Virus record (IMG/VR): IMGVR_UViG_3300035698_035310
Location: 295,045-359,044 of that record
DNA from: a virus
Strand: one strand, 5' to 3'
Length of the DNA stretch: 64,000 nt
Each line of letters starts with the position of its first letter. Positions within the stretch are counted from its first letter, which is position 1. Positions 1 to 64,000 of this stretch are shown one piece after another. The notes below the pieces were generated by a model, which made no database searches, was not told the origin of the DNA, and worked only from the letters and a program-made list of their open reading frames with translations. A program made the translations under genes and the position numbers.

Positions 1-1073
1 TTAATAAACAAATAGCATTCCGTGATCAACGACAATTGATTAAAAAGATTTTGCTTAACAGTTTGTATGGTGCGTTACTTAATCCATATTGTAGATTTTT
101 TGATCAACGTATGGGACAGTCAGTTACATTAACTGGGCGTTGTATTACCAAACACATGATGTCAAAAATGAATGAAATATTTACCGGTGAATATGATCAT
201 GAAGGTGAATCGATAATTTATGGCGATACTGATTCTGCATATTTCTCCGCGTATCCAATTTTCAAAGATATAAAAGATTTTGACTGGTCTGCGGATAATA
301 TAATTGAATTATATGATACCGTATCAAGTCAAATGAATGAATCGTTTCCGGGTTATATGGTAGATGCGTTTCATACATCATTAGAAAACGGAAAGATAAT
401 TGAAGCAGGGCGCGAAGTTATTGCACAGAAAGGTGTATTCATTAAAAAGAAACGTTATGCTTTATTATGTAATGATATTGAAGGTAGACGTTTTGATCAA
501 GGTGATGAACCAGGAAAAATGAAAGCGATGGGCGTTGAACTTAAACGTTCTGATACACCCGCAAGCATTCAAGTGTTTCTAAAAGACACATTAATGATGG
601 CACTATCTGGTTCCAGCGAAGAAGAAATTAGATTATACATTAAAGATTTCCGTGAAGATTTTAGATCATGGGATGGATGGAATAAAGGCGCACCAAAACG
701 CGTCAACAATCTTACAGAAAAAGTCGATAAAGAAAAAACGTTGGGAATGAGAACCAGCATGGCAGGACATCAACGTGCATCAATGGCATGGAATGATTTA
801 AGAAAGAAATTCAATGACCATTATAGCATGGAAATACAAGATGGATTCAAAGTGGTTGTATGTAAACTGAAAAAAAATCCATTAGGAATAACAAGTGTCG
901 CATATCCAGTTGATCAGGAACACTTACCAGAGTGGTTTAAAGAGTTGCCGTTTGATCACGATTTGATGGAAGAAGGCATGATAGATAAAAAAATAGAAAA
1001 TATTCTTGGTGTACTTAAGTGGAAACTTAAACGCGCTGAAGATGATACAACATGGGATAATATTTTTTCATAA
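1..1073 (+). CDS. DNA polymerase family B, C-terminal part (5' end outside window)
   Basis: This is the replicative DNA polymerase of the T4 gp43 type, and it copies the phage genome. Only about 356 residues are visible because the frame is open to the left edge. The ttg at 36 is not a real start. The palm motif B (KILLNSLYGA) lies at nt 48-77. The catalytic motif C YGDTDS, carrying the metal-binding aspartates, follows about 50 residues later. The rest would be palm and thumb. The sliding clamp gene follows immediately, as expected for a T4-like replication module. The N-terminal exonuclease domain cannot be assessed here. The family assignment is firm; the exact subgroup is not. Confidence 0.95.
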   Translation, partial: NKQIAFRDQRQLIKKILLNSLYGALLNPYCRFFDQRMGQSVTLTGRCITKHMMSKMNEIFTGEYDHEGESIIYGDTDSAYFSAYPIFKDIKDFDWSADNIIELYDTVSSQMNESFPGYMVDAFHTSLENGKIIEAGREVIAQKGVFIKKKRYALLCNDIEGRRFDQGDEPGKMKAMGVELKRSDTPASIQVFLKDTLMMALSGSSEEEIRLYIKDFREDFRSWDGWNKGAPKRVNNLTEKVDKEKTLGMRTSMAGHQRASMAWNDLRKKFNDHYSMEIQDGFKVVVCKLKKNPLGITSVAYPVDQEHLPEWFKELPFDHDLMEEGMIDKKIENILGVLKWKLKRAEDDTTWDNIFS

Positions 1074-1141
1074 TAAAAGAATAATATTGCAATAATAACA
1101 ACAATGATTTATATTATATAAACACTTAGAGGAATAGAATA

Positions 1142-1933
1142 ATGATACTTAACTACTTACGTGATATTGTAAAATACACAACTAAACTTGGTGCGAACTC
1201 AGTTAAAATATCCGGCGACAACGGCGTTGTAACAGTTGAAGCATGCGACGAGACTAACAAAACGGTTGTAATCAAAGGCACCCTAATAAAACCATCACCG
1301 GATTTAGAAGGCATTTGCGGATTGAGCGATTTGGAATGGCTCACGAGTTATGTAAATGCTTATAAACACAAAGACGATGTTGCGACAGTTATTCGCAAAG
1401 AAAAGACATTCAATCAACAAATGAATGATAGCGATGGAAATGCATTGGTCGACGAGAACGGCGAAGTGAAAACAGAATCAATAACAAAAAACATGATTGA
1501 AGAAATTCATTTTGCACGTGGCACACAAATGAAGAATCAATATCGGGTTATGGATACCAGATTGTTACCGGAACAACCGAAGTTTGGCGGTTTGCCGTGG
1601 GCTATTGAAATTGAGCCAACCAAACAAGCCATTGATTTACTATCTACGCAATCAGGATTTGGCGTTGAAACAGAGTTCGGTGTTGTCACCGACGAGAATA
1701 CATTATATTTGACATTTGGCAGTTCTGCTGTTATCGAATTTGCATATGATGTTGAAGGCACACTTGATAAGCCATGGAGATGGGAAACTAAACGAGTATT
1801 GGATATATTAAAACTATCTAATGATGCTGAATGCAAAATGGGATTTTCAGACAAAGGTGCCATGCAAATAACATTAAATTCTGGATTGGCGGAATATAAT
1901 TATATAGTTCCCGCAAAAGCAAAAAGTAATTAA
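1142..1933 (+). CDS. Sliding clamp (gp45-like DNA polymerase processivity factor)
   Basis: Probable ring-shaped processivity clamp that tethers the polymerase to DNA and, in T4, also activates late transcription. The 263-residue length is a little over T4 gp45. The start MILNYLRDIVKYTTKLG, the mixed beta-rich sequence and the position directly after the polymerase all fit. A polar insertion around residues 90-115, rich in D, N and E, may explain the extra length. The SD is gaggaat before the ATG. The call rests partly on gene order, since clamps are poorly conserved. A structure prediction would settle it. Confidence 0.75.
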   Translation: MILNYLRDIVKYTTKLGANSVKISGDNGVVTVEACDETNKTVVIKGTLIKPSPDLEGICGLSDLEWLTSYVNAYKHKDDVATVIRKEKTFNQQMNDSDGNALVDENGEVKTESITKNMIEEIHFARGTQMKNQYRVMDTRLLPEQPKFGGLPWAIEIEPTKQAIDLLSTQSGFGVETEFGVVTDENTLYLTFGSSAVIEFAYDVEGTLDKPWRWETKRVLDILKLSNDAECKMGFSDKGAMQITLNSGLAEYNYIVPAKAKSN

Positions 1934-1938
1934 ATCAC

Positions 1939-2583
1939 ATGAAAAGAACACATCAAGCAGAAAAAATAAAAGATACCGAGGTTTTGGGTATGCCAGAATC
2001 GGCAAAAGAAATGGTAGCAGTAGGTTCAGAAAAACATCAAGGGTTGATGAATAACGGCGTCTATATATTAACTGGTGAAATAAACTCAGTATGTGCAGAA
2101 GATGTTCTCGGATATATATTAGAAGCAAATTTAAACCCACAATGTGATTGGGAATATATTACGATGATAATCAATAGCCCTGGTGGTTTTGTTTCTGATG
2201 GATTTGCGATAATTGACGCAATGTTTGGAAGTCACATACCAATAAAAACAGTTGGTATAGGCATGATTGCCAGTATGGGTTTACAGATATTTCTAGCTGG
2301 TCAAGAAGGATCAAGAATGTTAACGCCCAACTGTATGATATTAAGCCATCAATTTACTGGTGGTGCCTATGGTAAAGAGCATGAATTGGTTGCGGCACAA
2401 ACCGAACAACATATATTGTCTGATAATATCATGAGACATTATAAACGCACCACGGGTATGTCTAAAGACGATATTAGAAAATATTTATTGCCCCCCGAGG
2501 ACGTATGGCTTACCGCGAAAGACGCTAAGAAATATGGCATATGTGATGTTATAAAAGACTTAAAACCAAAAATATTACTATAG
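1939..2583 (+). CDS. Divergent ClpP-like serine protease
   Basis: Member of the ClpP/crotonase-fold protease family. The fold is shown by INSPGG at residues 79-83, GMIASMG with the likely nucleophile Ser112, LSHQF with His137, and EDVWLT with a candidate Asp188. These match the Ser-His-Asp triad of ClpP. The N-terminal 35 residues are charged and unlike cellular ClpP. In phages such genes can be prohead proteases or modify the host Clp system. A second, much more canonical ClpP is encoded at 29784-30410. The gene ends in TAG and the next ORF happens to continue in the same frame three codons later, but that ORF has its own SD. Confidence 0.88.
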   Translation: MKRTHQAEKIKDTEVLGMPESAKEMVAVGSEKHQGLMNNGVYILTGEINSVCAEDVLGYILEANLNPQCDWEYITMIINSPGGFVSDGFAIIDAMFGSHIPIKTVGIGMIASMGLQIFLAGQEGSRMLTPNCMILSHQFTGGAYGKEHELVAAQTEQHILSDNIMRHYKRTTGMSKDDIRKYLLPPEDVWLTAKDAKKYGICDVIKDLKPKILL

Positions 2584-2592
2584 GAAACAATT

Positions 2593-3075
2593 ATGTCTTA
2601 CAATGTACCATCAGCATCAGCGGCAAAAACTAGTTCAATGGATGGACCAGGGATAGATTTTCAATCACTTATTGATAAATCAAGAAAAATGGGATTAACA
2701 CCAGATATTCGCGATATGATTATTTCATTTGAAGATTGTAAAAATATTTTAAAAGCTAAAGAAGTTGAATTAGATACGCTACAAGCTATAGTAATGGAAA
2801 GCGATGATGAAAATATATCTACATTGCGAGAGGAATTATTTATTGTCGCAAAATTATTATATTCAGATGTAATCGAAGATGTAATAAAACGAGAAGTAAA
2901 TGATACAGAAGTGAAAATGGATAATCACTTTGACATTAACGAGAAGTCAGTAGCGGCGGATGTTACATCTTGGAATATCATAAATCGTATTTCTGAGTAT
3001 AGACGGAAACGCCGCATATATAGCGAAAATCTTACTAAAATAAAAAAGAGATTGAAAGAAAACGTAGGATTATGA
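2593..3075 (+). CDS. Hypothetical protein, helical
   Basis: I do not recognise this 160-residue protein. It begins with a Ser/Ala-rich low-complexity tail, followed by predicted helices with alternating acidic and basic stretches. The C-terminus is very basic (residues about 130-158), which could allow nucleic-acid binding. It has a start ATG with upstream aggaaac and sits 9 nt behind the ClpP-like gene, so the two are probably co-transcribed. No catalytic motif is visible. Confidence 0.7.
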   Translation: MSYNVPSASAAKTSSMDGPGIDFQSLIDKSRKMGLTPDIRDMIISFEDCKNILKAKEVELDTLQAIVMESDDENISTLREELFIVAKLLYSDVIEDVIKREVNDTEVKMDNHFDINEKSVAADVTSWNIINRISEYRRKRRIYSENLTKIKKRLKENVGL

Positions 3076-3116
3076 TAAATATATTATAAATCCCTTACAT
3101 TTTGGAGGCTAACGCC

Positions 3117-4067
3117 ATGAAGTTAATACCATTTGGTACAACTCTAGCTGGTCTCACCCTTAAAGGAAATCAGCGTGATGTAGCAGAAGCACATTACAAC
3201 CTTGATGGTGAATCACTAGAACGTCGATTAATTGAGTTGAATGAAATATTCACCACTGAAGTCAGAAAATTAAAGTTATTAGAGTTAGATTATGAGTATG
3301 ATCACATAAATGAATATGTTTATCATACTCAAATGTTAAAATTGAAGACAACCACTGGCACTGAATTAGATTTAGCATTATGTGATCTCGATTTTGAATA
3401 TGATAAAATTGACGCTTATAGTCATGCTATACTTAGAGCAAATATATTATATTCAGAAGCAGAATTAACACAAGAAAAACTCAAAATTGATTTGAAATAT
3501 GAAAAAATATCACAAGAAGAATATGATATTGAAGATGTCAAATTAACTTTATCAGATGATGAACTAGAAATAGAACTTTTAAACATTGAAAGAAAATATA
3601 AACATATTACAAAAGAAGAATATGATTATAAAATGGTTGAAGTTAAATATAGAAATTCTGCTCATGATACAGATTTGCCATTTGCTAGATACGAACTTGA
3701 TAAAAAATATGGTAAATTAACTGAAAAAGAATTTGATAAAGCTGTATATTCACTTGGTAATAGACCATGGGTTGATATAGTTCGCAGTGAATATAAAGAT
3801 GATGAAAAATCCGATGGGTTTACGTTTGAATTGGATTGGAATGATGCATTTGTAAAAATGTTGCGTTCAGAAGGTTATAACGGCGGCACAGACGAAGCAA
3901 TTGTTGAGCAGTGGTTTGAAGATAAATCGCTTGATACATACTTGGGGGTTCTTTCAGAACAATTAGATGAAATTGGTGATGACCCTGAAGATGCACACAA
4001 AGTTAGACCGGGTAGTAATAAAACGTTTCGAGAACAACTCGAAGATAAAAAATCTAGACATTCATAA
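3117..4067 (+). CDS. Hypothetical protein with five ~34-residue helical repeats
   Basis: Unrecognised protein of 316 residues. The start is the ATG at 3117, which has the SD ggaggc 7 nt upstream; the in-frame ttg at 3102 lies before this SD. Residues 55-212 contain five copies of a short unit resembling YxKITxEEYD, with conserved aromatic positions near 60, 95, 128, 161 and 198. The units look like short helical hairpins, similar in style to SHOCT repeats. The C-terminal third is a different acidic domain rich in Trp and Gly. The repeats suggest a scaffold or protein-binding role, which is inference only. Confidence 0.75.
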   Translation: MKLIPFGTTLAGLTLKGNQRDVAEAHYNLDGESLERRLIELNEIFTTEVRKLKLLELDYEYDHINEYVYHTQMLKLKTTTGTELDLALCDLDFEYDKIDAYSHAILRANILYSEAELTQEKLKIDLKYEKISQEEYDIEDVKLTLSDDELEIELLNIERKYKHITKEEYDYKMVEVKYRNSAHDTDLPFARYELDKKYGKLTEKEFDKAVYSLGNRPWVDIVRSEYKDDEKSDGFTFELDWNDAFVKMLRSEGYNGGTDEAIVEQWFEDKSLDTYLGVLSEQLDEIGDDPEDAHKVRPGSNKTFREQLEDKKSRHS

Positions 4068-4081
4068 CATAAAGAAAATAA

Positions 4082-5104
4082 ATGACCGATAAAAAAACAT
4101 TTTTAATAATAGATACCAGCAACATGATGTATCGCGCCAGACATGCGTCTAATAGCGGTGATATATGGGATACGATTGGTGTTACCATTCATATCATGTT
4201 GAATAGCATACGCAAAAGTTGGATTAAATCACAGGCGACACACGTGGTATTTTGTCTTGAAGGTAAAAGTTGGCGTCGGGCTATATATGAGCCATACAAA
4301 GCCAACCGTGATGCCCTAAAGGCGGCTAAAACACCAGATGAACTAGAAGAAGATAAACTATTTTATGAAGGCGTTAATGGGTTCATTGATTTTATAACAA
4401 ATCAAACTAATTGCACGGTATTACAAAACGAATTATGTGAAGCAGATGATTTAATTGCACGATTTGTGCAAAAACATCCTACTGACGATCATGTAATAAT
4501 ATCGGGCGATACTGATTTTATACAGTTGTTAGCAAGCAATGTTACTATATATGACGGCGTTAAAGAAATAATTCTTAAACAAGATGGTATATATAACGAA
4601 CGAGATAAACGTTTGCATTTTAACGTTAAATCCAATACAAAAATAAAAGTCGGTTTCCCTGTTAAGAAAAACGAAGAAGAAATATACGACAACGAGTGGA
4701 TTGAGTGGGCATTATTTTTAAAGTTTGTTCGAGGCGATCCTGGTGATAATGTGTTTAGTGCATATCCACGCGCCAATATCAAAAAAATAAGAGCAGCATT
4801 TGATGATAGACATGATAAAGGTTATAATTGGAATAATTTCATGTTACACCGATGGACTGATCATAAAAATAAAGATCATCGGGTTAAGGCTTGTTATGAA
4901 CGCAATAAAGAACTTATCGATCTGACCATGCAACCAATAGAAATAAAAATGATCATGGATGAAGTAATTGATGAAGCAACATTGCCACGTGGCAAAACCA
5001 AAATTGGATTACGTCTATTAAAATATGCTGGTATTAATGAACTCGTTAGAATATCCGACAATCCAGATAATTATGTCAAATTTCTTTCGGCAAAATATTA
5101 TTGA
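4082..5104 (+). CDS. 5'-3' exonuclease / flap endonuclease (T4 RNase H-like)
   Basis: Structure-specific nuclease expected to remove RNA primers and 5' flaps during lagging-strand synthesis. Metal-binding acidic motifs of the PIN/FEN superfamily are visible: IIDTSN at residues 9-14, FCLEGKSWRR near 56-65, EADDLI near 120-125, SGDTDF near 140-145 and VRGDPGDN near 215-222. The helix-hairpin-helix region follows. The length of 340 residues is close to T4 Rnh (305). It sits downstream of the clamp and the polymerase, consistent with a replication role. A TTGACA promoter overlaps its stop codon. Confidence 0.9.
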   Translation: MTDKKTFLIIDTSNMMYRARHASNSGDIWDTIGVTIHIMLNSIRKSWIKSQATHVVFCLEGKSWRRAIYEPYKANRDALKAAKTPDELEEDKLFYEGVNGFIDFITNQTNCTVLQNELCEADDLIARFVQKHPTDDHVIISGDTDFIQLLASNVTIYDGVKEIILKQDGIYNERDKRLHFNVKSNTKIKVGFPVKKNEEEIYDNEWIEWALFLKFVRGDPGDNVFSAYPRANIKKIRAAFDDRHDKGYNWNNFMLHRWTDHKNKDHRVKACYERNKELIDLTMQPIEIKMIMDEVIDEATLPRGKTKIGLRLLKYAGINELVRISDNPDNYVKFLSAKYY

Positions 5105-5129
5105 CATCTGAACAGAGAATCTATATTCT
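5101..5129 (+). promoter_or_regulatory. Sigma70-like promoter for the CYTH gene
   Basis: TTGACA at 5101-5106, a 17-nt spacer and TATTCT at 5124-5129. The -35 box overlaps the stop codon of the exonuclease gene. It would drive the gene starting at 5159. Confidence 0.65.
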
Positions 5130-5158
5130 ATACATACACACAATACATGGAGAATACG

Positions 5159-5800
5159 ATGGCAATAGAAAACGAACGAAAATATATTATCGATATGGAA
5201 TTGATTGATATAGATTCAATTACATTTGATTACGATGGCGAACATTACATGGTGACACAATCTTATGTTGACGATGGGAGAATTCGAAAAACCGAAAACA
5301 TAGATGGTTCTATTGATTATATATTTACATGGAAAAAAAGAAAAGATAATGGTTCGTGTATTGAAATAGAAACCATAATAACAATAGATGATTACATTGG
5401 TTTGTTGGCTGTGTCGACAAATACTATAACAAAATATCGAATTAAAATGATTCACGATGGCTTAGATTGGGATATAGATTTTTTATTCAAAGACAATGGT
5501 AAGTATGATCATTATCTTACGATAGCCGAAGTAGAAATGCCAGAAGATCAAGAAATACCAGAAAATTTGCCCTATTTTGTAAGTCGAAATTTAATATATT
5601 TAATTCCGCGCAATCTAGATGATTTATGGACGAATAAAAAATTAAGTGACATCGACTATACCAAACAATTGATTATAGATACATCATATAAAATACCAAA
5701 CACCCCAGTTGAAATATCGCCCGAAGCGAAAAAGAGAAGCGAGAAAATACTCGACGAGATTAGAACCAGAACAGCGGCAAAACAAGAAATTTATGGCTAG
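5159..5800 (+). CDS. CYTH domain phosphohydrolase (triphosphatase-like)
   Basis: Members of the CYTH superfamily hydrolyse triphosphates (thiamine triphosphate, inorganic triphosphate, RNA 5' ends) or act as adenylate cyclases inside a beta-barrel tunnel. The signature ExExK is E4-N-E6-R-K8. Downstream come GRIRKT, FTWKKRK, EIETIIT, TKYRIKM and AEVEMP, which match the alternating basic and acidic tunnel strands. The start is set at 5159 by the SD ggag; an upstream in-frame atg at 5147 overlaps that SD. The last 8 nt overlap the next gene. The true substrate cannot be told from sequence. Confidence 0.85.
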   Translation: MAIENERKYIIDMELIDIDSITFDYDGEHYMVTQSYVDDGRIRKTENIDGSIDYIFTWKKRKDNGSCIEIETIITIDDYIGLLAVSTNTITKYRIKMIHDGLDWDIDFLFKDNGKYDHYLTIAEVEMPEDQEIPENLPYFVSRNLIYLIPRNLDDLWTNKKLSDIDYTKQLIIDTSYKIPNTPVEISPEAKKRSEKILDEIRTRTAAKQEIYG

Positions 5801-6200
5801 ACCTAAACCACAATTCAATCGATATCATCATTCTATATGTTTTCCAAACGAGTTAAATAAAATGATGATAGAATATATAAATTCATTCACAGACGATATT
5901 GATCTTACATCACACGCCGCTGAACAAATGTCTGATCAAAAAGACCCACGTGGATATATCCCCTTGCCAACATCTGGCGAATTGCTCGATAACTCCAATA
6001 AATTAATAGAAATATATGAACGATTAGATAAACCAGGGAGAATACAAAAAGCAGTTATACGTGTTGGTCATTTAAGTGAAAAGTATGATTACACTTATGT
6101 TGTTGCACGTGATGGTGTTATAGTTACATCATGGATCAACGACAAAGGCGACAATCATCGATTAACAAACACTGCTAATAATTATATACAACGATCATAA
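5793..6200 (+). CDS. Hypothetical protein, possible toxin-like fold
   Basis: This 135-residue protein starts at the ATG overlapping the end of the CYTH gene by 8 nt, implying translational coupling. The order HAAEQM (near residue 40), then a Lys/Arg-rich strand, then YTYVVARDGVIVTSW resembles small BECR or DUF4258-type domains. That resemblance is weak, and no active site is certain. An extended in-frame start at 5709 would overlap the CYTH gene by 92 nt and is unlikely. Confidence 0.65.
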   Translation: MARPKPQFNRYHHSICFPNELNKMMIEYINSFTDDIDLTSHAAEQMSDQKDPRGYIPLPTSGELLDNSNKLIEIYERLDKPGRIQKAVIRVGHLSEKYDYTYVVARDGVIVTSWINDKGDNHRLTNTANNYIQRS

Positions 6201-6269
6201 AAATATACGATCATTTCATATCACCACCAACTGACTAAATACTTGCATAATATAATAGGAGTTTTTATT

Positions 6270-7370
6270 ATGCAAGTAGATATGCATTTTTATGGAGTTT
6301 TTTGTATGGCTCGTGCAGCGGGAATGAACCGCGAAGCAGCTAAAACAATAGCATATGCCTCACAATACGTTGACGATTCTAACCTTACTGAAACCAATAC
6401 TCACGATAATGGTGGTAAAATAATATCTGAAGCAACTGCCCATCACACCACCGATATTAAAAATATAAATCATAACGATCAACGTTATATATGGGTTCCA
6501 TTTCATTTTTATCCAAGCGGGGTTGGTGTGAAATTCACTGACAAATTAGTTTGTCAAAAAGATTCAACATCTGTTAACGAAATGGTTGATAACCATATCA
6601 ACCAAGACAAATCCTACATATTGGAATTAATGGGAATTGCGGCACACGTATATGCTGACACGTTTTCACATTATGGTTTCTCTGGCGTTAGTTCCAGAAG
6701 TAATAGAGTGGTAGGTGAAACCATAAAATTGTATGGATTGCCACCAACACTTGAAGCCCTTTTAGGTAAAAAAGTAGCAAGATGGTTTGGTCGTTACGGT
6801 AAACAGGGTGGATTGATGTCTAATATTAGAACATTGATTAGTGATGGAGCAGAACTTGCAACTGGCGCATTAGGTCATGGCGGGGTATCTATATATCCAG
6901 ACCAGCCATATTTAAAATGGGAATTTGAATACGAATTCAAAAATCCAAATCGTAACGATTATTCAGAACGTGATAATCAAGTGACATTTTTAGAAGCATG
7001 TGTTAAACTATATGAAATGTTTACCAAATTTTTAAATGCGCACCCCGAATATAAAGAAGATGGAGTTCGAATAGAAATAGAAAAAATAATACCACATCTA
7101 AAGGAAATACTAAAAACTGAAGGTGGTAAAGATGAACGAATGGAAAAATGGAAAAAATACGCCGCAGATAATTTATTATATAATGGTGATGGAGAAATAG
7201 ACACTTATGATTCAGAAGATTGGCATAATCAATATGAAGATTTTTCTAAGTTGACAAACCATGACGAATTTGCTAATATGAACATATACAAATTCTTCCA
7301 AGCCGCAAGTTATCATAAACATACGGTGTTGAGAGAATTATTACCGAAACATGGGATAATTGTTATATGA
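6270..7370 (+). CDS. DUF6765 family protein (possible zinc phospholipase-like hydrolase)
   Basis: The N-terminus is distinctive of DUF6765: MQVDMHFYGVFCMARAAG followed by IAYASQYVDD at about residues 25-35. The region MGIAAHVYADTFSHYGF near residue 125 carries the His/Asp pattern of the zinc-dependent phospholipase C / S1-P1 nuclease superfamily. The start at 6270 follows the SD aggag. The 366 residues include a polar C-terminal half with little similarity to anything I know. The role in a phage is unknown. Lipid or nucleotide hydrolysis is possible by family, but not shown. It overlaps the next gene as ATGA. Confidence 0.8.
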   Translation: MQVDMHFYGVFCMARAAGMNREAAKTIAYASQYVDDSNLTETNTHDNGGKIISEATAHHTTDIKNINHNDQRYIWVPFHFYPSGVGVKFTDKLVCQKDSTSVNEMVDNHINQDKSYILELMGIAAHVYADTFSHYGFSGVSSRSNRVVGETIKLYGLPPTLEALLGKKVARWFGRYGKQGGLMSNIRTLISDGAELATGALGHGGVSIYPDQPYLKWEFEYEFKNPNRNDYSERDNQVTFLEACVKLYEMFTKFLNAHPEYKEDGVRIEIEKIIPHLKEILKTEGGKDERMEKWKKYAADNLLYNGDGEIDTYDSEDWHNQYEDFSKLTNHDEFANMNIYKFFQAASYHKHTVLRELLPKHGIIVI

Positions 7371-7828
7371 TTAATGCAGAACCAATGACTGAGAAAAGTT
7401 GGATTTTATATGAAAAAACAACTCGTAAAGGATTGATGCGACTAACGAACGATGAAGAATATACAATATTAGGTGGACCAAATGCTGGCAAATATCCAGA
7501 TTTAAAATCATTAACTGATAAATTAGGTGAAGTTACATTTGGAAAAATAAAAGCATCCGCCGTTCAAGAAAAAGAAATAGTCGGTGAATATCCGATAAAA
7601 CATGATACATATCATGAAGTAGAATCGATAGATTCACTTAGTTTATATACGAAAAAAGAAGGCAGTAAAGACGTATATGCTGCTGGATATTTTAGTGTAA
7701 ACAGTAAAGGCAAATGGCAGACGTCATTCAGCCCCCGTTATAAGTCACTAGAAGATAATGAATATCATGGCCCATTCAAATCTAAAATGGAAGCAGATCA
7801 AGAAACCAAAATGGAAAATAATAAATGA
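7367..7828 (+). CDS. Hypothetical protein
   Basis: A 153-residue protein that I do not recognise. It starts inside the stop of the DUF6765 gene (ATGA) and its own stop overlaps the next start in the same way, so the three are translationally coupled. The sequence is mixed alpha/beta, rich in Lys and Glu, with two short aromatic strands near the end (FSVNSKGKWQTSFSPRY). No motif indicates an enzyme. Confidence 0.65.
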   Translation: MINAEPMTEKSWILYEKTTRKGLMRLTNDEEYTILGGPNAGKYPDLKSLTDKLGEVTFGKIKASAVQEKEIVGEYPIKHDTYHEVESIDSLSLYTKKEGSKDVYAAGYFSVNSKGKWQTSFSPRYKSLEDNEYHGPFKSKMEADQETKMENNK

Positions 7829-8055
7829 GTGCAGTAGAAACATTTATGGCTAAAACCACTGCTGCAACCAAAGCACGTAGCAAAGACATTCGCATTTCTT
7901 TACAAGAAGCACAATTATTGTCATCTGAACTTGCATCCATGTTGGCAAAAGAAAATAAATTACTTAGTAAGATAGTTACGTTACAAGACAATATAACCGT
8001 TGTTGCCCCAACGCCAACTGGCGACATGGTGATGGACGGAGGGTCGTTTAAATAA
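7825..8055 (+). CDS. Small coiled-coil hypothetical protein
   Basis: A 76-residue protein starting in an ATGA overlap. The central segment, residues about 20-55, is a continuous amphipathic helix with heptad-like Leu spacing. A flexible tail rich in Thr, Pro and Gly follows. Function is unknown. It may be an accessory or assembly factor that dimerises, which is inference from the coiled coil. Confidence 0.6.
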   Translation: MSAVETFMAKTTAATKARSKDIRISLQEAQLLSSELASMLAKENKLLSKIVTLQDNITVVAPTPTGDMVMDGGSFK

Positions 8056-8068
8056 TAGGAGATCACAA

Positions 8069-8266
8069 GTGCCAAAATATCAAGTAAATGTATATGAAAC
8101 ATTTCGCGTTAAACATGCCGCTGTTGTAGAAGCAGATAATGAACAAGATGCAATAACCAAATTACATAAAGATGAATACAAAATATTTGAGAAAGGAAAC
8201 TCTGATCATTATGAACCAGTATTCGAAGTTGATACCTCAAGTATAATTGAGAATGACCTCCTATGA
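8069..8266 (+). CDS. Small protein resembling DpnD/PcfM-type domain
   Basis: The start is GTG at 8069 with SD ataggagat. The 65 residues read as strand-strand-helix: YQVNVYETFRVKHAAVVEA then DNEQDAITKL. That order matches small DpnD/PcfM-like domains, in which a beta-strand pair is followed by a helix carrying E/D-x-A-I. The function of the family is unclear. The stop is followed by a structured leader for the next gene. Confidence 0.6.
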   Translation: MPKYQVNVYETFRVKHAAVVEADNEQDAITKLHKDEYKIFEKGNSDHYEPVFEVDTSSIIENDLL

Positions 8267-8293
8267 CCTATAAAATAAATCAACCACATATAC

Positions 8294-8338
8294 CCTTTAT
8301 CATACCCATGCCGGGGAGAGCCCGGCTCATGATAAAGG
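8294..8338 (+). promoter_or_regulatory. Two-part hairpin that covers the SD of the next gene
   Basis: CCTTTATCAT at 8294-8303 pairs perfectly with ATGATAAAGG at 8329-8338. Inside lies a second perfect hairpin, GCCGGG (8310-8315) with CCCGGC (8321-8326) and a 5-nt loop. The right arm includes most of the SD aaaggag that serves the ATG at 8348. The structure could therefore control translation. No poly-T follows, so it is not a typical terminator. Confidence 0.6.
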
Positions 8339-8347
8339 AGATTATAT

Positions 8348-8635
8348 ATGTATCAAGAGAAAAAACTCGAAAGAAGAAGACGTGACTACTTAAGAATGAA
8401 AGAACGTGCTAGACACGTTCAAGCCCGTTGGTGGGATACCCATCACACTGATCCTGACTTACATGACGCTGCAAGTAAGTTAGCCAACACTTTAAAATTA
8501 TGTTCATGTTCATTGTGTGGAAACCCACGCCGTGATAATGTTTATGGCGATACATTAACGATGCAAGAATTAAAAGCACTGGATGATTCAAAAGATCAGT
8601 TAAAATGTTTTTTAGAAGAAACGCTTGACATATAA
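8348..8635 (+). CDS. Small Cys/Arg-rich protein (CSCSLCGNPRR motif)
   Basis: A 95-residue protein with a very basic N-terminus (RRRRDYLRMKERAR) and the motif CSCSLCGNPRR at about residues 52-62. This motif occurs in a widespread family of tiny phage and bacterial proteins of unknown function. The cysteines could bind zinc. Translation depends on the SD at 8334-8340, which is partly buried in the upstream hairpin. A TTGACA promoter begins inside its last codons. Confidence 0.7.
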   Translation: MYQEKKLERRRRDYLRMKERARHVQARWWDTHHTDPDLHDAASKLANTLKLCSCSLCGNPRRDNVYGDTLTMQELKALDDSKDQLKCFLEETLDI

Positions 8636-8661
8636 ATATCATGTGTTATATTGTATAAATA
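8625..8661 (+). promoter_or_regulatory. Composite promoter: TTGACA / TATATT followed by TATAAATA
   Basis: TTGACA at 8625-8630, a 16-nt spacer and TATATT at 8647-8652. One base later comes the T4 late-promoter octamer TATAAATA at 8654-8661. The same arrangement occurs before pncB. It may serve both host sigma70 and a phage late sigma factor. Confidence 0.55.
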
Positions 8662-8745
8662 AGTTTAACGAATTAACCACTATTCAAGAAAGGAAATATT
8701 ATGTTGTAGATTAATACTGCTACCAAAGACGAAACCTTTGATCCC

Positions 8746-9126
8746 ATGATGGATCAAACATTGCGCATGTATGCGATTGAGCGCGGTGATTTGGATATGA
8801 CAAGAGGGAAGTGTTCTTCTCAAACAGGTCATGCATACAAACTTCTAACAAAAAATGTGGTAGAGAATAACCCAACACTATCGAACGAATACTTCGATGA
8901 TGGCATGGGAACTAATGTCACACTTAAATCCAAAAATCTAAGTCAACTTGAACGTGCCTATGACAATGCATTGGACGCGGGGCTTCCTTGTGTTTTAATC
9001 ACTGACGAAGGGCATATAATGCCGCCACACTTCGATGGTGAACCTATTGTCACGGTTATAGGCATTGGCCCATGTAGGCGTGCCGAAGTTCATCACATCA
9101 CCAAAAAATTTAACTGTGTAAAATAA
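8746..9126 (+). CDS. Peptidyl-tRNA hydrolase, PTH2 family (in-frame TAG upstream at 8707)
   Basis: Releases peptides from stalled peptidyl-tRNA. The PTH2 signature is clear: ERGDLDMTRGKCSSQTGHA near residues 12-30, a GTNVTLKSKN strand, then ITDEGHIMPPHFDGEPIVTVIGIGP. The length of 126 residues is normal for the family. The only good SD (aaagga) serves an ATG at 8701 in the same frame, but codon 3 there is TAG (8707-8709). Translation must therefore read through the amber, reinitiate at 8746, or start there without an SD. If read through, the protein gains 15 N-terminal residues. Cellular PTH2 is mostly archaeal and eukaryotic, so a phage copy is notable. Confidence 0.85.
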   Translation: MMDQTLRMYAIERGDLDMTRGKCSSQTGHAYKLLTKNVVENNPTLSNEYFDDGMGTNVTLKSKNLSQLERAYDNALDAGLPCVLITDEGHIMPPHFDGEPIVTVIGIGPCRRAEVHHITKKFNCVK

Positions 9127-9138
9127 AGGAGATATAAA

Positions 9139-9525
9139 ATGACAAATCAAACAACCACCGAGACATATTGGATTTTTAAATACACGAATAAGGAAGGGTT
9201 CTATCAAGATCAAAGCAACAGTGGTTCACGTAACTATATCGAACCTAGAACAACGGATATCGAATACGCTACAAAATATAGTGAATATACTATTGGTGAT
9301 CATGCCATTTGGGTACGTAAGAAAAAAGAACCAATGAAACCAATTCAGATCAAGGAGACACGAACTTATCAACAAGAAGAACTTGGCGAAGAGGCACTAG
9401 GATATATTGCTACTGAAGAACTGAAACAAGCAAGCCGTGCAGAGAAAAATGCTATTCAACGACGCGAACAAGAGAGAAAAGAATATGAGCGTTTACAGAA
9501 ACTATTTGAAGAAGAAGGAGAATAA
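9139..9525 (+). CDS. Hypothetical protein with C-terminal coiled coil
   Basis: 128 residues, with SD aaaggag. The N-terminal half is a small beta-rich domain with many aromatics. The C-terminal part from residue about 85 is a charged helix ending in EYERLQKLFEEE. The next gene ends with a closely similar EYERLKEKYEGE helix, so the two probably share a module by duplication. No enzymatic motif is seen. Confidence 0.65.
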   Translation: MTNQTTTETYWIFKYTNKEGFYQDQSNSGSRNYIEPRTTDIEYATKYSEYTIGDHAIWVRKKKEPMKPIQIKETRTYQQEELGEEALGYIATEELKQASRAEKNAIQRREQERKEYERLQKLFEEEGE

Positions 9526-9527
9526 TT

Positions 9528-9962
9528 ATGAAATGGTTTGATAAAGAAGAATTATTTGATATCACAAAATCCAACCCAGAAGCAATTCGTGAGATTTGTC
9601 AATGGTTTAATGATCGATGTGATGAAATCCATAGCGAAGAGCGAGAAGTATCTATTGATGATAACAATGTTAATATTTCATATTCATGGGAAGATAATTT
9701 CCGAGGGTGCCATATGGGAACTGAAACAGAATATTTTGAAATCCCCAATGAGATTTTCTTTTCGGATTATTCACTAAGTGCTTGGCAGCGTGAAGAGGCT
9801 GATCGTATAAAAGAAATCGCTGCGAAGGAAAAAGAAGCCGAAGATAAAAAAAAGAGAACGCAAGCTAAACGCGATAAGACTCTTGCAACCAAGAAAAAAG
9901 AACAGAAAGACAAAGATGAATATGAACGATTGAAAGAAAAATATGAAGGAGAAAAAAAATGA
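9528..9962 (+). CDS. Hypothetical protein with C-terminal Lys/Glu coiled coil
   Basis: 144 residues, starting 3 nt after the previous stop. The N-terminal domain (1-85) is acidic, with Trp at several turns. From residue 90 it is an extremely Lys/Glu-rich helix whose end matches the end of the preceding protein. The last codons overlap the next start (ATGA). Function unknown. Confidence 0.65.
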   Translation: MKWFDKEELFDITKSNPEAIREICQWFNDRCDEIHSEEREVSIDDNNVNISYSWEDNFRGCHMGTETEYFEIPNEIFFSDYSLSAWQREEADRIKEIAAKEKEAEDKKKRTQAKRDKTLATKKKEQKDKDEYERLKEKYEGEKK

Positions 9963-10300
9963 CTATGTGTACAATGAGATTAGCGATGATTGCATGTGAT
10001 CAAATGGAAGGATTATCCATTTTGCAACATGGCGAAAGCGTTGCTTCATATTATAAAGATTTGAAGTCTCACTTACAACACGGAACGGATTTAAAATATG
10101 AGTGGCGCATGCCTTCATGGATTAACAACCCGTTGATATTAAACAATTTGCTATCTGATGATATTATGGAAACGTATCACATTTATCATGATTGTGGAAA
10201 GCCAGTGTGTATTAAATGGGACGAAAATGGGAGACGACACTTTCCTAATCATGCTGAAGTGTCAAAACAAACTTGGTTAGAAAACGGTGGCGACCCTTAG
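9959..10300 (+). CDS. HD-domain protein, N-terminal part up to an in-frame TAG
   Basis: This is the first 113 codons of what looks like one 188-codon HD-superfamily phosphohydrolase gene. An HD domain normally has H, then HD, then H..H, then a final D. Here the order LQHGESVA, YHDCGKP and HFPNHAEVS supplies the first parts. The last part (LIGMDM) lies just after the TAG at 10298-10300, in the same frame. As it stands the fold would be cut within its core. HD proteins hydrolyse nucleotides or other phosphates; the substrate is unknown. The start overlaps the preceding stop and has SD gaaggag. Confidence 0.7.
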   Translation: MTMCTMRLAMIACDQMEGLSILQHGESVASYYKDLKSHLQHGTDLKYEWRMPSWINNPLILNNLLSDDIMETYHIYHDCGKPVCIKWDENGRRHFPNHAEVSKQTWLENGGDP

Positions 10301-10318
10301 ATTGCTAAATTAATTGGT

Positions 10319-10525
10319 ATGGATATGGATATTCATACTATCAAAGCAGACGGTGTAGAAGAATTTGCATCAAGGCCCGAAGCGATTAGTTTATTATTGA
10401 CGGGTTTGTCGGAAGTTCATTCTAATGCATCAATGTTTGGTGGAATAGAATCGACGAGTTTTAAAATCAAATTTAAGCAGTTAGAAAAGCGTGGTAAGAA
10501 AATCTTAGCATTGCTTGAAAAATAA
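10319..10525 (+). CDS. HD-domain protein, C-terminal part after in-frame TAG
   Basis: The frame is open from directly behind the TAG at 10298-10300. The six codons before this ATG (I-A-K-L-I-G) complete the HD helix together with MDMDIH. No SD precedes the ATG at 10319, so independent translation would be poor. The remainder is a helical tail, including LLLTGLSEVHSN and a basic end. Read-through, suppression or a sequence error would join it with the upstream 113 codons into a 188-residue protein. Confidence 0.6.
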   Translation: MDMDIHTIKADGVEEFASRPEAISLLLTGLSEVHSNASMFGGIESTSFKIKFKQLEKRGKKILALLEK

Positions 10526-10534
10526 ACGGCACAC

Positions 10535-10561
10535 GTGATACAGCCGGAACCAATGTATCAC
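10535..10561 (+). other. Hairpin in intergenic leader
   Basis: GTGATACA (10535-10542) pairs perfectly with TGTATCAC (10554-10561) across an 11-nt loop. It ends 10 nt before the SD of the gene at 10582. It has only a short T run, so it could be a weak terminator or a leader structure. Confidence 0.5.
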
Positions 10562-10581
10562 TTTATATAAGGAGAAATATT

Positions 10582-10899
10582 ATGACTACATTTACTTTTA
10601 AGACTCGTAACGAATATCTTACACAACGCGCTGAATGGAAAGCAGATTATAAAGCATTGAGCCAAACCATTCGTGATTTGAAAGGACAACGCAAACAGTA
10701 TACATGGAAATATGTTCCAAAGGGCAAGAACATTAAAATGGGCGACAACCCACGATATGATTCTACTGCTGGTTGGAGTGCGGTTGCACTTAAATATAAG
10801 GCAACTAAAATGTTAGAAGACCTTGCTGAAGCTAAAATTGAGGCAGGTAAGCAACGTGAATATCGCATTGCTAACGAACAAGAAGCAGCAGCAGCGTAA
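10582..10899 (+). CDS. Hypothetical small basic protein
   Basis: 105 residues, with SD aaggagaaa. Two long helices (residues 5-35 and 70-100) flank a Lys/Tyr-rich turn. The end is a poly-Ala run. The balance is basic, which would suit nucleic-acid or ribosome binding, but nothing specific is recognised. A strong terminator follows 9 nt after the stop, which ends this transcription unit. Confidence 0.65.
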   Translation: MTTFTFKTRNEYLTQRAEWKADYKALSQTIRDLKGQRKQYTWKYVPKGKNIKMGDNPRYDSTAGWSAVALKYKATKMLEDLAEAKIEAGKQREYRIANEQEAAAA

Positions 10900-10908
10900 C
10901 ATATTAAT

Positions 10909-10934
10909 GGGGGCCATAGTGCCCCCGTTTTTTT
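10909..10934 (+). terminator. Rho-independent terminator
   Basis: Perfect GC stem GGGGGC (10909-10914) and GCCCCC (10921-10926) with a 6-nt loop, followed by seven T. Confidence 0.85.
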
Positions 10935-10952
10935 CAACATTAGGAGAACAAA

Positions 10953-11066
10953 ATGGCAACACTAAAAGAACACAAAGAGCAATTAGTAAAAATGAAACCA
11001 TCTAACATTTGGACGGATGATGATTTAAAAAAACGTGCACAAAATAGAAAATCGTTACACACGTAG
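10953..11066 (+). CDS. Short ORF ending at an in-frame TAG; probable N-terminus of the next protein
   Basis: 37 codons with a strong SD (aggag, 6 nt before ATG). The peptide is helical and basic. It stops at TAG 11064-11066, but the frame then stays open through 11501. The amino acids right after the stop, FPYVITYKGYYGLHD, look like a normal globular protein and precede any plausible downstream start. I infer one 182-residue gene interrupted by an amber codon. Confidence 0.55.
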   Translation: MATLKEHKEQLVKMKPSNIWTDDDLKKRAQNRKSLHT

Positions 11067-11102
11067 TTTCCATATGTTATAACATATAAAGGCTATTATG
11101 GA

Positions 11103-11501
11103 TTGCATGATACAATGGTCGATTGGTGCCGTGAACAATTTAGCGACATGTATGGCGAATGCGATTGGGATGATTGTGATTTGGGATGGGAAAAATGGCA
11201 CGACAATATAGGGCTACAAGGTCAACTCGACAATGAATTATATGACGAAATATTATTTGATAAAGGCAGCGAACTTCATTATTGGTGGCGCACATTAATT
11301 ATTGAAACACATTACGACATAATAAAAACTGAATACTTTCCAACACAACCGGGCGATCATTGCCATCAGGGAACATGGAGAAGTAATTTCGTAATTAAAA
11401 CTGGATATGATTATGGATATCAAGATTATTGCTTCAAAAACGGCGAAGACGCGTTCTATTTCAAGATAATGTGGGACGAAGAAGTTTTTAAAAGAAATTG
11501 A
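11103..11501 (+). CDS. Hypothetical protein, C-terminal part of an amber-interrupted gene
   Basis: The only starts are a TTG at 11103 and an ATG at 11115, both without an SD. Coding-like sequence begins earlier, at 11067, directly after a TAG. The protein is acidic, rich in Trp, Asp and His (for example CDWDDCDLGWEKWHDN) and unrecognised. It is in frame with the 37-codon ORF at 10953, which has the only good SD. A promoter lies just after the stop. Confidence 0.6.
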   Translation: MHDTMVDWCREQFSDMYGECDWDDCDLGWEKWHDNIGLQGQLDNELYDEILFDKGSELHYWWRTLIIETHYDIIKTEYFPTQPGDHCHQGTWRSNFVIKTGYDYGYQDYCFKNGEDAFYFKIMWDEEVFKRN

Positions 11502-11511
11502 TATTTTTTTA

Positions 11512-11564
11512 TTGACTTGAATATAGTGTTAGTATATAGTGTATTCAAGTTCGGGCACGTGCCC
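11512..11564 (+). promoter_or_regulatory. Promoter flanked by an inverted repeat, plus a 12-bp palindrome
   Basis: TTGACT at 11512-11517, a 17-nt spacer and TATAGT at 11535-11540. ACTTGAATA (11515-11523) and TATTCAAGT (11542-11550) form a perfect inverted repeat around the promoter core. The perfect palindrome GGGCACGTGCCC lies at 11553-11564, near the transcription start. This is a likely operator for the HTH protein encoded next. Confidence 0.6.
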
Positions 11565-11600
11565 TAACTATTTTTATCATTACACAGGAGTATTATTATC

Positions 11601-11810
11601 ATGGCTAAATTGAAACTATCACAAAACCAACGCGTACTTTCTACGCTTAACAAAGTCGGCTCTATCACCAATGTCGCTGCACGTTCACGCGGTATTCAAA
11701 ATCTTCGCGCACGAATTTGCGAGCTTCGCAACACTGGTGTCAAGATTAAAACTGAGCCATATGTTCGCAAAGACGGCGTCGTCGCTGCAAAATACATTCT
11801 TTCTGCATAA
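11601..11810 (+). CDS. HTH protein (HTH_39-like winged helix)
   Basis: 69 residues resembling the HTH_39 family: QRVLSTLNKVGSITNVAAR then LRARICELRNTGVKI and a closing strand. This is a helix-turn-helix followed by a beta wing, so DNA binding is likely. The SD is caggag. The gene forms its own unit between a promoter with palindromic repeats and a perfect terminator. That layout fits an autoregulated repressor or early regulator; autoregulation is inference. Confidence 0.8.
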   Translation: MAKLKLSQNQRVLSTLNKVGSITNVAARSRGIQNLRARICELRNTGVKIKTEPYVRKDGVVAAKYILSA

Positions 11811-11836
11811 AAGCCTTTCGTTAAAGCATAAATTAA

Positions 11837-11867
11837 AAATAGGTAGCAGTTTGCTACCTATTTTTTT
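11837..11867 (+). terminator. Rho-independent terminator
   Basis: AAATAGGTAGCA (11837-11848) pairs perfectly with TGCTACCTATTT (11852-11863) over a 3-nt loop, within a T run. Confidence 0.88.
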
Positions 11868-11870
11868 GTC

Positions 11871-11899
11871 TTGACATATAACACTTATTACGTTAATAT
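11871..11899 (+). promoter_or_regulatory. Sigma70-like promoter
   Basis: TTGACA at 11871-11876, a 17-nt spacer and TAATAT at 11894-11899. It directly follows the terminator and drives the gene at 11936. Confidence 0.75.
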
Positions 11900-11935
11900 T
11901 AAACCCACAAATGATATTAATGAAAGGATGCTATT

Positions 11936-12409
11936 ATGGCTGAACAACCTGACGATCAACCAAAAAAGAAGAAAAAACAAAAAAAACAAAAGATGAGCAA
12001 AAGCAGTTCTAATACTGTTGCACAGGTATATTTCAATGAGTCTGAACCAGAGTATCCGTTGACATTGCCACTGGAGATGCTTGTCCGTGCAAAAGCCATC
12101 TTAGATATGCATAACATCATAATGAAGCCATGGGTCACGCTTATAAGCCTTGGTAAGCACGCTATTGAAGCATGGACAATTGGCGGCGACCCAATCGATA
12201 AAAAATATTGGTGGATGGATCAATATATCGAATCTGTATGCAACATGATATGGTGTGACATTAATAGTAAATACTATAAAGAATGGTGTGATACAGGCAT
12301 TCTATTGGATGTTCCATCATTGAATAAACGATCAAGAGGAAGTCCAGAAAGTGTTGCAGAACATTTTGCCGATGTCGCAGTTAAAGCGTTTATAGAGCCA
12401 TACAAATAA
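11936..12409 (+). CDS. Hypothetical protein with Lys-rich N-terminal tail
   Basis: 157 residues with SD aaagga. Residues 8-21 are almost pure lysine and glutamine, followed by a Ser-rich linker. The globular part (about 30-157) is helical with several Trp and Cys. The tail could contact nucleic acid or direct localisation. It is the first gene of a unit leading into the dehydrogenase at 12421, 11 nt downstream. Confidence 0.65.
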   Translation: MAEQPDDQPKKKKKQKKQKMSKSSSNTVAQVYFNESEPEYPLTLPLEMLVRAKAILDMHNIIMKPWVTLISLGKHAIEAWTIGGDPIDKKYWWMDQYIESVCNMIWCDINSKYYKEWCDTGILLDVPSLNKRSRGSPESVAEHFADVAVKAFIEPYK

Positions 12410-12420
12410 TAAGGTAATAC

Positions 12421-13512
12421 ATGACAGATAAAACAAAAATAATGATTATTGGTGCTGGTAATATTGGTATTGCTATTGCATCAATGTTACTACACATCGA
12501 CGCATATGAAATATCAATATCCGATAAACTTGACGCACTTTCTTCTGTGACGGCATTGAAGCATCTTGGTGTGGCTAAAGTATTACTAGATGCATCAAGC
12601 GATGCACAATTAAGAGAAGTGTTGAAATCATATGATTATGTCATAAATGCGGGACCGTATCATTTGGCTTCCACAATAGCAATGGCTGCGATTAAAACAG
12701 AGACGCATTATTTCGATTTAACTGAAGATGTATTTCAAACTGATCGTATTAGATCATTTGCTAGCATTGATTTAAAAACTGTATTAGTTCCTCAATGTGG
12801 ATTGGCACCTGGGTATATTTCTATATTGGCTAACCATGTTGCACAACAATTCGATCAAGTGTGCGACGTTAAAATGAGAGTTGGTGCACTTCCAATAAAT
12901 CCAACCAATGCATTGAAATATAATACATCGTGGTCTATTGATGGACTAATTAATGAATATTTACATCCATGTAACGCAATAAAAAATGGAAAAATGACAG
13001 TAACAGAACCACTTGAAGGATATGAAACATTCGTATTAGACGGCGTTCAGTATGAAGCATTTAATACTAGTGGTGGATTGGGAACTATGTGTGAAACATG
13101 GAAAGGCAAAGTCGATTCTATGAGTTATAAAACAGTTCGATATCCAGGTCATAATTATTTGATGAAATTTCTTATTGATGATATGAACATCGAGGAACAA
13201 CAACTGAAAGATATGATGACCTCCGCAGTTCCATCCACTAGTCAGGATGTTGTGGTGATATTAGTTGAAGTAACTGGTATGAAAAATGGCAAACTTGTAA
13301 CAAAAAATGAAACCAGAAAAATATATGGAAATCACGGATGGAGTGGTATACAACTAGCAACAGCATCTGGTGTATGCACAGTGGTAGAAATACATCGTCA
13401 GAATCTTATCCAAACAAGCGAGGGCGGATTTATTAAACAAGAAGATATAAATTATGACGATTTCGTAACAATAAATCGAGCATATTTCAATAATGTCTAC
13501 AACACTATTTGA
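12421..13512 (+). CDS. Saccharopine dehydrogenase-like NAD(P)-dependent oxidoreductase
   Basis: Resembles saccharopine reductase, lysine dehydrogenase and carboxynorspermidine dehydrogenase. The Rossmann motif GAGNIG is at residues 11-16. The conserved core INAGPYHLA (about 78-86) and LVPQCGLAPGYISILA (about 121-136) follow. The C-terminal catalytic domain contains YNTSWSIDGLINEY and HGWSGIQLATASG. The length of 363 matches the family. These enzymes act on lysine or polyamine intermediates. In a phage this is an auxiliary metabolic gene, perhaps for polyamine or lysine flux. The exact substrate cannot be read from sequence. Confidence 0.88.
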   Translation: MTDKTKIMIIGAGNIGIAIASMLLHIDAYEISISDKLDALSSVTALKHLGVAKVLLDASSDAQLREVLKSYDYVINAGPYHLASTIAMAAIKTETHYFDLTEDVFQTDRIRSFASIDLKTVLVPQCGLAPGYISILANHVAQQFDQVCDVKMRVGALPINPTNALKYNTSWSIDGLINEYLHPCNAIKNGKMTVTEPLEGYETFVLDGVQYEAFNTSGGLGTMCETWKGKVDSMSYKTVRYPGHNYLMKFLIDDMNIEEQQLKDMMTSAVPSTSQDVVVILVEVTGMKNGKLVTKNETRKIYGNHGWSGIQLATASGVCTVVEIHRQNLIQTSEGGFIKQEDINYDDFVTINRAYFNNVYNTI

Positions 13513-13590
13513 AAATATATAATTTTTTTATAAAAACCGGTCTAAATGAATAAATACTATTAATAAACATCTTTTAATAGGATTAGATCG

Positions 13591-13905
13591 ATGAGTCGCC
13601 CAAAACCAATTATATTATTCGAATTTACCGATAAAGATTATAAAACAGAAGAAATACTAAAAGGCGAATCAGTCTTTGCGGTATGTTTTGACAATCAGCC
13701 GATAAATTTAAGATCGCGAAATAAAATGAAATACGATCCAATCCTTGGGCGTGAATATCCTGGACCAAAGTATAAGAAAACTTCTTTTACTAATCCTGGG
13801 CATGCCTTCAATTTGGCTGAACGATTGAATACTCTATTTAAAACAGATAAATTTAAAGTTCATAAAATGGAAATGGGTCCAACTGTAAGTGAAAATGATA
13901 TATGA
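13591..13905 (+). CDS. Hypothetical small protein
   Basis: 104 residues, with SD ataggat. It has a short beta-rich N-terminus, then Tyr/Pro-rich loops (YDPILGREYPGPKYKK) and a terminal helix-strand. I do not recognise it. The stop overlaps the start of the methyltransferase gene (ATGA), suggesting coupled expression. Confidence 0.65.
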   Translation: MSRPKPIILFEFTDKDYKTEEILKGESVFAVCFDNQPINLRSRNKMKYDPILGREYPGPKYKKTSFTNPGHAFNLAERLNTLFKTDKFKVHKMEMGPTVSENDI

Positions 13906-14483
13906 TTCCATTCCCCGATAAAAAATATAAAGCAATATTAGCCGATCCACCATGGTCGTTTAAAAACTTCTCCAAAAAAGGCGAAAGCAGAAACGTCAAC
14001 AAACACTATGATGTTATGAAATTGGCGGATATTAAAGCATTGCCAGTTGGAGAACTTGCCGATAAAAACAGCGTTCTTTTTATGTGGGCTACTGGCCCAC
14101 TATTAGATAAAGCGTTTGATGTTATTAATGCATGGGGATTTACATATAAAACATTAGCGTTCACATGGATCAAACAGAATAAAAAATCAGCCGGATTATT
14201 TATGGGTGGCGGTTATTGGACTAGAAGCAATGCAGAAATTTGTTTACTAGCCACAAAGGGAAAACCATCCCGTGTGAATGCCGATGTCATGCAGCCAATC
14301 ATATCACCACGAAGAGAACATAGTCGCAAGCCTGATGAAATACACGAACGTATAGAACGTTTGGTAAGTGGGCCATACATAGAGTTGTTTGCACGAACAG
14401 AATCAAGAACGTGGGACACTTGGGGTAATGATACTGAACATTTTGGCACAGAAAGCACATATAACGAAATATTCACCAAATAA
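13902..14483 (+). CDS. MT-A70 family N6-adenine methyltransferase
   Basis: Transfers a methyl group from SAM to adenine N6 in DNA or RNA. The catalytic DPPW is at residues 15-18. LFMWATGPLLDKAF, then TLAFTWIK and the NAEICLLATKG strand follow, and SGPYIELFAR closes the fold. These are the usual MT-A70 blocks, and the 193 residues make a compact phage-type enzyme. It probably modifies phage DNA to evade restriction. No cognate endonuclease is adjacent. Confidence 0.92.
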   Translation: MIPFPDKKYKAILADPPWSFKNFSKKGESRNVNKHYDVMKLADIKALPVGELADKNSVLFMWATGPLLDKAFDVINAWGFTYKTLAFTWIKQNKKSAGLFMGGGYWTRSNAEICLLATKGKPSRVNADVMQPIISPRREHSRKPDEIHERIERLVSGPYIELFARTESRTWDTWGNDTEHFGTESTYNEIFTK

Positions 14484-14532
14484 TGATATTATACAAAAAT
14501 ATAATAAAAATTTAATTGTAATATAATTTTAG

Positions 14533-14538
14533 TATACT
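14533..14538 (+). promoter_or_regulatory. -10 box (TATACT) before first DHH gene
   Basis: The string ttttagtatacttaaat recurs upstream of the second DHH gene at about 15562. There it has a clear TTGACT -35 box. The -35 is weak in this copy. Confidence 0.45.
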
Positions 14539-14582
14539 TAAATAAATACTGTAGTTGTTTTATTTACTATATGGAGATTTTA

Positions 14583-15500
14583 ATGAACACAGTTGTTATA
14601 TATCATGCAAGATGCACTGATGGCGCAGGAGCAATGTGGTCTGCGTGGAAACATTTTCAAGATGATGCCATTTATATTCCAGTAGGAAAAAATAATGATC
14701 GCCGAAAATATGCATTGACCAAATGTCTCCAAGCAAAGCGAGTATATATGCTTGATGTTATGTTGGATATGGATGATATAGAATCATTATTAATTAATAA
14801 TATTGATGTATTTTTGTTAGATCATCACATTAGCAATATAGTTGCATTAAAAAAAGCAAAACTTAAAAGAAAATATCCAGTTTTTCTACATGAACATAAT
14901 GACATAGAACGCAGCGGTGCTGGTATAGCATGGGATCACTTCAATGATGGTCCACGACCAATCATTATTAATTATGTTGAAGATTTTGATTTATGTCATT
15001 GGTCTATGCCCAATAGTGAAAATATTGATGTATATTTGAGTCAATTTAATTGGTCTGATAATGAAACAATAATAAAAATATTTAATGAGTTGGAAAGCAT
15101 CAATCCTGGAAAAATGGCAGCATTAGGAAAACCGTTAGTAGATTACAAAAACCAGTTGATGGTAAAAAATATAGCACATATTGCTAGAGCCAAGATACGC
15201 ATTGACATGCCAACTGAAACTAGTCACGTTGCCACGACATATGATATTCCTATATTAAATGCTAATCAATTTATAAATGAGACGGGCGAGTTCATGGCAC
15301 AGGGTGAATCATTTTCAATAATATGGCAAATGACTAATGATAGCAAAATAATTCTTAATTTAAGAAGTGATGAAAATGGTGAAGATGTTAGCATTATTGC
15401 AGCACAGTTGGGAGTAAAAGGTGGCGGTGGGCATAAGAATGCATCTGGGGTACGATTTGAAACCATACAAGACATGTTAGAAATTATCACAATATATTAA
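14583..15500 (+). CDS. DHH/DHHA1-type phosphoesterase, copy 1
   Basis: Member of the DHH superfamily (nanoRNase, RecJ and oligonucleotide phosphodiesterase relatives). Metal-ligand motifs are visible: YHARCTDGAGA at residues 7-17, LDHH with D80-H81-H82, and HNDIERSGAG. The C-terminal DHHA1 element GGGGHKNASG binds substrate. At 305 residues it is close to NrnA-type enzymes that degrade short RNA or cyclic-nucleotide products. The start at 14583 follows the SD ggag; an earlier atg at 14571 overlaps that SD. A close paralogue follows immediately. Confidence 0.85.
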   Translation: MNTVVIYHARCTDGAGAMWSAWKHFQDDAIYIPVGKNNDRRKYALTKCLQAKRVYMLDVMLDMDDIESLLINNIDVFLLDHHISNIVALKKAKLKRKYPVFLHEHNDIERSGAGIAWDHFNDGPRPIIINYVEDFDLCHWSMPNSENIDVYLSQFNWSDNETIIKIFNELESINPGKMAALGKPLVDYKNQLMVKNIAHIARAKIRIDMPTETSHVATTYDIPILNANQFINETGEFMAQGESFSIIWQMTNDSKIILNLRSDENGEDVSIIAAQLGVKGGGGHKNASGVRFETIQDMLEIITIY

Positions 15501-15544
15501 AAATAATAATCGATGACATGGAAAAAATGTTAAGTGTTATAAAA

Positions 15545-15573
15545 TTGACTTTATGAACACATTTTAGTATACT
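15545..15573 (+). promoter_or_regulatory. Sigma70-like promoter for second DHH gene
   Basis: TTGACT at 15545-15550, a 17-nt spacer and TATACT at 15568-15573. The region was apparently duplicated together with the gene. Confidence 0.7.
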
Positions 15574-15605
15574 TAAATTAATAAATTTAATATATGGAGA
15601 AATTA

Positions 15606-16526
15606 ATGGATATAGTTGTTATATATCATGCAAGATGCACAGATGGCGCGGGGGCAATGTGGTCCGCATGGAAACATTTTCAAGATGATGCCATTTATAT
15701 TCCAATAGGAAAAAATAGTAAAAAACAAAAATCCGTATTAAATAAATGTCACAAAGCAAAGCGAGTATATATGCTTGATGGTATGTTGGATATGGTCGAC
15801 GTAGAATCATTGTTAATGAATGATATTGAGGTGTTTCTATTAGATCACCACATCAGCAATATCACCGCGTTAAGTGATGCAAAACTTCAAGAAAAATATC
15901 CAGATTTATTACACGATCACAATGATATTGAACGTAGTGGTGCTGGTATCGCGTGGGATTACTTCAACGAAGGTCCACGACCAAGCATTATTAATTATGT
16001 AGAAGATTTTGATTTGTGGCATTGGGCCATGCCCGAGGGTGAAAGCATCCATGTTTATCTGAGCCAATTCAATTGGTCAAGCAATGAAGAAATTATTGGA
16101 TTGTTTAACACTTGGGAAAACGTTAGTCCAGGTCATTTGGCTGCAATGGGAAAACCACTTGTTGATTATAAAAATCAATTGATGGGGAGAAATTTATCAC
16201 ATATCGCAAGGGCCAAAGTATATGTTGTATTGCCAACAGAATTTAGTCGCATAGCGATGACATATGATGTTCCTATTCTAAATGCCAATCAATTTATAAG
16301 TGAAACAGGTAATGTCATGGCACAAGGCGAACCATTTGCGGTAATTTGGCAAGTAATGAACGACTGCAAAATTAGGCTTAGTTTGAGAAGTGATGATAAC
16401 GGTGAAGATGTTAGCATCATAGCAACACACTTGGGCATAAAAGGCGGTGGACACAAGCACGCCGCTGGATTGCGTTTTGATTCTATGCAAGATATGTTAG
16501 AAGTTATCACGATGTATGAAAAATAA
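15606..16526 (+). CDS. DHH/DHHA1-type phosphoesterase, copy 2
   Basis: Tandem paralogue of the preceding gene. It has the same length (306), the same DHH (residues 80-82 region) and a shortened GGGHKHAAG DHHA1 motif with one Gly fewer. All metal-ligand motifs are retained, so both copies should be active. Changes are concentrated in loops, which suggests divergence of substrate preference rather than decay. The start at 15606 follows ggagaaa. Possible roles include degrading nanoRNA or a signalling oligonucleotide; the latter would be an anti-defence role and is speculation. Confidence 0.85.
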   Translation: MDIVVIYHARCTDGAGAMWSAWKHFQDDAIYIPIGKNSKKQKSVLNKCHKAKRVYMLDGMLDMVDVESLLMNDIEVFLLDHHISNITALSDAKLQEKYPDLLHDHNDIERSGAGIAWDYFNEGPRPSIINYVEDFDLWHWAMPEGESIHVYLSQFNWSSNEEIIGLFNTWENVSPGHLAAMGKPLVDYKNQLMGRNLSHIARAKVYVVLPTEFSRIAMTYDVPILNANQFISETGNVMAQGEPFAVIWQVMNDCKIRLSLRSDDNGEDVSIIATHLGIKGGGHKHAAGLRFDSMQDMLEVITMYEK

Positions 16527-16529
16527 TAT

Positions 16530-16883
16530 ATGAATGTACGACAAGACGTATTTGACGCGGTTCAATCACAAATAGACCTCGATATAGATTTTAAAAAACT
16601 ATGCGCGGAAATATATTTCCATCCTGGTGGAGATACATTACGTCTTAGTTTTAAAGGATTGGTTTTTTTATCTGATTATTTACCATCCAATAAAGTTGAT
16701 GTATTGATAGAAAATCAAAATAGAAAAACTATGCCATCAAAGCATTATGTGTTTTTAACACGATATAATAAAATGCCATATTACATAGGCGGAAAATATA
16801 TTACATTTTTTGATGAAGACGCGGCGTTTTTATTTAAAATGTGCGATGGCGACATAGAAAACGTAAAAGAAGTAACTAAATGA
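16530..16883 (+). CDS. Hypothetical protein
   Basis: 117 residues starting 3 nt after the second DHH gene. Mixed alpha/beta with two Tyr-rich strands (MPYYIGGKYITFF). The end, FFDEDAAFLFKMCDG, recalls the DAMAFKL ending of two other proteins in this window (21034, 35683), so it may be a distant relative. No function recognised. Confidence 0.6.
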   Translation: MNVRQDVFDAVQSQIDLDIDFKKLCAEIYFHPGGDTLRLSFKGLVFLSDYLPSNKVDVLIENQNRKTMPSKHYVFLTRYNKMPYYIGGKYITFFDEDAAFLFKMCDGDIENVKEVTK

Positions 16884-16902
16884 AACTAAATGAAATATAA
16901 AT

Positions 16903-16932
16903 TTGACAGCAACAATTCTCCTAGTGTATGCT
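16903..16932 (+). promoter_or_regulatory. Sigma70-like promoter for the MoxR gene
   Basis: TTGACA at 16903-16908, an 18-nt spacer and TATGCT at 16927-16932. Confidence 0.65.
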
Positions 16933-16978
16933 ACATAGATAAAGAGTATACAAAAATAAAAACAAGGAGTTAATTATA

Positions 16979-18160
16979 ATGCGTCCTACCGATGTAGTAA
17001 TAGGATTGAATAGACTGAATAAAGTACAATTACCAGCAATGCTTTGGGGTAGCCCAGGTATTGGTAAATCTTCAGTTATTCATCAAATGGGAAAAAATAA
17101 CAATCGGAAAATATATGATATACGATTGGCACTGTTAGACCCAACCGATTTGCGGGGTATACCATTTTATAACCCTAAGACAAATAGTGCACAATGGGCA
17201 CAATCGTCCATTCTTCCAAAAGAAATGCCATTTGGCACAATTATCGGTCAACAAGAATATACAGATACCGACAATGTAGTTGAAGTTAGAGCAACACTTG
17301 TAATGGGTGCCGATGGTCAGCCATATCTTGAATTACCAGATCACATTAAAGAAGAAATTGTTCGCGATCAAAACGCAATATTATTTCTCGACGAAATTAA
17401 CACAGCGCCACCAGTTATTCAAGCCGCATCATATCAATTAGTACTTGATCGAAAAATCGGCGAATATTTCTTACCAGATGGTGTTAGTATTATTGCCGCT
17501 GGTAACAATGAAGGTGATAAAGCCGTTACCTTTAAAATGCCAACGCCATTAATGAATCGATTTGTTCATATTGATTTCGAAGTTAAATTTGCTGATTGGC
17601 ACGAATGGGCAATCACTAATCGTAAAATAGCAGATGACGTTGTTGGATTTCTTAATTTCAGCGAAATGCATTTAAATAAATTCGATCCTAACTCAAAAAG
17701 TCGTGGATTTCCAACACCTCGTTCATGGGAATTTGTATCTAAAATTCTTGATCCAAATATACCAGAGGCAGTGTTGCGTGGTCTTATTGGTGGTGCAGTG
17801 GGTGATGGTGCAGCAATTGAATTTTTGAAATTCCGTGAAATTCGTCTTAATTTACCCGATCCAGGTGATGTTCTTGATGGAAAGGTAGCCCCACAAGTAA
17901 ATCCAAGTCTATCAGAATCGTATGCTATGATTGTAGCGTTAAGTTATAAATTAAGTGAACGATTTGAAAAAATGGGAAAAACTCCAGAATTTTTGAAAAT
18001 GGAAGCAACATACTTAGAGTTTCTTCATGCATCTTACAAACCCGAATACTGTGTTCTAGGTGTTCGTGATACACTAAAAGCGTTCAAACTTCCAATGGTA
18101 CAAGCGCCAAACTGGAAAACCTTTGCGAAGAGTTATACCCGCTTCGTAATGGCAGCCTAA
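16979..18160 (+). CDS. MoxR-type AAA+ ATPase
   Basis: Chaperone-like AAA+ ATPase. Walker A GSPGIGKSS lies at residues 24-32, Walker B AILFLDEIN with D138-E139, and sensor 1 IIAAGNNEGD near 165-174. An arginine-finger region TPLMNRFVH follows. MoxR ATPases work with VWA-domain partners to remodel or insert metals into protein complexes. The partner is the VWA-metallopeptidase at 19580-20755, separated by a homing endonuclease gene and two small genes. The SD is aaggag. What the phage pair remodels is unknown. Confidence 0.92.
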   Translation: MRPTDVVIGLNRLNKVQLPAMLWGSPGIGKSSVIHQMGKNNNRKIYDIRLALLDPTDLRGIPFYNPKTNSAQWAQSSILPKEMPFGTIIGQQEYTDTDNVVEVRATLVMGADGQPYLELPDHIKEEIVRDQNAILFLDEINTAPPVIQAASYQLVLDRKIGEYFLPDGVSIIAAGNNEGDKAVTFKMPTPLMNRFVHIDFEVKFADWHEWAITNRKIADDVVGFLNFSEMHLNKFDPNSKSRGFPTPRSWEFVSKILDPNIPEAVLRGLIGGAVGDGAAIEFLKFREIRLNLPDPGDVLDGKVAPQVNPSLSESYAMIVALSYKLSERFEKMGKTPEFLKMEATYLEFLHASYKPEYCVLGVRDTLKAFKLPMVQAPNWKTFAKSYTRFVMAA

Positions 18161-18223
18161 GTGTTTGATAATAAAGGATATTTTTTAGCCGCATTCATTT
18201 GACGTTGATGTATTAATATCCTT

Positions 18224-18258
18224 AAAGGGGATGGTTGTTTATTCAATCATCCCTTTTT
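18224..18258. terminator. Terminator between moxR-like gene and antisense GIY-YIG gene
   Basis: GGGATGGTTG and CAATCATCCC pair with one mismatch over a 6-nt loop, followed by TTTTT. The hairpin includes the last codons of the antisense endonuclease gene. An additional inverted repeat AAGGATATT/AATATCCTT lies at 18174-18222. Confidence 0.6.
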
Positions 18259-18913
18259 CAATATAAGATATAGTCCATTTTTTATGAGTATAACAACCTC
18301 TACCACCTCTTGCGATAGCCGCCATCCTTCCTTTATTGAGATTATATTTTCGGCAAAATCTAGTGAGATTTATTCTCGTAAAGCGCGTACCTTCGGGACT
18401 TATAGCCGTGAACCACTTTGCTTTACTATTTCGCACCGAATCTTTTTTATTCATTCCACCCATTATCAATGGCTTCCCCAATCTATTTGGGCGCGGAACG
18501 CCAGCAGCAGCCTTACCGGTTTGCTTTCTACCCGCGCAACTATACGCGGTTGGATTATGATTATATCCATTATCCAACCAAATAAATGGTTTATGTTTGT
18601 CAAGATAACGTTGCTCACAATCAATCAATATCTGTTTCGCTACATCTGGATGTACATCATCAATATCGCACTCTTCTAATATTTCCCAAATAAACCCACT
18701 AGAGCCATATTTTCGCAGAGCATTGACAAATGGCATATGAGCATGCTCTGTTCTTTTTATTGAATATTCATGACCAGCCCAACGGTTGCGAATGTCCTTT
18801 CCGCTACCGATATATATTTTTCCATTAGTTTTATTAGTTATTATATAGACACCAGCAATACCAGATGGTATAGATGTTGTTATGGTCGTGTGTTTGAATC
18901 TAAATTTTTTCAT
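18239..18913 (-). CDS. GIY-YIG homing endonuclease (Seg-like)
   Basis: Free-standing homing endonuclease. The GIY-YIG core is AGVYIITNKTNGKIYIGSG at residues 20-38, followed by the catalytic-region WAGHEYSIK and an E-containing block around IWEILEECD. The C-terminal part, TRFCRKYNLNKGRMAAIARG, resembles a NUMOD-type DNA-binding helix-turn-helix. It lies antisense to all neighbours and tail-to-tail with the MoxR gene. That separates the MoxR and VWA genes. Such genes spread by cutting alleles lacking them. The region from 18914 upstream contains two hairpins. Confidence 0.9.
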   Translation of the reverse strand: MKKFRFKHTTITTSIPSGIAGVYIITNKTNGKIYIGSGKDIRNRWAGHEYSIKRTEHAHMPFVNALRKYGSSGFIWEILEECDIDDVHPDVAKQILIDCEQRYLDKHKPFIWLDNGYNHNPTAYSCAGRKQTGKAAAGVPRPNRLGKPLIMGGMNKKDSVRNSKAKWFTAISPEGTRFTRINLTRFCRKYNLNKGRMAAIARGGRGCYTHKKWTISYIEKGMIE

Positions 18914-18946
18914 GACATGTTACCTATAAATAGAGTATGGGTGCGT

Positions 18947-18993
18947 ATTGGTCTATTACCTAGCCAATCAGTTATATAAGTGTCCGCTTATAT
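18947..18993 (-). promoter_or_regulatory. Two hairpins upstream of the GIY-YIG gene
   Basis: ATTGG (18947-18951) pairs with CCAAT (18964-18968), and ATATAAG (18974-18980) with CTTATAT (18987-18993). They lie in the leader of the antisense endonuclease gene and may regulate its expression. Confidence 0.45.
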
Positions 18994-19029
18994 GACTCGC
19001 CCTTTCTTTATATTATTTATCATATATTG

Positions 19030-19037
19030 TATAAATA
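19030..19037 (+). promoter_or_regulatory. T4-like late promoter TATAAATA
   Basis: TATAAATA in the context ttgtataaataat, only 5 nt before the ATG at 19043. No SD is present there. A transcript from this promoter would be nearly leaderless. Confidence 0.5.
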
Positions 19038-19042
19038 ATACT

Positions 19043-19279
19043 ATGAGAGCAAAAGAATTTATATTAGAATACGCCATAGGCAACAAAACTGATTTCACAC
19101 AGATAAGTGCGCCATGTGATGCGTGTCACGGAACTGGCAACACTGATACCGGTGGGGGGAGTGAAACCTGCCAAGCATGCAAAGGCGTGGGCACACAAGA
19201 TAAAACAGATAACACTGGATATGCGATGGATAAAGACCATCAATCATTACAAGGCACCTATGCGGGTGGAGGATTTTAA
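19043..19279 (+). CDS. Small protein with DnaJ-type zinc motif and capsid-targeting-like N-terminus
   Basis: 78 residues. The N-terminus MRAKEFILE resembles T4 capsid-targeting sequences, which end in a (L/I)xE prohead protease site. Residues 27-51 hold two CxxCxGxG units (CDACHGTG and CQACKGVG), as in the zinc centre of DnaJ. The next gene starts with almost the same nonapeptide (MRAHEFIVE). I infer that both could be packaged internal proteins. The longer upstream frame from 18980 is less likely. There is no SD at 19043. Confidence 0.65.
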   Translation: MRAKEFILEYAIGNKTDFTQISAPCDACHGTGNTDTGGGSETCQACKGVGTQDKTDNTGYAMDKDHQSLQGTYAGGGF

Positions 19280-19510
19280 ATGAGAGCACATGAATTTATA
19301 GTAGAAGAAGATGATGATTTAGACGAAGGAAATGCCGAAAATGCCAAAGCACTGGTTGGCTCCGGTAAAGCAGATTCTAATGGTAAAAAAACAAATTCAG
19401 ATTCCGCAGATCATAAAGCAGTTCGAACTCCTGGAACTGGTCCTGAATCAAGAACAAAATCCAACAATGGAGCACCTCCCGGTGCAAATCCCGGTTTTAC
19501 CGGTGGTTAA
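19280..19510 (+). CDS. Small disordered protein with capsid-targeting-like N-terminus
   Basis: 76 residues starting directly after the previous stop codon. MRAHEFIVE at the start matches a T4-like capsid-targeting signal with an IVE cleavage site. The rest is acidic and then rich in Gly, Asn, Ser and Pro, clearly disordered. No enzyme motif. It could be an internal head protein, which is inference. Confidence 0.65.
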   Translation: MRAHEFIVEEDDDLDEGNAENAKALVGSGKADSNGKKTNSDSADHKAVRTPGTGPESRTKSNNGAPPGANPGFTGG

Positions 19511-19514
19511 TATA

Positions 19515-19544
19515 TTGACATCAATATAACATATACGATACACT
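19515..19544 (+). promoter_or_regulatory. Sigma70-like promoter for the VWA gene
   Basis: TTGACA at 19515-19520, about 18 nt spacer and TACACT at 19539-19544. Confidence 0.55.
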
Positions 19545-19579
19545 ACATATAATAAAAATAAACAATATGGAGTAGATAT

Positions 19580-20755
19580 ATGCCCGTTCGCGATCAAGAA
19601 GCACTCGATTTATTAACCACTGCTAGAATATCATTACTGATTAAGCAGCCATTTTTTGGCATCTTAGGAATGAATTTAGAATTAGTTGAAGCAAGTGTCA
19701 AAGAAGCAGAAAAGATGACTACTGCCGCCGTTGATGGTAGACATCTATGGTATAATCCAGAATTTATAAAATCGTTAACTGAAGGAGAAATAAAATTTCT
19801 TGTTGGTCATGAAATAATGCATTGTGTTTTTAAGCATATACGAAGAAGATTTGATCGCGATCCCAAAATATATAACATGGCAGCAGATTATGTCATCAAT
19901 GCGTTATTGATCAATGAAGGGTTCACTAAACCTAAAATTGGACTATATAATGAAAAGTATCTTAATTGGTTTGCTGAAGATGTATATGATGAATTAGTAG
20001 AAACTGGTGCTGAACCTAGCCCCACATTAGATCATCATCCAGGCGACCCCGGTTATCCCGGCGAGGAAGGCGAAGATGGTGAGGGAAGGTCTGATGAAGA
20101 GCAACAACGAATAGAAGATGATTGGACTGATAATCTTATTAAAGCGTCTTTGGCAGCAGGCGATGTTCCATTAGGCATACAACGATTGATCAAAGACCTT
20201 ATTGATCCAAGAATGGATTGGCGTCAATTGCTTCAAATGCATCTACAAAGTTGCATTAGAACCGATTACACATGGATGCGCCCAAATAAAAGAACCTTTG
20301 GTATGGGTATAACTATGCCATCTATGGATATGGATGACATGGTGGAAATATGTGTTGCAATTGATACATCTGGTTCTGTGTCTCAAACTATGTTACAAGA
20401 TTTCTTATCTGAAATCAAAGGCATTATGGATACTTTCAGTGGATATAAAATACACATCGCTTGTTTTGATACAGAAATTCATAATCCTGCAACGTTCGAC
20501 ACCGAAGATGATTTGATGTCATATGAATTAGCGGGTGGTGGTGGAACTGATTTCATGGCATATTGGAATTTTGCGATAGAACAAGATTGGATTGGCGATG
20601 TTCGTAAATTATTATTTTTCACCGATGGAATGCCTAATGGTGATTGGGGAATTGATAATGTTGTAGATACATTATGGATTGTTCACGGTAGCACCAACGA
20701 AGGACCATTTGGTCATACTGCATTTTACGACGATCATAAAAAGGAGCAAGTGTAA
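19580..20755 (+). CDS. VWA-like metallopeptidase (DUF2201 type), MoxR partner
   Basis: Two-domain protein. The N-terminal zinc-peptidase-like domain has HEIMH at residues 77-81 (HExxH). An acidic Gly-rich linker follows at 145-180. The C-terminal VWA domain carries the MIDAS motif DTSGS at 262-266 with a GGGGTDF loop and FFTDGMPN. This architecture matches DUF2201, which is usually encoded beside a MoxR ATPase. The ATPase sits at 16979-18160. The pair could mature or unfold a target protein complex. The HExxH suggests real peptidase activity, not proven. Confidence 0.9.
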   Translation: MPVRDQEALDLLTTARISLLIKQPFFGILGMNLELVEASVKEAEKMTTAAVDGRHLWYNPEFIKSLTEGEIKFLVGHEIMHCVFKHIRRRFDRDPKIYNMAADYVINALLINEGFTKPKIGLYNEKYLNWFAEDVYDELVETGAEPSPTLDHHPGDPGYPGEEGEDGEGRSDEEQQRIEDDWTDNLIKASLAAGDVPLGIQRLIKDLIDPRMDWRQLLQMHLQSCIRTDYTWMRPNKRTFGMGITMPSMDMDDMVEICVAIDTSGSVSQTMLQDFLSEIKGIMDTFSGYKIHIACFDTEIHNPATFDTEDDLMSYELAGGGGTDFMAYWNFAIEQDWIGDVRKLLFFTDGMPNGDWGIDNVVDTLWIVHGSTNEGPFGHTAFYDDHKKEQV

Positions 20756-21033
20756 TGAGAGCTACAATAGACGACTTGAGATATAAAAATGCTGCTGCCA
20801 GAAACAGAAATGAGTTAATGAATATGATAAAATGGCGACCTAAAAAAGTAGAACTACCTACACCTACGCCTACACGAAAATTTAAATTTTTATTAGATAA
20901 CAGTCTAATGATAAGTGCTATATTTGCATGCGTTGGCATTGTGATGATGTTTGGTGCTATTTTATATACTGCGCAAAAAAATACAGAACAACTAACTGCA
21001 ATAGAACAATATATTATAAAAAACGACAGATAA
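20755..21033 (+). CDS. Small single-pass membrane protein
   Basis: 92 residues, starting at the last base of the VWA gene (TAATG). The N-terminal half is basic with a PTPTPT linker. One transmembrane segment covers about residues 52-73 (SLMISAIFACVGIVMMFGA), followed by a short polar tail. The N-terminal side is basic, so by the positive-inside rule it should face the cytoplasm. Function unknown. Coupling to the VWA gene suggests it may anchor that complex, which is inference. Confidence 0.7.
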   Translation: MRATIDDLRYKNAAARNRNELMNMIKWRPKKVELPTPTPTRKFKFLLDNSLMISAIFACVGIVMMFGAILYTAQKNTEQLTAIEQYIIKNDR

Positions 21034-21366
21034 ATGGGAAAACGCATATCAGATAACACGTGGAGATATTTAAAGAAAAATACTCCTGATATTATTGATG
21101 GTTTACCAATAGTAACTATCAAACTTGATAGGCATAATATATTTCCAAATCACTTTTTGTTAAAATATAAACATAAATCAAAAACTAATTCCGAACGTTA
21201 TGGTGTTGAATTAGGGCCAGCGATAGATTGGTTGGATGAAAATACCAATGACGAATATTATGTAGAAATGGGTGATGACGAAGATAGATTAAAAAATATA
21301 ATAATATATTTTCACGAAGAAAGCGATGCTATGGCATTTAAATTAGTTCTAGGAGAAAAAACTTGA
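21034..21366 (+). CDS. Hypothetical protein, DAMAFKL family
   Basis: 110 residues, directly adjacent to the previous stop. The last part has the order YFHEESDAMAFKLVLG, which recurs as [15 protein letters not shown] at the end of the protein at 35683. The two therefore belong to one family of unknown function with an alpha/beta, ferredoxin-like look. The promoter of pncB begins at its stop codon. Confidence 0.65.
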   Translation: MGKRISDNTWRYLKKNTPDIIDGLPIVTIKLDRHNIFPNHFLLKYKHKSKTNSERYGVELGPAIDWLDENTNDEYYVEMGDDEDRLKNIIIYFHEESDAMAFKLVLGEKT

Positions 21367-21400
21367 CATAATACATGCGTTGTTGTATTATGTATAAATA
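21363..21400 (+). promoter_or_regulatory. Composite promoter of the NAD cluster with inverted repeat
   Basis: TTGACA at 21363-21368, a 17-nt spacer, TATTAT at 21386-21391 and TATAAATA at 21393-21400. ACATAATACA (21366-21375) and TGTATTATGT (21384-21393) form a perfect inverted repeat spanning the promoter core, which could be an operator. Confidence 0.65.
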
Positions 21401-21402
21401 GA

Positions 21403-21485
21403 AATGAAACTAGATGCAAATCAGTTTCATTATGGATTCGAAAGGGTCACAAAATTATAATCTTTAACCCATTTAACGTGAGGTG
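21403..21485 (+). promoter_or_regulatory. Structured 5' leader of pncB, candidate cis-regulatory RNA
   Basis: AATGAAAC (21403-21410) pairs with GTTTCATT (21424-21431). Further down, GGGT (21444-21447) can pair with ACCC (21467-21470). CAC (21448-21450) can pair with GTG (21478-21480), next to the SD gaggtg. The last two pairings would make a small H-type pseudoknot near the SD. The stems are short, so this is tentative. Confidence 0.35.
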
Positions 21486-21490
21486 ATAAA

Positions 21491-22666
21491 ATGAGCAAAT
21501 CAACTAAATCCACTTTCGTGCAAGAGCGCACAGATAAGTATTTCACAAAAACTAAAAATATTGTAGATATGTTTGGCGATAAAATCGTTACATATGCAGT
21601 ATTTCAACGTCGTGCAGTTATAGCAGCAACCAAGCTAGCGGTAGAACTGATCAAAGAACATTGTCCAGAGGCTACCGTGGTAGTTCATTACGAAGATGGC
21701 ACGCTTGTTCCACCACAATCCAAAATTATGTCTATCACTGTATCAATGAGTAAATTTGTTGAACTTGAAACATTGTGCCTACAGCGTGTTGGATTTACCC
21801 AAGTATGCGCCTACAATGCTTATAAGATGAGTATGGCACTTCCACACGTTCCATTCATGGATATGCACGGGCGACACGGGACAGGCGACGATATGATGAT
21901 TGCTGCCGCTTACGGTGCTTCCGTTGGATCGCGAACTGCGCGGATGCAGGGCGCTAAAGGTTTTGTTGGTACTTCCAACGATCTTACCGCACACTACTTC
22001 CCTATCAAACAAGGTATCGGAACTATGCCACACGCTGCTGTTGGTTACGCTGGAAGTAACATGAGGGCGATGGAAATGTTTGTTGAAGCCAATCCTGATG
22101 ACAAAAACCTTGTTTCATTGGTTGATTACTTCGGAAAAGAAACAACCGAAGCACTTGAAGTATCCAAATGGTTTTATGATAAAGAATTGGATAAAAAAGG
22201 TAAAACTTTGGGTATGCGCCTTGATACACACGGTGGTCGTTTTGCCGAGGGTCTTGATTATGAAAAATCAGTTGAGATTGTATGTAACTGGCTTAAAGTA
22301 AATCCTACCGATGAATACGCTGCTGTGCGTAAGGTTATTGGTGATGCGGTATTCGATGCTGCGGCTGATGACTATATCGACAAGGTTCGTAAAATTTTGT
22401 TTGGAACTGGTGTAAGTGCGGCAAACATTATCAATATGCGCGAACAGTTGAATAACAAAAAGTTTAACAATGTCGCAATTGTTGCAAGTTCTGGCTTTGA
22501 TTTGTTCAAGTGTACCATTATGGCACAAGTGAACGCACCAATCACCATGGTCGGAACCGGCTCATTCTTGCCTAAAACCCTAAGTGAAACATATGCAACT
22601 GCTGATATCGTTCAATATGGCGATACCCCTTCCGTTAAGGTTGGACGCGAATGGTTGCTGGATTAA
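21491..22666 (+). CDS. pncB: Nicotinate phosphoribosyltransferase-family enzyme
   Basis: Condenses nicotinate with PRPP to give nicotinate mononucleotide, the key entry step of the Preiss-Handler route. Type II phosphoribosyltransferase features are seen: GTSN at 160-163, GTMPHA at 177-182, RLDTHGGR at 243-250, VASSGFD and VGTGSFLP near 335 and 355. The 391 residues fit the family. NadV (nicotinamide-specific) is a close alternative. A neighbouring nicotinamidase (26934), NadE and NadM argue for nicotinate as substrate. SD gaggtg. A long structured leader precedes it. Confidence 0.85.
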   Translation: MSKSTKSTFVQERTDKYFTKTKNIVDMFGDKIVTYAVFQRRAVIAATKLAVELIKEHCPEATVVVHYEDGTLVPPQSKIMSITVSMSKFVELETLCLQRVGFTQVCAYNAYKMSMALPHVPFMDMHGRHGTGDDMMIAAAYGASVGSRTARMQGAKGFVGTSNDLTAHYFPIKQGIGTMPHAAVGYAGSNMRAMEMFVEANPDDKNLVSLVDYFGKETTEALEVSKWFYDKELDKKGKTLGMRLDTHGGRFAEGLDYEKSVEIVCNWLKVNPTDEYAAVRKVIGDAVFDAAADDYIDKVRKILFGTGVSAANIINMREQLNNKKFNNVAIVASSGFDLFKCTIMAQVNAPITMVGTGSFLPKTLSETYATADIVQYGDTPSVKVGREWLLD

Positions 22667-22678
22667 CGGAGTAGTAAC

Positions 22679-23047
22679 ATGAATAAATTAGGATGGCTTT
22701 TTAAAACGGTATTTGACGCTAATCGCGAACGATCCCTTAATACGATAGAAAGACGTATGGGAAAACTTAGCGAAGAACACGGTGAGTTATGGGAAGCATA
22801 TCTTAATGTAACTAGCGCCAACAATGGCAAAAATAAAACATGGCATGATGTGCGCGAAGAAGCCATCGATTCAGTCATTGTTGCGCTAGATGTTATGGCT
22901 ACACGTTTGCCCATTGATGAGGGTAAAACTGACGAAGAAATTGAAGAAGAAATCGTTGAAGTTGTTAACGTAAAAATGGAAAAATGGAAAAAGACTAAAA
23001 CTTGTAAGACTGATGCGGTATCAGAGGATGCTACAGATGCCAATTGA
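22679..23047 (+). CDS. MazG-like nucleotide pyrophosphohydrolase
   Basis: 122 residues with the all-alpha NTP pyrophosphatase pattern: SEEHGELWEAYL near residues 31-42 and EEAIDSVIVALD near 60-71, giving the EExxE...ExxD metal site. Such enzymes hydrolyse (d)NTPs to monophosphates or lower (p)ppGpp-type signals, and are frequent in marine phages. It lies 12 nt behind pncB and overlaps the next gene by 11 nt. Confidence 0.8.
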   Translation: MNKLGWLFKTVFDANRERSLNTIERRMGKLSEEHGELWEAYLNVTSANNGKNKTWHDVREEAIDSVIVALDVMATRLPIDEGKTDEEIEEEIVEVVNVKMEKWKKTKTCKTDAVSEDATDAN

Positions 23048-23318
23048 AAAATATGAATTGCGTGATGGTGAAGAATACATTGATGAATATATCAATGAAG
23101 AAGGAAAGCACGTAACCATCGTTAAAGAATCGAGTGGTAATATAATTCATGGATGGGTTATGGACATCGATCCAGCAGATTATGCACTTATTGAGAAAGC
23201 CGCAGCACTGGAAGGTGTGGATATACAAGATTTTATTGACAGCGCTATAAAATCTGCTATACTGTTAGCAATAGACGAAGTTAATATGAAATCAGCAATA
23301 GAGGATATATCAGACTAA
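23037..23318 (+). CDS. Hypothetical protein with RHH-like C-terminus
   Basis: 93 residues. The ATG at 23037 is chosen because agagg lies 9 nt upstream; in-frame starts at 23013 and 23028 are less well placed. The C-terminal part, ALIEKAAALEGVDIQDFIDSAI, resembles the helix-turn-helix half of ribbon-helix-helix proteins. The N-terminal part is acidic. A regulator role is possible, not shown. Confidence 0.6.
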   Translation: MPIEKYELRDGEEYIDEYINEEGKHVTIVKESSGNIIHGWVMDIDPADYALIEKAAALEGVDIQDFIDSAIKSAILLAIDEVNMKSAIEDISD

Positions 23319-23587
23319 TGGAAGATTTTAAAGAATATACTGAAGAACAATGCTACAAAGACGAGCGCCCCGATAACGATACACGTGTTACATATTTTAA
23401 ACACAAGGGCGACAAAAAAGCATATTCAGTAACGGTAGCCGATGTTACATTGCAATTATCCGAAGAAATAGAACGTCAGGATCGTGGCACATTTAAAGAG
23501 TTCGCTGCGTTATTGCTGAATAAACATCTAACAGAAGAACGAGAAATTGAAGGAGTTAAAAGTTTCTTTGATGAAATTTCAGACTAA
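23318..23587 (+). CDS. Small acidic hypothetical protein
   Basis: 89 residues beginning at the last base of the preceding stop (TAATG). Very rich in Glu and Asp. It ends with FFDEISD, similar to the previous protein's AIEDISD. Function unknown. It is part of the pncB transcription unit. Confidence 0.6.
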   Translation: MEDFKEYTEEQCYKDERPDNDTRVTYFKHKGDKKAYSVTVADVTLQLSEEIERQDRGTFKEFAALLLNKHLTEEREIEGVKSFFDEISD

Positions 23588-23609
23588 TCGATAAGGAAGG
23601 AATACAAAA

Positions 23610-24101
23610 ATGATTAAACGATTCATACATATGCTTTGCCGGTGGTTTAAAATTCACGCTTATGATTTTCCGATGGCTGGAAATACTGCAACTATGATTC
23701 TTTATAATCCCGAGAGAAAAGAGGTATTGTTGGGGTTGAGAAGTGAAGATTCTGATGCATTTCCAAATCGTTGGTCACTTCCCGGTGGATATCTTAATGT
23801 TGGTACGGAACGCATGACGAGAGTTGCATCACGTGAAACAAAAGAAGAAGTTAATCTTGATATCGATGAATGGCGGTGGAATATATTTTATCTTGATGAT
23901 GAAATCGGAACCGACCCACGATATACACAAGTCATTAATATTTGTTATGATGCAATTGTGAGCGAGGCTCATGAATATGATAACCCTGTAGCGGGAGATG
24001 ACCTACGAGACGTTGAATGGTATTCAATTGAAAATGCTTTAAAAGTTGATCTACCATTTAATCACAATACTATTTTACGAGAGTTTGTTCAACAACTCTA
24101 A
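23610..24101 (+). CDS. Nudix hydrolase
   Basis: Cleaves nucleoside diphosphates linked to another group. The Nudix box is GGYLNVGTERMTR... continuing to RETKEEVNL, with REtkEE intact. One residue more than usual lies between the Gly and first Glu. A hydrophobic, basic leader of about 25 residues precedes the domain. Given its place in an NAD gene cluster, ADP-ribose or an NAD intermediate is a plausible substrate. If ADP-ribose, it would give ribose 5-phosphate for Prs. The substrate assignment is inference. Confidence 0.85.
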   Translation: MIKRFIHMLCRWFKIHAYDFPMAGNTATMILYNPERKEVLLGLRSEDSDAFPNRWSLPGGYLNVGTERMTRVASRETKEEVNLDIDEWRWNIFYLDDEIGTDPRYTQVINICYDAIVSEAHEYDNPVAGDDLRDVEWYSIENALKVDLPFNHNTILREFVQQL

Positions 24102-24166
24102 AAAATAAAACCAATGCAATAATGCATTAGGTATTACATAAACTTCAATCCCAAGGAGGGTTAGAA

Positions 24167-25219
24167 ATGACAAAACCAAAAAACACAATACTTGAAATTA
24201 GTCGACAAGATCAAATGGGCGCACTATCGCCGTGGTTTGATAAACATCTTGATATTTGTATTGATGATGGATATTTCGGCAGTGAAAAACTTCTAACAGA
24301 TATAGGCAATCATATCATCGAAGATTTGATAGCATATCGCATACAAACCGGTATTAGCACAGTCATTCTTGGTATGAGTGGTGGCGTCGATAGCGCATTA
24401 ACCGCCGCATTATTTAAAAGAGCAGGGTGGAAAGTGATTGGGGTTACAATGCCCATACATCAAGACCCTGAAGAAACAACACGTGGCGTTGATGCATGTG
24501 AAGCACTAGGCATCGAACATAAACATATCGATTTAACCTCGCTGTATAACGATGCCACTACTTCATTGGGTGATTTGGATGGTTTATTAGACGATGCGAA
24601 CGAAACAAATAAAGCAGTTCTTATTCGCCGTGGCAACGTTAAAGCACGGTTGCGTATGATTACATTATACAACCTTGCTGCAATGCATGGTGGTTTGGTT
24701 GCAAGCACTGATAACTATTCCGAACTAGCCGCTGGCTTCTGGACATTGCATGGCGACGTGGGTGATTTAAGCCCCATACAAAGCCTTACTAAGTCTTGGG
24801 AAGTGCCAATGCTTGCAAAACTATTCGGCGTTCCTGAAGAAACGTGGCGTGCAAAACCAACCGATGGATTGGGGGTTGATGCTGGTGATGAAGCACAATT
24901 CGGATTCACTTATCTTGAACTCGACCTTATGCTGTTAGCGATTGGTGATTTTTCTGCTGATGGATATAAAGACGATGAAATGCAAGAATTGGGTGGTGTC
25001 AATCGTGAAAATTTATTCAAAGTTATGGACGGTGATATCGATAAAGATGGACGCGCCACAACCGTGTTTAATAAATTATTGGATAGAATGGGAAGTTCGT
25101 GGTTTAAGCGTCACGGAACTGTTAATATAAAGCACCCATATGATAGCAGCCGTTATAATAGATTGGAACGCGTCGATTATGATCAATTTGTTCCACAAGT
25201 TATAAAAAGGAGCAACTGA
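24167..25219 (+). CDS. nadE: NAD+ synthase, ammonia-dependent
   Basis: Amidates nicotinate adenine dinucleotide to NAD+ with ATP and ammonia, the last Preiss-Handler step. The PP-loop SGGVDS is at residues 71-76. GNVKARLRMITLYN and STDNYSELAAGFWTLHGDVGDLSPI follow in the right order for NadE. No glutaminase (nitrilase) domain is present, so free ammonia is the expected donor. The length of 350 is slightly above that of E. coli NadE, the extra being at the C-terminus. SD ggaggg. It overlaps no neighbour but is 1 nt from the next gene. Confidence 0.95.
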   Translation: MTKPKNTILEISRQDQMGALSPWFDKHLDICIDDGYFGSEKLLTDIGNHIIEDLIAYRIQTGISTVILGMSGGVDSALTAALFKRAGWKVIGVTMPIHQDPEETTRGVDACEALGIEHKHIDLTSLYNDATTSLGDLDGLLDDANETNKAVLIRRGNVKARLRMITLYNLAAMHGGLVASTDNYSELAAGFWTLHGDVGDLSPIQSLTKSWEVPMLAKLFGVPEETWRAKPTDGLGVDAGDEAQFGFTYLELDLMLLAIGDFSADGYKDDEMQELGGVNRENLFKVMDGDIDKDGRATTVFNKLLDRMGSSWFKRHGTVNIKHPYDSSRYNRLERVDYDQFVPQVIKRSN

Positions 25220-25220
25220 T

Positions 25221-26171
25221 ATGTCCCAATGGAAAAATATTAAATGTATCGAAAGTGCCGAAGGTAATGTAAGCAAGTTCGTATACACAAATGATACCGC
25301 AGTAGCAGAATCAGTTTTATACAAATATCCTGATTACAAATCACGGACAGTTATTTGTTGCTCAACAATGAGTGGATGTCCAGTTGGATGCCGCTTCTGT
25401 GGTGCTGGCGACTATTTCGTAAAATCACTTTCCGGTGAAGAAATCATTTCACAGGTTAAGTATTCCATCGATCAAACTGGTGTCGATCCTGCTACAATGG
25501 GTAGATTGCAAATCATGTTTATGTCTATGGGTGAGCCACTTCTTAATAAGAATGGTCTATCTGAAGCATTGAAGAAATTATATTTCATGTACCCAAATGC
25601 TGCATTGCTTATTTCCAGCATTGGACCAGATGTTGATTATGAATGGTTGATGGAACTAAGTGAACGTATCCCCACTATTGGATTACAGTTTTCCGTTCAT
25701 GAAGCAACCGATGAACGCCGTGACGCACTTATTCCATTCAAGAAAAAATTAACATTGGATGGTATTACGAAAGTTGGCGCTGAATGGAATAAACGAACCG
25801 GACGTAAACCGTATTTCAATTACTGTGCGGGTGATGAAAACTCATCTAGTGGCGATGCATTTAAAATGCGCAAACTGTTTGATCCAACCATTTGGAATGC
25901 GACAATAAGTGTTATATGTGAGCGAAATGAAGGTCTTCCAGCACGCAACGAACATCAACGCGAGTTGGCTTGTGATTTTTCTAGCAAATTACTTGAACTT
26001 GGTTTTGACGTCAGAGTTTTTGATCCAGCCGGTCAAGACGACACTGGCTCAGGCTGTGGTCAATTATGGTTTGTTCAGCGATGGATGGTAGACAATCCAG
26101 AGAAATCTAAACCAAGCATAGGTCATGGCATGGATAAAATACACGTGCCTACATTGGAGGTGGCATCATGA
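25221..26171 (+). CDS. RlmN/Cfr-like radical SAM methyltransferase
   Basis: Radical SAM enzyme of the family that methylates adenine C2 or C8 in 23S rRNA and tRNA. The cluster motif CPVGCRFC is at residues 53-60. MSMGEPLLN (101-109), LQFSVHEATDERRDALIP (155-172) and the C-terminal GCGQLW with Cys279 match RlmN, where that Cys forms the methyl-transfer intermediate. At 316 residues it lacks part of the N-terminal RNA-binding domain of RlmN. It is unexpected inside an NAD cluster. It could modify rRNA, tRNA or another adenine-containing molecule. Confidence 0.85.
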   Translation: MSQWKNIKCIESAEGNVSKFVYTNDTAVAESVLYKYPDYKSRTVICCSTMSGCPVGCRFCGAGDYFVKSLSGEEIISQVKYSIDQTGVDPATMGRLQIMFMSMGEPLLNKNGLSEALKKLYFMYPNAALLISSIGPDVDYEWLMELSERIPTIGLQFSVHEATDERRDALIPFKKKLTLDGITKVGAEWNKRTGRKPYFNYCAGDENSSSGDAFKMRKLFDPTIWNATISVICERNEGLPARNEHQRELACDFSSKLLELGFDVRVFDPAGQDDTGSGCGQLWFVQRWMVDNPEKSKPSIGHGMDKIHVPTLEVAS

Positions 26172-26845
26172 GCATACACAGAGTAGGGCTATCAGTAATG
26201 CGTGCACAACCATTTCACAAAGGGCATGAAGCAATCATTAACACGATGATATCTGAATGCGAAACTGTGGTTGTGTGTTTAGGTAGTGCGCAAAAATCAA
26301 GAGAAAAACATGATCCATGGACAATTGAAGAACGCATCGATATGATTCAACGTGTATATGGTGCATATAACAATAAAGGTGAATTTCTTGGTAGTAGAGT
26401 TAAAATCATTCCGTTGACTGATATTGGGGCTGCTACTCCACAAAAGTGGGTTAGTTATATTGTTGAAAAGATTGAGAAACTCGGTCTTCCTGAACCGACT
26501 GATTATTTTACTGGTTCAGAGTTTGACGCTGCATGGTTTAGAGATCATTTTGCCGCCGATTGGCGTGCATTAGAAGGACATTATTATAATCAATCTAAAG
26601 AGAAAGTAAATGGACAACCATCTGTTGAAGGCAATTCATATGAACGATATGTGGGTGAAAATGGAATATTTAGACGTTTACATAACATCCAACGACAAGA
26701 AAACAGAATTCCATCTGCTACGGAATTGCGTGGATTTATGGAATTGCGGTTGAATGATTGGAAAGAATGGATTGCAACTGTAAATCATGAAACACTTGAT
26801 GAAACATATCCAGACGAATTTAAAGTTCCAATGGATAACGAATAG
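26168..26845 (+). CDS. nadM: NMN/NaMN adenylyltransferase (NadM-like)
   Basis: Transfers AMP from ATP to (nicotinate) mononucleotide. The nucleotidyltransferase motif HKGH is at residues 17-20, preceded by MRAQPF. The second ATP motif NRIPSATELR is near residue 180. SREKHDPWTIEERIDMIQRV is typical of NadM and NadR cores. The 225 residues are longer than archaeal NadM because of a C-terminal tail. It overlaps the end of the radical SAM gene (ATGA) and completes the path between PncB and NadE. Confidence 0.9.
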   Translation: MSIHRVGLSVMRAQPFHKGHEAIINTMISECETVVVCLGSAQKSREKHDPWTIEERIDMIQRVYGAYNNKGEFLGSRVKIIPLTDIGAATPQKWVSYIVEKIEKLGLPEPTDYFTGSEFDAAWFRDHFAADWRALEGHYYNQSKEKVNGQPSVEGNSYERYVGENGIFRRLHNIQRQENRIPSATELRGFMELRLNDWKEWIATVNHETLDETYPDEFKVPMDNE

Positions 26846-26847
26846 AG

Positions 26848-26876
26848 TTGACAATCTCTTAAAAATGTTATAATAT
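26848..26876 (+). promoter_or_regulatory. Sigma70-like promoter for pncA
   Basis: TTGACA at 26848-26853, a 17-nt spacer and TAATAT at 26871-26876; an overlapping TATAAT starts at 26869. Confidence 0.75.
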
Positions 26877-26933
26877 AAACATAGCGTTACCATTAAGGAA
26901 TGCTAATCATACTACCAATTGGAGGAGTATAAA

Positions 26934-27599
26934 ATGAGAAAATTTGAACAAGGAAATTTTAAACTTGCAGTAATCGTAGACGCACAAGAGGATTTTGTGT
27001 TGTCGACAGGTGCATTGCCCGTTCCGGGTGCAGAGGCATTGATTCCAGATATGGAAGAATACCTTAAAAATATAACATTGGAAAATGGATATGTAGGTGC
27101 GCTGTTTACCGCAGACACGCATAATGAAAAAGATTATCCTGAATCCAAAGAAGCCAAAGGCGATCCTGATGCCGTTGAACCAATTCCAGGTTTTCCACCA
27201 CATTGCATGCAAGGAACTGATGGTTTTAAATTTGCCATTAACCCTGCTAACGTAGCAATGGATAATAATGTTGGGCGTTTTATTCTCAACAAAGGCGTAT
27301 TTAATATGTGGGAAGAAGATAACATCGTTGTTCGACCTTTGGTGTTGGATGGTGAGCCGGTTTCTTATGGCGGTGCACAAGACCGAAATGAATTCTTCGA
27401 AACACTAAAATCAAATGGAATCGAAGACGTTGAAATCGTTGGATTTGCTGCTGATTACTGTGTTATGTGGGCAATTGCTGGATTTGTTGCACGCGGATTC
27501 AATGTTACACTTTATGATAATCTTACTGCTGGTATCGCAAAAGATATTCATGCAGTGGTGGAAACAGAATTTTCTAAAGAGAACGTACAAGTTCTTTAA
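26934..27599 (+). CDS. pncA: Nicotinamidase (isochorismatase-like hydrolase)
   Basis: Hydrolyses nicotinamide to nicotinate and ammonia, feeding PncB. The catalytic triad is visible as D16 (VDAQEDF), K120 (LNKG) and C176 (ADYCV). Metal ligands D61 and H63 (ADTHNEKDY) and H90 (PPHCMQGT) are those of true nicotinamidases rather than general isochorismatases. The start at 26934 lies behind the SD ggagg. Length 221. It has its own promoter, so it can be expressed apart from the pncB-nadM block. The ammonia released could serve NadE. Confidence 0.93.
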   Translation: MRKFEQGNFKLAVIVDAQEDFVLSTGALPVPGAEALIPDMEEYLKNITLENGYVGALFTADTHNEKDYPESKEAKGDPDAVEPIPGFPPHCMQGTDGFKFAINPANVAMDNNVGRFILNKGVFNMWEEDNIVVRPLVLDGEPVSYGGAQDRNEFFETLKSNGIEDVEIVGFAADYCVMWAIAGFVARGFNVTLYDNLTAGIAKDIHAVVETEFSKENVQVL

Positions 27600-27613
27600 A
27601 GAAAATATTGAAA

Positions 27614-27641
27614 CAGTGGAGGGAATTATACCCCTCCACTG
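27614..27641 (+). terminator. Strong hairpin after pncA
   Basis: CAGTGGAGGG (27614-27623) pairs perfectly with CCCTCCACTG (27632-27641) over an 8-nt loop. No T run follows. It probably acts as a 3' end stabiliser or weak terminator. Confidence 0.55.
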
Positions 27642-27665
27642 CTCATGTCTAATATAAAGGATATA

Positions 27666-27974
27666 ATGATGCGATATTATCATAGCAATATATATAAAAG
27701 CAAAAATTGGTTGGAAACAGATGCGACTGATCCAAAAAAAGTAATAGAAGATTATTACTATGATCGTTGTGAAGTTCCAGATGCTGATGTGTGCGGCGAT
27801 GCTACCGTCCATTTCGTTTTTTTTATTAATGGTGTAAACGTATATTATGTGTTATCATATTCATGGTATATTGATTACGAACCAGAATGGTGCATAAATA
27901 ATGATCATTATGTTGAAGAAGTAAGTGAACCAACATACAAATTTCCTGGCGATAGGGATTGGATCAATGTTTGA
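27666..27974 (+). CDS. Hypothetical aromatic-rich protein
   Basis: 102 residues. The ATG ATG at 27666 follows the SD aaagga; the longer frame from 27645 lacks one. Very rich in Tyr, Trp and Asp, with strand-forming segments (VHFVFFINGVNVYYVLSYSWY). Function not recognised. It overlaps the next gene by 8 nt. Confidence 0.6.
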   Translation: MMRYYHSNIYKSKNWLETDATDPKKVIEDYYYDRCEVPDADVCGDATVHFVFFINGVNVYYVLSYSWYIDYEPEWCINNDHYVEEVSEPTYKFPGDRDWINV

Positions 27975-28344
27975 TATTTTACATATTCAAAAATGGGTAT
28001 ATCATATTGCGTTGAGACTTTATGGATGGAAATCCATTGATACTGCGCCAACAGACGGAACCAGTGTTATAATTCTCGAAAATATGCAATTAGAATATTG
28101 GAATGTTTTCGAAGCGCAATATATTAATGAAGAGCCATTACCTGGATGGAGAGGGGTATATGTAGCAAAATATGTTGGCGCAGATGAAACTAAACCACAT
28201 TATGTATCAAAAACTCTCGTCACAATTCCTGAATATTGGAAACCGATGCCAAAATCACCACGGTTTTATAAATTATGGTGTTTCGCATGCAATGATATTC
28301 AAGTAAAAATAGAGGAAGAAGAAGAAAAATGCCAACATACTTAG
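27967..28344 (+). CDS. DUF551-like protein
   Basis: 125 residues from the ATG at 27967, which overlaps the previous stop. The core WKSIDTAPTDGTSVIILE near residues 20-38, followed at the end by PEYWKPMPKSP, matches the W-S-I-x-T-x-P and W-x-P-x-P pattern of DUF551 phage proteins. Function of the family is unknown. The C-terminus is acidic and overlaps the next start. Confidence 0.7.
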   Translation: MFDILHIQKWVYHIALRLYGWKSIDTAPTDGTSVIILENMQLEYWNVFEAQYINEEPLPGWRGVYVAKYVGADETKPHYVSKTLVTIPEYWKPMPKSPRFYKLWCFACNDIQVKIEEEEEKCQHT

Positions 28345-28787
28345 AAGCAATAAACACAGATAATTTTATTTTAACAGGAAATAGAAGAACTATATTTTTA
28401 GCTGGTGGCATCACTGGATGCGTAGATTGGCAAAAAGTATCTAAAGATGCACTAATGGCATCAAACAAATATAAAATAATTTGCAATCCACGCCGTGCAG
28501 ATTTTGACGTAACTGATCCAACTGCATCTGAAAAACAAATTAAATGGGAAGCTGATCATTTAAAAATATGCACAGATATATTGTTTTGGTTTTCTAGTGA
28601 AACCATCCAACCAATTGCATTATTTGAATTGGGGAAATACCTCAATGAAAAAGATAATATTTTTGTTGGCTGCGATCCAGATTATTCAAGAAAATTTGAT
28701 GTTATTACACAGGTTGGTATATATAGACCAGACATCAAAGTGTGGGATAATTTAGATGATATGATGGAACATATTGTTTCATCATGA
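28329..28787 (+). CDS. Nucleoside 2-deoxyribosyltransferase-like protein
   Basis: 152 residues. FLAGGITGCVDWQ near 23-35, NPRR near 54-57, then FWFSSETIQPIALFELGKY near 85-103 match the Nuc_deoxyrib_tr_2 family. Members transfer or hydrolyse (deoxy)ribosyl bonds, with the Glu of FELG as candidate nucleophile. In phages these may salvage nucleosides or act on modified nucleotides. The relation to the NAD genes upstream is unclear; NAD glycohydrolase chemistry belongs to the same broad fold class, but that is only a thought. Confidence 0.8.
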   Translation: MPTYLEAINTDNFILTGNRRTIFLAGGITGCVDWQKVSKDALMASNKYKIICNPRRADFDVTDPTASEKQIKWEADHLKICTDILFWFSSETIQPIALFELGKYLNEKDNIFVGCDPDYSRKFDVITQVGIYRPDIKVWDNLDDMMEHIVSS

Positions 28788-29695
28788 AAAATAAACACAC
28801 TCCATTATATGATCCAGAAATAGCCAAAAAAATAACTGAAATTGGTAGACGTATTTTATATGAAATGAAAAAGGAAATGAAAAAAATGGAATCATTATTT
28901 GATGTAAATGGTCTAATGTTTTGGACGCAGCGCGAAATACGATTGCGCGAATCGTTTGCAAAACATTTTTCAGAAGAACTACACAATGCATTATTATATG
29001 AAAATAGAGCATGGGAATTTATTCAATTTGAAGGACCGCAACTAACCCCACGTTCAGCCATTAATCCCAACTATACAAATGATGATATATGGGTTCAACA
29101 AAACCATAGTAATATGAAAATAGGTGAACCATTTCCTGAAATTAGTAGCGATTTAGTTCTTCGACCCGAAACAACGCCTTCATCATACGTATATGCTAGA
29201 CATTTGTTAGACACCCATAGTGGAATTAAGCCACCATTTGTCATATGGCAAACTGGTAAAAGTTTTAGACGCGAACAAGATCAGGTGATAAAAAATATGC
29301 GCCTAAAAGAATTCTATCAACAAGAATTTCAATGCATATATACCGCTGATACAAAAAATGATTACCAAGAAGCCGTATTAGAGCCAGTTAGAAAAATGAT
29401 TGGTGAAATGGTAAACCTACCAACACGATTGGTGGAAAGCGATAGATTGCCTTCTTATAGCAAACGTACAATGGATGTGGAAGTTTGGATATCTGATAAC
29501 ATTAACGAGCCAGGATTCATATCTGACACTGGAAGATGGATGGAAGTTTGTTCGATATCTAAACGAACTGATTTTCCTGGTACAGTGAAATTCCAAACCA
29601 AAAATAAAATAGTCGAAAAAGATTTAGAAGTGCTTGAGGTCGCAATCGGATTAGACAGAATAAATTATTGCTTTGAACAAGGAAATATAAAATAA
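28784..29695 (+). CDS. Glycyl-tRNA synthetase-like class II core
   Basis: 303 residues comprising little more than a class II aminoacyl-tRNA synthetase catalytic domain of GlyRS type. Motif 1 region FEGPQLTPRSAINP, LRPETTPSSYVYA, motif 2 QTGKSFRREQ...RLKEFYQQEFQ and motif 3 VAIGLDRINY are present, with MEVCSISKRTDF matching the glycine-site region. The usual anticodon-binding domain is missing (full GlyRS is 430 residues or more). It could charge tRNA-like substrates, act as a paralogue with a new role, or protect a pathway hit by defence. Overlaps the preceding stop (ATGA). Confidence 0.82.
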   Translation: MKNKHTPLYDPEIAKKITEIGRRILYEMKKEMKKMESLFDVNGLMFWTQREIRLRESFAKHFSEELHNALLYENRAWEFIQFEGPQLTPRSAINPNYTNDDIWVQQNHSNMKIGEPFPEISSDLVLRPETTPSSYVYARHLLDTHSGIKPPFVIWQTGKSFRREQDQVIKNMRLKEFYQQEFQCIYTADTKNDYQEAVLEPVRKMIGEMVNLPTRLVESDRLPSYSKRTMDVEVWISDNINEPGFISDTGRWMEVCSISKRTDFPGTVKFQTKNKIVEKDLEVLEVAIGLDRINYCFEQGNIK

Positions 29696-29714
29696 TATAA
29701 GTATTCCATTTATA

Positions 29715-29743
29715 TTGACAATGATGCGATATATCTATAATAT
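29715..29743 (+). promoter_or_regulatory. Sigma70-like promoter for clpP
   Basis: TTGACA at 29715-29720, a 17-nt spacer and TAATAT at 29738-29743. Confidence 0.65.
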
Positions 29744-29783
29744 TAAAATACAAAAAATAAAATAATAACAAAGGAGAAATAAA

Positions 29784-30410
29784 TTGGATCAAGAACAAAT
29801 GAATTTAATACCAATGGTAGTGGAAACTACAGCAAAAGGCGAACGAGCCTATGATATATTTTCGAGAATGTTGCGTGAAAGAATTATCTTTCTTAATGGA
29901 CCTGTGAATGATACCGTAGCCAGTTTGGTTGTGGCACAAATGTTATTTTTGGAATCAGAAAATCCATCAAAAGATATTTCTTTTTACATCAATAGCCCCG
30001 GTGGCGTAGTTACTGCGGGTATGGCAATTTATGACACTATGCAATATATTCGCCCTAATGTATCCACTGTTTGTATTGGTCAAGCAGCATCCATGGGATC
30101 GTTGTTATTGGCGGCTGGTGCAGAAGGTAAGCGTTTCGCACTACCTAATGCAAGAATTATGATTCACCAACCATCAGGCGGCGCACAAGGACAGGCATCT
30201 GATATTGAAATTCAAGCAAAAGAAATCATTCGCATAAAGAAAGATTTGACACAAATTTACGTTGATCACGGCGTTAAAGAAAAATCATATGAAGATTTTC
30301 TTGCAGCAATGGATCGTGATAATTTTCTATCTGCCACTGAAGCAGTTGAAGAATGGGGTATAATTGATGCGGTGGTTGATTCAAGACCGCCAGTTGAAGA
30401 AAACGATTAA
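29784..30410 (+). CDS. clpP: ATP-dependent Clp protease proteolytic subunit, canonical
   Basis: Nearly cell-like ClpP of 208 residues. The triad is S103 (QAASMGS), H128 (MIHQP) and probably D179 (DRDNFLSA). INSPGG at 70-74 supports the fold. The start is TTG at 29784, 7 nt after the SD aaggag; the alternative ATG at 29799 is too far from it. It could form tetradecamers with host ClpX or ClpA, or replace host ClpP. It has its own promoter and an antisense endonuclease gene behind it. Confidence 0.95.
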
Positions 30411-30413
30411 TAT

Positions 30414-31352
30414 TTATGGAAGGAGTGATTTGCGTTGCTCCTTCCATTCACTCTCCCATATAACTATTAACTTATAACCCATAGATTTTATTTTATTTTC
30501 ACGTTGTGTAGTTTTTTCATATAATTCACCATAAGTCGTTTTCGTTATTGGATGAACATCTATCATATCAAATTTATTGGGATTCCCATGCCAAAAATCA
30601 CCATGATATTCATATACAGTGTTGCTTTTTAAATCATAACCATCAACTATAACAATATTATCATCGATTTTGATTTGCACCTGACGATGATTCACGTCAT
30701 TCGGCAAACCAATATAATCCAACCAAGCAGTTTCTTGATTAGACAATCTTTTAGAACATGACGGACATCCAGAACCGGCGCATAAATGTGAACTTGGTGT
30801 TTGAAAAAATGCACCATGCCTTGGGCATATAATTTTAATTTTTTCATGTGAATTTTTATATATCATATAACTATAATCATATTTGTCACTATGTATTATA
30901 TTGGATTCTGTTATAAATATTTTATCTGTTTTTTTAAATAGTGTATTCATTTTCTCATTGACGCATATGCGACATCCATATCCTTGAAGATGGTTAGCCG
31001 GACTAATTTTAAAATTACCATGTTTGCTACAAGTCACAATAACTTTTTTATGCGATGTTTTATATTTTGTAAATTTATAATTGTATATATTATTATGTTT
31101 TTCATTGGCTTCTGATACAAAAGAACTATTTGTTTTTCTACAAGATATTCTTCTTTTATTATCAGCACATGTAGGACATTCTTGTCCTTGTGTATGATTA
31201 CTCGGCGTCATAACAAATTTGTCGTGATTGCTGCACAATATTATTATATTATGCTTATTATTGATATAGTCAACTAACGAATAATCATATTTATTGCCAT
31301 GTATTTTTATGGCATTCATTATAAATTCATTAGTTGTTAATTTTCTTGTCAT
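30414..31352 (-). CDS. Vsr-like homing endonuclease with zinc-finger repeats
   Basis: 312 residues. Three DUF723-type repeats, each with HGNKYDYS-like and C..H...C..C elements, cover about residues 5-200 and likely bind DNA. The C-terminal nuclease domain contains VDGYDLKSNTVYEYHGDFWHG and YKLIVIWESEW, similar to very-short-patch repair and I-Bth0305I-type enzymes. It is antisense, 3 nt from the clpP stop. Its last codons form a perfect inverted repeat (30416-30447). It is probably a free-standing mobile endonuclease. Confidence 0.85.
   Translation of the reverse strand: MTRKLTTNEFIMNAIKIHGNKYDYSLVDYINNKHNIIILCSNHDKFVMTPSNHTQGQECPTCADNKRRISCRKTNSSFVSEANEKHNNIYNYKFTKYKTSHKKVIVTCSKHGNFKISPANHLQGYGCRICVNEKMNTLFKKTDKIFITESNIIHSDKYDYSYMIYKNSHEKIKIICPRHGAFFQTPSSHLCAGSGCPSCSKRLSNQETAWLDYIGLPNDVNHRQVQIKIDDNIVIVDGYDLKSNTVYEYHGDFWHGNPNKFDMIDVHPITKTTYGELYEKTTQRENKIKSMGYKLIVIWESEWKEQRKSLLP
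30416..30447. terminator. Hairpin shared by clpP 3' end and endonuclease 3' end
   Basis: ATGGAAGGAG (30416-30425) pairs perfectly with CTCCTTCCAT (30438-30447). It lies inside the C-terminal codons of the antisense endonuclease. A strong T run is absent on the plus strand. Confidence 0.5.
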
Positions 31353-31390
31353 TTCATTAACTCCTGTTTATAAATATATATGAGGGACAA

Positions 31391-31439
31391 CAGGCAAAAC
31401 TTCTGTGCCTGCGATATTAATATGTGGAGTATTAATATC
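31391..31439 (-). promoter_or_regulatory. Two hairpins upstream of the Vsr-like endonuclease
   Basis: CAGGCA (31391-31396) pairs with TGCCTG (31406-31411), and GATATTAATA (31413-31422) with TATTAATATC (31430-31439), both perfectly. The pair lies just upstream of the endonuclease SD on the minus strand. Confidence 0.5.
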
Positions 31440-31471
31440 TTACCTCTAATGCTATTTATCTTTAAATTTCA

Positions 31472-31499
31472 TTGACATTTCCTTATTTTCTGTTATAAT
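31472..31499 (+). promoter_or_regulatory. Sigma70-like promoter for RNA ligase gene
   Basis: TTGACA at 31472-31477, a 16-nt spacer and TATAAT at 31494-31499. One of the best matches in the window. Confidence 0.8.
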
Positions 31500-31529
31500 A
31501 CATCAAATAATAACAAAGGAGGACATATA

Positions 31530-32540
31530 ATGTCATTTATCAAATGGACAGATATTGAAAATTTTCATAATGTAAGAAAAGCTGCTGTAAAATATTACAG
31601 CATTTCAGAACCAATCACATATCGTGGAAAAATAAAACTCCATGGAACAAATGCAGGCATTATCATTAAACCCAATGGTGATATATTTGCACAATCGAGA
31701 AGTGGTATCATCGGAACCGGTAACGATAATGCAGGGTTTGCCCAATACATAGAAAACACCAAAGATTATTGGTCTACATTAGCTACCACTGAACAAATCA
31801 CGATATTTTGCGAGTGGTTTGGTAAAGGCATTCAAAAAGGCGTTGCTGCTTCGCAGATTGTTTCCAAACATGTTGCTATTTTTTCGATTCAAATCGGCGA
31901 ATATGACGAAGATGGCAATGCCGATATGATTATTGAGCCATCAGAAATCGAAAAATATATTGCAGTTGATAGTAAACCCGATAATGTTCATATTCTTCCT
32001 TGGTATGGTGAAAAGATTATCATCGATTATACAGATACTACATCGTTGGAAGTCATAGTTGAGAAACTTAACAAAGAAGTGGAAACGGTAGAAGCATGCG
32101 ATCCTTGGATCAAAGACGTGTTTGGTATTAGCGGAACCGGGGAAGGTTTGGTTTATTATCCAATCAGTTTTTCTAAAAATGGTGTAATCAATCGCTGGCA
32201 TTTAAGCCGTTATTTGATGAAATGCAAAGGCGAGAAGCACAAAGTTCAGAAGGATAGAAAGGCGGTTATTCTCGATCCTGAAATAGTTGCTTCCTCGAAT
32301 GCGTTTGTTGAAAAGTTTGTCACAGAATCCCGATTGGAACAAGGCGCAACGGAAGTCAATCGCGGTGTTCTTGATTTTGATACAAAACTTATTGGACCAT
32401 TTTTGAAATGGTTCAATGGTGATGTTAATAAAGAATGCACCGATGAACTTGAAGCTTCTGGACTTGAATGGAAACAAGTTGCCAAGGGTGTTAGCACTGC
32501 TGCACGCAATTGGTATATTGAAAAGTCGAAGGAACTTTAA
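31530..32540 (+). CDS. RNA ligase, Rnl2-like family
   Basis: Seals RNA ends through a lysyl-AMP intermediate. Motif I is K36-L-H-G39 (KLHGTN), followed by SRSG, FCEWFGKGI, EGLVYYP and the motif V region YLMKCKGEKHKVQK. These are the nucleotidyltransferase motifs of the T4 Rnl2 / RNA_ligase family. The length of 336 matches T4 Rnl2 (334). It is preceded by its own promoter and SD ggagg. It would repair nicked RNA in infected cells. Confidence 0.9.
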   Translation: MSFIKWTDIENFHNVRKAAVKYYSISEPITYRGKIKLHGTNAGIIIKPNGDIFAQSRSGIIGTGNDNAGFAQYIENTKDYWSTLATTEQITIFCEWFGKGIQKGVAASQIVSKHVAIFSIQIGEYDEDGNADMIIEPSEIEKYIAVDSKPDNVHILPWYGEKIIIDYTDTTSLEVIVEKLNKEVETVEACDPWIKDVFGISGTGEGLVYYPISFSKNGVINRWHLSRYLMKCKGEKHKVQKDRKAVILDPEIVASSNAFVEKFVTESRLEQGATEVNRGVLDFDTKLIGPFLKWFNGDVNKECTDELEASGLEWKQVAKGVSTAARNWYIEKSKEL

Positions 32541-33010
32541 TGACTGAAAAGAACATAACAATCATGAACATCAAACCGAATATTTTTGCTGTTCATGATT
32601 CTCATTGTTGCCCCGAACATGGTTGCAAGTATGGCGATCCTGATTGCCCTGTTATGGATGGGTTAGCGTCGGGAGTTACATGTGAAGATTGCGATGACGA
32701 ACAACAAGATTTGCTAAGAGAGCAATTAAGAATAGTCAATTTAGAAAATGAGCCTCGTGCTCGATATGAAGAAAAAGAAACTAAAAAACTTGGTGATGTT
32801 ATTGGGTATGGTCGAATGATGCAACTAGCAGAACAACTGTGGCGTAAAAAACTTGAAGAAGATGATATGGGGGGTGGCGAGTTTGTATCTGGACCATGCA
32901 AAGCATTGACTGTCCCATGTGGATGTAAATCAGGATGTGATTGGTGCGAGGGTGCTGAATGGTTAACTAAAAAAGTTAAAGATATCAAAAATGAAATGAC
33001 GAGGGTTTAA
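32540..33010 (+). CDS. Cys-rich zinc-binding hypothetical protein
   Basis: 156 residues starting at the last base of the ligase stop (TAATG). Cysteine clusters lie at both ends: CCPEHGCKYGDPDCP near 23-37 and CEDCDD near 48-53, then PCGCKSGCDWCEGAEW near residues 125-140. The middle is an acidic helix. It looks like a zinc-stabilised adaptor. No enzymatic motif. Coupling with the RNA ligase may indicate a joint role, which is inference. Confidence 0.65.
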   Translation: MTEKNITIMNIKPNIFAVHDSHCCPEHGCKYGDPDCPVMDGLASGVTCEDCDDEQQDLLREQLRIVNLENEPRARYEEKETKKLGDVIGYGRMMQLAEQLWRKKLEEDDMGGGEFVSGPCKALTVPCGCKSGCDWCEGAEWLTKKVKDIKNEMTRV

Positions 33011-33277
33011 ATGACTAAAAATACTGAAATTCGTGCGGTAATAGATGAACGTTATCTATTCGAGTTACAAAAAAAATTAGACATACCAAATATAACCAAT
33101 TTGGTTAAAGTGGCATTTACTATATTAGATTGGGCTGCGGGTGAAGCAATAAATGGACGAAAAATCATGTCTGCCGATATTGATGGCTATGATGCTAAAA
33201 TATTGAAAATTCGTGAACTTGACGAAATTAATAACACATACGATTCTACTGAAAAACCAAGAAATGACGTTCCATGA
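33011..33277 (+). CDS. Small hypothetical protein, possible RHH fold
   Basis: 88 residues, immediately after the previous stop. The pattern RAVIDERYLFELQKKLDIPNITNLVKVAFTILDWAAG resembles ribbon-helix-helix-type phage proteins. Weak evidence. The stop overlaps the next small gene (ATGA). Confidence 0.6.
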   Translation: MTKNTEIRAVIDERYLFELQKKLDIPNITNLVKVAFTILDWAAGEAINGRKIMSADIDGYDAKILKIRELDEINNTYDSTEKPRNDVP

Positions 33278-33447
33278 ATTTTTCACGGTTGTGTTCAGAA
33301 TATCTTGACAGACAGCCCACACAAAACCAAAAAACAGATAAATTAGACCAATACTTTCGAAATCATCCTATTAAATTTTGCTGTGGTATTATTGCTCTTT
33401 TGGCAATAGAAACGTTTTGCTTGTTTTATTTTGGAGGTGTGGTATAA
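33274..33447 (+). CDS. 57-residue single-pass membrane protein
   Basis: A short gene in an ATGA overlap with the preceding one. The N-terminal 33 residues are polar. A single transmembrane segment (FCCGIIALLAIETFCLFYFGG) ends the protein, giving a C-tail-anchored topology. Its stop codon lies within a TATAAT-like box at 33443 that may be the -10 for the LysRS gene. Small membrane proteins of this type often act on host envelope or defence, but nothing specific can be said. Confidence 0.6.
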   Translation: MNFSRLCSEYLDRQPTQNQKTDKLDQYFRNHPIKFCCGIIALLAIETFCLFYFGGVV

Positions 33448-33480
33448 TACACTAACTTATAACTGTAGAAAGTAAATAAA

Positions 33481-35160
33481 ATGGAAAACCTAAATGATTT
33501 AAAGTCGTGGCCTTTTGTTGAGGCGCGGCGTCTTGTAGAGCATACACAAGATAAGGAAGTGGTTGTTTTTTCCACTGGATATGGTCCGTCTGGTCCGCCA
33601 CACATTGGAACCTTTGGTGAAGTTGCACGAACTGTAATGGTTATGAATGCATTTCGACAATTATCCGATAAGCCAATGCGTCTTATTGTATTTTCAGATG
33701 ATATGGACGCTTTGCGTGCCATTCCAGAAAATGTACCCAATCCAGATAACATGCTTGATGATTTTATCGGCATTCCACTGTCTTGGATTCCTGATCCATA
33801 TGAAACACATGATAGTTATTCTGCACATAATAATGCAGCACTTTGTGATTTTTTAGATTTACACGGTTATGATTATGAATTTATAATGTCATCGGATTGC
33901 TATGAAGGTGGTGTATTTAATGAGACATTGCGATTATTTGCGTCACGAGTTGATGAGATCAGCAACATTATTACGCATGATTATGGTATCAATGGCGGAA
34001 ATCGTAAGGACACTTATTGTCCATTTCTTCCAATTAACACAATCGAGGGAACAGTTTTCGAGTTGGATGAATGGGAAATTATTGAGGTTGAAAATATGTC
34101 AATTGGTTCTTATGGAAATGGCGAGATTGCACCGTCGCCATTTCTTGCATTGCGATATACGAATGCAAGCGGTGGGGTAGGAATGTGCAATATTGATAAC
34201 GGCAAGGTTAAGCTGCAATGGAAGGCAGATTGGCCTATGCGATGGATTGCTCTAGGCATTGATTATGAAATGCATGGCAAGGATTTAATTGGGTCTGCGC
34301 AAGTTGGACAACGTATTTGCAAGTTGCTTGGTAAGAAGGCACCGCTTAACTATATGTATGAACTATTTTTAGATGAAGATGGTGAAAAGATTTCTAAGTC
34401 TAAGGGAAATGGATTGTCATTGACCGATTGGATGAGCTATAGCACCCCTGCGTCTGTGGCATATTATATGTTTCAGAACCCACGCAAGTCGCGTAAGTTG
34501 CACTTTGGTGTTATTCCGCAAATGACAGACGACTATTTGAAGATGTTGGATAAGTATATCCAAGAGCCAAGCATGGATAATCCAGTTTGGCATATCCATA
34601 ATGGCGATGTTCCTACGGTTGGTTCACCAGTAATGTTCAGCATGATTCTAAATTTGGTCAGCATTACTGATACCCAAGACCCATATGTATTGATTGAGTT
34701 CATTCGGAACTATGCGCATGGCGCTTCGTTCAAGAATCCAATTCTTCGTGATTTGATCAATGGTGCATTGAACTATTACACAACCGAAGTTCTTCCTAAG
34801 AAGACATATCGTGCTCCAACTGAAATGGAGCGTGTCGCACTTATTTCTTTACATGGGTCATTGCGTATGGTTCAAGCGCAACATAATGCTATGCTTGAAT
34901 TCATGAATACAAATATGGTAAAGATGGATGCCATCAATGAAGCAGGTGGCGAGAAGGCTGTATTGGAAGAAGCAATCACTTCGGTAACATATGAAGTAGG
35001 CAAGGTTCATTTCGGCGAAGAAAAGGATTCATTGCGAAAGTATTTCAAGAGTGTATATGAAATAATCATGGGTCAATCAAGTGGACCTAGATTGCCAGTA
35101 TTCATTGTGATGTTGGGCATTGATGAATTTTTGAGAATTTTAAAGGAAAAGATTCAATAA
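33481..35160 (+). CDS. lysS: Lysyl-tRNA synthetase, class I
   Basis: Charges tRNA-Lys. Class I features are plain: HIGT at residues 41-44 (HIGH equivalent) and KISKSKGN near 302-309 (KMSKS). YGPSGPP precedes the first and DMDALR follows it. The length of 559 covers the whole enzyme, including the helical C-terminal anticodon region. Class I LysRS occurs in archaea and in some bacteria, notably alphaproteobacteria, which suggests the host group. The start has no strong SD. A phage copy may bypass inhibition of host translation. Confidence 0.93.
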   Translation: MENLNDLKSWPFVEARRLVEHTQDKEVVVFSTGYGPSGPPHIGTFGEVARTVMVMNAFRQLSDKPMRLIVFSDDMDALRAIPENVPNPDNMLDDFIGIPLSWIPDPYETHDSYSAHNNAALCDFLDLHGYDYEFIMSSDCYEGGVFNETLRLFASRVDEISNIITHDYGINGGNRKDTYCPFLPINTIEGTVFELDEWEIIEVENMSIGSYGNGEIAPSPFLALRYTNASGGVGMCNIDNGKVKLQWKADWPMRWIALGIDYEMHGKDLIGSAQVGQRICKLLGKKAPLNYMYELFLDEDGEKISKSKGNGLSLTDWMSYSTPASVAYYMFQNPRKSRKLHFGVIPQMTDDYLKMLDKYIQEPSMDNPVWHIHNGDVPTVGSPVMFSMILNLVSITDTQDPYVLIEFIRNYAHGASFKNPILRDLINGALNYYTTEVLPKKTYRAPTEMERVALISLHGSLRMVQAQHNAMLEFMNTNMVKMDAINEAGGEKAVLEEAITSVTYEVGKVHFGEEKDSLRKYFKSVYEIIMGQSSGPRLPVFIVMLGIDEFLRILKEKIQ

Positions 35161-35161
35161 A

Positions 35162-35617
35162 ATGGAAATATTACAATATTTAATAACACGGTGTAATATG
35201 GTTGGAAGTCGGGATATATGCCCCGAAACTGCAACCGACAACACCGATCATGATTATTTGATGTTGGCTAATCCGATTGGCGCATTTTTTGTTAGAATTG
35301 TATTATATTTGAATAGATATAAAAGACGTCATGGCGGTATAACATATTTCAATCCTATACCTGTCATGACGCAAACTGCTGGATTTCAAGTGTGGAAAAG
35401 TATTAAAAATAATATAACAGTAGATGTTTTATTGACTACCGATAAAGGGTTTTATGATAAATTCATGGAAGCACACAATGAAGCAAAACGTTTGAAAATA
35501 TTAGACAAAGCAGAACGATTGGTATTGTTTCAGAAAATAATATATGACCACGTCATAACAGTAGAAGATATGCAAAAATATTTAGATGCAAAAATACAAA
35601 AACGAAATAATAACTGA
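35162..35617 (+). CDS. Predicted minimal nucleotidyltransferase
   Basis: 151 residues, 1 nt after the LysRS stop. MVGSRDICPETATDNTDHDYLML near residues 13-35 matches the GS...DxD signature of pol-beta-type nucleotidyltransferases. The second half is helical and basic. Such proteins add nucleotides to RNA, protein or small molecules. The adjacency to LysRS and RNA ligase hints at tRNA metabolism. The substrate is unknown. Confidence 0.6.
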   Translation: MEILQYLITRCNMVGSRDICPETATDNTDHDYLMLANPIGAFFVRIVLYLNRYKRRHGGITYFNPIPVMTQTAGFQVWKSIKNNITVDVLLTTDKGFYDKFMEAHNEAKRLKILDKAERLVLFQKIIYDHVITVEDMQKYLDAKIQKRNNN

Positions 35618-35682
35618 CGTTTTATATTGCCTTTACTTGGATGGTTGAAGTATAATACAAAATCATTAATTAGAGAAATATA

Positions 35683-36333
35683 ATGGCAAAAACAGAGTTA
35701 AGACGAAAACATCCATATTTTGGAAAGTTTAAATTCAAAATAAATGTATATAATAAAGATTGGGTTAAAGATTATAAATTGGCATATCCTACTTTTTTAA
35801 CTGATATTACAGATATAGAAAAAGAACAATACATAAAAGTAAAAGATTATTTAACTAAATATTGGAAAGTCGAAAAAGATTTTAGATGGAATGATAATTG
35901 GAATGTGTATTTAAGAGATGCTGATGTATATGATCATGTTCTATCAAGATTTCCGACGTTTTTATCAAAAGTTATTAGACCAGCACCAGGTTATGAGGAT
36001 TTAGAAGGAAGGGGGGCGCTTAATGAACATATATTATGGTATGGAAAATTTTCATATAAAATATCATTGAGAAATGTCGATAGCACAACAAATCATTTAT
36101 ATAAAAAATGGTGTATGGAAAATTTAGAAAGCGATATAAAATACTCAACCGGTTATAGTGATACAAGTTTTTATTTTATGAATTCATTTGACGCGATGGC
36201 ATTTAAATTAAGATTTGGTGATTATGTTAAAGATACGTTTATTGCCGATAAAGACGAAGCTGCTATACAATTAAGAAATCGAATGGATCAAGCTATTCAA
36301 GAATATAACAACTACATGGAAGGTGAATCATGA
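35683..36333 (+). CDS. Hypothetical protein, two-copy DAMAFKL family
   Basis: 216 residues. It appears to contain two related halves: [12 protein letters not shown]...[16 protein letters not shown] and [12 protein letters not shown]...[17 protein letters not shown]. The second half matches the protein at 21034. Many Tyr and Lys. It overlaps the prs start as ATGA. No known activity. Confidence 0.65.
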
Positions 36334-37292
36334 CAAAACACAATAAAAATGAAATAATTTTAATATCTGGAAATAGCAACAGACCACTATCCGAAGAAAT
36401 ATCGGATATACTTGATATCCCATTATCAAAAGTTGAAATATCTTCATTTTCGGATGAAGAAACTAAAATAGAAATAAGTGACAATGTGCGTGGTGAAGAT
36501 GTATATGTTATACAACCAACATCACAACCGGCGAACCAAAACCTAATGGAACTACTAATCACCATAGATGCCCTTAAGCGTTCATCTGCGCGGCGTATAA
36601 CGGCTGTAATACCATATTATGGATATGCACGCCAAGATGCAAAACCAGCCCCCAGAACACCAATAACGGCAAAATTGGTAGCCGATTTGATTACTACTGC
36701 TGGTGCTGACAGAGTTCTAACGATGGATTTTCACTCACGCCAAGCACAAGGGTTTTTTAATATTCCAACAGATAACCTTTTCGCACAACCATTTTTCGTC
36801 ACGGACATTAAAAAACAATTCAAAAAATTAGATAATGTTATTATCGTATCACCAGATGTTGGTGGCGTGGTCAGAGCAAGAGCGCTTGCTAAGAAAATAA
36901 ATGCCGATCTTGCCATTATCGACAAGCGTCGTGAAAAAGCAAACGTTAGTGAAGTTATGAATATCATTGGCGATATAGACGGTCATGATTGTATCATTAT
37001 TGACGATATGGTAGATACCGCAGGAACATTATGCAATGCTGCTGATGCGTTGATAGAAAAGGGCGCTAAATCAGTTCACGCATATGCAACACATGGCGTA
37101 TTGAGTGGACCGGCAACTGAAAGACTTAACGCATCAGAATCATTATCATCTTTAACTATCACAAATAGCGTACAATATCCATACAATGGCGAAGCATCCG
37201 ATAAAGTTAGAATAGTATCCATTGCTCCATTGCTTGCAAGGGCGATAAGTAGAATAGCCAAAGAATCTTCAGTTAGTGAGTTATTTGAATAA
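36330..37292 (+). CDS. prs: Ribose-phosphate pyrophosphokinase (PRPP synthetase)
   Basis: Makes PRPP from ribose 5-phosphate and ATP. Full length at 320 residues. Typical motifs in order are [59 protein letters not shown] and the PRPP loop [11 protein letters not shown] near residues 222-232. PRPP is a substrate of the PncB encoded at 21491 and of nucleotide synthesis. It may therefore serve the phage NAD route as well as DNA precursor supply. Confidence 0.95.
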
Positions 37293-37305
37293 AAAGGACT
37301 AAATT

Positions 37306-38358
37306 ATGAAACAATTATTAATAAGTATGTTTATAATTTTTTTGACGATAGGAACAGCAAACGCGGATTATATATTTGTTGTCCCACAAAAACCCGGTGC
37401 AGGGACGTCGCAGTGGGCACAAATAGTAGCCAAAGAATTAGAAAAATATTTAGGTGAAAAAATAAAAATAAAACATATTCCTGGTGCTCGTGATCGTGCT
37501 GGATTTAAAAAATTTCACGATACATTAAGGTTTGATGATAAGACAGTTATGGTATCGCATGGCGGTAACGCAATTAGTTATCTAACTGAACCAGTTGGAT
37601 ACGATTATAAAGAATATGATTCTATTGCAATCATGAATTTTAATATCGCGGTAGCGCATCGTTCAGATTTGGATTGGCGGGGTAATGATAAAGTGTCGTT
37701 TGCTGCTGGTTCGGGTATGGTTCCAGAGGCACTTGCTATAGCGATGCTATTATGTGGCGCAGATGCACCCGCGTGTTGGAATGACCGTGTGATATGGGTT
37801 CGCGGTATGTCGGGTTCCGAACGTCGGTTGGCATTTCGACGTGGTGAAATTTCAGGAACAAGAGAGAATGTTGCTGCTTATAAAAAACATGTAGTCCCCA
37901 TTGTAAAATCTGGTGATGCAAAGCATTGGTTCAATCATGGTATGTTGAATCCTGCTACGGGTGAATTTGGTGCAGATACCAATCTTTCTTTTCCGCACAT
38001 GGAAGCATTGTATGAAGAACTATGGGGTGAAAAACCATCTGGTGGTTTTTATGATGCGTATAAGTTAGCCAAGGCTTGGAGAGATAGTGTTCAAAAAGCG
38101 TTGTGGGTTAATAAAGGAAATCCTAATCGTGATATATTAGTGCAAGCAGTTAACGATATGTTGAATGATCCTGCATCTATGGCGAACCTTCATAAAAAAA
38201 TGGGTTCTTATCCATGGAGAGTTGGTGATGCAGGGAATGATTTTATGGACGTTTTATACAACATGATTTCAAGCGACGCACTTAAAACATTAGTCGATTT
38301 TGAAAAAGATGTATTAAGGTTGGATGCTGTGTTTAATGAGAAACGTGTAGAGAAATAA
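37306..38358 (+). CDS. TctC-like periplasmic solute-binding protein (Bug family)
   Basis: 350 residues with a signal peptide (about 1-20, MKQLLISMFIIFLTIGTANA). FVVPQKPGAGTSQWAQIVAKELEKYLG then IKHIPGARDRAGF match the start of tripartite tricarboxylate transporter receptors. These bind carboxylates such as citrate or other organic acids in the periplasm. The matching permease TctA is encoded convergently just downstream. SD aagga. In a phage this implies reprogramming of nutrient uptake. No typical TctB is visible. Confidence 0.85.
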   Translation: MKQLLISMFIIFLTIGTANADYIFVVPQKPGAGTSQWAQIVAKELEKYLGEKIKIKHIPGARDRAGFKKFHDTLRFDDKTVMVSHGGNAISYLTEPVGYDYKEYDSIAIMNFNIAVAHRSDLDWRGNDKVSFAAGSGMVPEALAIAMLLCGADAPACWNDRVIWVRGMSGSERRLAFRRGEISGTRENVAAYKKHVVPIVKSGDAKHWFNHGMLNPATGEFGADTNLSFPHMEALYEELWGEKPSGGFYDAYKLAKAWRDSVQKALWVNKGNPNRDILVQAVNDMLNDPASMANLHKKMGSYPWRVGDAGNDFMDVLYNMISSDALKTLVDFEKDVLRLDAVFNEKRVEK

Positions 38359-38369
38359 TATCATACGTA

Positions 38370-39809
38370 TTATGAATATTCTAACCGATTTTTATTCTTG
38401 ATGCCTATATACAAAATAACTATTGCCATAATTGCAATACCTATAAACATCGGTCTACCAAGAAGCATATCCAAAGTATATAACGACGACATTTGATAAC
38501 TTAAATTTACTATTTTATCGGATAATATAAAACCTATTAACAATGATGGTCGACTAAAATTAAACTTTTTAGCGAGTAACCCAACCACCGAAAAACCACA
38601 TAACATAATGATATCTTCCCATCCACCAGTATACTGTAATGTTGCCCACATAATAATAATTATAAGAAATGGAAAATAATATTTATATGGGACATATGCA
38701 ATATAAGTTATATATTTCACTGCCCACAAACAAATCAATCCTGTGATTAATGTTCCTAAAATGAATCCTAAACTCATCATTCCAAAAAACATCGAATCTG
38801 CTGCTAGAGCCAATGTTCCCATTTCAAAATTCAAATACATAAACAACGCCATAAGTATCGCAGCGAATGGCGCACCGGGAATTCCAAATAAAACAGTCGG
38901 AATAAATGATGACGCTTTTTGTGCATTATTTGCACCCTCGCATCCGATCACGCCTTTGATATTTCCATCACCAAATTTTTCATTGGGGTTACTAGCTACT
39001 GCTTGACCATATGCTAACCAATCCGCAACCGCGCCACCCAAACCCGGAAGAATGCCAATAAATGAACCAATGATTCCACCTTTGGCACCCAATTTCCATT
39101 CCTTGAAAGCAATTTTTATGCCATCAATTCTTTGTTGTGTGTGATCAATTTTGTTGTCTTTAATAGCGGTATATTTTGACTTCAGACCAGCAAGCAGTTC
39201 TGGTATTGCAAATAAACCTGCTACTACCGGAATTATTTGTATTCCATCCTCTAAATACGCCCAACCAAACGTAAATAATGGCGATGCATTGGCATCCAAT
39301 CCTATAACTCCAAACCACACTCCAATGGATAACGCAATCAATGATCTGAGCCAATACTTAGATGAAATAAAACTAACAGTAAAAAATGCTAAAATTGTAA
39401 ATGCCCATAGTTCTGGAATACCTAAAATTAAAATTATTTTTGCATAATATGGCATCAATAGGAACGCCATACAGCCCCATACAAGCCCGTTTATAGTGCT
39501 GGTAACGATTGCTGCCGATAATGCATAAGTAGCCTTCCCTTGGCGTGCTAATGGAAATCCATCCACCATTGTAGCGGCGGCAGAGTTTGCCCCAGGTATT
39601 CCCAATAAAACAGACGTGAAGGTATCACCAATTGTAGATGATGCCACAACCGCGACGCAAAAAAGAACACCAAGATATGGATTTGCTGCGAATATATGTA
39701 TAAACGAAAAAACTGCAACCAAGCCTGTTGTTGCGCCAACAGACGGAATAATACCAATAACCAATCCATAGGCTATACCCATTAACAATGTAATAATTAT
39801 TTCAATCAT
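38370..39809 (-). CDS. TctA-like tripartite tricarboxylate transporter permease
   Basis: Large membrane subunit, 479 residues with about 10-12 transmembrane segments. The family-specific sequences near residue 20 (GIIPSVGATTG), DTFTSVLLGIPGANSAAATMVDGFPLARQGKA, then ILPGLGGAVADWLAYGQA and FGIPGAPFAAILMALFMY are all present. The start at 39809 (MIEIIITLLMG) follows a weak SD and is better than the longer frame from 39881. It is convergent with TctC, 11 nt apart. The small TctB subunit is not visible nearby; the phage may use the host one. Confidence 0.93.
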   Translation of the reverse strand: MIEIIITLLMGIAYGLVIGIIPSVGATTGLVAVFSFIHIFAANPYLGVLFCVAVVASSTIGDTFTSVLLGIPGANSAAATMVDGFPLARQGKATYALSAAIVTSTINGLVWGCMAFLLMPYYAKIILILGIPELWAFTILAFFTVSFISSKYWLRSLIALSIGVWFGVIGLDANASPLFTFGWAYLEDGIQIIPVVAGLFAIPELLAGLKSKYTAIKDNKIDHTQQRIDGIKIAFKEWKLGAKGGIIGSFIGILPGLGGAVADWLAYGQAVASNPNEKFGDGNIKGVIGCEGANNAQKASSFIPTVLFGIPGAPFAAILMALFMYLNFEMGTLALAADSMFFGMMSLGFILGTLITGLICLWAVKYITYIAYVPYKYYFPFLIIIIMWATLQYTGGWEDIIMLCGFSVVGLLAKKFNFSRPSLLIGFILSDKIVNLSYQMSSLYTLDMLLGRPMFIGIAIMAIVILYIGIKNKNRLEYS

Positions 39810-39883
39810 ATATTTTCCAATAATAAATAAATCTATAGATTTATTTATATTATACAAAAAATAAAAAATAATAGGCTGCAAAC

Positions 39884-40651
39884 ATGATTAAAAACCGAAA
39901 AATTTACAATAACTTAGTCGAAAAAATAACTGAATATTTCGGAACCAAATGGTTAAACGAAAACAATATCACCATGACGCATACCACCAAATTCAATAAA
40001 GATTTAAATTTTGATATATTAAATGAAGTAGCAATAACATCATATGTGGAAGAGACATTTAATATAGTATTGCCGCATAACCAAAACAAATGGTTTGAAA
40101 CGATGAATGACATGGTTGATTATATAAGTGATATCATAATCACGCGACACTTTGAAGACGTATGGCAACCAAATATAATACATTTTCAGCACAGTGGCGA
40201 TAATTTGATAGAAACGATCAATGATGATGCGCCAAATAAAGTCCTCGATGTTGGATGTGGGACCAATTACTTCAAAGGAAAAATACATAATCTTTTGGGC
40301 ATTGATCCAATTCGAACTGAAGCCGATATTACTACAACCATATTAGATTATGAAACAACAGAAACATATGATGTGATATTAATACTTGGCAGTATAAATT
40401 TCGGTTCAGAAGAGTATATACTGCAACAATTGAAGAAAGTGATTTCTCTTTTATCCGACGATGGAAAAATATATGCACGGGTTAATCCCGGCATAGAAGA
40501 TTCAGAAAGCCCATGGATGGATTTTTTCGAATGGAATGAAGCATTGATTGCCAAATATGCAAATGATTTCGATTTGACTATATCTACTGATATACAAAAA
40601 GATTATAACGGAAGATTGATGTTTGTGTATAGTAAGAAAAAAATACAATGA
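39884..40651 (+). CDS. Fusion: ACP-like domain + SAM-dependent methyltransferase
   Basis: 255 residues. Residues about 30-85 look like an acyl carrier protein (FNKDLNFDILNEVAITSYVEETFNIVLP then TMNDMVDYI). The DSL phosphopantetheine site, however, is replaced by D-I-L, so no serine is available. From residue about 110 a class I methyltransferase follows (NKVLDVGCGTNYF, ILILGSINFGSEEYI). The start is divergent from tctA by 74 nt. Overlap with the next gene is ATGA. Substrate unknown. Confidence 0.75.
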   Translation: MIKNRKIYNNLVEKITEYFGTKWLNENNITMTHTTKFNKDLNFDILNEVAITSYVEETFNIVLPHNQNKWFETMNDMVDYISDIIITRHFEDVWQPNIIHFQHSGDNLIETINDDAPNKVLDVGCGTNYFKGKIHNLLGIDPIRTEADITTTILDYETTETYDVILILGSINFGSEEYILQQLKKVISLLSDDGKIYARVNPGIEDSESPWMDFFEWNEALIAKYANDFDLTISTDIQKDYNGRLMFVYSKKKIQ

Positions 40652-41241
40652 AAAATTGGATATTTTTTACTGGAGTTCCCGGATCAAGATGGAGTGGTGT
40701 AGCAAAGACTTTATGCGAAGCACCAATTGTTAATAATTCAGACCGCAACGAAACTAGAACTTATAATGATATGCACCAAGGAAATTATTTTGGGCCGAAT
40801 ATGGAGCATGGAAAATTATTTGAACAACTGAATAAATTGCCATCATCTATTATCAATGCAGAATTAGAATCCCCATTCGAAGAGAAAAATGACACACAAC
40901 TACGATTTTTAAAAAGTCATACATTTGCTTATCATTTGGATTTTATAAAAACACAATACCCAACCAGTAAAATAATGATGGTATATCGCGATGACGAAAC
41001 GGCATTGAAATGGTGGTTGGACGCTGGTGGTTTTAATATAACCTATCCAAAATATGATTGGTACAAAGATGAAAAAACGATGTTTGAACGAATAAAATTA
41101 GAAAACAATAATATATTAACGTTTTGTAAAAAACATAATACAGAGTTGGTTCCATTCACTGATGTGTGGATAAAACAAAATTTCGATTGGGATATGGAAG
41201 TAGATACTTATTTCGACGACATAACGGTAGCAATCATATAA
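40648..41241 (+). CDS. Sulfotransferase-like P-loop protein
   Basis: 197 residues. The N-terminal FFTGVPGSRWSG (residues 6-17) resembles the PAPS-binding P-loop of sulfotransferases. MMVYRDDETALKWW near residue 110 resembles the 3'-phosphate binding block. The overall size is small. Coupled to the preceding methyltransferase gene by ATGA, so both may act on the same metabolite or surface group. Real sulfotransferase activity is not certain. Confidence 0.65.
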   Translation: MKNWIFFTGVPGSRWSGVAKTLCEAPIVNNSDRNETRTYNDMHQGNYFGPNMEHGKLFEQLNKLPSSIINAELESPFEEKNDTQLRFLKSHTFAYHLDFIKTQYPTSKIMMVYRDDETALKWWLDAGGFNITYPKYDWYKDEKTMFERIKLENNNILTFCKKHNTELVPFTDVWIKQNFDWDMEVDTYFDDITVAII

Positions 41242-41244
41242 CGC

Positions 41245-41272
41245 TTGACATTTCTAACACTTATGCTAATAT
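41245..41272 (+). promoter_or_regulatory. Sigma70-like promoter for rnlA
   Basis: TTGACA at 41245-41250, a 16-nt spacer and TAATAT at 41267-41272. Confidence 0.7.
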
Positions 41273-41307
41273 AACACAAATATTAATAGGGTATAAGGAT
41301 TAAGACG

Positions 41308-42531
41308 ATGTTTTACAAATTTCCAATAATTGAACACGTGGATCAGGTGCGCGAAGCAATCAAGGGTCGCACCGAATTTATCGTCGCTGAACGCGAATGG
41401 GGTTTTGTTGCCAATTATTTGGTCAATTTGATCGATTCATTTCCGTATCCAGACACCAAAGATGAAAAACTCAATGAAATGTATAAAATACGACGCGAAT
41501 GCCGTGGTATCAAATTTGACTTGAACGGATTGCCATTAGCACGTCCATTCCATAAGTTTCACAATCTTGGCGAACGTCCAGAAACTGCTGCTGATCGGGT
41601 TGATTTCTCTCGTTCATTTATCACTCTAGATAAATTGGATGGGTCAATGATTCACCCAATCATAATTGATGATAAAGTTATGTTATGTACCAAGATGGGT
41701 CTTACCGATGTTGCTACCCCAGTTCAGGTATATGCCGAGCGCGGTTTATCATTCGTTAATGATAAAAAGGCAAAGACTTGGTATGTCGACTTTATGTATG
41801 ATTTAGCAAAGAGTGGAATGACTCCAATATTTGAATGGTGCTCACGTCAACAACGCATCGTTATTGACTATGGCGATAAAGACCATTTGGTATTGACTGC
41901 TGTTCGTGAAACCATTAGCGGCAAGTATAAATCATATGATCAAATGGTTGCATTGGCTGAAGCATATAAAATTCCGGTTGTTGATCATTGGGAAGGGACT
42001 TTTGAAGGAATTCAAGAGTTCGTTGAAAAAGTTCAGGAAAAGGAAGGCGAAGAAGGATGTATTATCCGATTTGATAATGGACATATGCTCAAGATCAAAA
42101 ATCCTTGGTATTTGCAATTGCATAAAACCAAAGAACTTCTTCAGTTCGAAAAAGATGTTTGGGCGTTAGTTCTTGATGAAAAGCAGGACGATGCAAAAGC
42201 ATTTATGGAACAGGAAGATAAGGATCGCATCGATGCATTCGCTGATGATTTATATGGCGCACTCGATGCTATAGCAGAACGTCTTAAATGGGAAGTGATT
42301 GCATGGGTAGATAACCATGGCGACAGTCAAAAGAAGTTTGCTGTTGAGTTCATTAACGGAAAAGATAGTGTGTTTGATCATCATGAAAAAACATTGCTAT
42401 ATAAAATCAAACTCGATATAGACAATGCACGAACTTTTGTGCACGACTATGTTCGTAACAATGTTAGCACTAGCACGAAAGTAGAAAGCATTCGTGGATT
42501 TGTTAACGACATCAATTGGGAGGATTACTAA
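41308..42531 (+). CDS. rnlA: RNA ligase 1 (T4 gp63-like)
   Basis: Repairs broken tRNA anticodon loops in T4, together with polynucleotide kinase. Motif I is K109-L-D-G112 (TLDKLDGSM). FEWCSRQQRIVI, EGCIIRFDNGHMLKIKNPWY (motifs IV-V) and a helical C-terminal domain follow. The length of 407 is slightly above T4 Rnl1 (374). The ligase and the kinase-phosphatase at 44110 are only 1.6 kb apart, giving a complete end-healing and sealing set. This would counter anticodon nucleases such as PrrC. Confidence 0.92.
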   Translation: MFYKFPIIEHVDQVREAIKGRTEFIVAEREWGFVANYLVNLIDSFPYPDTKDEKLNEMYKIRRECRGIKFDLNGLPLARPFHKFHNLGERPETAADRVDFSRSFITLDKLDGSMIHPIIIDDKVMLCTKMGLTDVATPVQVYAERGLSFVNDKKAKTWYVDFMYDLAKSGMTPIFEWCSRQQRIVIDYGDKDHLVLTAVRETISGKYKSYDQMVALAEAYKIPVVDHWEGTFEGIQEFVEKVQEKEGEEGCIIRFDNGHMLKIKNPWYLQLHKTKELLQFEKDVWALVLDEKQDDAKAFMEQEDKDRIDAFADDLYGALDAIAERLKWEVIAWVDNHGDSQKKFAVEFINGKDSVFDHHEKTLLYKIKLDIDNARTFVHDYVRNNVSTSTKVESIRGFVNDINWEDY

Positions 42532-42881
42532 TGAGTAATTCTCCCTTATGTCCATCAATCAAACATATAATTCTTCCAGACATTGAACATAATGATTGGT
42601 TCATGACGCATCAATTTAAAAAAGACATCGAGGACAGTGAAGAAAATCGAAAAAAAATCTTTAATAATAACAATCCATGCTCAGAAGTAATGTTGGTAAA
42701 ATCAAAAAATGAACATTGCCTTTGCTGCCAAGAACACGTTGGTGCCGAAGATGCAGATGTTATTACCACTCAATTAAAAAATTGTGAAAAGCAATGCACG
42801 TGGTGTGGTGATGATTTTGATATACCCGACGGGGAACTTGAATATATATTAGAAGAGGAAAACAACGATGGACGATTTTAA
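42531..42881 (+). CDS. Zinc-module protein, copy 1
   Basis: 116 residues from the ATG overlapping the ligase stop (TAATG). Residues about 62-97 hold a module with CLCCQEHVGAEDADVI and CEKQCTWCGDDF. The same module starts the next protein, with close to 80 percent identity by eye. It probably binds zinc through two CxxC pairs. Function unknown. Confidence 0.65.
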   Translation: MSNSPLCPSIKHIILPDIEHNDWFMTHQFKKDIEDSEENRKKIFNNNNPCSEVMLVKSKNEHCLCCQEHVGAEDADVITTQLKNCEKQCTWCGDDFDIPDGELEYILEEENNDGRF

Positions 42882-43674
42882 AGATCACGAATATTGTGGA
42901 TGTTGCCAAGTGCATGTTGGTGCCGAAGATGCATTGGTTATCATTAAACAACTTAAAAATTGTGAAAAACAATGCACTTGGTGTGGCGATGATTTCAATC
43001 TTAATGTGACTGATGCTGCCACTATTGTAGAAAGTTACGAGACTACACCCAAAACAACACTCGAATTATTACGTGATATAATACACAAAAAAAACAAAGA
43101 CACGGTTTTTACATCCACTTATGGAGCGATGCAAACAATGTATAGCCTCGACTCTAATTTAAATCAAAAACAAACACAAACTAGGGCATACTCAAAAGAA
43201 GACACCCCCGAATGGAAAGCCGCACGAAAAGAAGCAATATTAAACACGTTCGGTGTGGATACCGATAAAGAAACGTTTGACCCAGGATATGCAGATAAAA
43301 ATGGCGATCCACACGATAGAATGTTTGATGGCGACCCATATTATCAAGTAGATAGAAATATGTTGCCGCATCGTATGTTGAGAATTGTATCAGATAATCC
43401 GGGTTGTATAACAAATCATTTGATGAAAAAATCATACACATCAAGACCACAACGCAAAAAACGATTAAATCATTCATGTATTGCGAGATTGGCTGCATCA
43501 AAATTAATCAAGTTTACTAGTGATTTTATGTGTTTTTATTCGACATCAAATCCATCATGCGCTAGTATGTATTTGGGTAAAATACCAAGATTTAAACGAA
43601 AATTCACAATAACCCCAAAGGGTTCTGAATTTTTAAAAAAATTAGACACTGACAAAAAAAGGATGTATGTATGA
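42868..43674 (+). CDS. Zinc-module protein, copy 2, with long C-terminal domain
   Basis: 268 residues. The N-terminal 45 residues repeat the zinc module of the preceding protein (CCQVHVGAEDALVI ... CEKQCTWCGDDF). A Thr-rich linker follows, then a basic C-terminal domain from about residue 170 (PHRMLRIVSDNPGCITNHLMKKS ...), which could be a winged helix. The start overlaps the upstream gene by 14 nt. A nucleic-acid binding role is likely but unproven. Confidence 0.65.
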   Translation: MDDFKDHEYCGCCQVHVGAEDALVIIKQLKNCEKQCTWCGDDFNLNVTDAATIVESYETTPKTTLELLRDIIHKKNKDTVFTSTYGAMQTMYSLDSNLNQKQTQTRAYSKEDTPEWKAARKEAILNTFGVDTDKETFDPGYADKNGDPHDRMFDGDPYYQVDRNMLPHRMLRIVSDNPGCITNHLMKKSYTSRPQRKKRLNHSCIARLAASKLIKFTSDFMCFYSTSNPSCASMYLGKIPRFKRKFTITPKGSEFLKKLDTDKKRMYV

Positions 43675-44045
43675 TTGATGCAATAAAGAAATTAAAAATA
43701 TCATGGGACGCCGCAAAAGAAGAAGTGAGTTTATATAAAAACGAAAGCAACGATATACATATTGCCATTAATGCAATAGATGCCGATATAGCAAAATTGA
43801 TGCGCGAATTCACCAAATATTCCATAACTGATACATGGGACGGTGACGCTATCAAATCCATTTCAACAAACATACGTGTATTAACAGAACGAAAAACTAT
43901 ATTATATGGAGTATATAAAATATCACGCGCAAAATACAATGCCGCATGGCCCAAAGTAGTGAAAATAGAAACCAACATCAAACGCCAACAAGAACGATAT
44001 TGGTTAGACCTTGATTTGTCTATATTACCAATGTGGGAACATTAA
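43671..44045 (+). CDS. Coiled-coil hypothetical protein
   Basis: 124 residues in an ATGA overlap. Entirely helical with charged heptads (residues 1-35 and 65-105), plus a Trp-containing end. No motif recognised. Possibly an accessory factor of the RNA-repair unit, given its position between rnlA and pnkP; this is inference. Confidence 0.6.
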   Translation: MIDAIKKLKISWDAAKEEVSLYKNESNDIHIAINAIDADIAKLMREFTKYSITDTWDGDAIKSISTNIRVLTERKTILYGVYKISRAKYNAAWPKVVKIETNIKRQQERYWLDLDLSILPMWEH

Positions 44046-44049
44046 AGTC

Positions 44050-44078
44050 TTGACATAATATGGTTAATGATATAAAAT
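44050..44078 (+). promoter_or_regulatory. Sigma70-like promoter for the Pnkp gene
   Basis: TTGACA at 44050-44055 and TAAAAT at 44073-44078 (17-nt spacer), with an overlapping TATAAA at 44071. Confidence 0.6.
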
Positions 44079-44109
44079 ACAATATAAATATTATGAAAGG
44101 TTTAGTAAC

Positions 44110-45339
44110 ATGTTAAAAATACCCCTACACGCATTAATAGTAATGGTCGGACCATCCGGCGCAGGAAAGACGGATATCGCTATTAACGCGTTCGACGATC
44201 ACGAAATTGTATCACTTGATAACATTCGAGAAGAACTTACTGGCGATGTGAACAACTATCACCACGAAGACATAGTGAATGAAGAGTTTTATCGACGCAT
44301 AAAACTCAAACTATCAATTGGTGAACGTGTGGTTGCTGATGCGTCACACGTAAAGAAAAAAGAACGTCTATTAACCACAATGATTGGTATGGATATGCAT
44401 GTTCCAATTTATTATATTGTGGTAGATCGTCCACTTGATGAGAAACTAACAAGCAATCAAATAGGTGATGGAACTTTAATTAATAAAGAAGACGCGACAT
44501 TTAAAAGCAATGAAAAAGACATTGTTAAAGGTGATAGTATGGCTACGGTAATTGATTCACGTGAGGTTGAGGTTCCATGCAATATCATTCGCAGTTTCAA
44601 CTACGAGGGAATTATCGACGATATTAAAATTCGTGGATTTAATAATATCACAGCAATTGGTGATGTTCATGGTATGACTGAAGATTTTGTTCAGCACATA
44701 AATGCGGCACGTGCGGTTAACAATTTTATCGTACAGTTAGGTGATATCGTAGATTATGGACCAGACTCGGTTGGATGTGTTGATTTGATGTATCGGTTGG
44801 TGGTTAATGGTGATGCTATTTTCATCATCGGAAATCATGAAGCAAAATTGGAAAAATATATCAAGCAAGCAAAAGCTGGTGATATCCGTATCAAACTTAA
44901 AGGTGGTATCGTCAAGACTGTTGAACAGCTTGATAAATTAAGTGATTCAAAGCGTGCGTTGTTTGAGTTAAAGTTTGCGACACTTATGAACTATGCACGT
45001 CATCACGTAAGAATAGGCAATAATGTTTTTGTACATGCATCATCAACTAAAATGATGAGGGATGTGATTACTAATAGGTTACATGGTTTTAACTCAAACC
45101 GTGCCATTTATGGGGAAATAGATCAAAATAATTCCACAGATGAAAATGGATTTCCGAATCGACAATATAATTGGGTTGATGAAATACCTGAAGGTCATAC
45201 ATCATATGTCGGTCATGCCTATCTCGACTTACATAATCCAATAACCAAAATTGGTAAGCTTGGCGGGAAAGCAATATTCGTCGATACCGGCTCTGGAAAA
45301 GAAGGAACTCTAAGTTCAGTAGATATCCCATTAAAATAA
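44110..45339 (+). CDS. Polynucleotide kinase-phosphatase (bacterial Pnkp-like)
   Basis: Two-domain end-healing enzyme. The kinase has a P-loop GPSGAGKTD at residues 14-22 with DNIREEL and DASHVKKKERL. The metallophosphoesterase has AIGDVHGMTEDF (near 182-193), QLGDIVDYGPDS, IIGNHE and GHAYLD. This resembles the Hen1-linked Pnkp of bacteria without its C-terminal ligase, and differs from T4 Pnk, whose phosphatase is a DxD type. The separate Rnl1 gene upstream can supply sealing. A perfect terminator covers the last codons. Confidence 0.92.
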   Translation: MLKIPLHALIVMVGPSGAGKTDIAINAFDDHEIVSLDNIREELTGDVNNYHHEDIVNEEFYRRIKLKLSIGERVVADASHVKKKERLLTTMIGMDMHVPIYYIVVDRPLDEKLTSNQIGDGTLINKEDATFKSNEKDIVKGDSMATVIDSREVEVPCNIIRSFNYEGIIDDIKIRGFNNITAIGDVHGMTEDFVQHINAARAVNNFIVQLGDIVDYGPDSVGCVDLMYRLVVNGDAIFIIGNHEAKLEKYIKQAKAGDIRIKLKGGIVKTVEQLDKLSDSKRALFELKFATLMNYARHHVRIGNNVFVHASSTKMMRDVITNRLHGFNSNRAIYGEIDQNNSTDENGFPNRQYNWVDEIPEGHTSYVGHAYLDLHNPITKIGKLGGKAIFVDTGSGKEGTLSSVDIPLK

Positions 45340-45362
45340 AAATTATTGGGATATCTATTTTT
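45320..45362 (+). terminator. Rho-independent terminator after Pnkp
   Basis: TAGATATCCCA (45320-45330) pairs perfectly with TGGGATATCTA (45347-45357), then TTTTT. The left arm lies within the last codons. Confidence 0.75.
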
Positions 45363-45365
45363 CAC

Positions 45366-45396
45366 TTGACAAAACATTATATTCATTGTATAAATA
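45366..45396 (+). promoter_or_regulatory. Composite promoter TTGACA / TATAAATA
   Basis: TTGACA at 45366-45371, a 17-nt spacer, then TATAAATA at 45389-45396, so the -10 box and T4 late motif coincide. Confidence 0.65.
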
Positions 45397-45459
45397 ATAT
45401 CATATAAGCCATATTTTACAGGTGTGGCAAACACCCCAATAGGAAATATGGAGATTATC

Positions 45460-46056
45460 ATGAGTGGTGGAACATTAGTTTTGAATGCAGACGCACAACC
45501 AGTAAGTGTTGTCCCATTGTCTACAGTTAATTGGCAAGATGCAATCAGAATCATCTACCTAGATCGGGCAACCGTTTTGGGTGAATACAATCGTTGGGTT
45601 GTTCGCAGCCCATCTGTGCAGATGCGCATGCCTTCTGTTATCATGTTGAAAAACTATCAGCAGCATAACGGCAAAGTCGAGTTCTCGCGATACAATATTA
45701 TTTTGCGAGATAACTACAAATGTTTGTATTGTGGTGAAAAGTTCGAGTTCAATCAGTTAACCTACGACCACGTTATTCCTAGACGTGATGGTGGAAAAAC
45801 TGAATGGAAAAATATCGTATCAGCGTGTGCTCCTTGTAATCAGGAAAAAGCGCATCATCATAAGATGAAGCCGAAACGACAGCCACACATTCCAACATAT
45901 TGGGAATTGGCGGGTATTATAAAAACAATGCCAATAACTGTTCCACACCAAACGTGGAAAGAGTTTATGATTTGGGATTCGGAAATTATTGTTGATGATT
46001 CTCTTCAAACAGAAAACGTCGATGAAGATAACATATTGGCAAGTAAAATAATTTAG
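45460..46056 (+). CDS. HNH endonuclease family protein
   Basis: 198 residues from the ATG at 45460, behind ggag. The N-terminal half (VLNADAQPVSVVPLSTVNWQDAIRII) and the HNH region CLYCGEKF...TYDHVIPRRDGGKTEWKNIVSACAPCNQEK match a common bacterial and phage HNH family. The CxxC pairs bind zinc; H of YDHV and the N of WKN fit the active site. Such proteins may be packaging-associated or mobile nucleases. It lies between two terminators as a single unit. Confidence 0.88.
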   Translation: MSGGTLVLNADAQPVSVVPLSTVNWQDAIRIIYLDRATVLGEYNRWVVRSPSVQMRMPSVIMLKNYQQHNGKVEFSRYNIILRDNYKCLYCGEKFEFNQLTYDHVIPRRDGGKTEWKNIVSACAPCNQEKAHHHKMKPKRQPHIPTYWELAGIIKTMPITVPHQTWKEFMIWDSEIIVDDSLQTENVDEDNILASKII

Positions 46057-46073
46057 AAATAATTATTTTAATA

Positions 46074-46103
46074 TTGACAATTTAACCAAAATAGCAGTAG
46101 AAT
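46074..46103 (+). promoter_or_regulatory. Possible promoter overlapping terminator
   Basis: TTGACA at 46074-46079, an 18-nt spacer and TAGAAT at 46098-46103. The -10 lies in the terminator stem, so usage is uncertain. Confidence 0.35.
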
Positions 46104-46124
46104 GCAAGTTCTATTGCTATTTTT
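46088..46124 (+). terminator. Rho-independent terminator after HNH gene
   Basis: AAATAGCAGTAGAA pairs with TTCTATTGCTATTT (one G-T pair) over a 6-nt loop, ending in TTTTT. Confidence 0.8.
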
Positions 46125-46226
46125 CGTCGTATAATAGGATTATGTTCATAAAACAATGCATATAAACCTATTAAGTCCGTATTTAATAAATAGTAATATC
46201 CGGTTTTTATTAAAAGGAAAACAAAT

Positions 46227-46580
46227 ATGACTGAAGAAACAAACACTGCACAAGAACCAATGGCAAGACCTGAATCTATGAATGTAGGAGATTTGCAATT
46301 ACTAACTAAATTAGTTGATGCTGGCTCCGAACGTGGAGCGTGGAAAGGTGAAGAATTGTCAGTAATTGGTGCGGTAAGAACTAAAATGATTGCGAATATA
46401 CAATACGCAACACCTACACCAATTGCTCCCACTGAAGAGACTACAACTACAACAAAAACAATTGAGCGCGATGAAAACGATTTGATTAAAACAATCACTG
46501 AAACAAAAACGCCGTCGAAACAAACTAAAGCAAAAGCTAAACCAAAACGCAAGCGTGCTGCTAAACCAACTGCTGCGTAA
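46227..46580 (+). CDS. Hypothetical protein with basic tail
   Basis: 117 residues. The N-terminal 60 residues form an acidic helix pair (VGDLQLLTKLVDAGSERGAWKGEELSVIG). A Thr-rich linker follows. The last 20 residues are Lys/Arg/Ala/Pro-rich, like a histone tail. SD aaggaaa. Function unknown. It lies 20 nt before the next gene. Confidence 0.65.
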   Translation: MTEETNTAQEPMARPESMNVGDLQLLTKLVDAGSERGAWKGEELSVIGAVRTKMIANIQYATPTPIAPTEETTTTTKTIERDENDLIKTITETKTPSKQTKAKAKPKRKRAAKPTAA

Positions 46581-46600
46581 ATAGACAAGAGGTATAACAA

Positions 46601-47509
46601 ATGTCAATACACAATCAAAATACATCTACTGCTACGCGCCACGTTGGAACATGTGGTGACAAACGCGTCGCTGTGATAATACAAGACCCTAATGCTACAC
46701 ACGAAGTTCATGTTGTAGATACTGATTCATTACCTGATGTATATCATCAAAATTTGATGGATATGTTAATGCGTGCTGAAGCACAATCATCTAAATGGTT
46801 CGGCGAATATATGCACCGTCAAATGTTATTTGATGGCACCAATGCGTTACGAACTTTCTATGAAAAAAATTGGATACTACAAGTTCCAGTAACGAGTGTT
46901 TACTTAACACCAAGACCTAATACAAGTGTTTCACTTGCTGAAGAATTAGGTATCATGGTTAATCACCAACAACCACAACAACAAGTTAATCAACCACAAC
47001 AATTTAACCCGTTGGCAAATAATCAACAACCGCAACCGCAACCACAACCGCAGCAAATTCAAGAATCCAATTATGACAATATAATTGCTCAAGAACAAGC
47101 CAAATTGAATCAGGTTAATAATCCAAATATGCCGCCAGCGTCTGATGCATATAACCAACACGTTCAGAACTTTCAAGGCGATGCTAATGAACAAAATAGA
47201 TTGGTAGCCGCCAACCTATTACAAGAAGCGAAAATGTTAGAGATGGATGCCGCTAATAAACGTGCACAAGCAGTTCAATACGATCCTTCTACTGCTCAAC
47301 AAGCAGCAACATTTACGCCACAACCGCAACCGCAACCAACTAACACGTTTAATCCATTAACTGAAACTACTAAGGTTCCAGTTGTTGATAGTGTTCCTGC
47401 ACAGTCTTTTTCAGATTCAGTAACAGGTAAAACGTATTCTTCTGCTAGCGCACTTAAAGGTGCAATAACCAGAAGAGAGAATGCAGCAAAGAAAACCGGA
47501 AATGGATAA
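46601..47509 (+). CDS. Gln/Pro-rich hypothetical protein
   Basis: 302 residues. The N-terminal 120 residues appear globular (WFGEYMHRQMLF, NWILQVPVTSVYLTPRP). From there on the sequence is low complexity with repeated QPQ and QPQPQP stretches, ending in a short helix with basic residues. It looks like a structural or scaffold-type phage protein. I do not recognise the domain. A strong terminator follows. Confidence 0.7.
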   Translation: MSIHNQNTSTATRHVGTCGDKRVAVIIQDPNATHEVHVVDTDSLPDVYHQNLMDMLMRAEAQSSKWFGEYMHRQMLFDGTNALRTFYEKNWILQVPVTSVYLTPRPNTSVSLAEELGIMVNHQQPQQQVNQPQQFNPLANNQQPQPQPQPQQIQESNYDNIIAQEQAKLNQVNNPNMPPASDAYNQHVQNFQGDANEQNRLVAANLLQEAKMLEMDAANKRAQAVQYDPSTAQQAATFTPQPQPQPTNTFNPLTETTKVPVVDSVPAQSFSDSVTGKTYSSASALKGAITRRENAAKKTGNG

Positions 47510-47537
47510 TAAATCATCTATGATTTTTTGTTGAATG

Positions 47538-47570
47538 AAAAGCCCAATACTTTAAAGTGTTGGGCTTTTT
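47538..47570 (+). terminator. Rho-independent terminator
   Basis: AAAAGCCCAATAC and GTGTTGGGCTTTT pair with one G-T over a 6-nt loop and a T run. Confidence 0.88.
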
Positions 47571-47579
47571 TAATATAAA

Positions 47580-47608
47580 TTGACTTTATACTTAGATAAT
47601 ACTATAAT
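47580..47608 (+). promoter_or_regulatory. Sigma70-like promoter for DHFR-ThyA unit
   Basis: TTGACT at 47580-47585, a 17-nt spacer and a perfect TATAAT at 47603-47608. Confidence 0.8.
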
Positions 47609-47637
47609 AATTAAAATAAACAATTAACTGAATAATA

Positions 47638-47985
47638 ATGAATAATAAAAAAACAACAACGATTGGCGATTACATTGCTGATATCAAACTTTCAACCCTT
47701 GATGTATCATCATCCAGCGAAACGTTAACAATAGTAGATATAAGTGACGTATCATGTGCGGGTGGATTAACGTTTGTTACACACGATGGAACACTTAAAA
47801 AACCTGACCCATACCAAGAACTGGAAGATATAACATTAGAGCGCGAGCGCGATGAACAATTAAGAGATGAATATCCAGTGCTTCAAGAAGCGCACGAAAA
47901 TTACGAATTAATAAAAAAATTACTTGAAGATCACAATATAGATAAAACATTTGACACCAGATATAGAGATTTTATAAAAAAATGA
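47638..47985 (+). CDS. Hypothetical protein upstream of DHFR
   Basis: 115 residues, first gene after a good promoter. The N-terminal half is beta-rich with many Thr and Ser, and the C-terminal half is a charged helix. It overlaps the DHFR start by ATGA. Not recognised. Confidence 0.6.
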   Translation: MNNKKTTTIGDYIADIKLSTLDVSSSSETLTIVDISDVSCAGGLTFVTHDGTLKKPDPYQELEDITLERERDEQLRDEYPVLQEAHENYELIKKLLEDHNIDKTFDTRYRDFIKK

Positions 47986-48485
47986 TAACAGCGATAGTAG
48001 CAGTAGCAGATAATAATTTAATTGGTTCAAATAACGACTTACCTTGGCCTAGAATTTCAGAAGACATGAATTGGTTTAAATCATTAACAACTGGAAATGT
48101 TGTAGTGATGGGAAGAAACACGTGGGAAAGTTTAGGGGATTATAAACCACTACCGAACAGAATAAATGTAGTAGTTTCCAGCGATGAAGCAGATGGCGCA
48201 GACTTAACTATAACTGAAAATACATTGGTTAATATAAAAAACTTAGAAACTGAATATCCAGAAAAAGAAATTTTTATAATAGGCGGCGCAAGACTATATG
48301 AAACCACTGAATCAATTATCGATAAAGTGCAAATGACACGTATCAGAAATTATTACGAAGGCGACACTTTTTTAAATACTGATTTGTTATTACAGCATTC
48401 CGTGGTGGAAAGAAGTGAGACGATGGTCACCAAAAAGGATCGATTGAGTATAGAATTTAATACATATAGAAAATTGAAGCGTTAA
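47982..48485 (+). CDS. folA: Dihydrofolate reductase
   Basis: Regenerates tetrahydrofolate after thymidylate synthesis. AVADNNLIGSNNDLPW near residues 7-22, VVVMGRNTWESL (substrate and cofactor strand), and FIIGGARLYE are the usual DHFR blocks. The active-site acidic residue is within PRISEDMNWF. The 167 residues are normal. ThyA is encoded 0.5 kb downstream, giving a complete dTMP cycle. Confidence 0.95.
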   Translation: MITAIVAVADNNLIGSNNDLPWPRISEDMNWFKSLTTGNVVVMGRNTWESLGDYKPLPNRINVVVSSDEADGADLTITENTLVNIKNLETEYPEKEIFIIGGARLYETTESIIDKVQMTRIRNYYEGDTFLNTDLLLQHSVVERSETMVTKKDRLSIEFNTYRKLKR

Positions 48486-48486
48486 T

Positions 48487-48933
48487 ATGCTATTAGAAAT
48501 AGAACTCGTTCCACAAACATCACATTTTAAAAATCTTCGTTCAGAATTAAAATCATCTGAATGGGATTTGCTACGCAAAGATTCATACAAACAAGCAAAT
48601 CATTGCTGCGAGATATGTGGCGGCAAAGGTCGTAAATGGCCTGTTGAATGTCATGAAATATGGAATTATCAAAATGGCACACAAACATTATTAGGATTGA
48701 TATCATTATGTCCATCTTGCCACGAAGTGAAACATTTTGGCTTGGCGCAAATAAAGGGCCGCGATGGCATAGCAATGAAACATTTGATGAAAGTAAATGA
48801 ATGGTCTATTCGCCAAGCAAGTGCTCATATACAAGAAGCATTTACGATATGGGATAAACGTTCTAAGCAACCATGGACACTTGATATATCATGGGCACTT
48901 GAAAAACTGGAGGCACTCAAAATAGGAAAATAA
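48487..48933 (+). CDS. HNH nuclease-like protein
   Basis: 148 residues, 1 nt after DHFR. CCEICGGKG and LCPSCHEVKHFG give four zinc ligands. VECHEIWNYQNGTQTLLGLISL carries the candidate catalytic His. This matches a widespread phage and bacterial HNH-like family of unknown role. It is in the same orientation as its neighbours, so it behaves as a resident gene rather than an obvious mobile insertion. Confidence 0.8.
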   Translation: MLLEIELVPQTSHFKNLRSELKSSEWDLLRKDSYKQANHCCEICGGKGRKWPVECHEIWNYQNGTQTLLGLISLCPSCHEVKHFGLAQIKGRDGIAMKHLMKVNEWSIRQASAHIQEAFTIWDKRSKQPWTLDISWALEKLEALKIGK

Positions 48934-49022
48934 CATGCATCAATTTACAAAACAAACCCAAATAATTTTCAACCCATGATATCATTTTTAACAAGATGTT
49001 ATTCAACAAACAGAGAAGAAAC

Positions 49023-49886
49023 ATGAAAAAATATTTAGAAGCATTACAAGACATAATGGATAACGGCGTAGACCGAAATGACCGCACAGGCGTTGGCACA
49101 CGTTCAGTATTTACACAACAGTTACGATTTAACCTAAATGATGGATTTCCCGCTGTAACAACCAAAAAACTGGCTTGGAAGGGCGTTGTGTCAGAATTGC
49201 TATGGATGATAGAAGGTTCTGGTGATGAACGTAGATTAGCGGAGATACGTTATGGTAAAGACCGTTCAGAACTTGATGGTAAAACTACTATTTGGACTGC
49301 GAATGCACAAGCAGATTATTGGAAAGATAAAGCAAAGTATGATGGTGATTTGGGCAGAGTGTACGGAGTGCAATGGAGAAATTGGAAATCGCCACAATTT
49401 GATTCAGTTGAAACGACAGACCAGCTAGCTGATGTCATTCAACGTATAAAAGATAAGCCATGGGATAGACGACATGTTATAACAGCATGGAATCCTGGTG
49501 AAACCGACCAAATGGCATTACCGCCATGTCATATGATATTTCAATTTTATGTAGCAGATGGTAAACTTTCATGCCATATGTTCCAGAGAAGTTGTGACAT
49601 GCTGCTCGGAATCCCATTTAATATCGCATCCTATGCCCTTTTAACACATTTAGTGGCACAAGTATGTGATCTCGGCGTGGGTGAAGTTGTGTTAACATTA
49701 GGCGATGCGCATATTTATAATAATCATTTCGACCAAGTCAAAGAACAACTTAGTAGAACACCAGGACATTTACCTTCGTTGGTGTTGAACGAAACAATTA
49801 AAAACATCGACGATTTTACAATGGAAGATATACATTTAGAAAATTACAATCCACAAGAAGCAATAAAAGCACCTATGGCTGTTTAG
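49023..49886 (+). CDS. thyA: Thymidylate synthase
   Basis: Makes dTMP from dUMP. The catalytic Cys169 lies in PPCHMIFQFYV. DRTGVGTRS at the N-terminus, LGRVYGVQWRNW, QRSCDMLLGIPFNIASY and LGDAHIYNNHF are all classic. The start at 49023 lies behind agagaag; the earlier in-frame codon at 48996 is unlikely. 287 residues, no intron. An antisense GIY-YIG gene overlaps its last 14 nt. In T4, td carries the intron-encoded GIY-YIG enzyme I-TevI, so this locus is a familiar target. Confidence 0.97.
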   Translation: MKKYLEALQDIMDNGVDRNDRTGVGTRSVFTQQLRFNLNDGFPAVTTKKLAWKGVVSELLWMIEGSGDERRLAEIRYGKDRSELDGKTTIWTANAQADYWKDKAKYDGDLGRVYGVQWRNWKSPQFDSVETTDQLADVIQRIKDKPWDRRHVITAWNPGETDQMALPPCHMIFQFYVADGKLSCHMFQRSCDMLLGIPFNIASYALLTHLVAQVCDLGVGEVVLTLGDAHIYNNHFDQVKEQLSRTPGHLPSLVLNETIKNIDDFTMEDIHLENYNPQEAIKAPMAV

Positions 49887-50757
49887 GTTCAAACCAAAAA
49901 CCAAGGTCGCGATATGATTTACCTATATTATCACGACCTTGGTTTTCTTTCAAATAGCGAGATTTACTCGTTGCTTGTTTTACTATAATATTATCACAAT
50001 TCAAACACCACCTATGAATAGTAGCAGATAACATATATTCATGTGCTTGTTGTGCTTGGCTTGATGAAGGAAAAACACCCCAAGGTGTATAATAATATCC
50101 CATAAATCTATAAGAATTTTCACCAGTTACTTTTTCAATAGATTCTTTTGATTTGATAACACCAGTGCTTAATGCTCGCAATTTATGCAATGTTTTTTTT
50201 GTATGTTTCTTGCCATAAAATGGATTATTTTTACCTGTTCTATCGCGACATTCGCCACATACATTACTACAAGTCTGTATGCTGTTTTTATTGCAAGATG
50301 GGCATATTTTATAACTAATACCACCATCACGCCAGTTGGGATTATTTTTCCCATATCTCGCCCATCGTTCTTGTTTTTCTTCATCAGACATTGCATCCAA
50401 TATTTTTTGTTGCGCAACAACTCTGCGTTTAATAATATTTTCTCTATCAGGATGATTAGTTAGATTATCACCACCACCGGCTGCTCCAATATTATATCCA
50501 CCAATATTTTCATCTATATATTTTTGTTCGATTTCAAATAACATTTCTTCATCACATTCTTCAATATATTCAAATATGAATACATTAGAACCATTTTTAT
50601 TCCATGACCGCTGTAAATATATATTATGATGATTATTATTTTTCAAACGATTTTTATGACTAACCCAACGCTTATAAATATTGACAGATGACCCATAATA
50701 AGCTTTACCATTGACGTTATTTCTGATACGATAAATACCACAGTTAAAAGATTTCAT
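49873..50757 (-). CDS. GIY-YIG homing endonuclease next to thyA
   Basis: 294 residues. GIYRIRNNVNGKAYYGSS at residues 7-24 is the GIY-YIG core, with RWVSHKNRLK after it. CPSC...C..C near 155-175 suggests a zinc finger, and GKNNPFYGKKHTKKTLHKL is a NUMOD3 DNA-binding motif. The gene overlaps the 3' end of thyA by 14 nt on the opposite strand. A 13-bp perfect hairpin lies inside its last codons. It probably spreads between thyA loci. Confidence 0.92.
   Translation of the reverse strand: MKSFNCGIYRIRNNVNGKAYYGSSVNIYKRWVSHKNRLKNNNHHNIYLQRSWNKNGSNVFIFEYIEECDEEMLFEIEQKYIDENIGGYNIGAAGGGDNLTNHPDRENIIKRRVVAQQKILDAMSDEEKQERWARYGKNNPNWRDGGISYKICPSCNKNSIQTCSNVCGECRDRTGKNNPFYGKKHTKKTLHKLRALSTGVIKSKESIEKVTGENSYRFMGYYYTPWGVFPSSSQAQQAHEYMLSATIHRWCLNCDNIIVKQATSKSRYLKENQGRDNIGKSYRDLGFWFEPKQP
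49897..49950. terminator. Terminator between thyA and antisense endonuclease
   Basis: AAAACCAAGGTCG (49897-49909) pairs perfectly with CGACCTTGGTTTT (49934-49946), then CTTT. It could end transcription from both sides and lies in the endonuclease coding region. Confidence 0.65.
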
Positions 50758-50771
50758 GCTGTAACTCCCTT

Positions 50772-50820
50772 ATAGTTATAGATTAGGTGGGGATTGCCGT
50801 CCCGCGACCTATATAACTAT
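50772..50820 (-). promoter_or_regulatory. Long hairpin upstream of the thyA-linked endonuclease
   Basis: ATAGTTATA + TAGGT (50772-50788, with a 3-nt bulge) pairs with ACCTA + TATAACTAT (50807-50820). It lies just upstream of the minus-strand SD. Confidence 0.5.
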
Positions 50821-50854
50821 TTATCAGATTGGGCTGACTTTTAACATCGCTATA

Positions 50855-50883
50855 TTGACAATATATGATCGATGCTGTAAACT
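50855..50883 (+). promoter_or_regulatory. Sigma70-like promoter for the accessory island
   Basis: TTGACA at 50855-50860, a 17-nt spacer and TAAACT at 50878-50883. Confidence 0.5.
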
Positions 50884-50909
50884 TAACTATAAAAAAATGA
50901 GACTAAACT

Positions 50910-51623
50910 ATGACAAATACTACAAAGTTATTAATGATACATGTATTAGCGCACATAATGCTAATACCAATGTTTTTATATGGCGAAATGTGGATGTTTA
51001 TTGCGGCGTTTTTTTGGTGGCAGTTTATAGCAGCATCCTCTATTACTTCTGGATATCATAGATATTTTTCACATAAAAATTTTAAAACTGGAAAATGGTA
51101 TGAGTGGTATAGTCAGTATTTGGGTATATTTTCTAATGCTGGACCTGTTCTTACATGGGCATCGGTTCATAGAATGCATCATGCCAATAGCGACAATGAA
51201 CTCGACCCACATAGCCCAAAACATAAAGGATTTTGGTATGCATTTTTTAATTTGTGGGGATATGATGTTCATATACCAAGAAAATATCTAAAAGGTTTGA
51301 TACAAAACAAAAGTGTCAGAGTTTTTCACAAATATTATTTTTTAATCGTCGCAGCAACTATTATGATGTTGGGTATAATTAATTTTAATTTGTTATTATT
51401 TGGTTTTTTCTTTCCTGTTATATGTGGATTTTGGGGTTTTGGTATGGTTAATGCGTACACACATAGAAAAGGTTATGCTACAAATAGTGCACTTGCTAAT
51501 ATATTAACTGCTGGTGAAGGATGGCATTTAAACCACCACAACGATGGTAGCAATTGGCGTATCGGAAAGAAATGGTGGGAAATAGATACAGGAGCATGGT
51601 TTATATGGGCAATAAAGTATTAA
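50910..51623 (+). CDS. Fatty acid / acyl-CoA desaturase
   Basis: Membrane di-iron desaturase, 237 residues with about four membrane spans. Histidine boxes are HRYFSH (near residue 50), HRMHH (near 88) and HLNHH (near 212), in the right order. GYHRYFSH and EGWHLNHHNDGSNWRIG are typical of delta-9 type enzymes. It could alter host membrane lipids or an acyl group of the island product. It overlaps the next gene by 19 nt. Confidence 0.93.
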   Translation: MTNTTKLLMIHVLAHIMLIPMFLYGEMWMFIAAFFWWQFIAASSITSGYHRYFSHKNFKTGKWYEWYSQYLGIFSNAGPVLTWASVHRMHHANSDNELDPHSPKHKGFWYAFFNLWGYDVHIPRKYLKGLIQNKSVRVFHKYYFLIVAATIMMLGIINFNLLLFGFFFPVICGFWGFGMVNAYTHRKGYATNSALANILTAGEGWHLNHHNDGSNWRIGKKWWEIDTGAWFIWAIKY

Positions 51624-53491
51624 TATCAGTCCCGCCGTTATTGCATAAGTCTGTATATTTGCCATACATATGGGGCAGACTTAAAACATATGCTGATTGT
51701 GATTATGAAAATGATTTATCCGATATAGATTGGCTCGATCCATTATTTTTACACGAAACACCGGACCAATTACCAGAATGCGACATTCTTGGTTTAAGTT
51801 GTTATGTATGGAACTGGGATAAAAATTTAGAAATAGCAAAAACAATTAAAGAAAATAATCCAAATTGTTTTATAATCGCCAGTGGTCCACATGTTCCATA
51901 TAAAAATTCAAATTTCTTTGAAGAATTTCCTCAAATAGATGCAATATGCTACAGCGAAGGCGAACGAGTATTTTCAGAATTTTTATATAATTACACAAAC
52001 GATATAGATTACGACATAGATGGTTTGTTATTAAAAACTAATCCTACCAAATCATTACCTAATGTTCCAAAATTGTCATTAGATGATTTAACTTCGCCAT
52101 GGATTCATTGCGATGAATCATTCAGAAGATTTGATGCAGAATTAAGAATATTGGATAAGCGCGTCAATATCATCATTGAAACAAATCGTGGGTGTCCATA
52201 CAAGTGTGCGTTTTGTGATTGGGGATCAGCCACAAATTCTAAAATTAAAAAATTCAACAAACGCAACATATTCGACGAAATTGATTTATTATGCAAATAT
52301 GACCCAGAAATAGTGTTTATAGCAGATGCAAATTTTGGTATATTGGAAGTTGATTTAGAATATATAAAACGATTTGTTGAAAATAAAACCCGTTTCGATA
52401 TGAGACGCATGCAAGTCAATGTATGTATCGCAAAAAACAAAAAAGATATAGCCAATGAATGTTTGAAATTACTGTATGAAAATGAAATGCTGGTTAATGC
52501 ACAAATTTCATTTCAACACACAGACGACGAAGTATTGGATATAATGGATAGAAGTAACATAAAAGTGTTAAGTTCAATCGAAGAAGTCAAAGAAAATTAT
52601 AAAAATGGCATACCGAGTGCAGGAGTATTGATATTAGGAAATCCTGGTGATACTATGGTTAAACTGAAAAAAGCATTCAATGATTTATTGTGTTTAGGAT
52701 TTCATGATGAAATCAGATTGCACGATTTTATGTTACTGCCAAATGCACCTGCTAGCGATCCGGCATATATTGAAAAATGGAAAATTGGATATATTGAAAA
52801 AATGTATCAAGAAACGCCAGACAGAACGCCGTTTAAAACTAAATTTTTATGCGAATCTTTTAGTTACACAAAAAAAGATTACATAGAAATGCAATTATAT
52901 AGTTCATTTATTCAAAGCATGCATAATTTATCGATATTCAAATTCGTTGCAATGTTCGCGCATCATTCACACAACGTCGATTATAATACATTTTATGATC
53001 AAGTAATTAAAATACCTGCAATACGAAAAATATTGGATGTAGTCGAAGATGACTTGAATGAATATATGTATGGCGATAAACAGACTAAATTTATAACATA
53101 TAACAACAGATCATTTTCGTATGAAAATTATATTTTCTTGAAAGCATTGGAAAATATTGATGAAATATATGACAGTTTCGAGTTATATGGTTCCGATATT
53201 ATAAAATTTCAAAAAGAAATATTAGTTAACGGATTACCAAAAAATGATTTCGAATTGGATTTCGATTATAAAGAATATTTCACCAAAATATATAATCTTC
53301 CAGTAAATGAACGTGGAAATTTTTTTCCTATAAAAAGGAAAACAAAATATAAATTCAAACATTATAATGTAGGACCATATGAAAATATAAACACAAAAGG
53401 GTTCACCATAAAAGATGTGATTAACAAAATTTTAAATAAAACACCAAATTATAGACACAAAATAACATATTATGAGAATATTATAAAATGA
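51605..53491 (+). CDS. B12-binding radical SAM protein
   Basis: 628 residues. The N-terminal 150 residues form a B12-binding-like Rossmann domain (CDILGLSCYVWNWDKNL, IASGPHVP). The radical SAM motif CPYKCAFC follows near residue 193, then ISFQHTDDEVLDIMDR. The C-terminal 250 residues are a large unknown domain. The start at 51605 is supported by caggag and lies inside the desaturase gene. Related enzymes perform difficult methylations or rearrangements. Substrate unknown. Confidence 0.88.
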   Translation: MGNKVLISVPPLLHKSVYLPYIWGRLKTYADCDYENDLSDIDWLDPLFLHETPDQLPECDILGLSCYVWNWDKNLEIAKTIKENNPNCFIIASGPHVPYKNSNFFEEFPQIDAICYSEGERVFSEFLYNYTNDIDYDIDGLLLKTNPTKSLPNVPKLSLDDLTSPWIHCDESFRRFDAELRILDKRVNIIIETNRGCPYKCAFCDWGSATNSKIKKFNKRNIFDEIDLLCKYDPEIVFIADANFGILEVDLEYIKRFVENKTRFDMRRMQVNVCIAKNKKDIANECLKLLYENEMLVNAQISFQHTDDEVLDIMDRSNIKVLSSIEEVKENYKNGIPSAGVLILGNPGDTMVKLKKAFNDLLCLGFHDEIRLHDFMLLPNAPASDPAYIEKWKIGYIEKMYQETPDRTPFKTKFLCESFSYTKKDYIEMQLYSSFIQSMHNLSIFKFVAMFAHHSHNVDYNTFYDQVIKIPAIRKILDVVEDDLNEYMYGDKQTKFITYNNRSFSYENYIFLKALENIDEIYDSFELYGSDIIKFQKEILVNGLPKNDFELDFDYKEYFTKIYNLPVNERGNFFPIKRKTKYKFKHYNVGPYENINTKGFTIKDVINKILNKTPNYRHKITYYENIIK

Positions 53492-54126
53492 CATACCCAA
53501 CAAACATCGATATTGTAAATCTAAATGAATTCGGTGTTGATAAGTTTAAAAATATATTATTACAATTATCAACCGAATGCGCCGACAAAAATAGAGATTG
53601 GTTTGATCCAGATAATAATTGGAGTTTGATACATCAATTCGCTAAATATGATTGGTGTTTTGCATTACACGACGATCAATTAGTGGCGTTTTCTGCTATA
53701 CAAAAATATAATTTCGGTGTAAGAGTTTTAACCAGAACATTTTACATGCCGGTTTTTAGAAAATCCAGCTTGAAAGTTAATATGAAATACACAATGGATG
53801 AAATCACTCCAGCGATGAAAATGTTACAATATCAACTTAATTCATTAAAAAATAGCGATGTTTCTTTAGCATTTATCAGCATGGAATATCCAGAAAGACG
53901 GACGGCACTTGAGACATTTCGTGATAAGTTAAATCATCATTATGATAACAATTGGACTATTCCTGAAAATATGTATTTAACATGTCCCGATCCTGAAAGT
54001 TTTTCGTGTTGGCAGAACATATGCTATACCGAATTAAAACCAAATTCATTTTTTAATGATTGGGGTAACATAACAGTAGACGAATGGAGGAATAGATATG
54101 GAAACGCACGAAAGACACTTGACTGA
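53488..54126 (+). CDS. Hypothetical protein, possibly GNAT-like
   Basis: 212 residues, ATGA overlap with the radical SAM gene. KYDWCFALHDDQLVAFSAIQKY near 50-72 and the strand that follows recall acetyltransferase folds, but the acetyl-CoA pyrophosphate-binding loop is not clear. C-terminal part unknown. Part of the island operon. Confidence 0.6.
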   Translation: MTYPTNIDIVNLNEFGVDKFKNILLQLSTECADKNRDWFDPDNNWSLIHQFAKYDWCFALHDDQLVAFSAIQKYNFGVRVLTRTFYMPVFRKSSLKVNMKYTMDEITPAMKMLQYQLNSLKNSDVSLAFISMEYPERRTALETFRDKLNHHYDNNWTIPENMYLTCPDPESFSCWQNICYTELKPNSFFNDWGNITVDEWRNRYGNARKTLD

Positions 54127-54754
54127 TTCTGATGTAATACGTGAACGCGTTAAAGGTGATAATGGGCCACGAAGACATGAAGTGGTCACATTTGAAAAAC
54201 TATCAGAAGTTCCCAGAGACGTGATCGATGAAATACATCAAGTATTGAGCAATTATCGAAAAAACGATTTGGTTTCAGATAGGCATCCAATAAGTGTTAA
54301 TTGCAAAATAGCACAAGAATTTAAAAAAGAAAACGGATATAAACAAATATTACTACAAGGACATTTAGGTGATGAAGGAATAGAAGAAAGCCAGTATACT
54401 GAATGGTTTGACATGGGAACTGATAATATACAAAAATATTTAACTGCTACATTTGGAAAGGTGTTTAGAGCAAGAATAAGTGTGTGTCCTGCCGGTGAAG
54501 AACTAAATTGGCATATAGATACAGATACGTCTAAAATGTGTCGAATACAAATATGTGTGCAAGACAAAGAATCTTATTTTGAGTTCAAAGTGCGTGGCGT
54601 GGAATCATCCAATCGCATGGAAGAGAACAACTTGTACTTCATAAATACTGGATGGACACATCGTGTAAGAAATGTATCTGATATAGATCGAATTGTTCTA
54701 TTAGCAGGCGTGTATTTTGATGACGTTCCAAATAATGAAAAATTGAGAGTTTAG
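54098..54754 (+). CDS. Putative Fe(II)/2-oxoglutarate-type dioxygenase A
   Basis: 218 residues, with SD ggagg inside the preceding gene. LNWHIDTDTSKMCR near residue 130 supplies H-x-D. GWTHRVRNVSDIDRIVLLAGVYFD near 185 supplies the distal His and an Arg. This is the metal- and 2OG-binding pattern of aspartyl-hydroxylase-like cupins. The N-terminal part is helical. Substrate unknown. One of four such proteins in 4 kb. Confidence 0.7.
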   Translation: METHERHLTDSDVIRERVKGDNGPRRHEVVTFEKLSEVPRDVIDEIHQVLSNYRKNDLVSDRHPISVNCKIAQEFKKENGYKQILLQGHLGDEGIEESQYTEWFDMGTDNIQKYLTATFGKVFRARISVCPAGEELNWHIDTDTSKMCRIQICVQDKESYFEFKVRGVESSNRMEENNLYFINTGWTHRVRNVSDIDRIVLLAGVYFDDVPNNEKLRV

Positions 54755-54755
54755 T

Positions 54756-55454
54756 ATGCACGACTTTATGCCAATAGACGTTGCCTTAAATTACGAAAAA
54801 CATCACATGGTCGATTTTTTTAATAAACGATGTGTGCGCGGCTCTATATGGTGGGATATGGTTATAGTTCGATCAGTAGAAAAAATGAGTGATACCGAAT
54901 CGGTTAAAGTAAAATGGAATGAATCATATAAGTGGATTTGGGATGAAGAATTTGAAAACAAATTTCCATCATTGATAGATGATTTATATAATAAATTACC
55001 TTTTAGATTTATAAGCAGTGTGCTATTGCTTAGAAATTTCGACGTTGTTCATCCACATTGTGATATTTCCATCAATGAAAAAGAAAATGACAATATTCGT
55101 TTGGCTAAAAACGACCTTGGTAGCATGGAATCAAGCATGTATAGAATTGTAATAGATGGTTCTATAAATAATTCATTTTTTTTAAGTGATAAATTGGTAG
55201 GTGATGATACGGGACGCAAATGGGTTGGCATGGATGATATAACCCCCGGTGTCGATTATAACGTCAAATTTGTTAGTATGCCACCAGACACCAATATATT
55301 CGCCCTAACGGCGTTTAATGCTACACACGGATCAGTAATTCCAGATTCACCAAAAATAATTATGGCAGTGCATGGATTTTTAGATGAAGCACGACATTCA
55401 TCCCTATTAACACAAAGTTATGACAAATATAAATCATATGGAATAACTTATTAA
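54756..55454 (+). CDS. Putative Fe(II)/2-oxoglutarate-type dioxygenase B
   Basis: 232 residues, 1 nt after the preceding stop. VHPHCDISINEKE near residue 96 (H-x-D) and FNATHGSVIPDSPKIIMAVHGF near 190-210 (distal His) suggest the double-stranded beta-helix of non-haem iron oxygenases. Identity to the neighbouring dioxygenase-like proteins is low, so this is pattern-based. Coupled to the next gene by TAATG. Confidence 0.6.
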   Translation: MHDFMPIDVALNYEKHHMVDFFNKRCVRGSIWWDMVIVRSVEKMSDTESVKVKWNESYKWIWDEEFENKFPSLIDDLYNKLPFRFISSVLLLRNFDVVHPHCDISINEKENDNIRLAKNDLGSMESSMYRIVIDGSINNSFFLSDKLVGDDTGRKWVGMDDITPGVDYNVKFVSMPPDTNIFALTAFNATHGSVIPDSPKIIMAVHGFLDEARHSSLLTQSYDKYKSYGITY

Positions 55455-56290
55455 TGTATACACTTTTTAGCACACCAAGAACAGGAAGCATTTTAGCATC
55501 TGGATTGTTATGGTTATATTTACGGAACAAATACAAATATAATTCATATATAATAGAAATGTTTAATCAAAATCATTATAATGTGTGGCACGATGATAAT
55601 ATTAAAGATGGGATATTATTAAGTAGGCATAATCATTCAATCAAAGTGAAAAATTCATATAAATTAAAATTTAAATTATCACATGGTACAATAATTCAAT
55701 ACAAAGATTATGACGATATTCGATATTTAGACGAATCTGAAATAATTGAAGAAGATTTATACCGTCTCGATATACTTAAGCAAGCCAGCAAAAATAATGA
55801 TTATTTTCTTAATAATCATGCGACGCCGTTGGGTGAAAATGTTTTTAAATATTTAACCACATTAGATGTTATATGTATAGAGCGCAAAGATAAATTTGAA
55901 CAAATTATGAGTAATTGTATAGCGCATCACACCAAACAATATTGGTGTAAAGATAACTCGTCTATTATAATACACGAAAAAGATAGCATTCAAGTTGACG
56001 AGAAATTCTTTAAAAATACATTAAAGAGATATGAAACTTACACACATCGAAAAAAAATGTTAATCGACCCTATAACGATATATTATGAAGATATAAATGA
56101 TATGAAATCATATTTAGAGTTTGGTGAATTAGTTGGATTTAAAGACTATGATAAATATGTAACCATCGACGAAATTGATGATATTGTGGGTGTTAAACAA
56201 AATCCCGATGATAAATTGAAGTATTTTAAAAATAAAAATCAAATGATAAGTTGGTTCGAGGAGTGGAATGAGCACATTACTGTTACCTGA
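55454..56290 (+). CDS. Sulfotransferase-like protein
   Basis: 278 residues. FSTPRTGSILASGLL at residues 4-18 matches the PAPS P-loop of sulfotransferases (PRTGSS type). A later block DVICIERKDKFEQIMSNCIAHH fits the phosphate-binding strand and helix. It starts at the last base of the previous gene. It could sulfate the island product, but only motif evidence exists. Confidence 0.65.
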   Translation: MYTLFSTPRTGSILASGLLWLYLRNKYKYNSYIIEMFNQNHYNVWHDDNIKDGILLSRHNHSIKVKNSYKLKFKLSHGTIIQYKDYDDIRYLDESEIIEEDLYRLDILKQASKNNDYFLNNHATPLGENVFKYLTTLDVICIERKDKFEQIMSNCIAHHTKQYWCKDNSSIIIHEKDSIQVDEKFFKNTLKRYETYTHRKKMLIDPITIYYEDINDMKSYLEFGELVGFKDYDKYVTIDEIDDIVGVKQNPDDKLKYFKNKNQMISWFEEWNEHITVT

Positions 56291-56810
56291 AATTAAATAC
56301 AATAAACGCGAACTGAAAGAATTTGTAATGCATTGTGTTAAAAATAATAAACCAATAACAAATGTAGATGATTCTTATATCGTATATGACTCAGATTTTA
56401 ATGCTACAGCATATACTGCCATTAGAAATCAAATTTCATTAAAAGGTCATATCAATTTTAAAATTGTTTATCTCAAAAAAGGTATTAATTTTTTACCTCA
56501 TATCGACAACACATCAAACGGATTGACGTGTAAAATAATATTTCCTATAACTGGTGATTTTGAAGTTTCACCAATAGATATATATAATCCCACTAAAAAA
56601 AATAAATCAGGGAAAGCGATCTCTGAAACCGATGCTGGTGAGAAAATAGGAAGTATAGTATATCGTTGTCCTATTTTATTAGACACAACCATTGTTCATG
56701 GTGTTGATAATAGTTCTGGTGGCGATAGAATAGTATTGAGTATGTGTTTTCATAATACAAGTTTTAATGATTTAGCAAAAATGCATTATTCAAACAATTT
56801 GATTGTTTAA
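56268..56810 (+). CDS. Putative Fe(II)/2-oxoglutarate-type dioxygenase C
   Basis: 180 residues, starting with SD gaggag inside the sulfotransferase-like gene. INFLPHIDN near residue 78 gives H-x-D, and TTIVHGVDNSSGGDRIVLSMCF near 144-165 gives the distal His and Arg. The length suits a minimal double-stranded beta-helix. It ends head-on against the minus-strand PP-loop gene, overlapping it by 4 nt. Confidence 0.68.
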   Translation: MSTLLLPEIKYNKRELKEFVMHCVKNNKPITNVDDSYIVYDSDFNATAYTAIRNQISLKGHINFKIVYLKKGINFLPHIDNTSNGLTCKIIFPITGDFEVSPIDIYNPTKKNKSGKAISETDAGEKIGSIVYRCPILLDTTIVHGVDNSSGGDRIVLSMCFHNTSFNDLAKMHYSNNLIV

Positions 56811-57481
56811 TATTCACCAAACGCCCAATATTTCTCTCTACACCACCAACATTTTTTACACGTTTCTGTAAAATTATTTGTTACATCAGAATGACCTTCA
56901 CATGATCTCGTTATTGGAAATAGATCATACATGAGATCATATTCATCATATAAATATGCTATAAATTTTTTATCTACATTTCTAAATGGAAAATATATAG
57001 GAGTTATATCATTCCATATATACCAATTGTTATGCTTATGTTCACCGACATCGCGTATAAGTTCTCTACCTTTTTTTAATTCTTCTGGTATATCTACTGG
57101 ATTTGCACTTAATCCAGTGATAACCATATCTATCATATCACTATCTAATAATTTCTTTTCAAAATTTCTAAGATACTCTAATTTTTGTGTTTCATGAAAA
57201 TATGAAATATGATGTGATATAATATTATTAGGTATCAATTTTTTTATTTTATCAACAACGTCAACTGAACGAAAATATGTCCATCTTCCCTTAAGATCAT
57301 TTACGCATGTAAGAATAACCAATTCAATATCTCGATTGTTTTCAACTATATATTTGGTCAAAATATATAATAAAATCGAACTATCTGCACCACCACTCAA
57401 ATTTACTGCTATTTTTTTATATTTTTCAGGTATGTTGAAATTTATTTCTTGATTGTCGTGTTTTAATATTAATTCTTTCAT
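56807..57481 (-). CDS. QueC-like PP-loop ATP pyrophosphatase
   Basis: 224 residues. The PP-loop LSGGADSS lies at 28-35, and a later core TGLSANPVDIPEE follows. The C-terminal SCEGHSD...TCKKCWWCREKYWAFGEY gives the Cys cluster and R...AF ending seen in QueC. QueC makes the 7-cyano-7-deazaguanine base precursor. The protein is only distantly similar, and related PP-loop enzymes adenylate other carboxylates. No QueD, QueE or FolE is adjacent. The role could be amide or nitrile formation in the island product, which is inference. Confidence 0.75.
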   Translation of the reverse strand: MKELILKHDNQEINFNIPEKYKKIAVNLSGGADSSILLYILTKYIVENNRDIELVILTCVNDLKGRWTYFRSVDVVDKIKKLIPNNIISHHISYFHETQKLEYLRNFEKKLLDSDMIDMVITGLSANPVDIPEELKKGRELIRDVGEHKHNNWYIWNDITPIYFPFRNVDKKFIAYLYDEYDLMYDLFPITRSCEGHSDVTNNFTETCKKCWWCREKYWAFGEY

Positions 57482-58027
57482 TTACAATATAGTTCCAACT
57501 ATATGTACGCGCTCGACGTCTACGCTACCATTAAATACCGTATGTGGTAATGTTGTATCAACTATAAAAGAATTTCCATCGGAGGGGAGGTGAAATGCAC
57601 GATCTTCTACAACCATTTTACAGTTTTCATCTGTAATAATGGGAAGATGTATTCGTTTATGTGAATCAGCGTGCCACGATAAACATTTTTTTCTATTTAA
57701 TTTCATCAATCTAACCCTTCCCAATGTCAATCCATAGTCATTTATCCAGCAATTGTATATATTATAAAAATATGAATTATGTAAATTTATATTAAATTCA
57801 CTATAGTCGCTTTCTTTATATACGACAGTTTTGGATATTTTTATACCATTTTCAAAATCACCTTCGTAGAATAACGACCCAGTTCCTTCATAATATGGAT
57901 TTGTACATCCTATTTTATTTGTTAAACATATTTGATTGCGAGTATGGAATGGTGCATTCAATAATAAATTGTTTAATGATTTGTTAATTTCAACCATATC
58001 AAAATTTGTTGGTAGTATATCATACAT
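57482..58027 (-). CDS. Aspartyl/asparaginyl hydroxylase-like dioxygenase D
   Basis: 181 residues. CLSWHADSHKRIHLPIITDE near 115-134 contains H-x-D and the Arg/His stretch typical of aspartyl/asparaginyl beta-hydroxylases. DTTLPHTVFNGSVDVERVHIVG gives the distal His and Arg. This is the most convincing of the four dioxygenase-like proteins. It is adjacent to the PP-loop gene with no gap, so the two form a minus-strand operon. Confidence 0.78.
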   Translation of the reverse strand: MYDILPTNFDMVEINKSLNNLLLNAPFHTRNQICLTNKIGCTNPYYEGTGSLFYEGDFENGIKISKTVVYKESDYSEFNINLHNSYFYNIYNCWINDYGLTLGRVRLMKLNRKKCLSWHADSHKRIHLPIITDENCKMVVEDRAFHLPSDGNSFIVDTTLPHTVFNGSVDVERVHIVGTIL

Positions 58028-58056
58028 TTATAGTTGTCCTATACATATAAAAAGAG

Positions 58057-58084
58057 TTGACATTATTACTATTCGTGATATTAT
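58057..58084 (+). promoter_or_regulatory. Sigma70-like promoter for the lyase lipoprotein
   Basis: TTGACA at 58057-58062, a 16-nt spacer and TATTAT at 58079-58084. Confidence 0.7.
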
Positions 58085-58128
58085 ATCACAATACAACAAT
58101 ATTTATCAATATTTAAAAGGATTTTAAC

Positions 58129-58902
58129 ATGATTTATAATCGTTTTTTCGCGTCTGTGATCACCATGTTTATGCTTTCTGGGTGCGTCACAAATTCTGGC
58201 GGATTTGGTTCATTCTCAAAAGGGGATTTGAATAAAAAATCATATGGTCATACCGAAGTTCCTGATCCAACAGGGTTTGCTCCAACAAAAATGGTTCATC
58301 GTTTCGAAGTGCGGGATGGTGATTGCGGTGTAAGCAGTAAAGGAAGCAGTGATTGTAATCGTGGGAGTGAACGGGCTGAAATGAAGGAAAACAGTCCATC
58401 CCATTATGGCGAATCTTGGTATGGATGGTCTATTTATTTCCCGAAGGATTATGTAAGTTTGATACATTCTGGTGTCACGGTGGCGCAATTCAAACCATAC
58501 AGCAGAAAGCCATTGCTAACATTTGGTGATCATTTTGAGACGCTTGTAGTAAACAGATATGAAGGCGTTCCTAATGCGGTAAGACAACAAAAATCACTTG
58601 AGCGCTACGAACTTATTGCCACTGAAGATTTAAGGGGAAAATGGCACAAAATCGAAATGAATATTAAATGGTCATCCGATGATGATGGTTTTTATAAAAT
58701 TTGGGTCAATGGGAAACTCAAAGTCGACTACAAAGGTGTCACAAAAGCAGGAAGACCATATCTTAAATATGGAATTTATCGAAACAATTTGCATAAATAT
58801 AAATTTCATGCCGGTGTAAAAATTATACCAACGCAAATTTTGATGTATTCAAATGTCAAAAAAAGTGACACACGGGAAGGTCTGTTGCCTACGGTAGAAT
58901 AA
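58129..58902 (+). CDS. Polysaccharide lyase-like lipoprotein
   Basis: 257 residues. The signal peptide ends in the lipobox LSGC, so Cys19 is the probable lipidation site. The mature part matches heparin-lyase/glucuronan-lyase-like jelly rolls: GSERAEMKENSP, SWYGWSIYFPKDY, GKWHKIEMNIKWSSDDDGFYKIWVNGK and LKYGIYR in order. It would act in the periplasm or at the cell surface on acidic polysaccharide. A phage-encoded lipoprotein made in the host suggests altering capsule for exit or exclusion. Own promoter; convergent with the next gene. Confidence 0.88.
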   Translation: MIYNRFFASVITMFMLSGCVTNSGGFGSFSKGDLNKKSYGHTEVPDPTGFAPTKMVHRFEVRDGDCGVSSKGSSDCNRGSERAEMKENSPSHYGESWYGWSIYFPKDYVSLIHSGVTVAQFKPYSRKPLLTFGDHFETLVVNRYEGVPNAVRQQKSLERYELIATEDLRGKWHKIEMNIKWSSDDDGFYKIWVNGKLKVDYKGVTKAGRPYLKYGIYRNNLHKYKFHAGVKIIPTQILMYSNVKKSDTREGLLPTVE

Positions 58903-58908
58903 TCTTTT

Positions 58909-59877
58909 TTAGTTTGTATAATCCATTAATTTTTTCTGACCATTTGGCAATTTATGATATAATGGCTGTATCTCTAATTGAAAATGTGGAAAATTATCAT
59001 TAATAGATTTTGATATTATAGCAATTTCATCCGTTTTTTCTGGAAGATGCGCAACTTTAATTACAATATATTTAGCATCAGGCGATCTATGCTTGGACAT
59101 ATATTCTAATTTTTTATACAATGCATCCCATTTGGTAAATTCAAAATGCACACTTAATCGGAGTCCACATATCTCACTCAATTCAGTCAAATATTCTTTG
59201 TTTTTTGTACCATTGGTATTAACATGCATCATTAAATGTTGCTCCTCACCAATGAATTTATCATGCATTGTTTTAACATATTTTAAAAAATCAGGATTTA
59301 TTGTCGGCTCTCCTCCAGTATAAACAATATCTATATTCATATTTTCTGGTATTTGTGAAAAAAGATTATTTGTGCCATCTATTAATTGATCATATTTAAA
59401 ATGTGGGCTAAAGTTATCGTGAACGGTATCTGGGCAATACGAACAATCAAAATTACATCTTTTTCCAATATTCCAATTGATTCGAAAATTATTATCATCA
59501 CTCAATTCATCAACTGACGAGACCGCCACAACATCGTTTATATTAAAATTATCAGTGATATCAGTATTCAATAATGGCATATATTTAACATCTTTGACTT
59601 TTTCTAAAACAATATCGTCGGTGCAATGACAAACATCAAAATCACATGTTATCCATTCAGTTCTTAATTTAAAATTTGTATATATATTTCCAATTGATCC
59701 GCCTTGTTTGCATACCGATCCAAACACTGAACCCTTAGAATTGATGCTAATAGTTCTTCTGCCAGCACTACACGACCAACCTTTCCATTTATTATAACCG
59801 TTATTTTTAATATCATCCAATGATAAAAATTCTGATTTTCCATTACTGTCTATGAATTTTACTCGTTTATGTGCCAT
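58909..59877 (-). CDS. Radical SAM protein with N-terminal SPASM-like Cys region
   Basis: 322 residues. The radical SAM cluster CNFDCSYC is near residue 140, followed by IVYTGGEPTINPDFL. Unusually, the first 90 residues resemble a SPASM domain (GWSCSAG..TISINSKGSVFGSVCKQG, then SIGNIYTN, then WITCDFDVCHC), which normally lies at the C-terminus. Such proteins often modify peptides or sugars. It overlaps the next minus-strand gene at its start and shares the operon. Confidence 0.85.
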   Translation of the reverse strand: MAHKRVKFIDSNGKSEFLSLDDIKNNGYNKWKGWSCSAGRRTISINSKGSVFGSVCKQGGSIGNIYTNFKLRTEWITCDFDVCHCTDDIVLEKVKDVKYMPLLNTDITDNFNINDVVAVSSVDELSDDNNFRINWNIGKRCNFDCSYCPDTVHDNFSPHFKYDQLIDGTNNLFSQIPENMNIDIVYTGGEPTINPDFLKYVKTMHDKFIGEEQHLMMHVNTNGTKNKEYLTELSEICGLRLSVHFEFTKWDALYKKLEYMSKHRSPDAKYIVIKVAHLPEKTDEIAIISKSINDNFPHFQLEIQPLYHKLPNGQKKLMDYTN

Positions 59878-60731
59878 TATATAATTCCTATTAATTTTTT
59901 ATTTTCAGATATAGCGGTTATTATATCGATCATATTTGAGGTATCAAACATTATTGCAACATATACCTGTCCCAATCTACATTTTGGATCGGTTGTGTCA
60001 TATCCCAAATTACTATACCATTCATGTATTAATTGTACCCTGTTCGCGTGCCATTCGTTATTATAAGGTCCAAAATCCGCAACAAATGATGCTGAATATG
60101 TTTCTAACGGTCTTGGTGTTGTTACAACATCTTGTCTTCTATAACACTCTATATAATCTTTGCCGACTTGTGAATAATTTAATTTGATCCCGCCAGCTAT
60201 ATAAAGCGGCGTAAACATATCATTATAATCATCTATTATATTTTTCTTTTCAAATTGAAATGGTTCATCACCATGCTTTAAAAATCTAACTCTTATTCTA
60301 CTATCTGATTGTTTTCGTGTTTGTGTTATAATGGCATTTTCTAATTCATGTATGAAAATATTTAAATCGTTCATTGCTTGAACTAAATCATGATCTATTC
60401 GATAATTCTTATCTACTACTATATTTTCATATATAAAATGCAAATTGTTTAAACAATTCTGTGTAAATATATCATCTATATATTCAAACAATACATTATC
60501 AAATGTTTTAGGTTTTTTACTTTTTATTATATCTATCGCTACAAGTAAATTTTGTTGAATATTTATAATTTTGGCAGGATTATAAAATCCAGAATAAGTA
60601 TCTTCGATGAAATAATCATTATTGTATATTCGATTTTCAAGTAAATTAAACCAACTATAAGCAAGTTCATTATCATATAGTAAATATTTTACCTCTGTTC
60701 CATTTTCAAAAATTAAACTAAATTTTTTCAT
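59877..60731 (-). CDS. Hypothetical protein between two radical SAM genes
   Basis: 284 residues, not recognised. The first 60 residues form a compact strand-helix unit (FENGTEVKYLLYDNELAYSWFNLL), and the C-terminal part is Tyr- and Asn-rich. Single-base overlaps on both sides tie its expression to the two radical SAM genes. It may be their substrate, partner or a subunit. Confidence 0.7.
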   Translation of the reverse strand: MKKFSLIFENGTEVKYLLYDNELAYSWFNLLENRIYNNDYFIEDTYSGFYNPAKIINIQQNLLVAIDIIKSKKPKTFDNVLFEYIDDIFTQNCLNNLHFIYENIVVDKNYRIDHDLVQAMNDLNIFIHELENAIITQTRKQSDSRIRVRFLKHGDEPFQFEKKNIIDDYNDMFTPLYIAGGIKLNYSQVGKDYIECYRRQDVVTTPRPLETYSASFVADFGPYNNEWHANRVQLIHEWYSNLGYDTTDPKCRLGQVYVAIMFDTSNMIDIITAISENKKLIGII

Positions 60732-61810
60732 ATCTTAACACCGCATTGAAATGTGCATTTTTTAATAGTGTTGTGTGGAGTTTTCCACGATTCTTCCAAT
60801 AATTCACATAATTTTATATAATGAGAATACACGTGGTCAAAATCATATTTGGTTGAATCTAAATTGTCTATTCCTATCACGTTATAAATTTCAGTAAAAT
60901 CAACAGGTAATGGTTTATTATCATAAATAAATTCCGAAAGTGTAGCCCCATGCCAACAGCATGGTACTATATGACCCGTTGAATTATAAAACATTTTATC
61001 TATTTTCGTTTTTGATATATTATCATATGATTTACAAATTATATCAATATTGTTTTCTTTTTCATAAGTTTCAAGTTGTTTTAAAATAGTATCGGTACTT
61101 GTCGAGGTTTTATCATCGTGCACATTTATCAAAAATGTTTCTCTTATCGTTCCTTTATTATCATACTTATATTTATAATCACCGTCGGCTATTTCTAACG
61201 TGTATTCTTCATTTTTCCATTCATACGTAAGTGTGGGTGATCGACTAAATCTATCACTATTAAATGATTTAAAATCAAAAAATCCTAATTTTTCAGCCAT
61301 CAATTTTGCTTCTTCGAGTTGATGTTGATTGTGTTTAAATATTATAAATTGCCATCTTGCTTTACCGCCAGAACTTATAAATGCTTCTGCATTTTTTACT
61401 ATTTTATCAAAATTGCAATTTCTTCTATACATTTCTAATGTTTCTTGTGTAGAACCATCTAATCCAAATGTACAAACACAACCCAATGAACCCAATCTCT
61501 CCCACCACGATGTAGATCGTAAACTACCATTTGTTGCTATTCTTATTTTAAGTTTGTCATTTAAAGAACGCATGTATTCTACAATTTCTAAAAAATCACT
61601 TGATGCAACAGGATCGCTAACATTTCCACAAAACAAAACACTTTTCAAATTTTTTAAAAATTCTACAGGATAAAACTCTTTAAATGCTGAAATAGACTGG
61701 TCGGTTGACGACCATTTTGATGTATCGGTTCTTGCTCTAAAACACTGAGGGCAATATGCATTACATTTATTAGATAATTCAAAATGAATTTCTTTTACTG
61801 AATATTCCAT
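60728..61810 (-). CDS. Radical SAM protein with C-terminal SPASM-like domain
   Basis: 360 residues. The radical SAM motif CNAYCPQC is at 15-22. IATNGS and FGLDGSTQETLEMYRR follow in normal positions. The C-terminal IVPCCWHG and KCTFQCG supply auxiliary-cluster cysteines. Related enzymes modify ribosomal peptides, nucleotides or sugars. Part of the minus-strand operon 64000-58909. Confidence 0.87.
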   Translation of the reverse strand: MEYSVKEIHFELSNKCNAYCPQCFRARTDTSKWSSTDQSISAFKEFYPVEFLKNLKSVLFCGNVSDPVASSDFLEIVEYMRSLNDKLKIRIATNGSLRSTSWWERLGSLGCVCTFGLDGSTQETLEMYRRNCNFDKIVKNAEAFISSGGKARWQFIIFKHNQHQLEEAKLMAEKLGFFDFKSFNSDRFSRSPTLTYEWKNEEYTLEIADGDYKYKYDNKGTIRETFLINVHDDKTSTSTDTILKQLETYEKENNIDIICKSYDNISKTKIDKMFYNSTGHIVPCCWHGATLSEFIYDNKPLPVDFTEIYNVIGIDNLDSTKYDFDHVYSHYIKLCELLEESWKTPHNTIKKCTFQCGVKI

Positions 61811-62500
61811 TTATTTTCTTCCTATTAACATAAATCTATCATATTTTTCAAGATTTAAATGCCCTTCATATAATATATCATCCATTGGCGACTGCTGCTT
61901 AAATGAATACAAGCTATCGACACAATTAATATGCCCTTTACCATCGTAAAAATTATTCGATTGTAATATCAACAACGCGCCATCGGGTATTTTTTCAAAC
62001 CATTTATCATAATTGTCAATATGCTCACAACTGGTGTTTATAACACAATCTGGAATATCATATAAATTACAATCACTACCGTCAGCGCGAATTGTGCTGT
62101 AATCCATGCCATTATAATCTATGTCATGCATATCCATAGTGGAAGCCTTAAACGTCCATTCATCCATTACCCATTTTCTATTAATGGTGTCTGCTATGTT
62201 AGCACACTGCGTATCTATATCAAAAGAGCGTATTTTATTTATTTTCAATTTATTGGATTCAAACATCATGGCGGCTAATGATCCATACCAACCACCCACT
62301 ATATATACAACACCAAGGTCTAAATCTAAACTAATCAATTCATCAATTAGCCACAATTTGCTTTTTATTTGTCCTTGCGTAAATACATCATTAAAGTCTA
62401 TATCTGGAAAGTTAATTAATGCTCGGCGCAAATGTGCTATAAGATCACTTTCGTATATTGTTTGTAATCCATTTAATATTATATCGATATCATTATACAT
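61811..62500 (-). CDS. SAM-dependent methyltransferase-like protein
   Basis: 229 residues. VVYIVGGWYGSLAAMMFES near 63-81 resembles the SAM-binding glycine loop, and KIRSFDIDTQCANIADTIN gives the acidic residue at the end of strand 2. DCVINTSCEHIDNYDKWFEKIPDGALLILQSN matches strand 4-5. Class I fold is likely. Overlaps the next gene by 8 nt. Confidence 0.72.
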   Translation of the reverse strand: MYNDIDIILNGLQTIYESDLIAHLRRALINFPDIDFNDVFTQGQIKSKLWLIDELISLDLDLGVVYIVGGWYGSLAAMMFESNKLKINKIRSFDIDTQCANIADTINRKWVMDEWTFKASTMDMHDIDYNGMDYSTIRADGSDCNLYDIPDCVINTSCEHIDNYDKWFEKIPDGALLILQSNNFYDGKGHINCVDSLYSFKQQSPMDDILYEGHLNLEKYDRFMLIGRK

Positions 62501-63398
62501 CTTTCCACAGTCCTAAATCTTTAAGATATTGTTCATCTGCCAAGTGTGGCAGCATTAAACCCAATCTAGATGGATTATTCTGTATCTGTCTTGCAAACAG
62601 GCTTCCATTGTTATCTAATGTGATAACTGGCATATCCAGTTTATCCCTAAGATATGAACCATATATAGAAAACTCCGCGATGGTAAACTTATGCCACGTC
62701 GATTTCCACATTTTATCAAACCATTCATAATCAGAAATATGCGTGATATCTAAATCATTAACACATGTTTCATAACAACCGACTCTTGCGCCCATCATTG
62801 TCCAGAATCCATTGTCTATATCAATGCCTATATTCATCCACGACAGCAACCGATTGTAATTTCCTATCCACACATCAGTTCTAGGGTTTTCAACCACCAC
62901 ACCATCGTTTAAGCCCATCCTAACACCCTCTCTGAACCCCGTTCTGAATGCTTGTAGCGGCGTGGTGTTAATATGCGTGGTTGAACTAACTGCATTCATT
63001 TGAAAATAAGGAACAGTCCAACAAAAATCAGTTCCGTTGTTTTTTTCATGACTTTTAATATTTAACATTGTATGCTTGGGCCACAATTTTGCACCACCAT
63101 TACCATACTGCAATCCGTTAACTGAATTTATAGCAGACCAACTATGAACATAATTTGGATTTATATCATCCAACTCTTGACCAAAAAATTCATCATCTAC
63201 TTTGGTGTCACCGTCTATTACGAAAAAATGTTCCGAGTATGCAATTTTCGCTGCTTCTTTGTGTGCTTTATCGATACCTTTTACACCATGCACACGTTTT
63301 GCGTGTTTTACTAATGTTAATAAGTGCTCATAATTTTCATCAGCATTTGGTTCATCATATGATATGAATATCACATCAAATTCATAAGCGTTTGTCAT
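62493..63398 (-). CDS. Glycosyltransferase-like protein (GT-A)
   Basis: 301 residues. FDVIFISYDEPNADENYEHLL at the start and HFFVIDGDTKVDDEFF near residue 58-73 match the nucleotide-sugar site and DxD-type motif of GT-A enzymes. The C-terminal half (INTTPLQAFRTGFREGVRM, MMGARVGCYE) recurs in the next gene, so the two are paralogues. Likely acts on a glycan or glycopeptide of the island. Confidence 0.7.
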   Translation of the reverse strand: MTNAYEFDVIFISYDEPNADENYEHLLTLVKHAKRVHGVKGIDKAHKEAAKIAYSEHFFVIDGDTKVDDEFFGQELDDINPNYVHSWSAINSVNGLQYGNGGAKLWPKHTMLNIKSHEKNNGTDFCWTVPYFQMNAVSSTTHINTTPLQAFRTGFREGVRMGLNDGVVVENPRTDVWIGNYNRLLSWMNIGIDIDNGFWTMMGARVGCYETCVNDLDITHISDYEWFDKMWKSTWHKFTIAEFSIYGSYLRDKLDMPVITLDNNGSLFARQIQNNPSRLGLMLPHLADEQYLKDLGLWKDV

Positions 63399-64000
63399 AT
63401 TTTATACATTACCTTTTTTATAAATTCACTTTGTTCTGCGGTAAACAGTGCCGTTTCGATATCAAACATATCAAGCATTTCTTCACCACATGATTGTATA
63501 TTGCTCATAATATCATTGTGGTTAAGTTGTAAATCATAATATTCGCGACACACGCTAAAATCATTTATTATATTTAATTCTTCAACTTCTCGTTCAATCA
63601 ACTTATTTGAGTTACACGAACCGTGCATTACGCCCATTCTAGCACCCGCTATAGCATAATCACCAAAATCAACATCCATGCCAACACTTGTCCATATTTT
63701 AAGACGCGCTAATGTTTCTTCATTTTTTTGATTATCAATGACTGCACTAGATAATTTGGTACATTCTCTAAATCCACTTTTCCATGCATTAAACGGAGTT
63801 GTATTGAAATGGGTAGTGCTGGCTATTTCTTTATGTGATTTAAACCCACTAGATGCAGCCGCAGCACTCGTGCAAAAATCAACAGAATATTCTTTTATGT
63901 GCTCTACGTGATCAGTTGGAAATAATTTAACACCACCATATCCGTATTGCAATCCATTTACTGGATTATTGCAGCCCCATACATGAACGCGTCTATCATT
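63395..64000 (-). CDS. Paralogous glycosyltransferase-like protein, 5' end outside window
   Basis: About 202 codons are visible and the frame runs off the right edge. VHVWGCNNPVNGLQYGYGGVKLFP, FNTTPFNAWKSGFREC and IAGARMGVMHG align with the same blocks of the preceding protein. The ttg at 63952 is within the open frame and is not a real start. The DxD part would lie beyond the window. A duplication with divergence is likely. Confidence 0.75.
   Translation of the reverse strand, partial: NDRRVHVWGCNNPVNGLQYGYGGVKLFPTDHVEHIKEYSVDFCTSAAAASSGFKSHKEIASTTHFNTTPFNAWKSGFRECTKLSSAVIDNQKNEETLARLKIWTSVGMDVDFGDYAIAGARMGVMHGSCNSNKLIEREVEELNIINDFSVCREYYDLQLNHNDIMSNIQSCGEEMLDMFDIETALFTAEQSEFIKKVMYKI

Follow-up and report, generated by a model that had tools for sequence, protein, structure and literature searches.

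Most of what is known about nutrient-uptake genes in phages concerns phosphate. The cyanophage pstS gene encodes a phosphate solute-binding protein (SBP) (PMC2984593), a periplasmic protein that is thought to boost nutrient uptake in infected cells, with the ABC-type partner coming from the host and no phage permease. With respect to carboxylates, the closest described system is the tripartite tricarboxylate transporter (TTT) TctABC (TC 2.A.80), encoded in the order tctCBA in the Salmonella type system. Among viruses, tctA has been named a putative auxiliary gene in virus contigs of the uncultured marine bacterium SUP05, as a 'protein domain hit only' of unknown role (PMC4164917), a report that is repeated in a review (PMC6359870); the text found on the SUP05 contigs makes no mention of an SBP, a missing TctB or sulfotransferase and methyltransferase partners.

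The locus described here lies in a 64 kb window (the whole stretch of DNA that was analysed), which comprises the last 64 kb (positions 295045-359044) of a 359,044-base virus record. The relevant features are as follows.

37306-38358, plus strand: exported SBP of 350 aa, predicted from profile and fold comparison to be a divergent member of the TctC/Bug family
38370-39809, minus strand: TctA permease of 479 aa (PF01970, 12 hydrophobic peaks), its gene converging on that of the SBP
39842-39849, minus strand: TATAAATA, an octamer resembling a T4 late promoter, 40 bp upstream of the start codon of tctA; a weak lead
39884-40651, plus strand: class I SAM methyltransferase-like protein with the motif VLDVGCG and a degenerate acyl-carrier-like N-terminal region, from alignment
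40648-41241, plus strand: small predicted sulfotransferase-fold protein with a PGSxWS P-loop, overlapping the methyltransferase-like gene

The phage pair resembles TctABC in that a full-length member of the TctA family and an SBP of the TctC/Bug fold are encoded together. It differs in the lack of a detected TctB, in the divergence of the SBP, which is beyond the reach of the Pfam TctC model, in the gene order (tctA-SBP in most viruses, convergent in the window) and in the adjacency of sulfotransferase-fold and methyltransferase genes.

The first-pass annotation described a complete SBP with a signal peptide and a complete permease, and both descriptions hold. In the window translation, the SBP frame runs from the ATG at 37306 to the stop at 38358 and starts with the hydrophobic leader MKQLLISMFIIFLTIGTANA, ending in TANA and followed by DY; residues A20 and D21 are invariant in the alignment of 26 relatives. 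On its own, the window SBP matches nothing in Pfam (including PF03401), PHROGs or NCBIfam. A profile built from the 26 viral relatives, in contrast, retrieves BugD (E=1.1e-6) followed by other TctC chains, and the AlphaFold2 model (pLDDT 92) yields 17 top Foldseek matches that all belong to the TctC/Bug family (BugD, MatC, TphC, Bug27, AdpC and their kin). By family profile and predicted fold, the window SBP can thus be assigned to this family as a divergent member, with ligand loops that differ from those of BugD (GTSxW in the viral SBP, PTDNV in BugD). The tctA frame, on the minus strand, is complete as well, with its ATG at 39809 and its stop codon at 38370; its product matches PF01970 over positions 2-422 of 423 (E=3.3e-91), and the 12 peaks of hydrophobicity correspond to 12 predicted helices. 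TTT permeases carry a duplicated G-rich motif in TM1 and TM7. A putative TM1 copy, GIAYGLVIGIIPSVG, recovered by a script search, contains Ser in place of Gly; a putative TM7 copy, GGIIGSFIGILPGLGG, went unreported by the script's one-pattern search and is visible in the translation.

Homologues of both proteins are alignable from end to end, with 37-55% identity for the SBP and 44-60% for TctA, and the viral families evolve under purifying selection, with median dN/dS of 0.064 for TctA and 0.066 for the SBP. End-to-end conservation combined with a dN/dS of about 0.065 excludes chance open reading frames, and pseudogenes were rejected given the complete frames and the same dN/dS values. As reported in the first pass, the two genes are on opposite strands and converge, with 11 bp between them, so that transcription of tctA must be independent of that of the SBP gene. 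The TATAAATA octamer is not enriched across the window (17 found vs 14 expected), and scans for sigma-70 promoters and terminators gave results at the chance level only.

Host contamination of the assembly, raised in the first pass as a potential refutation, was considered and rejected. Genes for a DNA polymerase, an exonuclease and a virion structural protein are located upstream of the pair, PHROGs matches on either side of it include two RNA ligases and a kinase-phosphatase, the GC and GC3 of the pair resemble those of the neighbouring genes, and TctA homologues also occur elsewhere among large viruses, in records of 230 and 316 kb. Being located in a phage genome and showing clear homology to genes of cellular metabolism, the pair qualifies as auxiliary metabolic genes. 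Several other genes in the window are worth recording: a class I lysyl-tRNA synthetase (33481-35160, plus strand; PF01921 E=1e-102, no PHROGs match), which is unusual in a phage; a PRPP synthetase (36330-37292), whose gene immediately precedes that of the SBP, and an NAD synthetase (24167-25219), both possibly serving NAD or nucleotide supply; and a fatty-acid-desaturase-like protein (50910-51623, plus strand) with the sequence HRYFSHKNF.

The view that such a pair is rare in phages stands for deposited genomes only. Among 50,697 deposited phage records, there is no SBP of this kind and there are seven weak TctA matches (26-30% identity), mostly in unannotated faecal fragments and in records labelled Salmonella or E. 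coli phage. In uncultured viruses, however, the pair is common: the SBP was found at 68 loci and TctA relatives on 460 contigs, the best 80 of which show 57-60% identity to the window TctA, and the loci that were read include 152 distinct viral loci with both genes. The SBP accompanies TctA in all 80 TctA-first viral loci. TctA is upstream of the SBP on the same strand at 204 loci, the two genes being mostly adjacent, and the SBP comes first in a few viral loci; among the loci read, the window phage alone has the convergent arrangement. Convergence is therefore an exception and not a typical feature of the pair, and the opposite strand of tctA in the window phage is most simply explained by an inversion. 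In two loci (L051 and L052), a porin-like outer-membrane protein is encoded between TctA and the SBP (L052:4129-4686; Porin_4 E=1.1e-9).

Close cellular relatives of the SBP are few. A peptide-pattern scan of 84,980 genomes identified two, one among 274 Gammaproteobacteria and the other among 285 Omnitrophota. The contig of marine bacterium B5-7, a gammaproteobacterial metagenome-assembled genome (MAG), carries ordinary bacterial genes and all four genes together (TctA, SBP, methyltransferase and sulfotransferase-fold protein). On the Omnitrophota MAG contig, TctA and the SBP are flanked by other methyltransferase genes, and there is no sulfotransferase of the window's family at that locus. 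Phylogenetic analysis had been proposed as a route to the donor; in the TctA tree, the window protein groups with the Omnitrophota protein (95/84), the surrounding clade is almost wholly viral, and no recent donor was identified. The next cellular TctAs, found by sampling 398 genomes from the phylum of B5-7, share 31-35% identity with the window protein and are mostly 640-700 aa long. These belong to tricarballylate-type clusters (e.g., L083 and L332), the nearest cellular homologues with known context, in which the SBPs show 25-28% identity; the clusters differ from the phage pair in the C-terminal extension of most of the cellular TctAs, in having the SBP gene first and in the adjacent catabolic genes. 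Among nine such cellular TctA loci read, eight encode a homologue of 4-oxalomesaconate tautomerase and four encode homologues of TcuA and TcuB; through this distant kinship, these neighbours point to di- or tricarboxylates as the likely substrate class.

A conserved group including the sulfotransferase-fold and methyltransferase genes was missed in the first-pass annotation. All four genes are present in 64 of the 80 TctA-first viral loci and all are under purifying selection. The 163 four-gene loci, which include contigs counted twice (120 are distinct by SBP sequence), have a median span of 4.2 kb, with 161 of them within 6 kb; the span in the window is 3.9 kb. The methyltransferase-like protein shows weak Pfam matches to PP-binding_2 (E=0.017) and Methyltransf_23 (E=0.033) and matches a PHROG of acyl carrier proteins (E=8.6e-5); in its acyl-carrier-like N-terminus, the usual serine appears to be replaced (FDIL for DSL). 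For the 40648-41241 product, modelled with AlphaFold2 (pLDDT 88), the best VIA-align fit is to tyrosylprotein sulfotransferase-1 (Z 11.6, 166 residues, whole-length); the top 13 rows are all sulfotransferases, with nucleotide kinases appearing from Z 8.6 down, and 9 of 26 relatives show weak matches to PF13469. The model thus predicts a sulfotransferase fold over the whole protein.

This partner pair is commoner than the transporter: 59 of 80 sulfotransferase-first loci are without TctA and the window-type SBP. Another SBP is present in 25 of 61 sulfotransferase-first loci without TctA or the window-type SBP; a search with a single one of these identified it as a canonical TctC (PF03401 E=1.5e-24). 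Such canonical TctC-type SBPs are found next to these partner genes in TctA-less phages (e.g., L123:8638-9606), including records of 212-354 kb; four large virus records encode TctC without any TctA, like an SBP that needs a host permease. A weakly ferritin/AurF-like protein and a class I glutamine amidotransferase (L125:4396-5091, L112:9580-10122) also recur beside the partner pair and are reminiscent of a small-molecule pathway.

The phage pair probably functions as a TctB-less, two-part TTT-type importer that supplies the infected cell with di- or tricarboxylates. The analysis shows two intact genes of the expected families that are inherited together and that purifying selection maintains in many phages. 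From what is known of these families, the SBP would be exported to the periplasm, bind a small carboxylate and pass it to the phage TctA in the inner membrane; TctA, with no TctB from the phage, would then import the carboxylate by ion symport, and the infected cell would gain an additional source of carbon or energy. The porin-like protein encoded between TctA and the SBP in two loci fits an uptake route, and we count it, along with the canonical TctC beside the same partners in TctA-less phages, in favour of the importer.

One argument against the importer is the missing subunit. The absence of TctB noted in the first pass extends to the entire 359-kb record, where PF07331 is unmatched at E<=1, subject to the poor sequence conservation of the TctB family and the possible incompleteness of the record, and no small multi-helix protein is encoded beside the pair in the window or in its relatives. 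The sole 4-helix open reading frame in the window (46082-46600, minus strand) was considered as a cryptic TctB and rejected, as it resembles an antisense chance frame. A 76-aa DUF6552 (PF20189) membrane protein, which recurs in the same viral module (L134:8567-8797 and relatives) and might be a small transporter subunit, was rejected as well, being missing from the 359-kb record. In Comamonas, where the TctB-type subunit has been studied, both TpiB and TpiA are essential (PMC5812351); hence, either this family does without TctB, or it uses that of the host, or the phage encodes a subunit that went undetected. Two further points count against the importer: the kinship that suggests the substrate is distant and the ligand loops of the SBP differ from those of BugD, and a plain carbon-uptake pair would need no sulfotransferase-fold or methyltransferase neighbours.

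These neighbours suggest an alternative that we regard as rather unlikely, namely, that all four genes act in a single biochemical system, in which an imported carboxylate or related organic acid is modified by the methyltransferase and the sulfotransferase or feeds a phage small molecule or surface modification. The tight clustering of the four genes in viral loci, their joint presence on the bacterial-looking contig of B5-7 and the acyl-carrier-like N-terminus of the window methyltransferase would fit such a system, whereas the frequency of the sulfotransferase-methyltransferase pair without TctA or the window-type SBP (59 of the 80 sulfotransferase-first loci) and the Omnitrophota transporter, with its other methyltransferases and without this sulfotransferase, argue against it. 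A broader formulation, in which the methyltransferase, the sulfotransferase-fold protein, a TctC-type SBP and often TctA make up a single, undescribed, widespread phage system that imports and modifies or uses an organic acid, is a tentative possibility. It is improbable that the genes merely share a hotspot, as independent auxiliary cargo gathered where large phages vary, with the transporter working alone: in many loci the region is indeed flanked by conserved core genes of the phage and its cargo is varied, but the four genes stay together in differing surroundings (beside prs and RNA ligase in the window phage, on T4-like contigs and on the bacterial MAG contig). A non-transport role, in which the SBP or TctA alters the cell envelope, e.g., in superinfection exclusion or signalling, might account for the orphan TctC-type SBPs of TctA-less phages and would accord with possible signalling roles of TctC proteins noted in a review (PMC5812351), but is very hard to credit given that the SBP is almost never separated from TctA where TctA is present and that the permease motifs are under strong selection.

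In the open literature searched, which excludes most subscription papers, neither the TctA-SBP pair nor its sulfotransferase and methyltransferase partners are reported; judging by its spread, the pair may belong to a widespread viral module for nutrient uptake of which there is hardly any earlier description. If the importer reading is true, a carbon-acid importer is conserved in many uncultured phages and would let infected cells scavenge organic acids, and a TTT system devoid of TctB would test whether TctB is needed at all.

Follow-up and report, generated by a model that had tools for sequence, protein, structure and literature searches.

A 13-kb block of approximately 16 genes (positions 50910-64000) occupies the cut end of a 359-kb contig of an aquatic jumbo phage in the T4 superfamily, of which a window of 64,000 nucleotides was analyzed. 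The block is preceded by genes for thymidylate synthase and then a GIY-YIG homing endonuclease, and is bounded downstream by the contig end; the last 3 kb of the contig were not found repeated within its first 40 kb. The GC content of the block is 28-35% compared to about 35-39% over most of the window. The genes form three near-gapless same-strand runs plus a solitary polysaccharide lyase gene and, as judged from ORF coordinates, same-strand neighbors overlap by 1-49 nt or are separated by 0-1 nt, which bears out the overlap and abutment described originally. The AT-richness, the operon-like runs and the recurrence of the same gene combinations in other phages support the view of the block as an accessory island. 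The idea of one or two operons needs revision, since there are three operon-like runs and a lone lyase gene, and the far side of the cluster is lost at the contig end. The T4-type late promoter TATAAATA was present 17 times in the window compared to 14 expected, without enrichment, and in sigma-70 promoter scans of the window shuffled sequences scored equally well. Three of the four radical SAM (rSAM) proteins detected with Pfam in the genome record lie within the island's 13 kb: taken alone this clustering is an event of about 1-2% by chance, and the joint recurrence of the families in other phages is the stronger evidence.

The enzymes named in the original prediction (a desaturase, three rSAM proteins, four HxD...H proteins, a sulfotransferase, a PP-loop protein, a methyltransferase, two glycosyltransferase-like proteins and an unknown protein) were recovered with support that is uneven from gene to gene, and the lyase and a GNAT-like protein that had been overlooked were added. 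The plus-strand run begins with a membrane acyl desaturase-like protein that possesses His boxes (50910-51623), a strong assignment by NCBIfam DesA (2.4e-11) and a PDB acyl-CoA desaturase (1e-6), with homologs in Pelagibacter phage Mosig and contigs L221 and L243, the last with six copies. The next plus-strand gene (51554-53491) specifies a strongly predicted B12-dependent rSAM C-methyltransferase. The protein combines B12-binding (Pfam, 4e-7) and Radical_SAM (3e-10) domains with a CxxxCxxC motif as expected of KedN5/TokK methylases, matches model NF033712 at 8.7e-53, and aligns with TokK in the PDB over 453 residues (1e-76) including SCYVWN and CPYKCAFCDWGSAT. Its nearest known proteins are the small-molecule methylases TokK, CysS, and KedN5. 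As the score of 179.5 bits with the NCBIfam KedN5 model falls below the curated cut-off of 700 bits, the protein is classed as a relative of KedN5, not KedN5 itself, and on sequence grounds is predicted to be a TokK/KedN5-like methylase. The listed TTG start at 51554 probably is superseded by an ATG ~40-50 nt further in.

The run continues with a GNAT acyltransferase-like protein (53488-54126, plus strand) which matches L142/8813-9340 at 4.8e-8, itself a match to PF00583 at 1e-3. It is followed by an Fe(II)/2OG oxygenase of the Asp_Arg_Hydrox (AAH) type (54098-54754, plus strand), a moderate assignment in which the PF05118 score (1.9e-4) is just short of the cut-off, but the HxD/R/H signature of the iron triad is conserved in the family: H119, D121, R125, and H162 are invariant in the A5 alignment. 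The protein matches Mosig_00072 at 1.2e-6, and the pairing of GNAT and AAH genes also is present in Mosig and contig G006. The AAH alignment was too divergent for scanning. Assignments for the remaining plus-strand genes in the run are weak. Two putative Fe(II)/2OG oxygenases carry the HxD...H motif without a library match: one (54756-55454; HCD at 101) is similar to L243/2261-3118 at 1.3e-3, and the other (56268-56810; HID at 78) is proposed from the motif. Between them lies a putative sulfotransferase (55454-56290) with an N-terminal STPRTGS sequence that resembles L003:9474 of the same genome, a Pfam Sulfotransfer_1 protein, at 0.0055 and L243/97 at 0.002.

Two minus-strand genes follow. 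The PP-loop ATPase (56807-57481) is a weak assignment from an SGGxDS motif and C-terminal cysteines 194, 208, 211, and 214. The protein matches phrog_1550 at 3e-6 and QueC at 0.006, where 16.5 bits is below the Pfam cut-off of 22. As the QueC score is under this cut-off and no QueD homolog was found in the genome record, the protein is referred to as QueC-like only. The adjacent gene (57482-58027) encodes a second AAH-type Fe(II)/2OG oxygenase, a strong assignment with a PF05118 score over the cut-off (3.7e-8) and matches to a PDB beta-hydroxylase (7v4f, 5e-15) and Mosig_00118 (1e-22). The polysaccharide lyase gene (58129-58902, plus strand) forms its own transcript, divergent from the oxygenase gene; the product has a lipoprotein-type signal (lipobox LSGC) and matches PF14099 at 1.5e-30 and glucuronan lyase A in the PDB at 1.4e-6.

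The last run is on the minus strand and contains an rSAM protein with an additional N-terminal Cys cluster (58909-59877), strongly assigned by PF04055 (1.5e-9) and a CxxxCxxC motif at residue 141. This protein matches N_Twi_rSAM partially (4e-9) and L136/15514 at 3.8e-21, but scores 36 bits with the N-twitch rSAM model NF033640, missing the cut-off of 170 bits, compared to 282-401 bits for relatives in L150. A second rSAM protein (60728-61810) with SPASM-like C-terminal cysteines is equally secure (PF04055, 1.1e-9; CxxxCxxC at residue 16) and has relatives at 13 marine viral loci. Between these two genes lies that for a member of a family termed F6 (59877-60731). Residues N95, H98, E102, N124, H128, E131, G190, and K191 are invariant in F6. 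The structural check suggested originally for this protein revealed no significant match to PDB folds, nor was there one in Pfam, and a new fold is possible. IMG/VR scans with single proteins (DNA polymerase, B12 rSAM, F6) yielded nothing usable and alignments were required. More than 170 F6 relatives were found in IMG/VR, usually neighboring rSAM genes; in cellular genomes the family was detected on no more than three MAG contigs, and one or more of these look phage-like. A putative class I SAM methyltransferase (61811-62500), weakly supported, has homologs in L009, L011, L243, and Mosig (Mosig_00090, annotated as a methyltransferase) at 1e-12 to 1e-17. The run ends with two GT-A-like glycosyltransferase (GT) paralogs, both moderate assignments, at 62493-63398 and 63395-64000, the latter truncated by the contig end; the two are 36% identical over 133 amino acids. 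The paralogs had no match in the library search, and an AF2 model (pLDDT 70) gave GT-A and nucleotidyltransferase folds as top, weak matches (E 2e-3 to 6e-2). The complete paralog is 36-38% identical to the GT that precedes an rSAM operon in jumbo-phage relatives G001, G002, and G004.

Comparison of gene neighborhoods in related phages revealed that the same families co-occur repeatedly. The operon in G001, G002, and G004 comprises a GT, four to six N-twitch rSAM proteins, F6, an SGNH hydrolase, and a carbamoyltransferase, and adjoins tail-fiber genes; most rSAM, GT, and carbamoyltransferase orthologs are 67-82% identical. Among 80 F6 loci, 69 include an rSAM gene and 52 have at least three, accompanied by genes for carbamoyltransferase (56), GT (52), SGNH hydrolase (46), DegT sugar aminotransferase (30), epimerase (18), and amidinotransferase (13). 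The amidinotransferase of the relatives matches StrB1, AGAT, and SxtG; an alkaloid or aminoglycoside pathway was not accepted from this family-level match confined to relatives. Plus-strand families of the island are common to Mosig and contigs G005, G006, and L243, and every AAH match in the jumbo relatives is inside an rSAM cluster or adjoins an rSAM gene. Mosig has a single island beside tail-fiber genes with a desaturase, two AAH oxygenases, an N-acetyltransferase, methyltransferases, a carbamoyltransferase, and three rSAM-type genes annotated as 'molybdenum cofactor'.

The recurrence of similar blocks beside tail-fiber genes suggests that the phage custom-decorates a surface molecule. The island is viewed tentatively, at somewhat less than even confidence, as a modular tailoring pathway for a heavily modified sugar conjugate destined for the phage or host surface. 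The enzymes would assemble a small conjugate based on sugar and elaborate it by acyl desaturation or acylation, 2OG-dependent hydroxylation, C-methylation by the B12 rSAM protein, other rSAM C-H chemistry, O- or N-methylation, and sulfation, with F6 as a dedicated partner or metalloenzyme of an rSAM step. The GT-A-like enzymes would attach the product to the phage's own tail fibers or to polysaccharide in the envelope of the host cell under infection, thereby altering recognition or blocking competing phages. We infer the substrate, order of steps, acceptor, and F6 role in this scheme. Among glycan, lipid, and peptide products, a sugar conjugate is favored because the GT paralogs match the GT that heads the tail-fiber-adjacent operon, F6 loci recurrently hold the sugar-related partners listed above, and the B12 rSAM protein is closest to small-molecule methylases. 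Moreover, same-strand genes overlap and families of the plus-strand half are seen again in Mosig, G006, and L243; carbamoyltransferase and tail-fiber homologs are encoded directly ahead of the window in the same genome record; and published pelagimyophage islands are GT-rich and sit among tail fibers. Against this reading, no NDP-sugar pathway gene was found within the island, and the GT call depends on a model with pLDDT 70 and fold matches of E ~2e-3 at best. The island desaturase and the ketoacyl synthase of L243 are as indicative of lipid as of sugar, and in the sister phages Atu_ph07 and Phosso the target of an rSAM cluster seems to be a protein tail. Acceptor genes may be missing because the contig end truncates the cluster.

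RiPP-like tailoring, in which the rSAM proteins, oxygenases, and F6 modify side chains of a phage fiber protein or short peptide, is the next most credible explanation, albeit an unlikely one. Two of the three island rSAM proteins score with SPASM/peptide-maturase models and the AAH profile fits amino-acid or peptide hydroxylases. In Atu_ph07, Phosso, and the 250-kb contig L236, an rSAM cluster and a cupin/JmjC-like oxygenase flank a protein with a conserved (C-H-x-S)n tail that is a candidate rSAM substrate, and a probable F6 relative sits in the Atu_ph07 cluster. AUZ94952 is one protein with such a tail. However, the CHxS motif is absent throughout this genome record and was rejected as a substrate here, no precursor-like ORF was seen in the island, the B12 rSAM protein is of the small-molecule TokK type, and the recurrent carbamoyltransferase, DegT, epimerase, amidinotransferase, and GT partners are sugar or secondary-metabolite enzymes. 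Remodeling of host lipid or lipid A, by which the desaturase, GNAT, and AAH proteins would change acyl chains during infection, is improbable. The AAH Pfam family includes LpxO, a desaturase begins the first run, and within 16 kb L243 has six desaturases along with a ketoacyl synthase and genes for an rSAM protein, 2OG proteins, and GNAT-like proteins; yet the island AAH proteins are short, soluble, and better matched to amino-acid hydroxylases, and the GTs, sulfotransferase, and PP-loop protein are left unexplained. Slightly less probable still are unrelated single insertions at a hypervariable site, possibly via the adjacent homing endonuclease: strands are mixed and several families lack relatives, but the F6-rSAM, GNAT-AAH, and AAH-rSAM neighbors recur in unrelated phages, an outcome contrary to independent insertion. 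Phage DNA hypermodification employs QueC-like, rSAM, methyltransferase, and GT enzymes and a QueC-like protein is present, but DNA or RNA hypermodification is very unlikely here and was rejected as the main reading of the island as QueD is missing from the genome record, the QueC score is sub-threshold, and the upstream thymidylate synthase is ordinary-looking by sequence.

Radical SAM-rich modules in T4-like phages have been known since 2010 with function unassigned. The present analysis links them to a conserved, tail-fiber-adjacent operon of jumbo phages with F6, carbamoyltransferase, GT, and SGNH hydrolase as recurrent partners. Should the product be a surface decoration, a layer of conflict between phage and host and between phages that is rich in chemistry would come into view; a modified protein tail would instead amount to RiPP-like modification of phage proteins. 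A bolder and doubtful extension is that aquatic jumbo phages carry modular pathways of secondary-metabolism grade, in which a TokK-like methylase, oxygenases, and arrays of rSAM proteins are combined with carbamoyl-, amidino-, sulfo-, and glycosyltransferases and virus-restricted F6, and by which a natural product-like glycan decorates virion adhesins or remodels the host surface.

The original statement that no described phage pathway has this combination is wrong as comparable islands already have been described. Campylobacter phages CP220 and CPt10 possess an exchangeable module of five rSAM proteins and an amidinotransferase (PMC2853527), and host-recognition clusters of pelagimyophages sit among tail fibers with rSAM cassettes and are rich in glycosyltransferases (PMC7029224). 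New here are family F6, the conserved jumbo operon, the enzyme mix of the island, and the (CHxS)n-tailed candidate substrate in sister phages. The phage B12 rSAM protein retains the cluster and SCYVWN motif of the TokK, CysS, and KedN5 methylases, but is phage-encoded and is not near carbapenem, cystobactamid, or enediyne genes. The CP220/CPt10 module shares multiple rSAM proteins with the island and includes nucleotide-sugar-transferase-like proteins, but unlike the window is without AAH oxygenases, a desaturase, or detectable F6. The host-recognition cluster of Mosig (EXVC030M), also of the T4 superfamily, is closer: the desaturase, both AAH proteins, the rSAM protein at 60728, and the methyltransferase are common by sequence, the GNAT protein adjoining AAH is shared by position and annotation, and a carbamoyltransferase is present, whereas F6, a TokK-like B12 rSAM protein, and F7-type GTs are not detectable in Mosig. 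Host-recognition clusters lie between VrlC and gp14 with tail fibers. The island follows the thymidylate synthase and homing endonuclease genes; because the contig ends, the tail-fiber link of the window is seen in relatives only. The jumbo operon, present in G001, G002, G004, and numerous contigs of IMG/VR, has a tandem N-twitch array where the window has F6 between two divergent rSAM genes, and the carbamoyltransferase of the window's phage is elsewhere in the genome. Nevertheless, F6 and the F7-type GTs are homologous in the two, and the DNA polymerase places them in the same phage lineage.

The 64-kb window is the final portion of an IMG/VR virus record of 359,044 bp that belongs to the T4 superfamily and whose DNA polymerase is closest to those of Sinorhizobium phage Phosso, Agrobacterium phage Atu_ph07 and RaK2/Serratia BF-type jumbo phages. 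Besides a class I lysyl-tRNA synthetase (1e-102), the record encodes elongation factor G at full length and homologues of the Asp-, Tyr- and, in short form, Glu-tRNA synthetases (window 33481–35160; elsewhere in the record L002:1618–3735, L147:3160–4974, L149:13288–14538 and L004:13458–14309). A compact trio at 24167–26845 comprises NAD synthase-like, radical SAM (rSAM) and cytidylyltransferase-like genes. The 16 genes of the tailoring-enzyme island between 50910 and the cut end form three same-strand runs (50910–56810, plus; 56807–58027, minus; 58909–64000, minus) and a single polysaccharide lyase gene (58129–58902, plus). Neighbors overlap or abut in every run, in agreement with the original observation. 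The GC content falls to 28–35% and a GIY-YIG homing endonuclease (49873–50757) lies at the border. The lyase, placed between the two minus-strand runs, is glucuronan lyase-like with a lipoprotein signal and possibly is a membrane-anchored depolymerase.

The best-supported enzyme is the B12-rSAM methylase at 51554–53491, which aligned with TokK over 453 residues (1e-76), followed by CysS; the top NCBIfam model was KedN5 with a score far under the cut-off for that model. The CxxxCxxC motif is intact in the remaining two rSAMs. In an alignment of nine members, both Asp_Arg_Hydrox-type Fe(II)/2OG oxygenases (AAHs) retain H-x-D, R and H; amino-acid hydroxylases of solved structure match their profile. 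The other two oxygenases, sulfotransferase, PP-loop, GNAT and methyltransferase proteins are weak assignments. A further sulfotransferase (PF00685, 2.8e-5) is encoded far from the island at L003:9474–10331 in the same record. Library searches with the two glycosyltransferase-like (GT) paralogues (62493–63398 and 63395–64000) produced no match, and their predicted fold points weakly to the GT-A/nucleotidyltransferase class.

The protein at 59877–60731, flanked by rSAM genes, is the founder of a family designated F6. An alignment search of viral contigs recovered at least 170 relatives, and the 80 best were retained. F6 did not match Pfam, and matches among 84,980 cellular species genomes were confined to three contigs. 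Atu_ph07 possesses a fold match despite the absence of hits when one long member was compared by tblastn with 50,697 phage records. Residues N95, H98, E102, N124, H128, E131, G190 and K191 are invariant in 61 members. Structure prediction, proposed initially as a check on this protein, yielded a confident model (pLDDT 85, pTM 0.81) in which the two N/H/E triplets are located on neighboring helices, which suggests a putative metal or catalytic site. The model matched nothing significantly in PDB and only uncharacterized phage proteins in BFVD.

A same-strand rSAM gene lies within three genes of F6 in 59 of 82 cases and adjoins it directly in 47 of 82, although the search was biased to long operon-type members and the link is looser among short, window-type members, some of which neighbor QueD-like or 2OG genes instead. 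rSAMs constitute 274 of 1319 genes around F6 versus 8 of 578 around DNA polymerase in jumbo relatives. At four loci (L175, L214, L151, L201) a gene that is QueD/6-pyruvoyl-tetrahydropterin-synthase-like by sequence motif, not rSAMs, precedes F6, and therefore F6 may have roles beyond a single pathway. Gene order was compared in related phages, as advised for the predicted biosynthetic operons. Three jumbo relatives (G001, G002 and G004), with polymerases 54–57% identical to that of the window, share tail-fiber-like, GT, four to six N-twitch rSAM, F6, SGNH hydrolase and carbamoyltransferase genes in that order, the GT being a homologue of the window's GTs. At a second G001 locus a 58909-like rSAM directly follows F6, as in the window. 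Carbamoyltransferase and tail-fiber homologues in the window's genome are located 3–10 kb before the window.

Homologues of the plus-strand half also occur together repeatedly outside this phage: desaturase, GNAT-AAH, rSAM and methyltransferase in Pelagibacter phage Mosig; overlapping GNAT-AAH-rSAM genes in G006; two AAHs inside a run of seven rSAMs in G005/G008; and ketoacyl synthase, 2OG proteins, methyltransferase, rSAM and six desaturases in a 73-kb viral contig (L243). Locus L221 unites both island halves, with GT, five rSAMs, F6, a 50910-like desaturase and carbamoyltransferase. As an rSAM query was used to fetch some comparison loci, the rSAM genes at those loci do not count as independent evidence; every AAH match in the jumbo relatives lies within an rSAM cluster or neighbors an rSAM gene, which is independent of that selection. 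In L243, the six desaturase paralogues are interleaved with 2OG/GNAT-like genes and the beta-ketoacyl synthase (4614–13042), which appears to constitute a lipid or polyketide-like island of the virus.

The island enzymes would tailor a sugar-based molecule, a substrate that is favored by the recurrence of GT, carbamoyltransferase, DegT aminotransferase, epimerase and amidinotransferase genes and by the small-molecule-type methylase. A surface role is favored because the clusters of relatives adjoin tail fibers. Substrate, acceptor and the role of F6 are presumptive in this mechanism. The main rival is tailoring of proteins, for which jumbo phages supply candidate rSAM substrates with conserved C-terminal (C-H-x-S)n tails ending in RSRR/RGRR. 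The cluster proteins of Atu_ph07 (AUZ94952, L134:13119–14009) and Phosso (L135:12415–13335) are just 38% identical, but their tails are nearly the same (CHSSCHASCHNSRSRR / CHTSCHASCHSSRSRR), and in a third protein (L236:7956–8660) the repeats span ~70 residues. The gene for each lies in a cluster that contains several rSAM genes and encodes a cupin/JmjC-like oxygenase. However, the motif is absent from the window's genome record. rSAM modules of T4-like phages have been described already (PMC2853527, PMC7029224). Within the reach of the searches and the open-access literature, the novel elements are the F6 family, the operon conserved in jumbo phages, a phage TokK-like methylase and the enzyme mix of the island. 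The favored proposal of surface sugar tailoring follows and extends the serotype conversion suggested earlier for pelagimyophages (PMC7029224).
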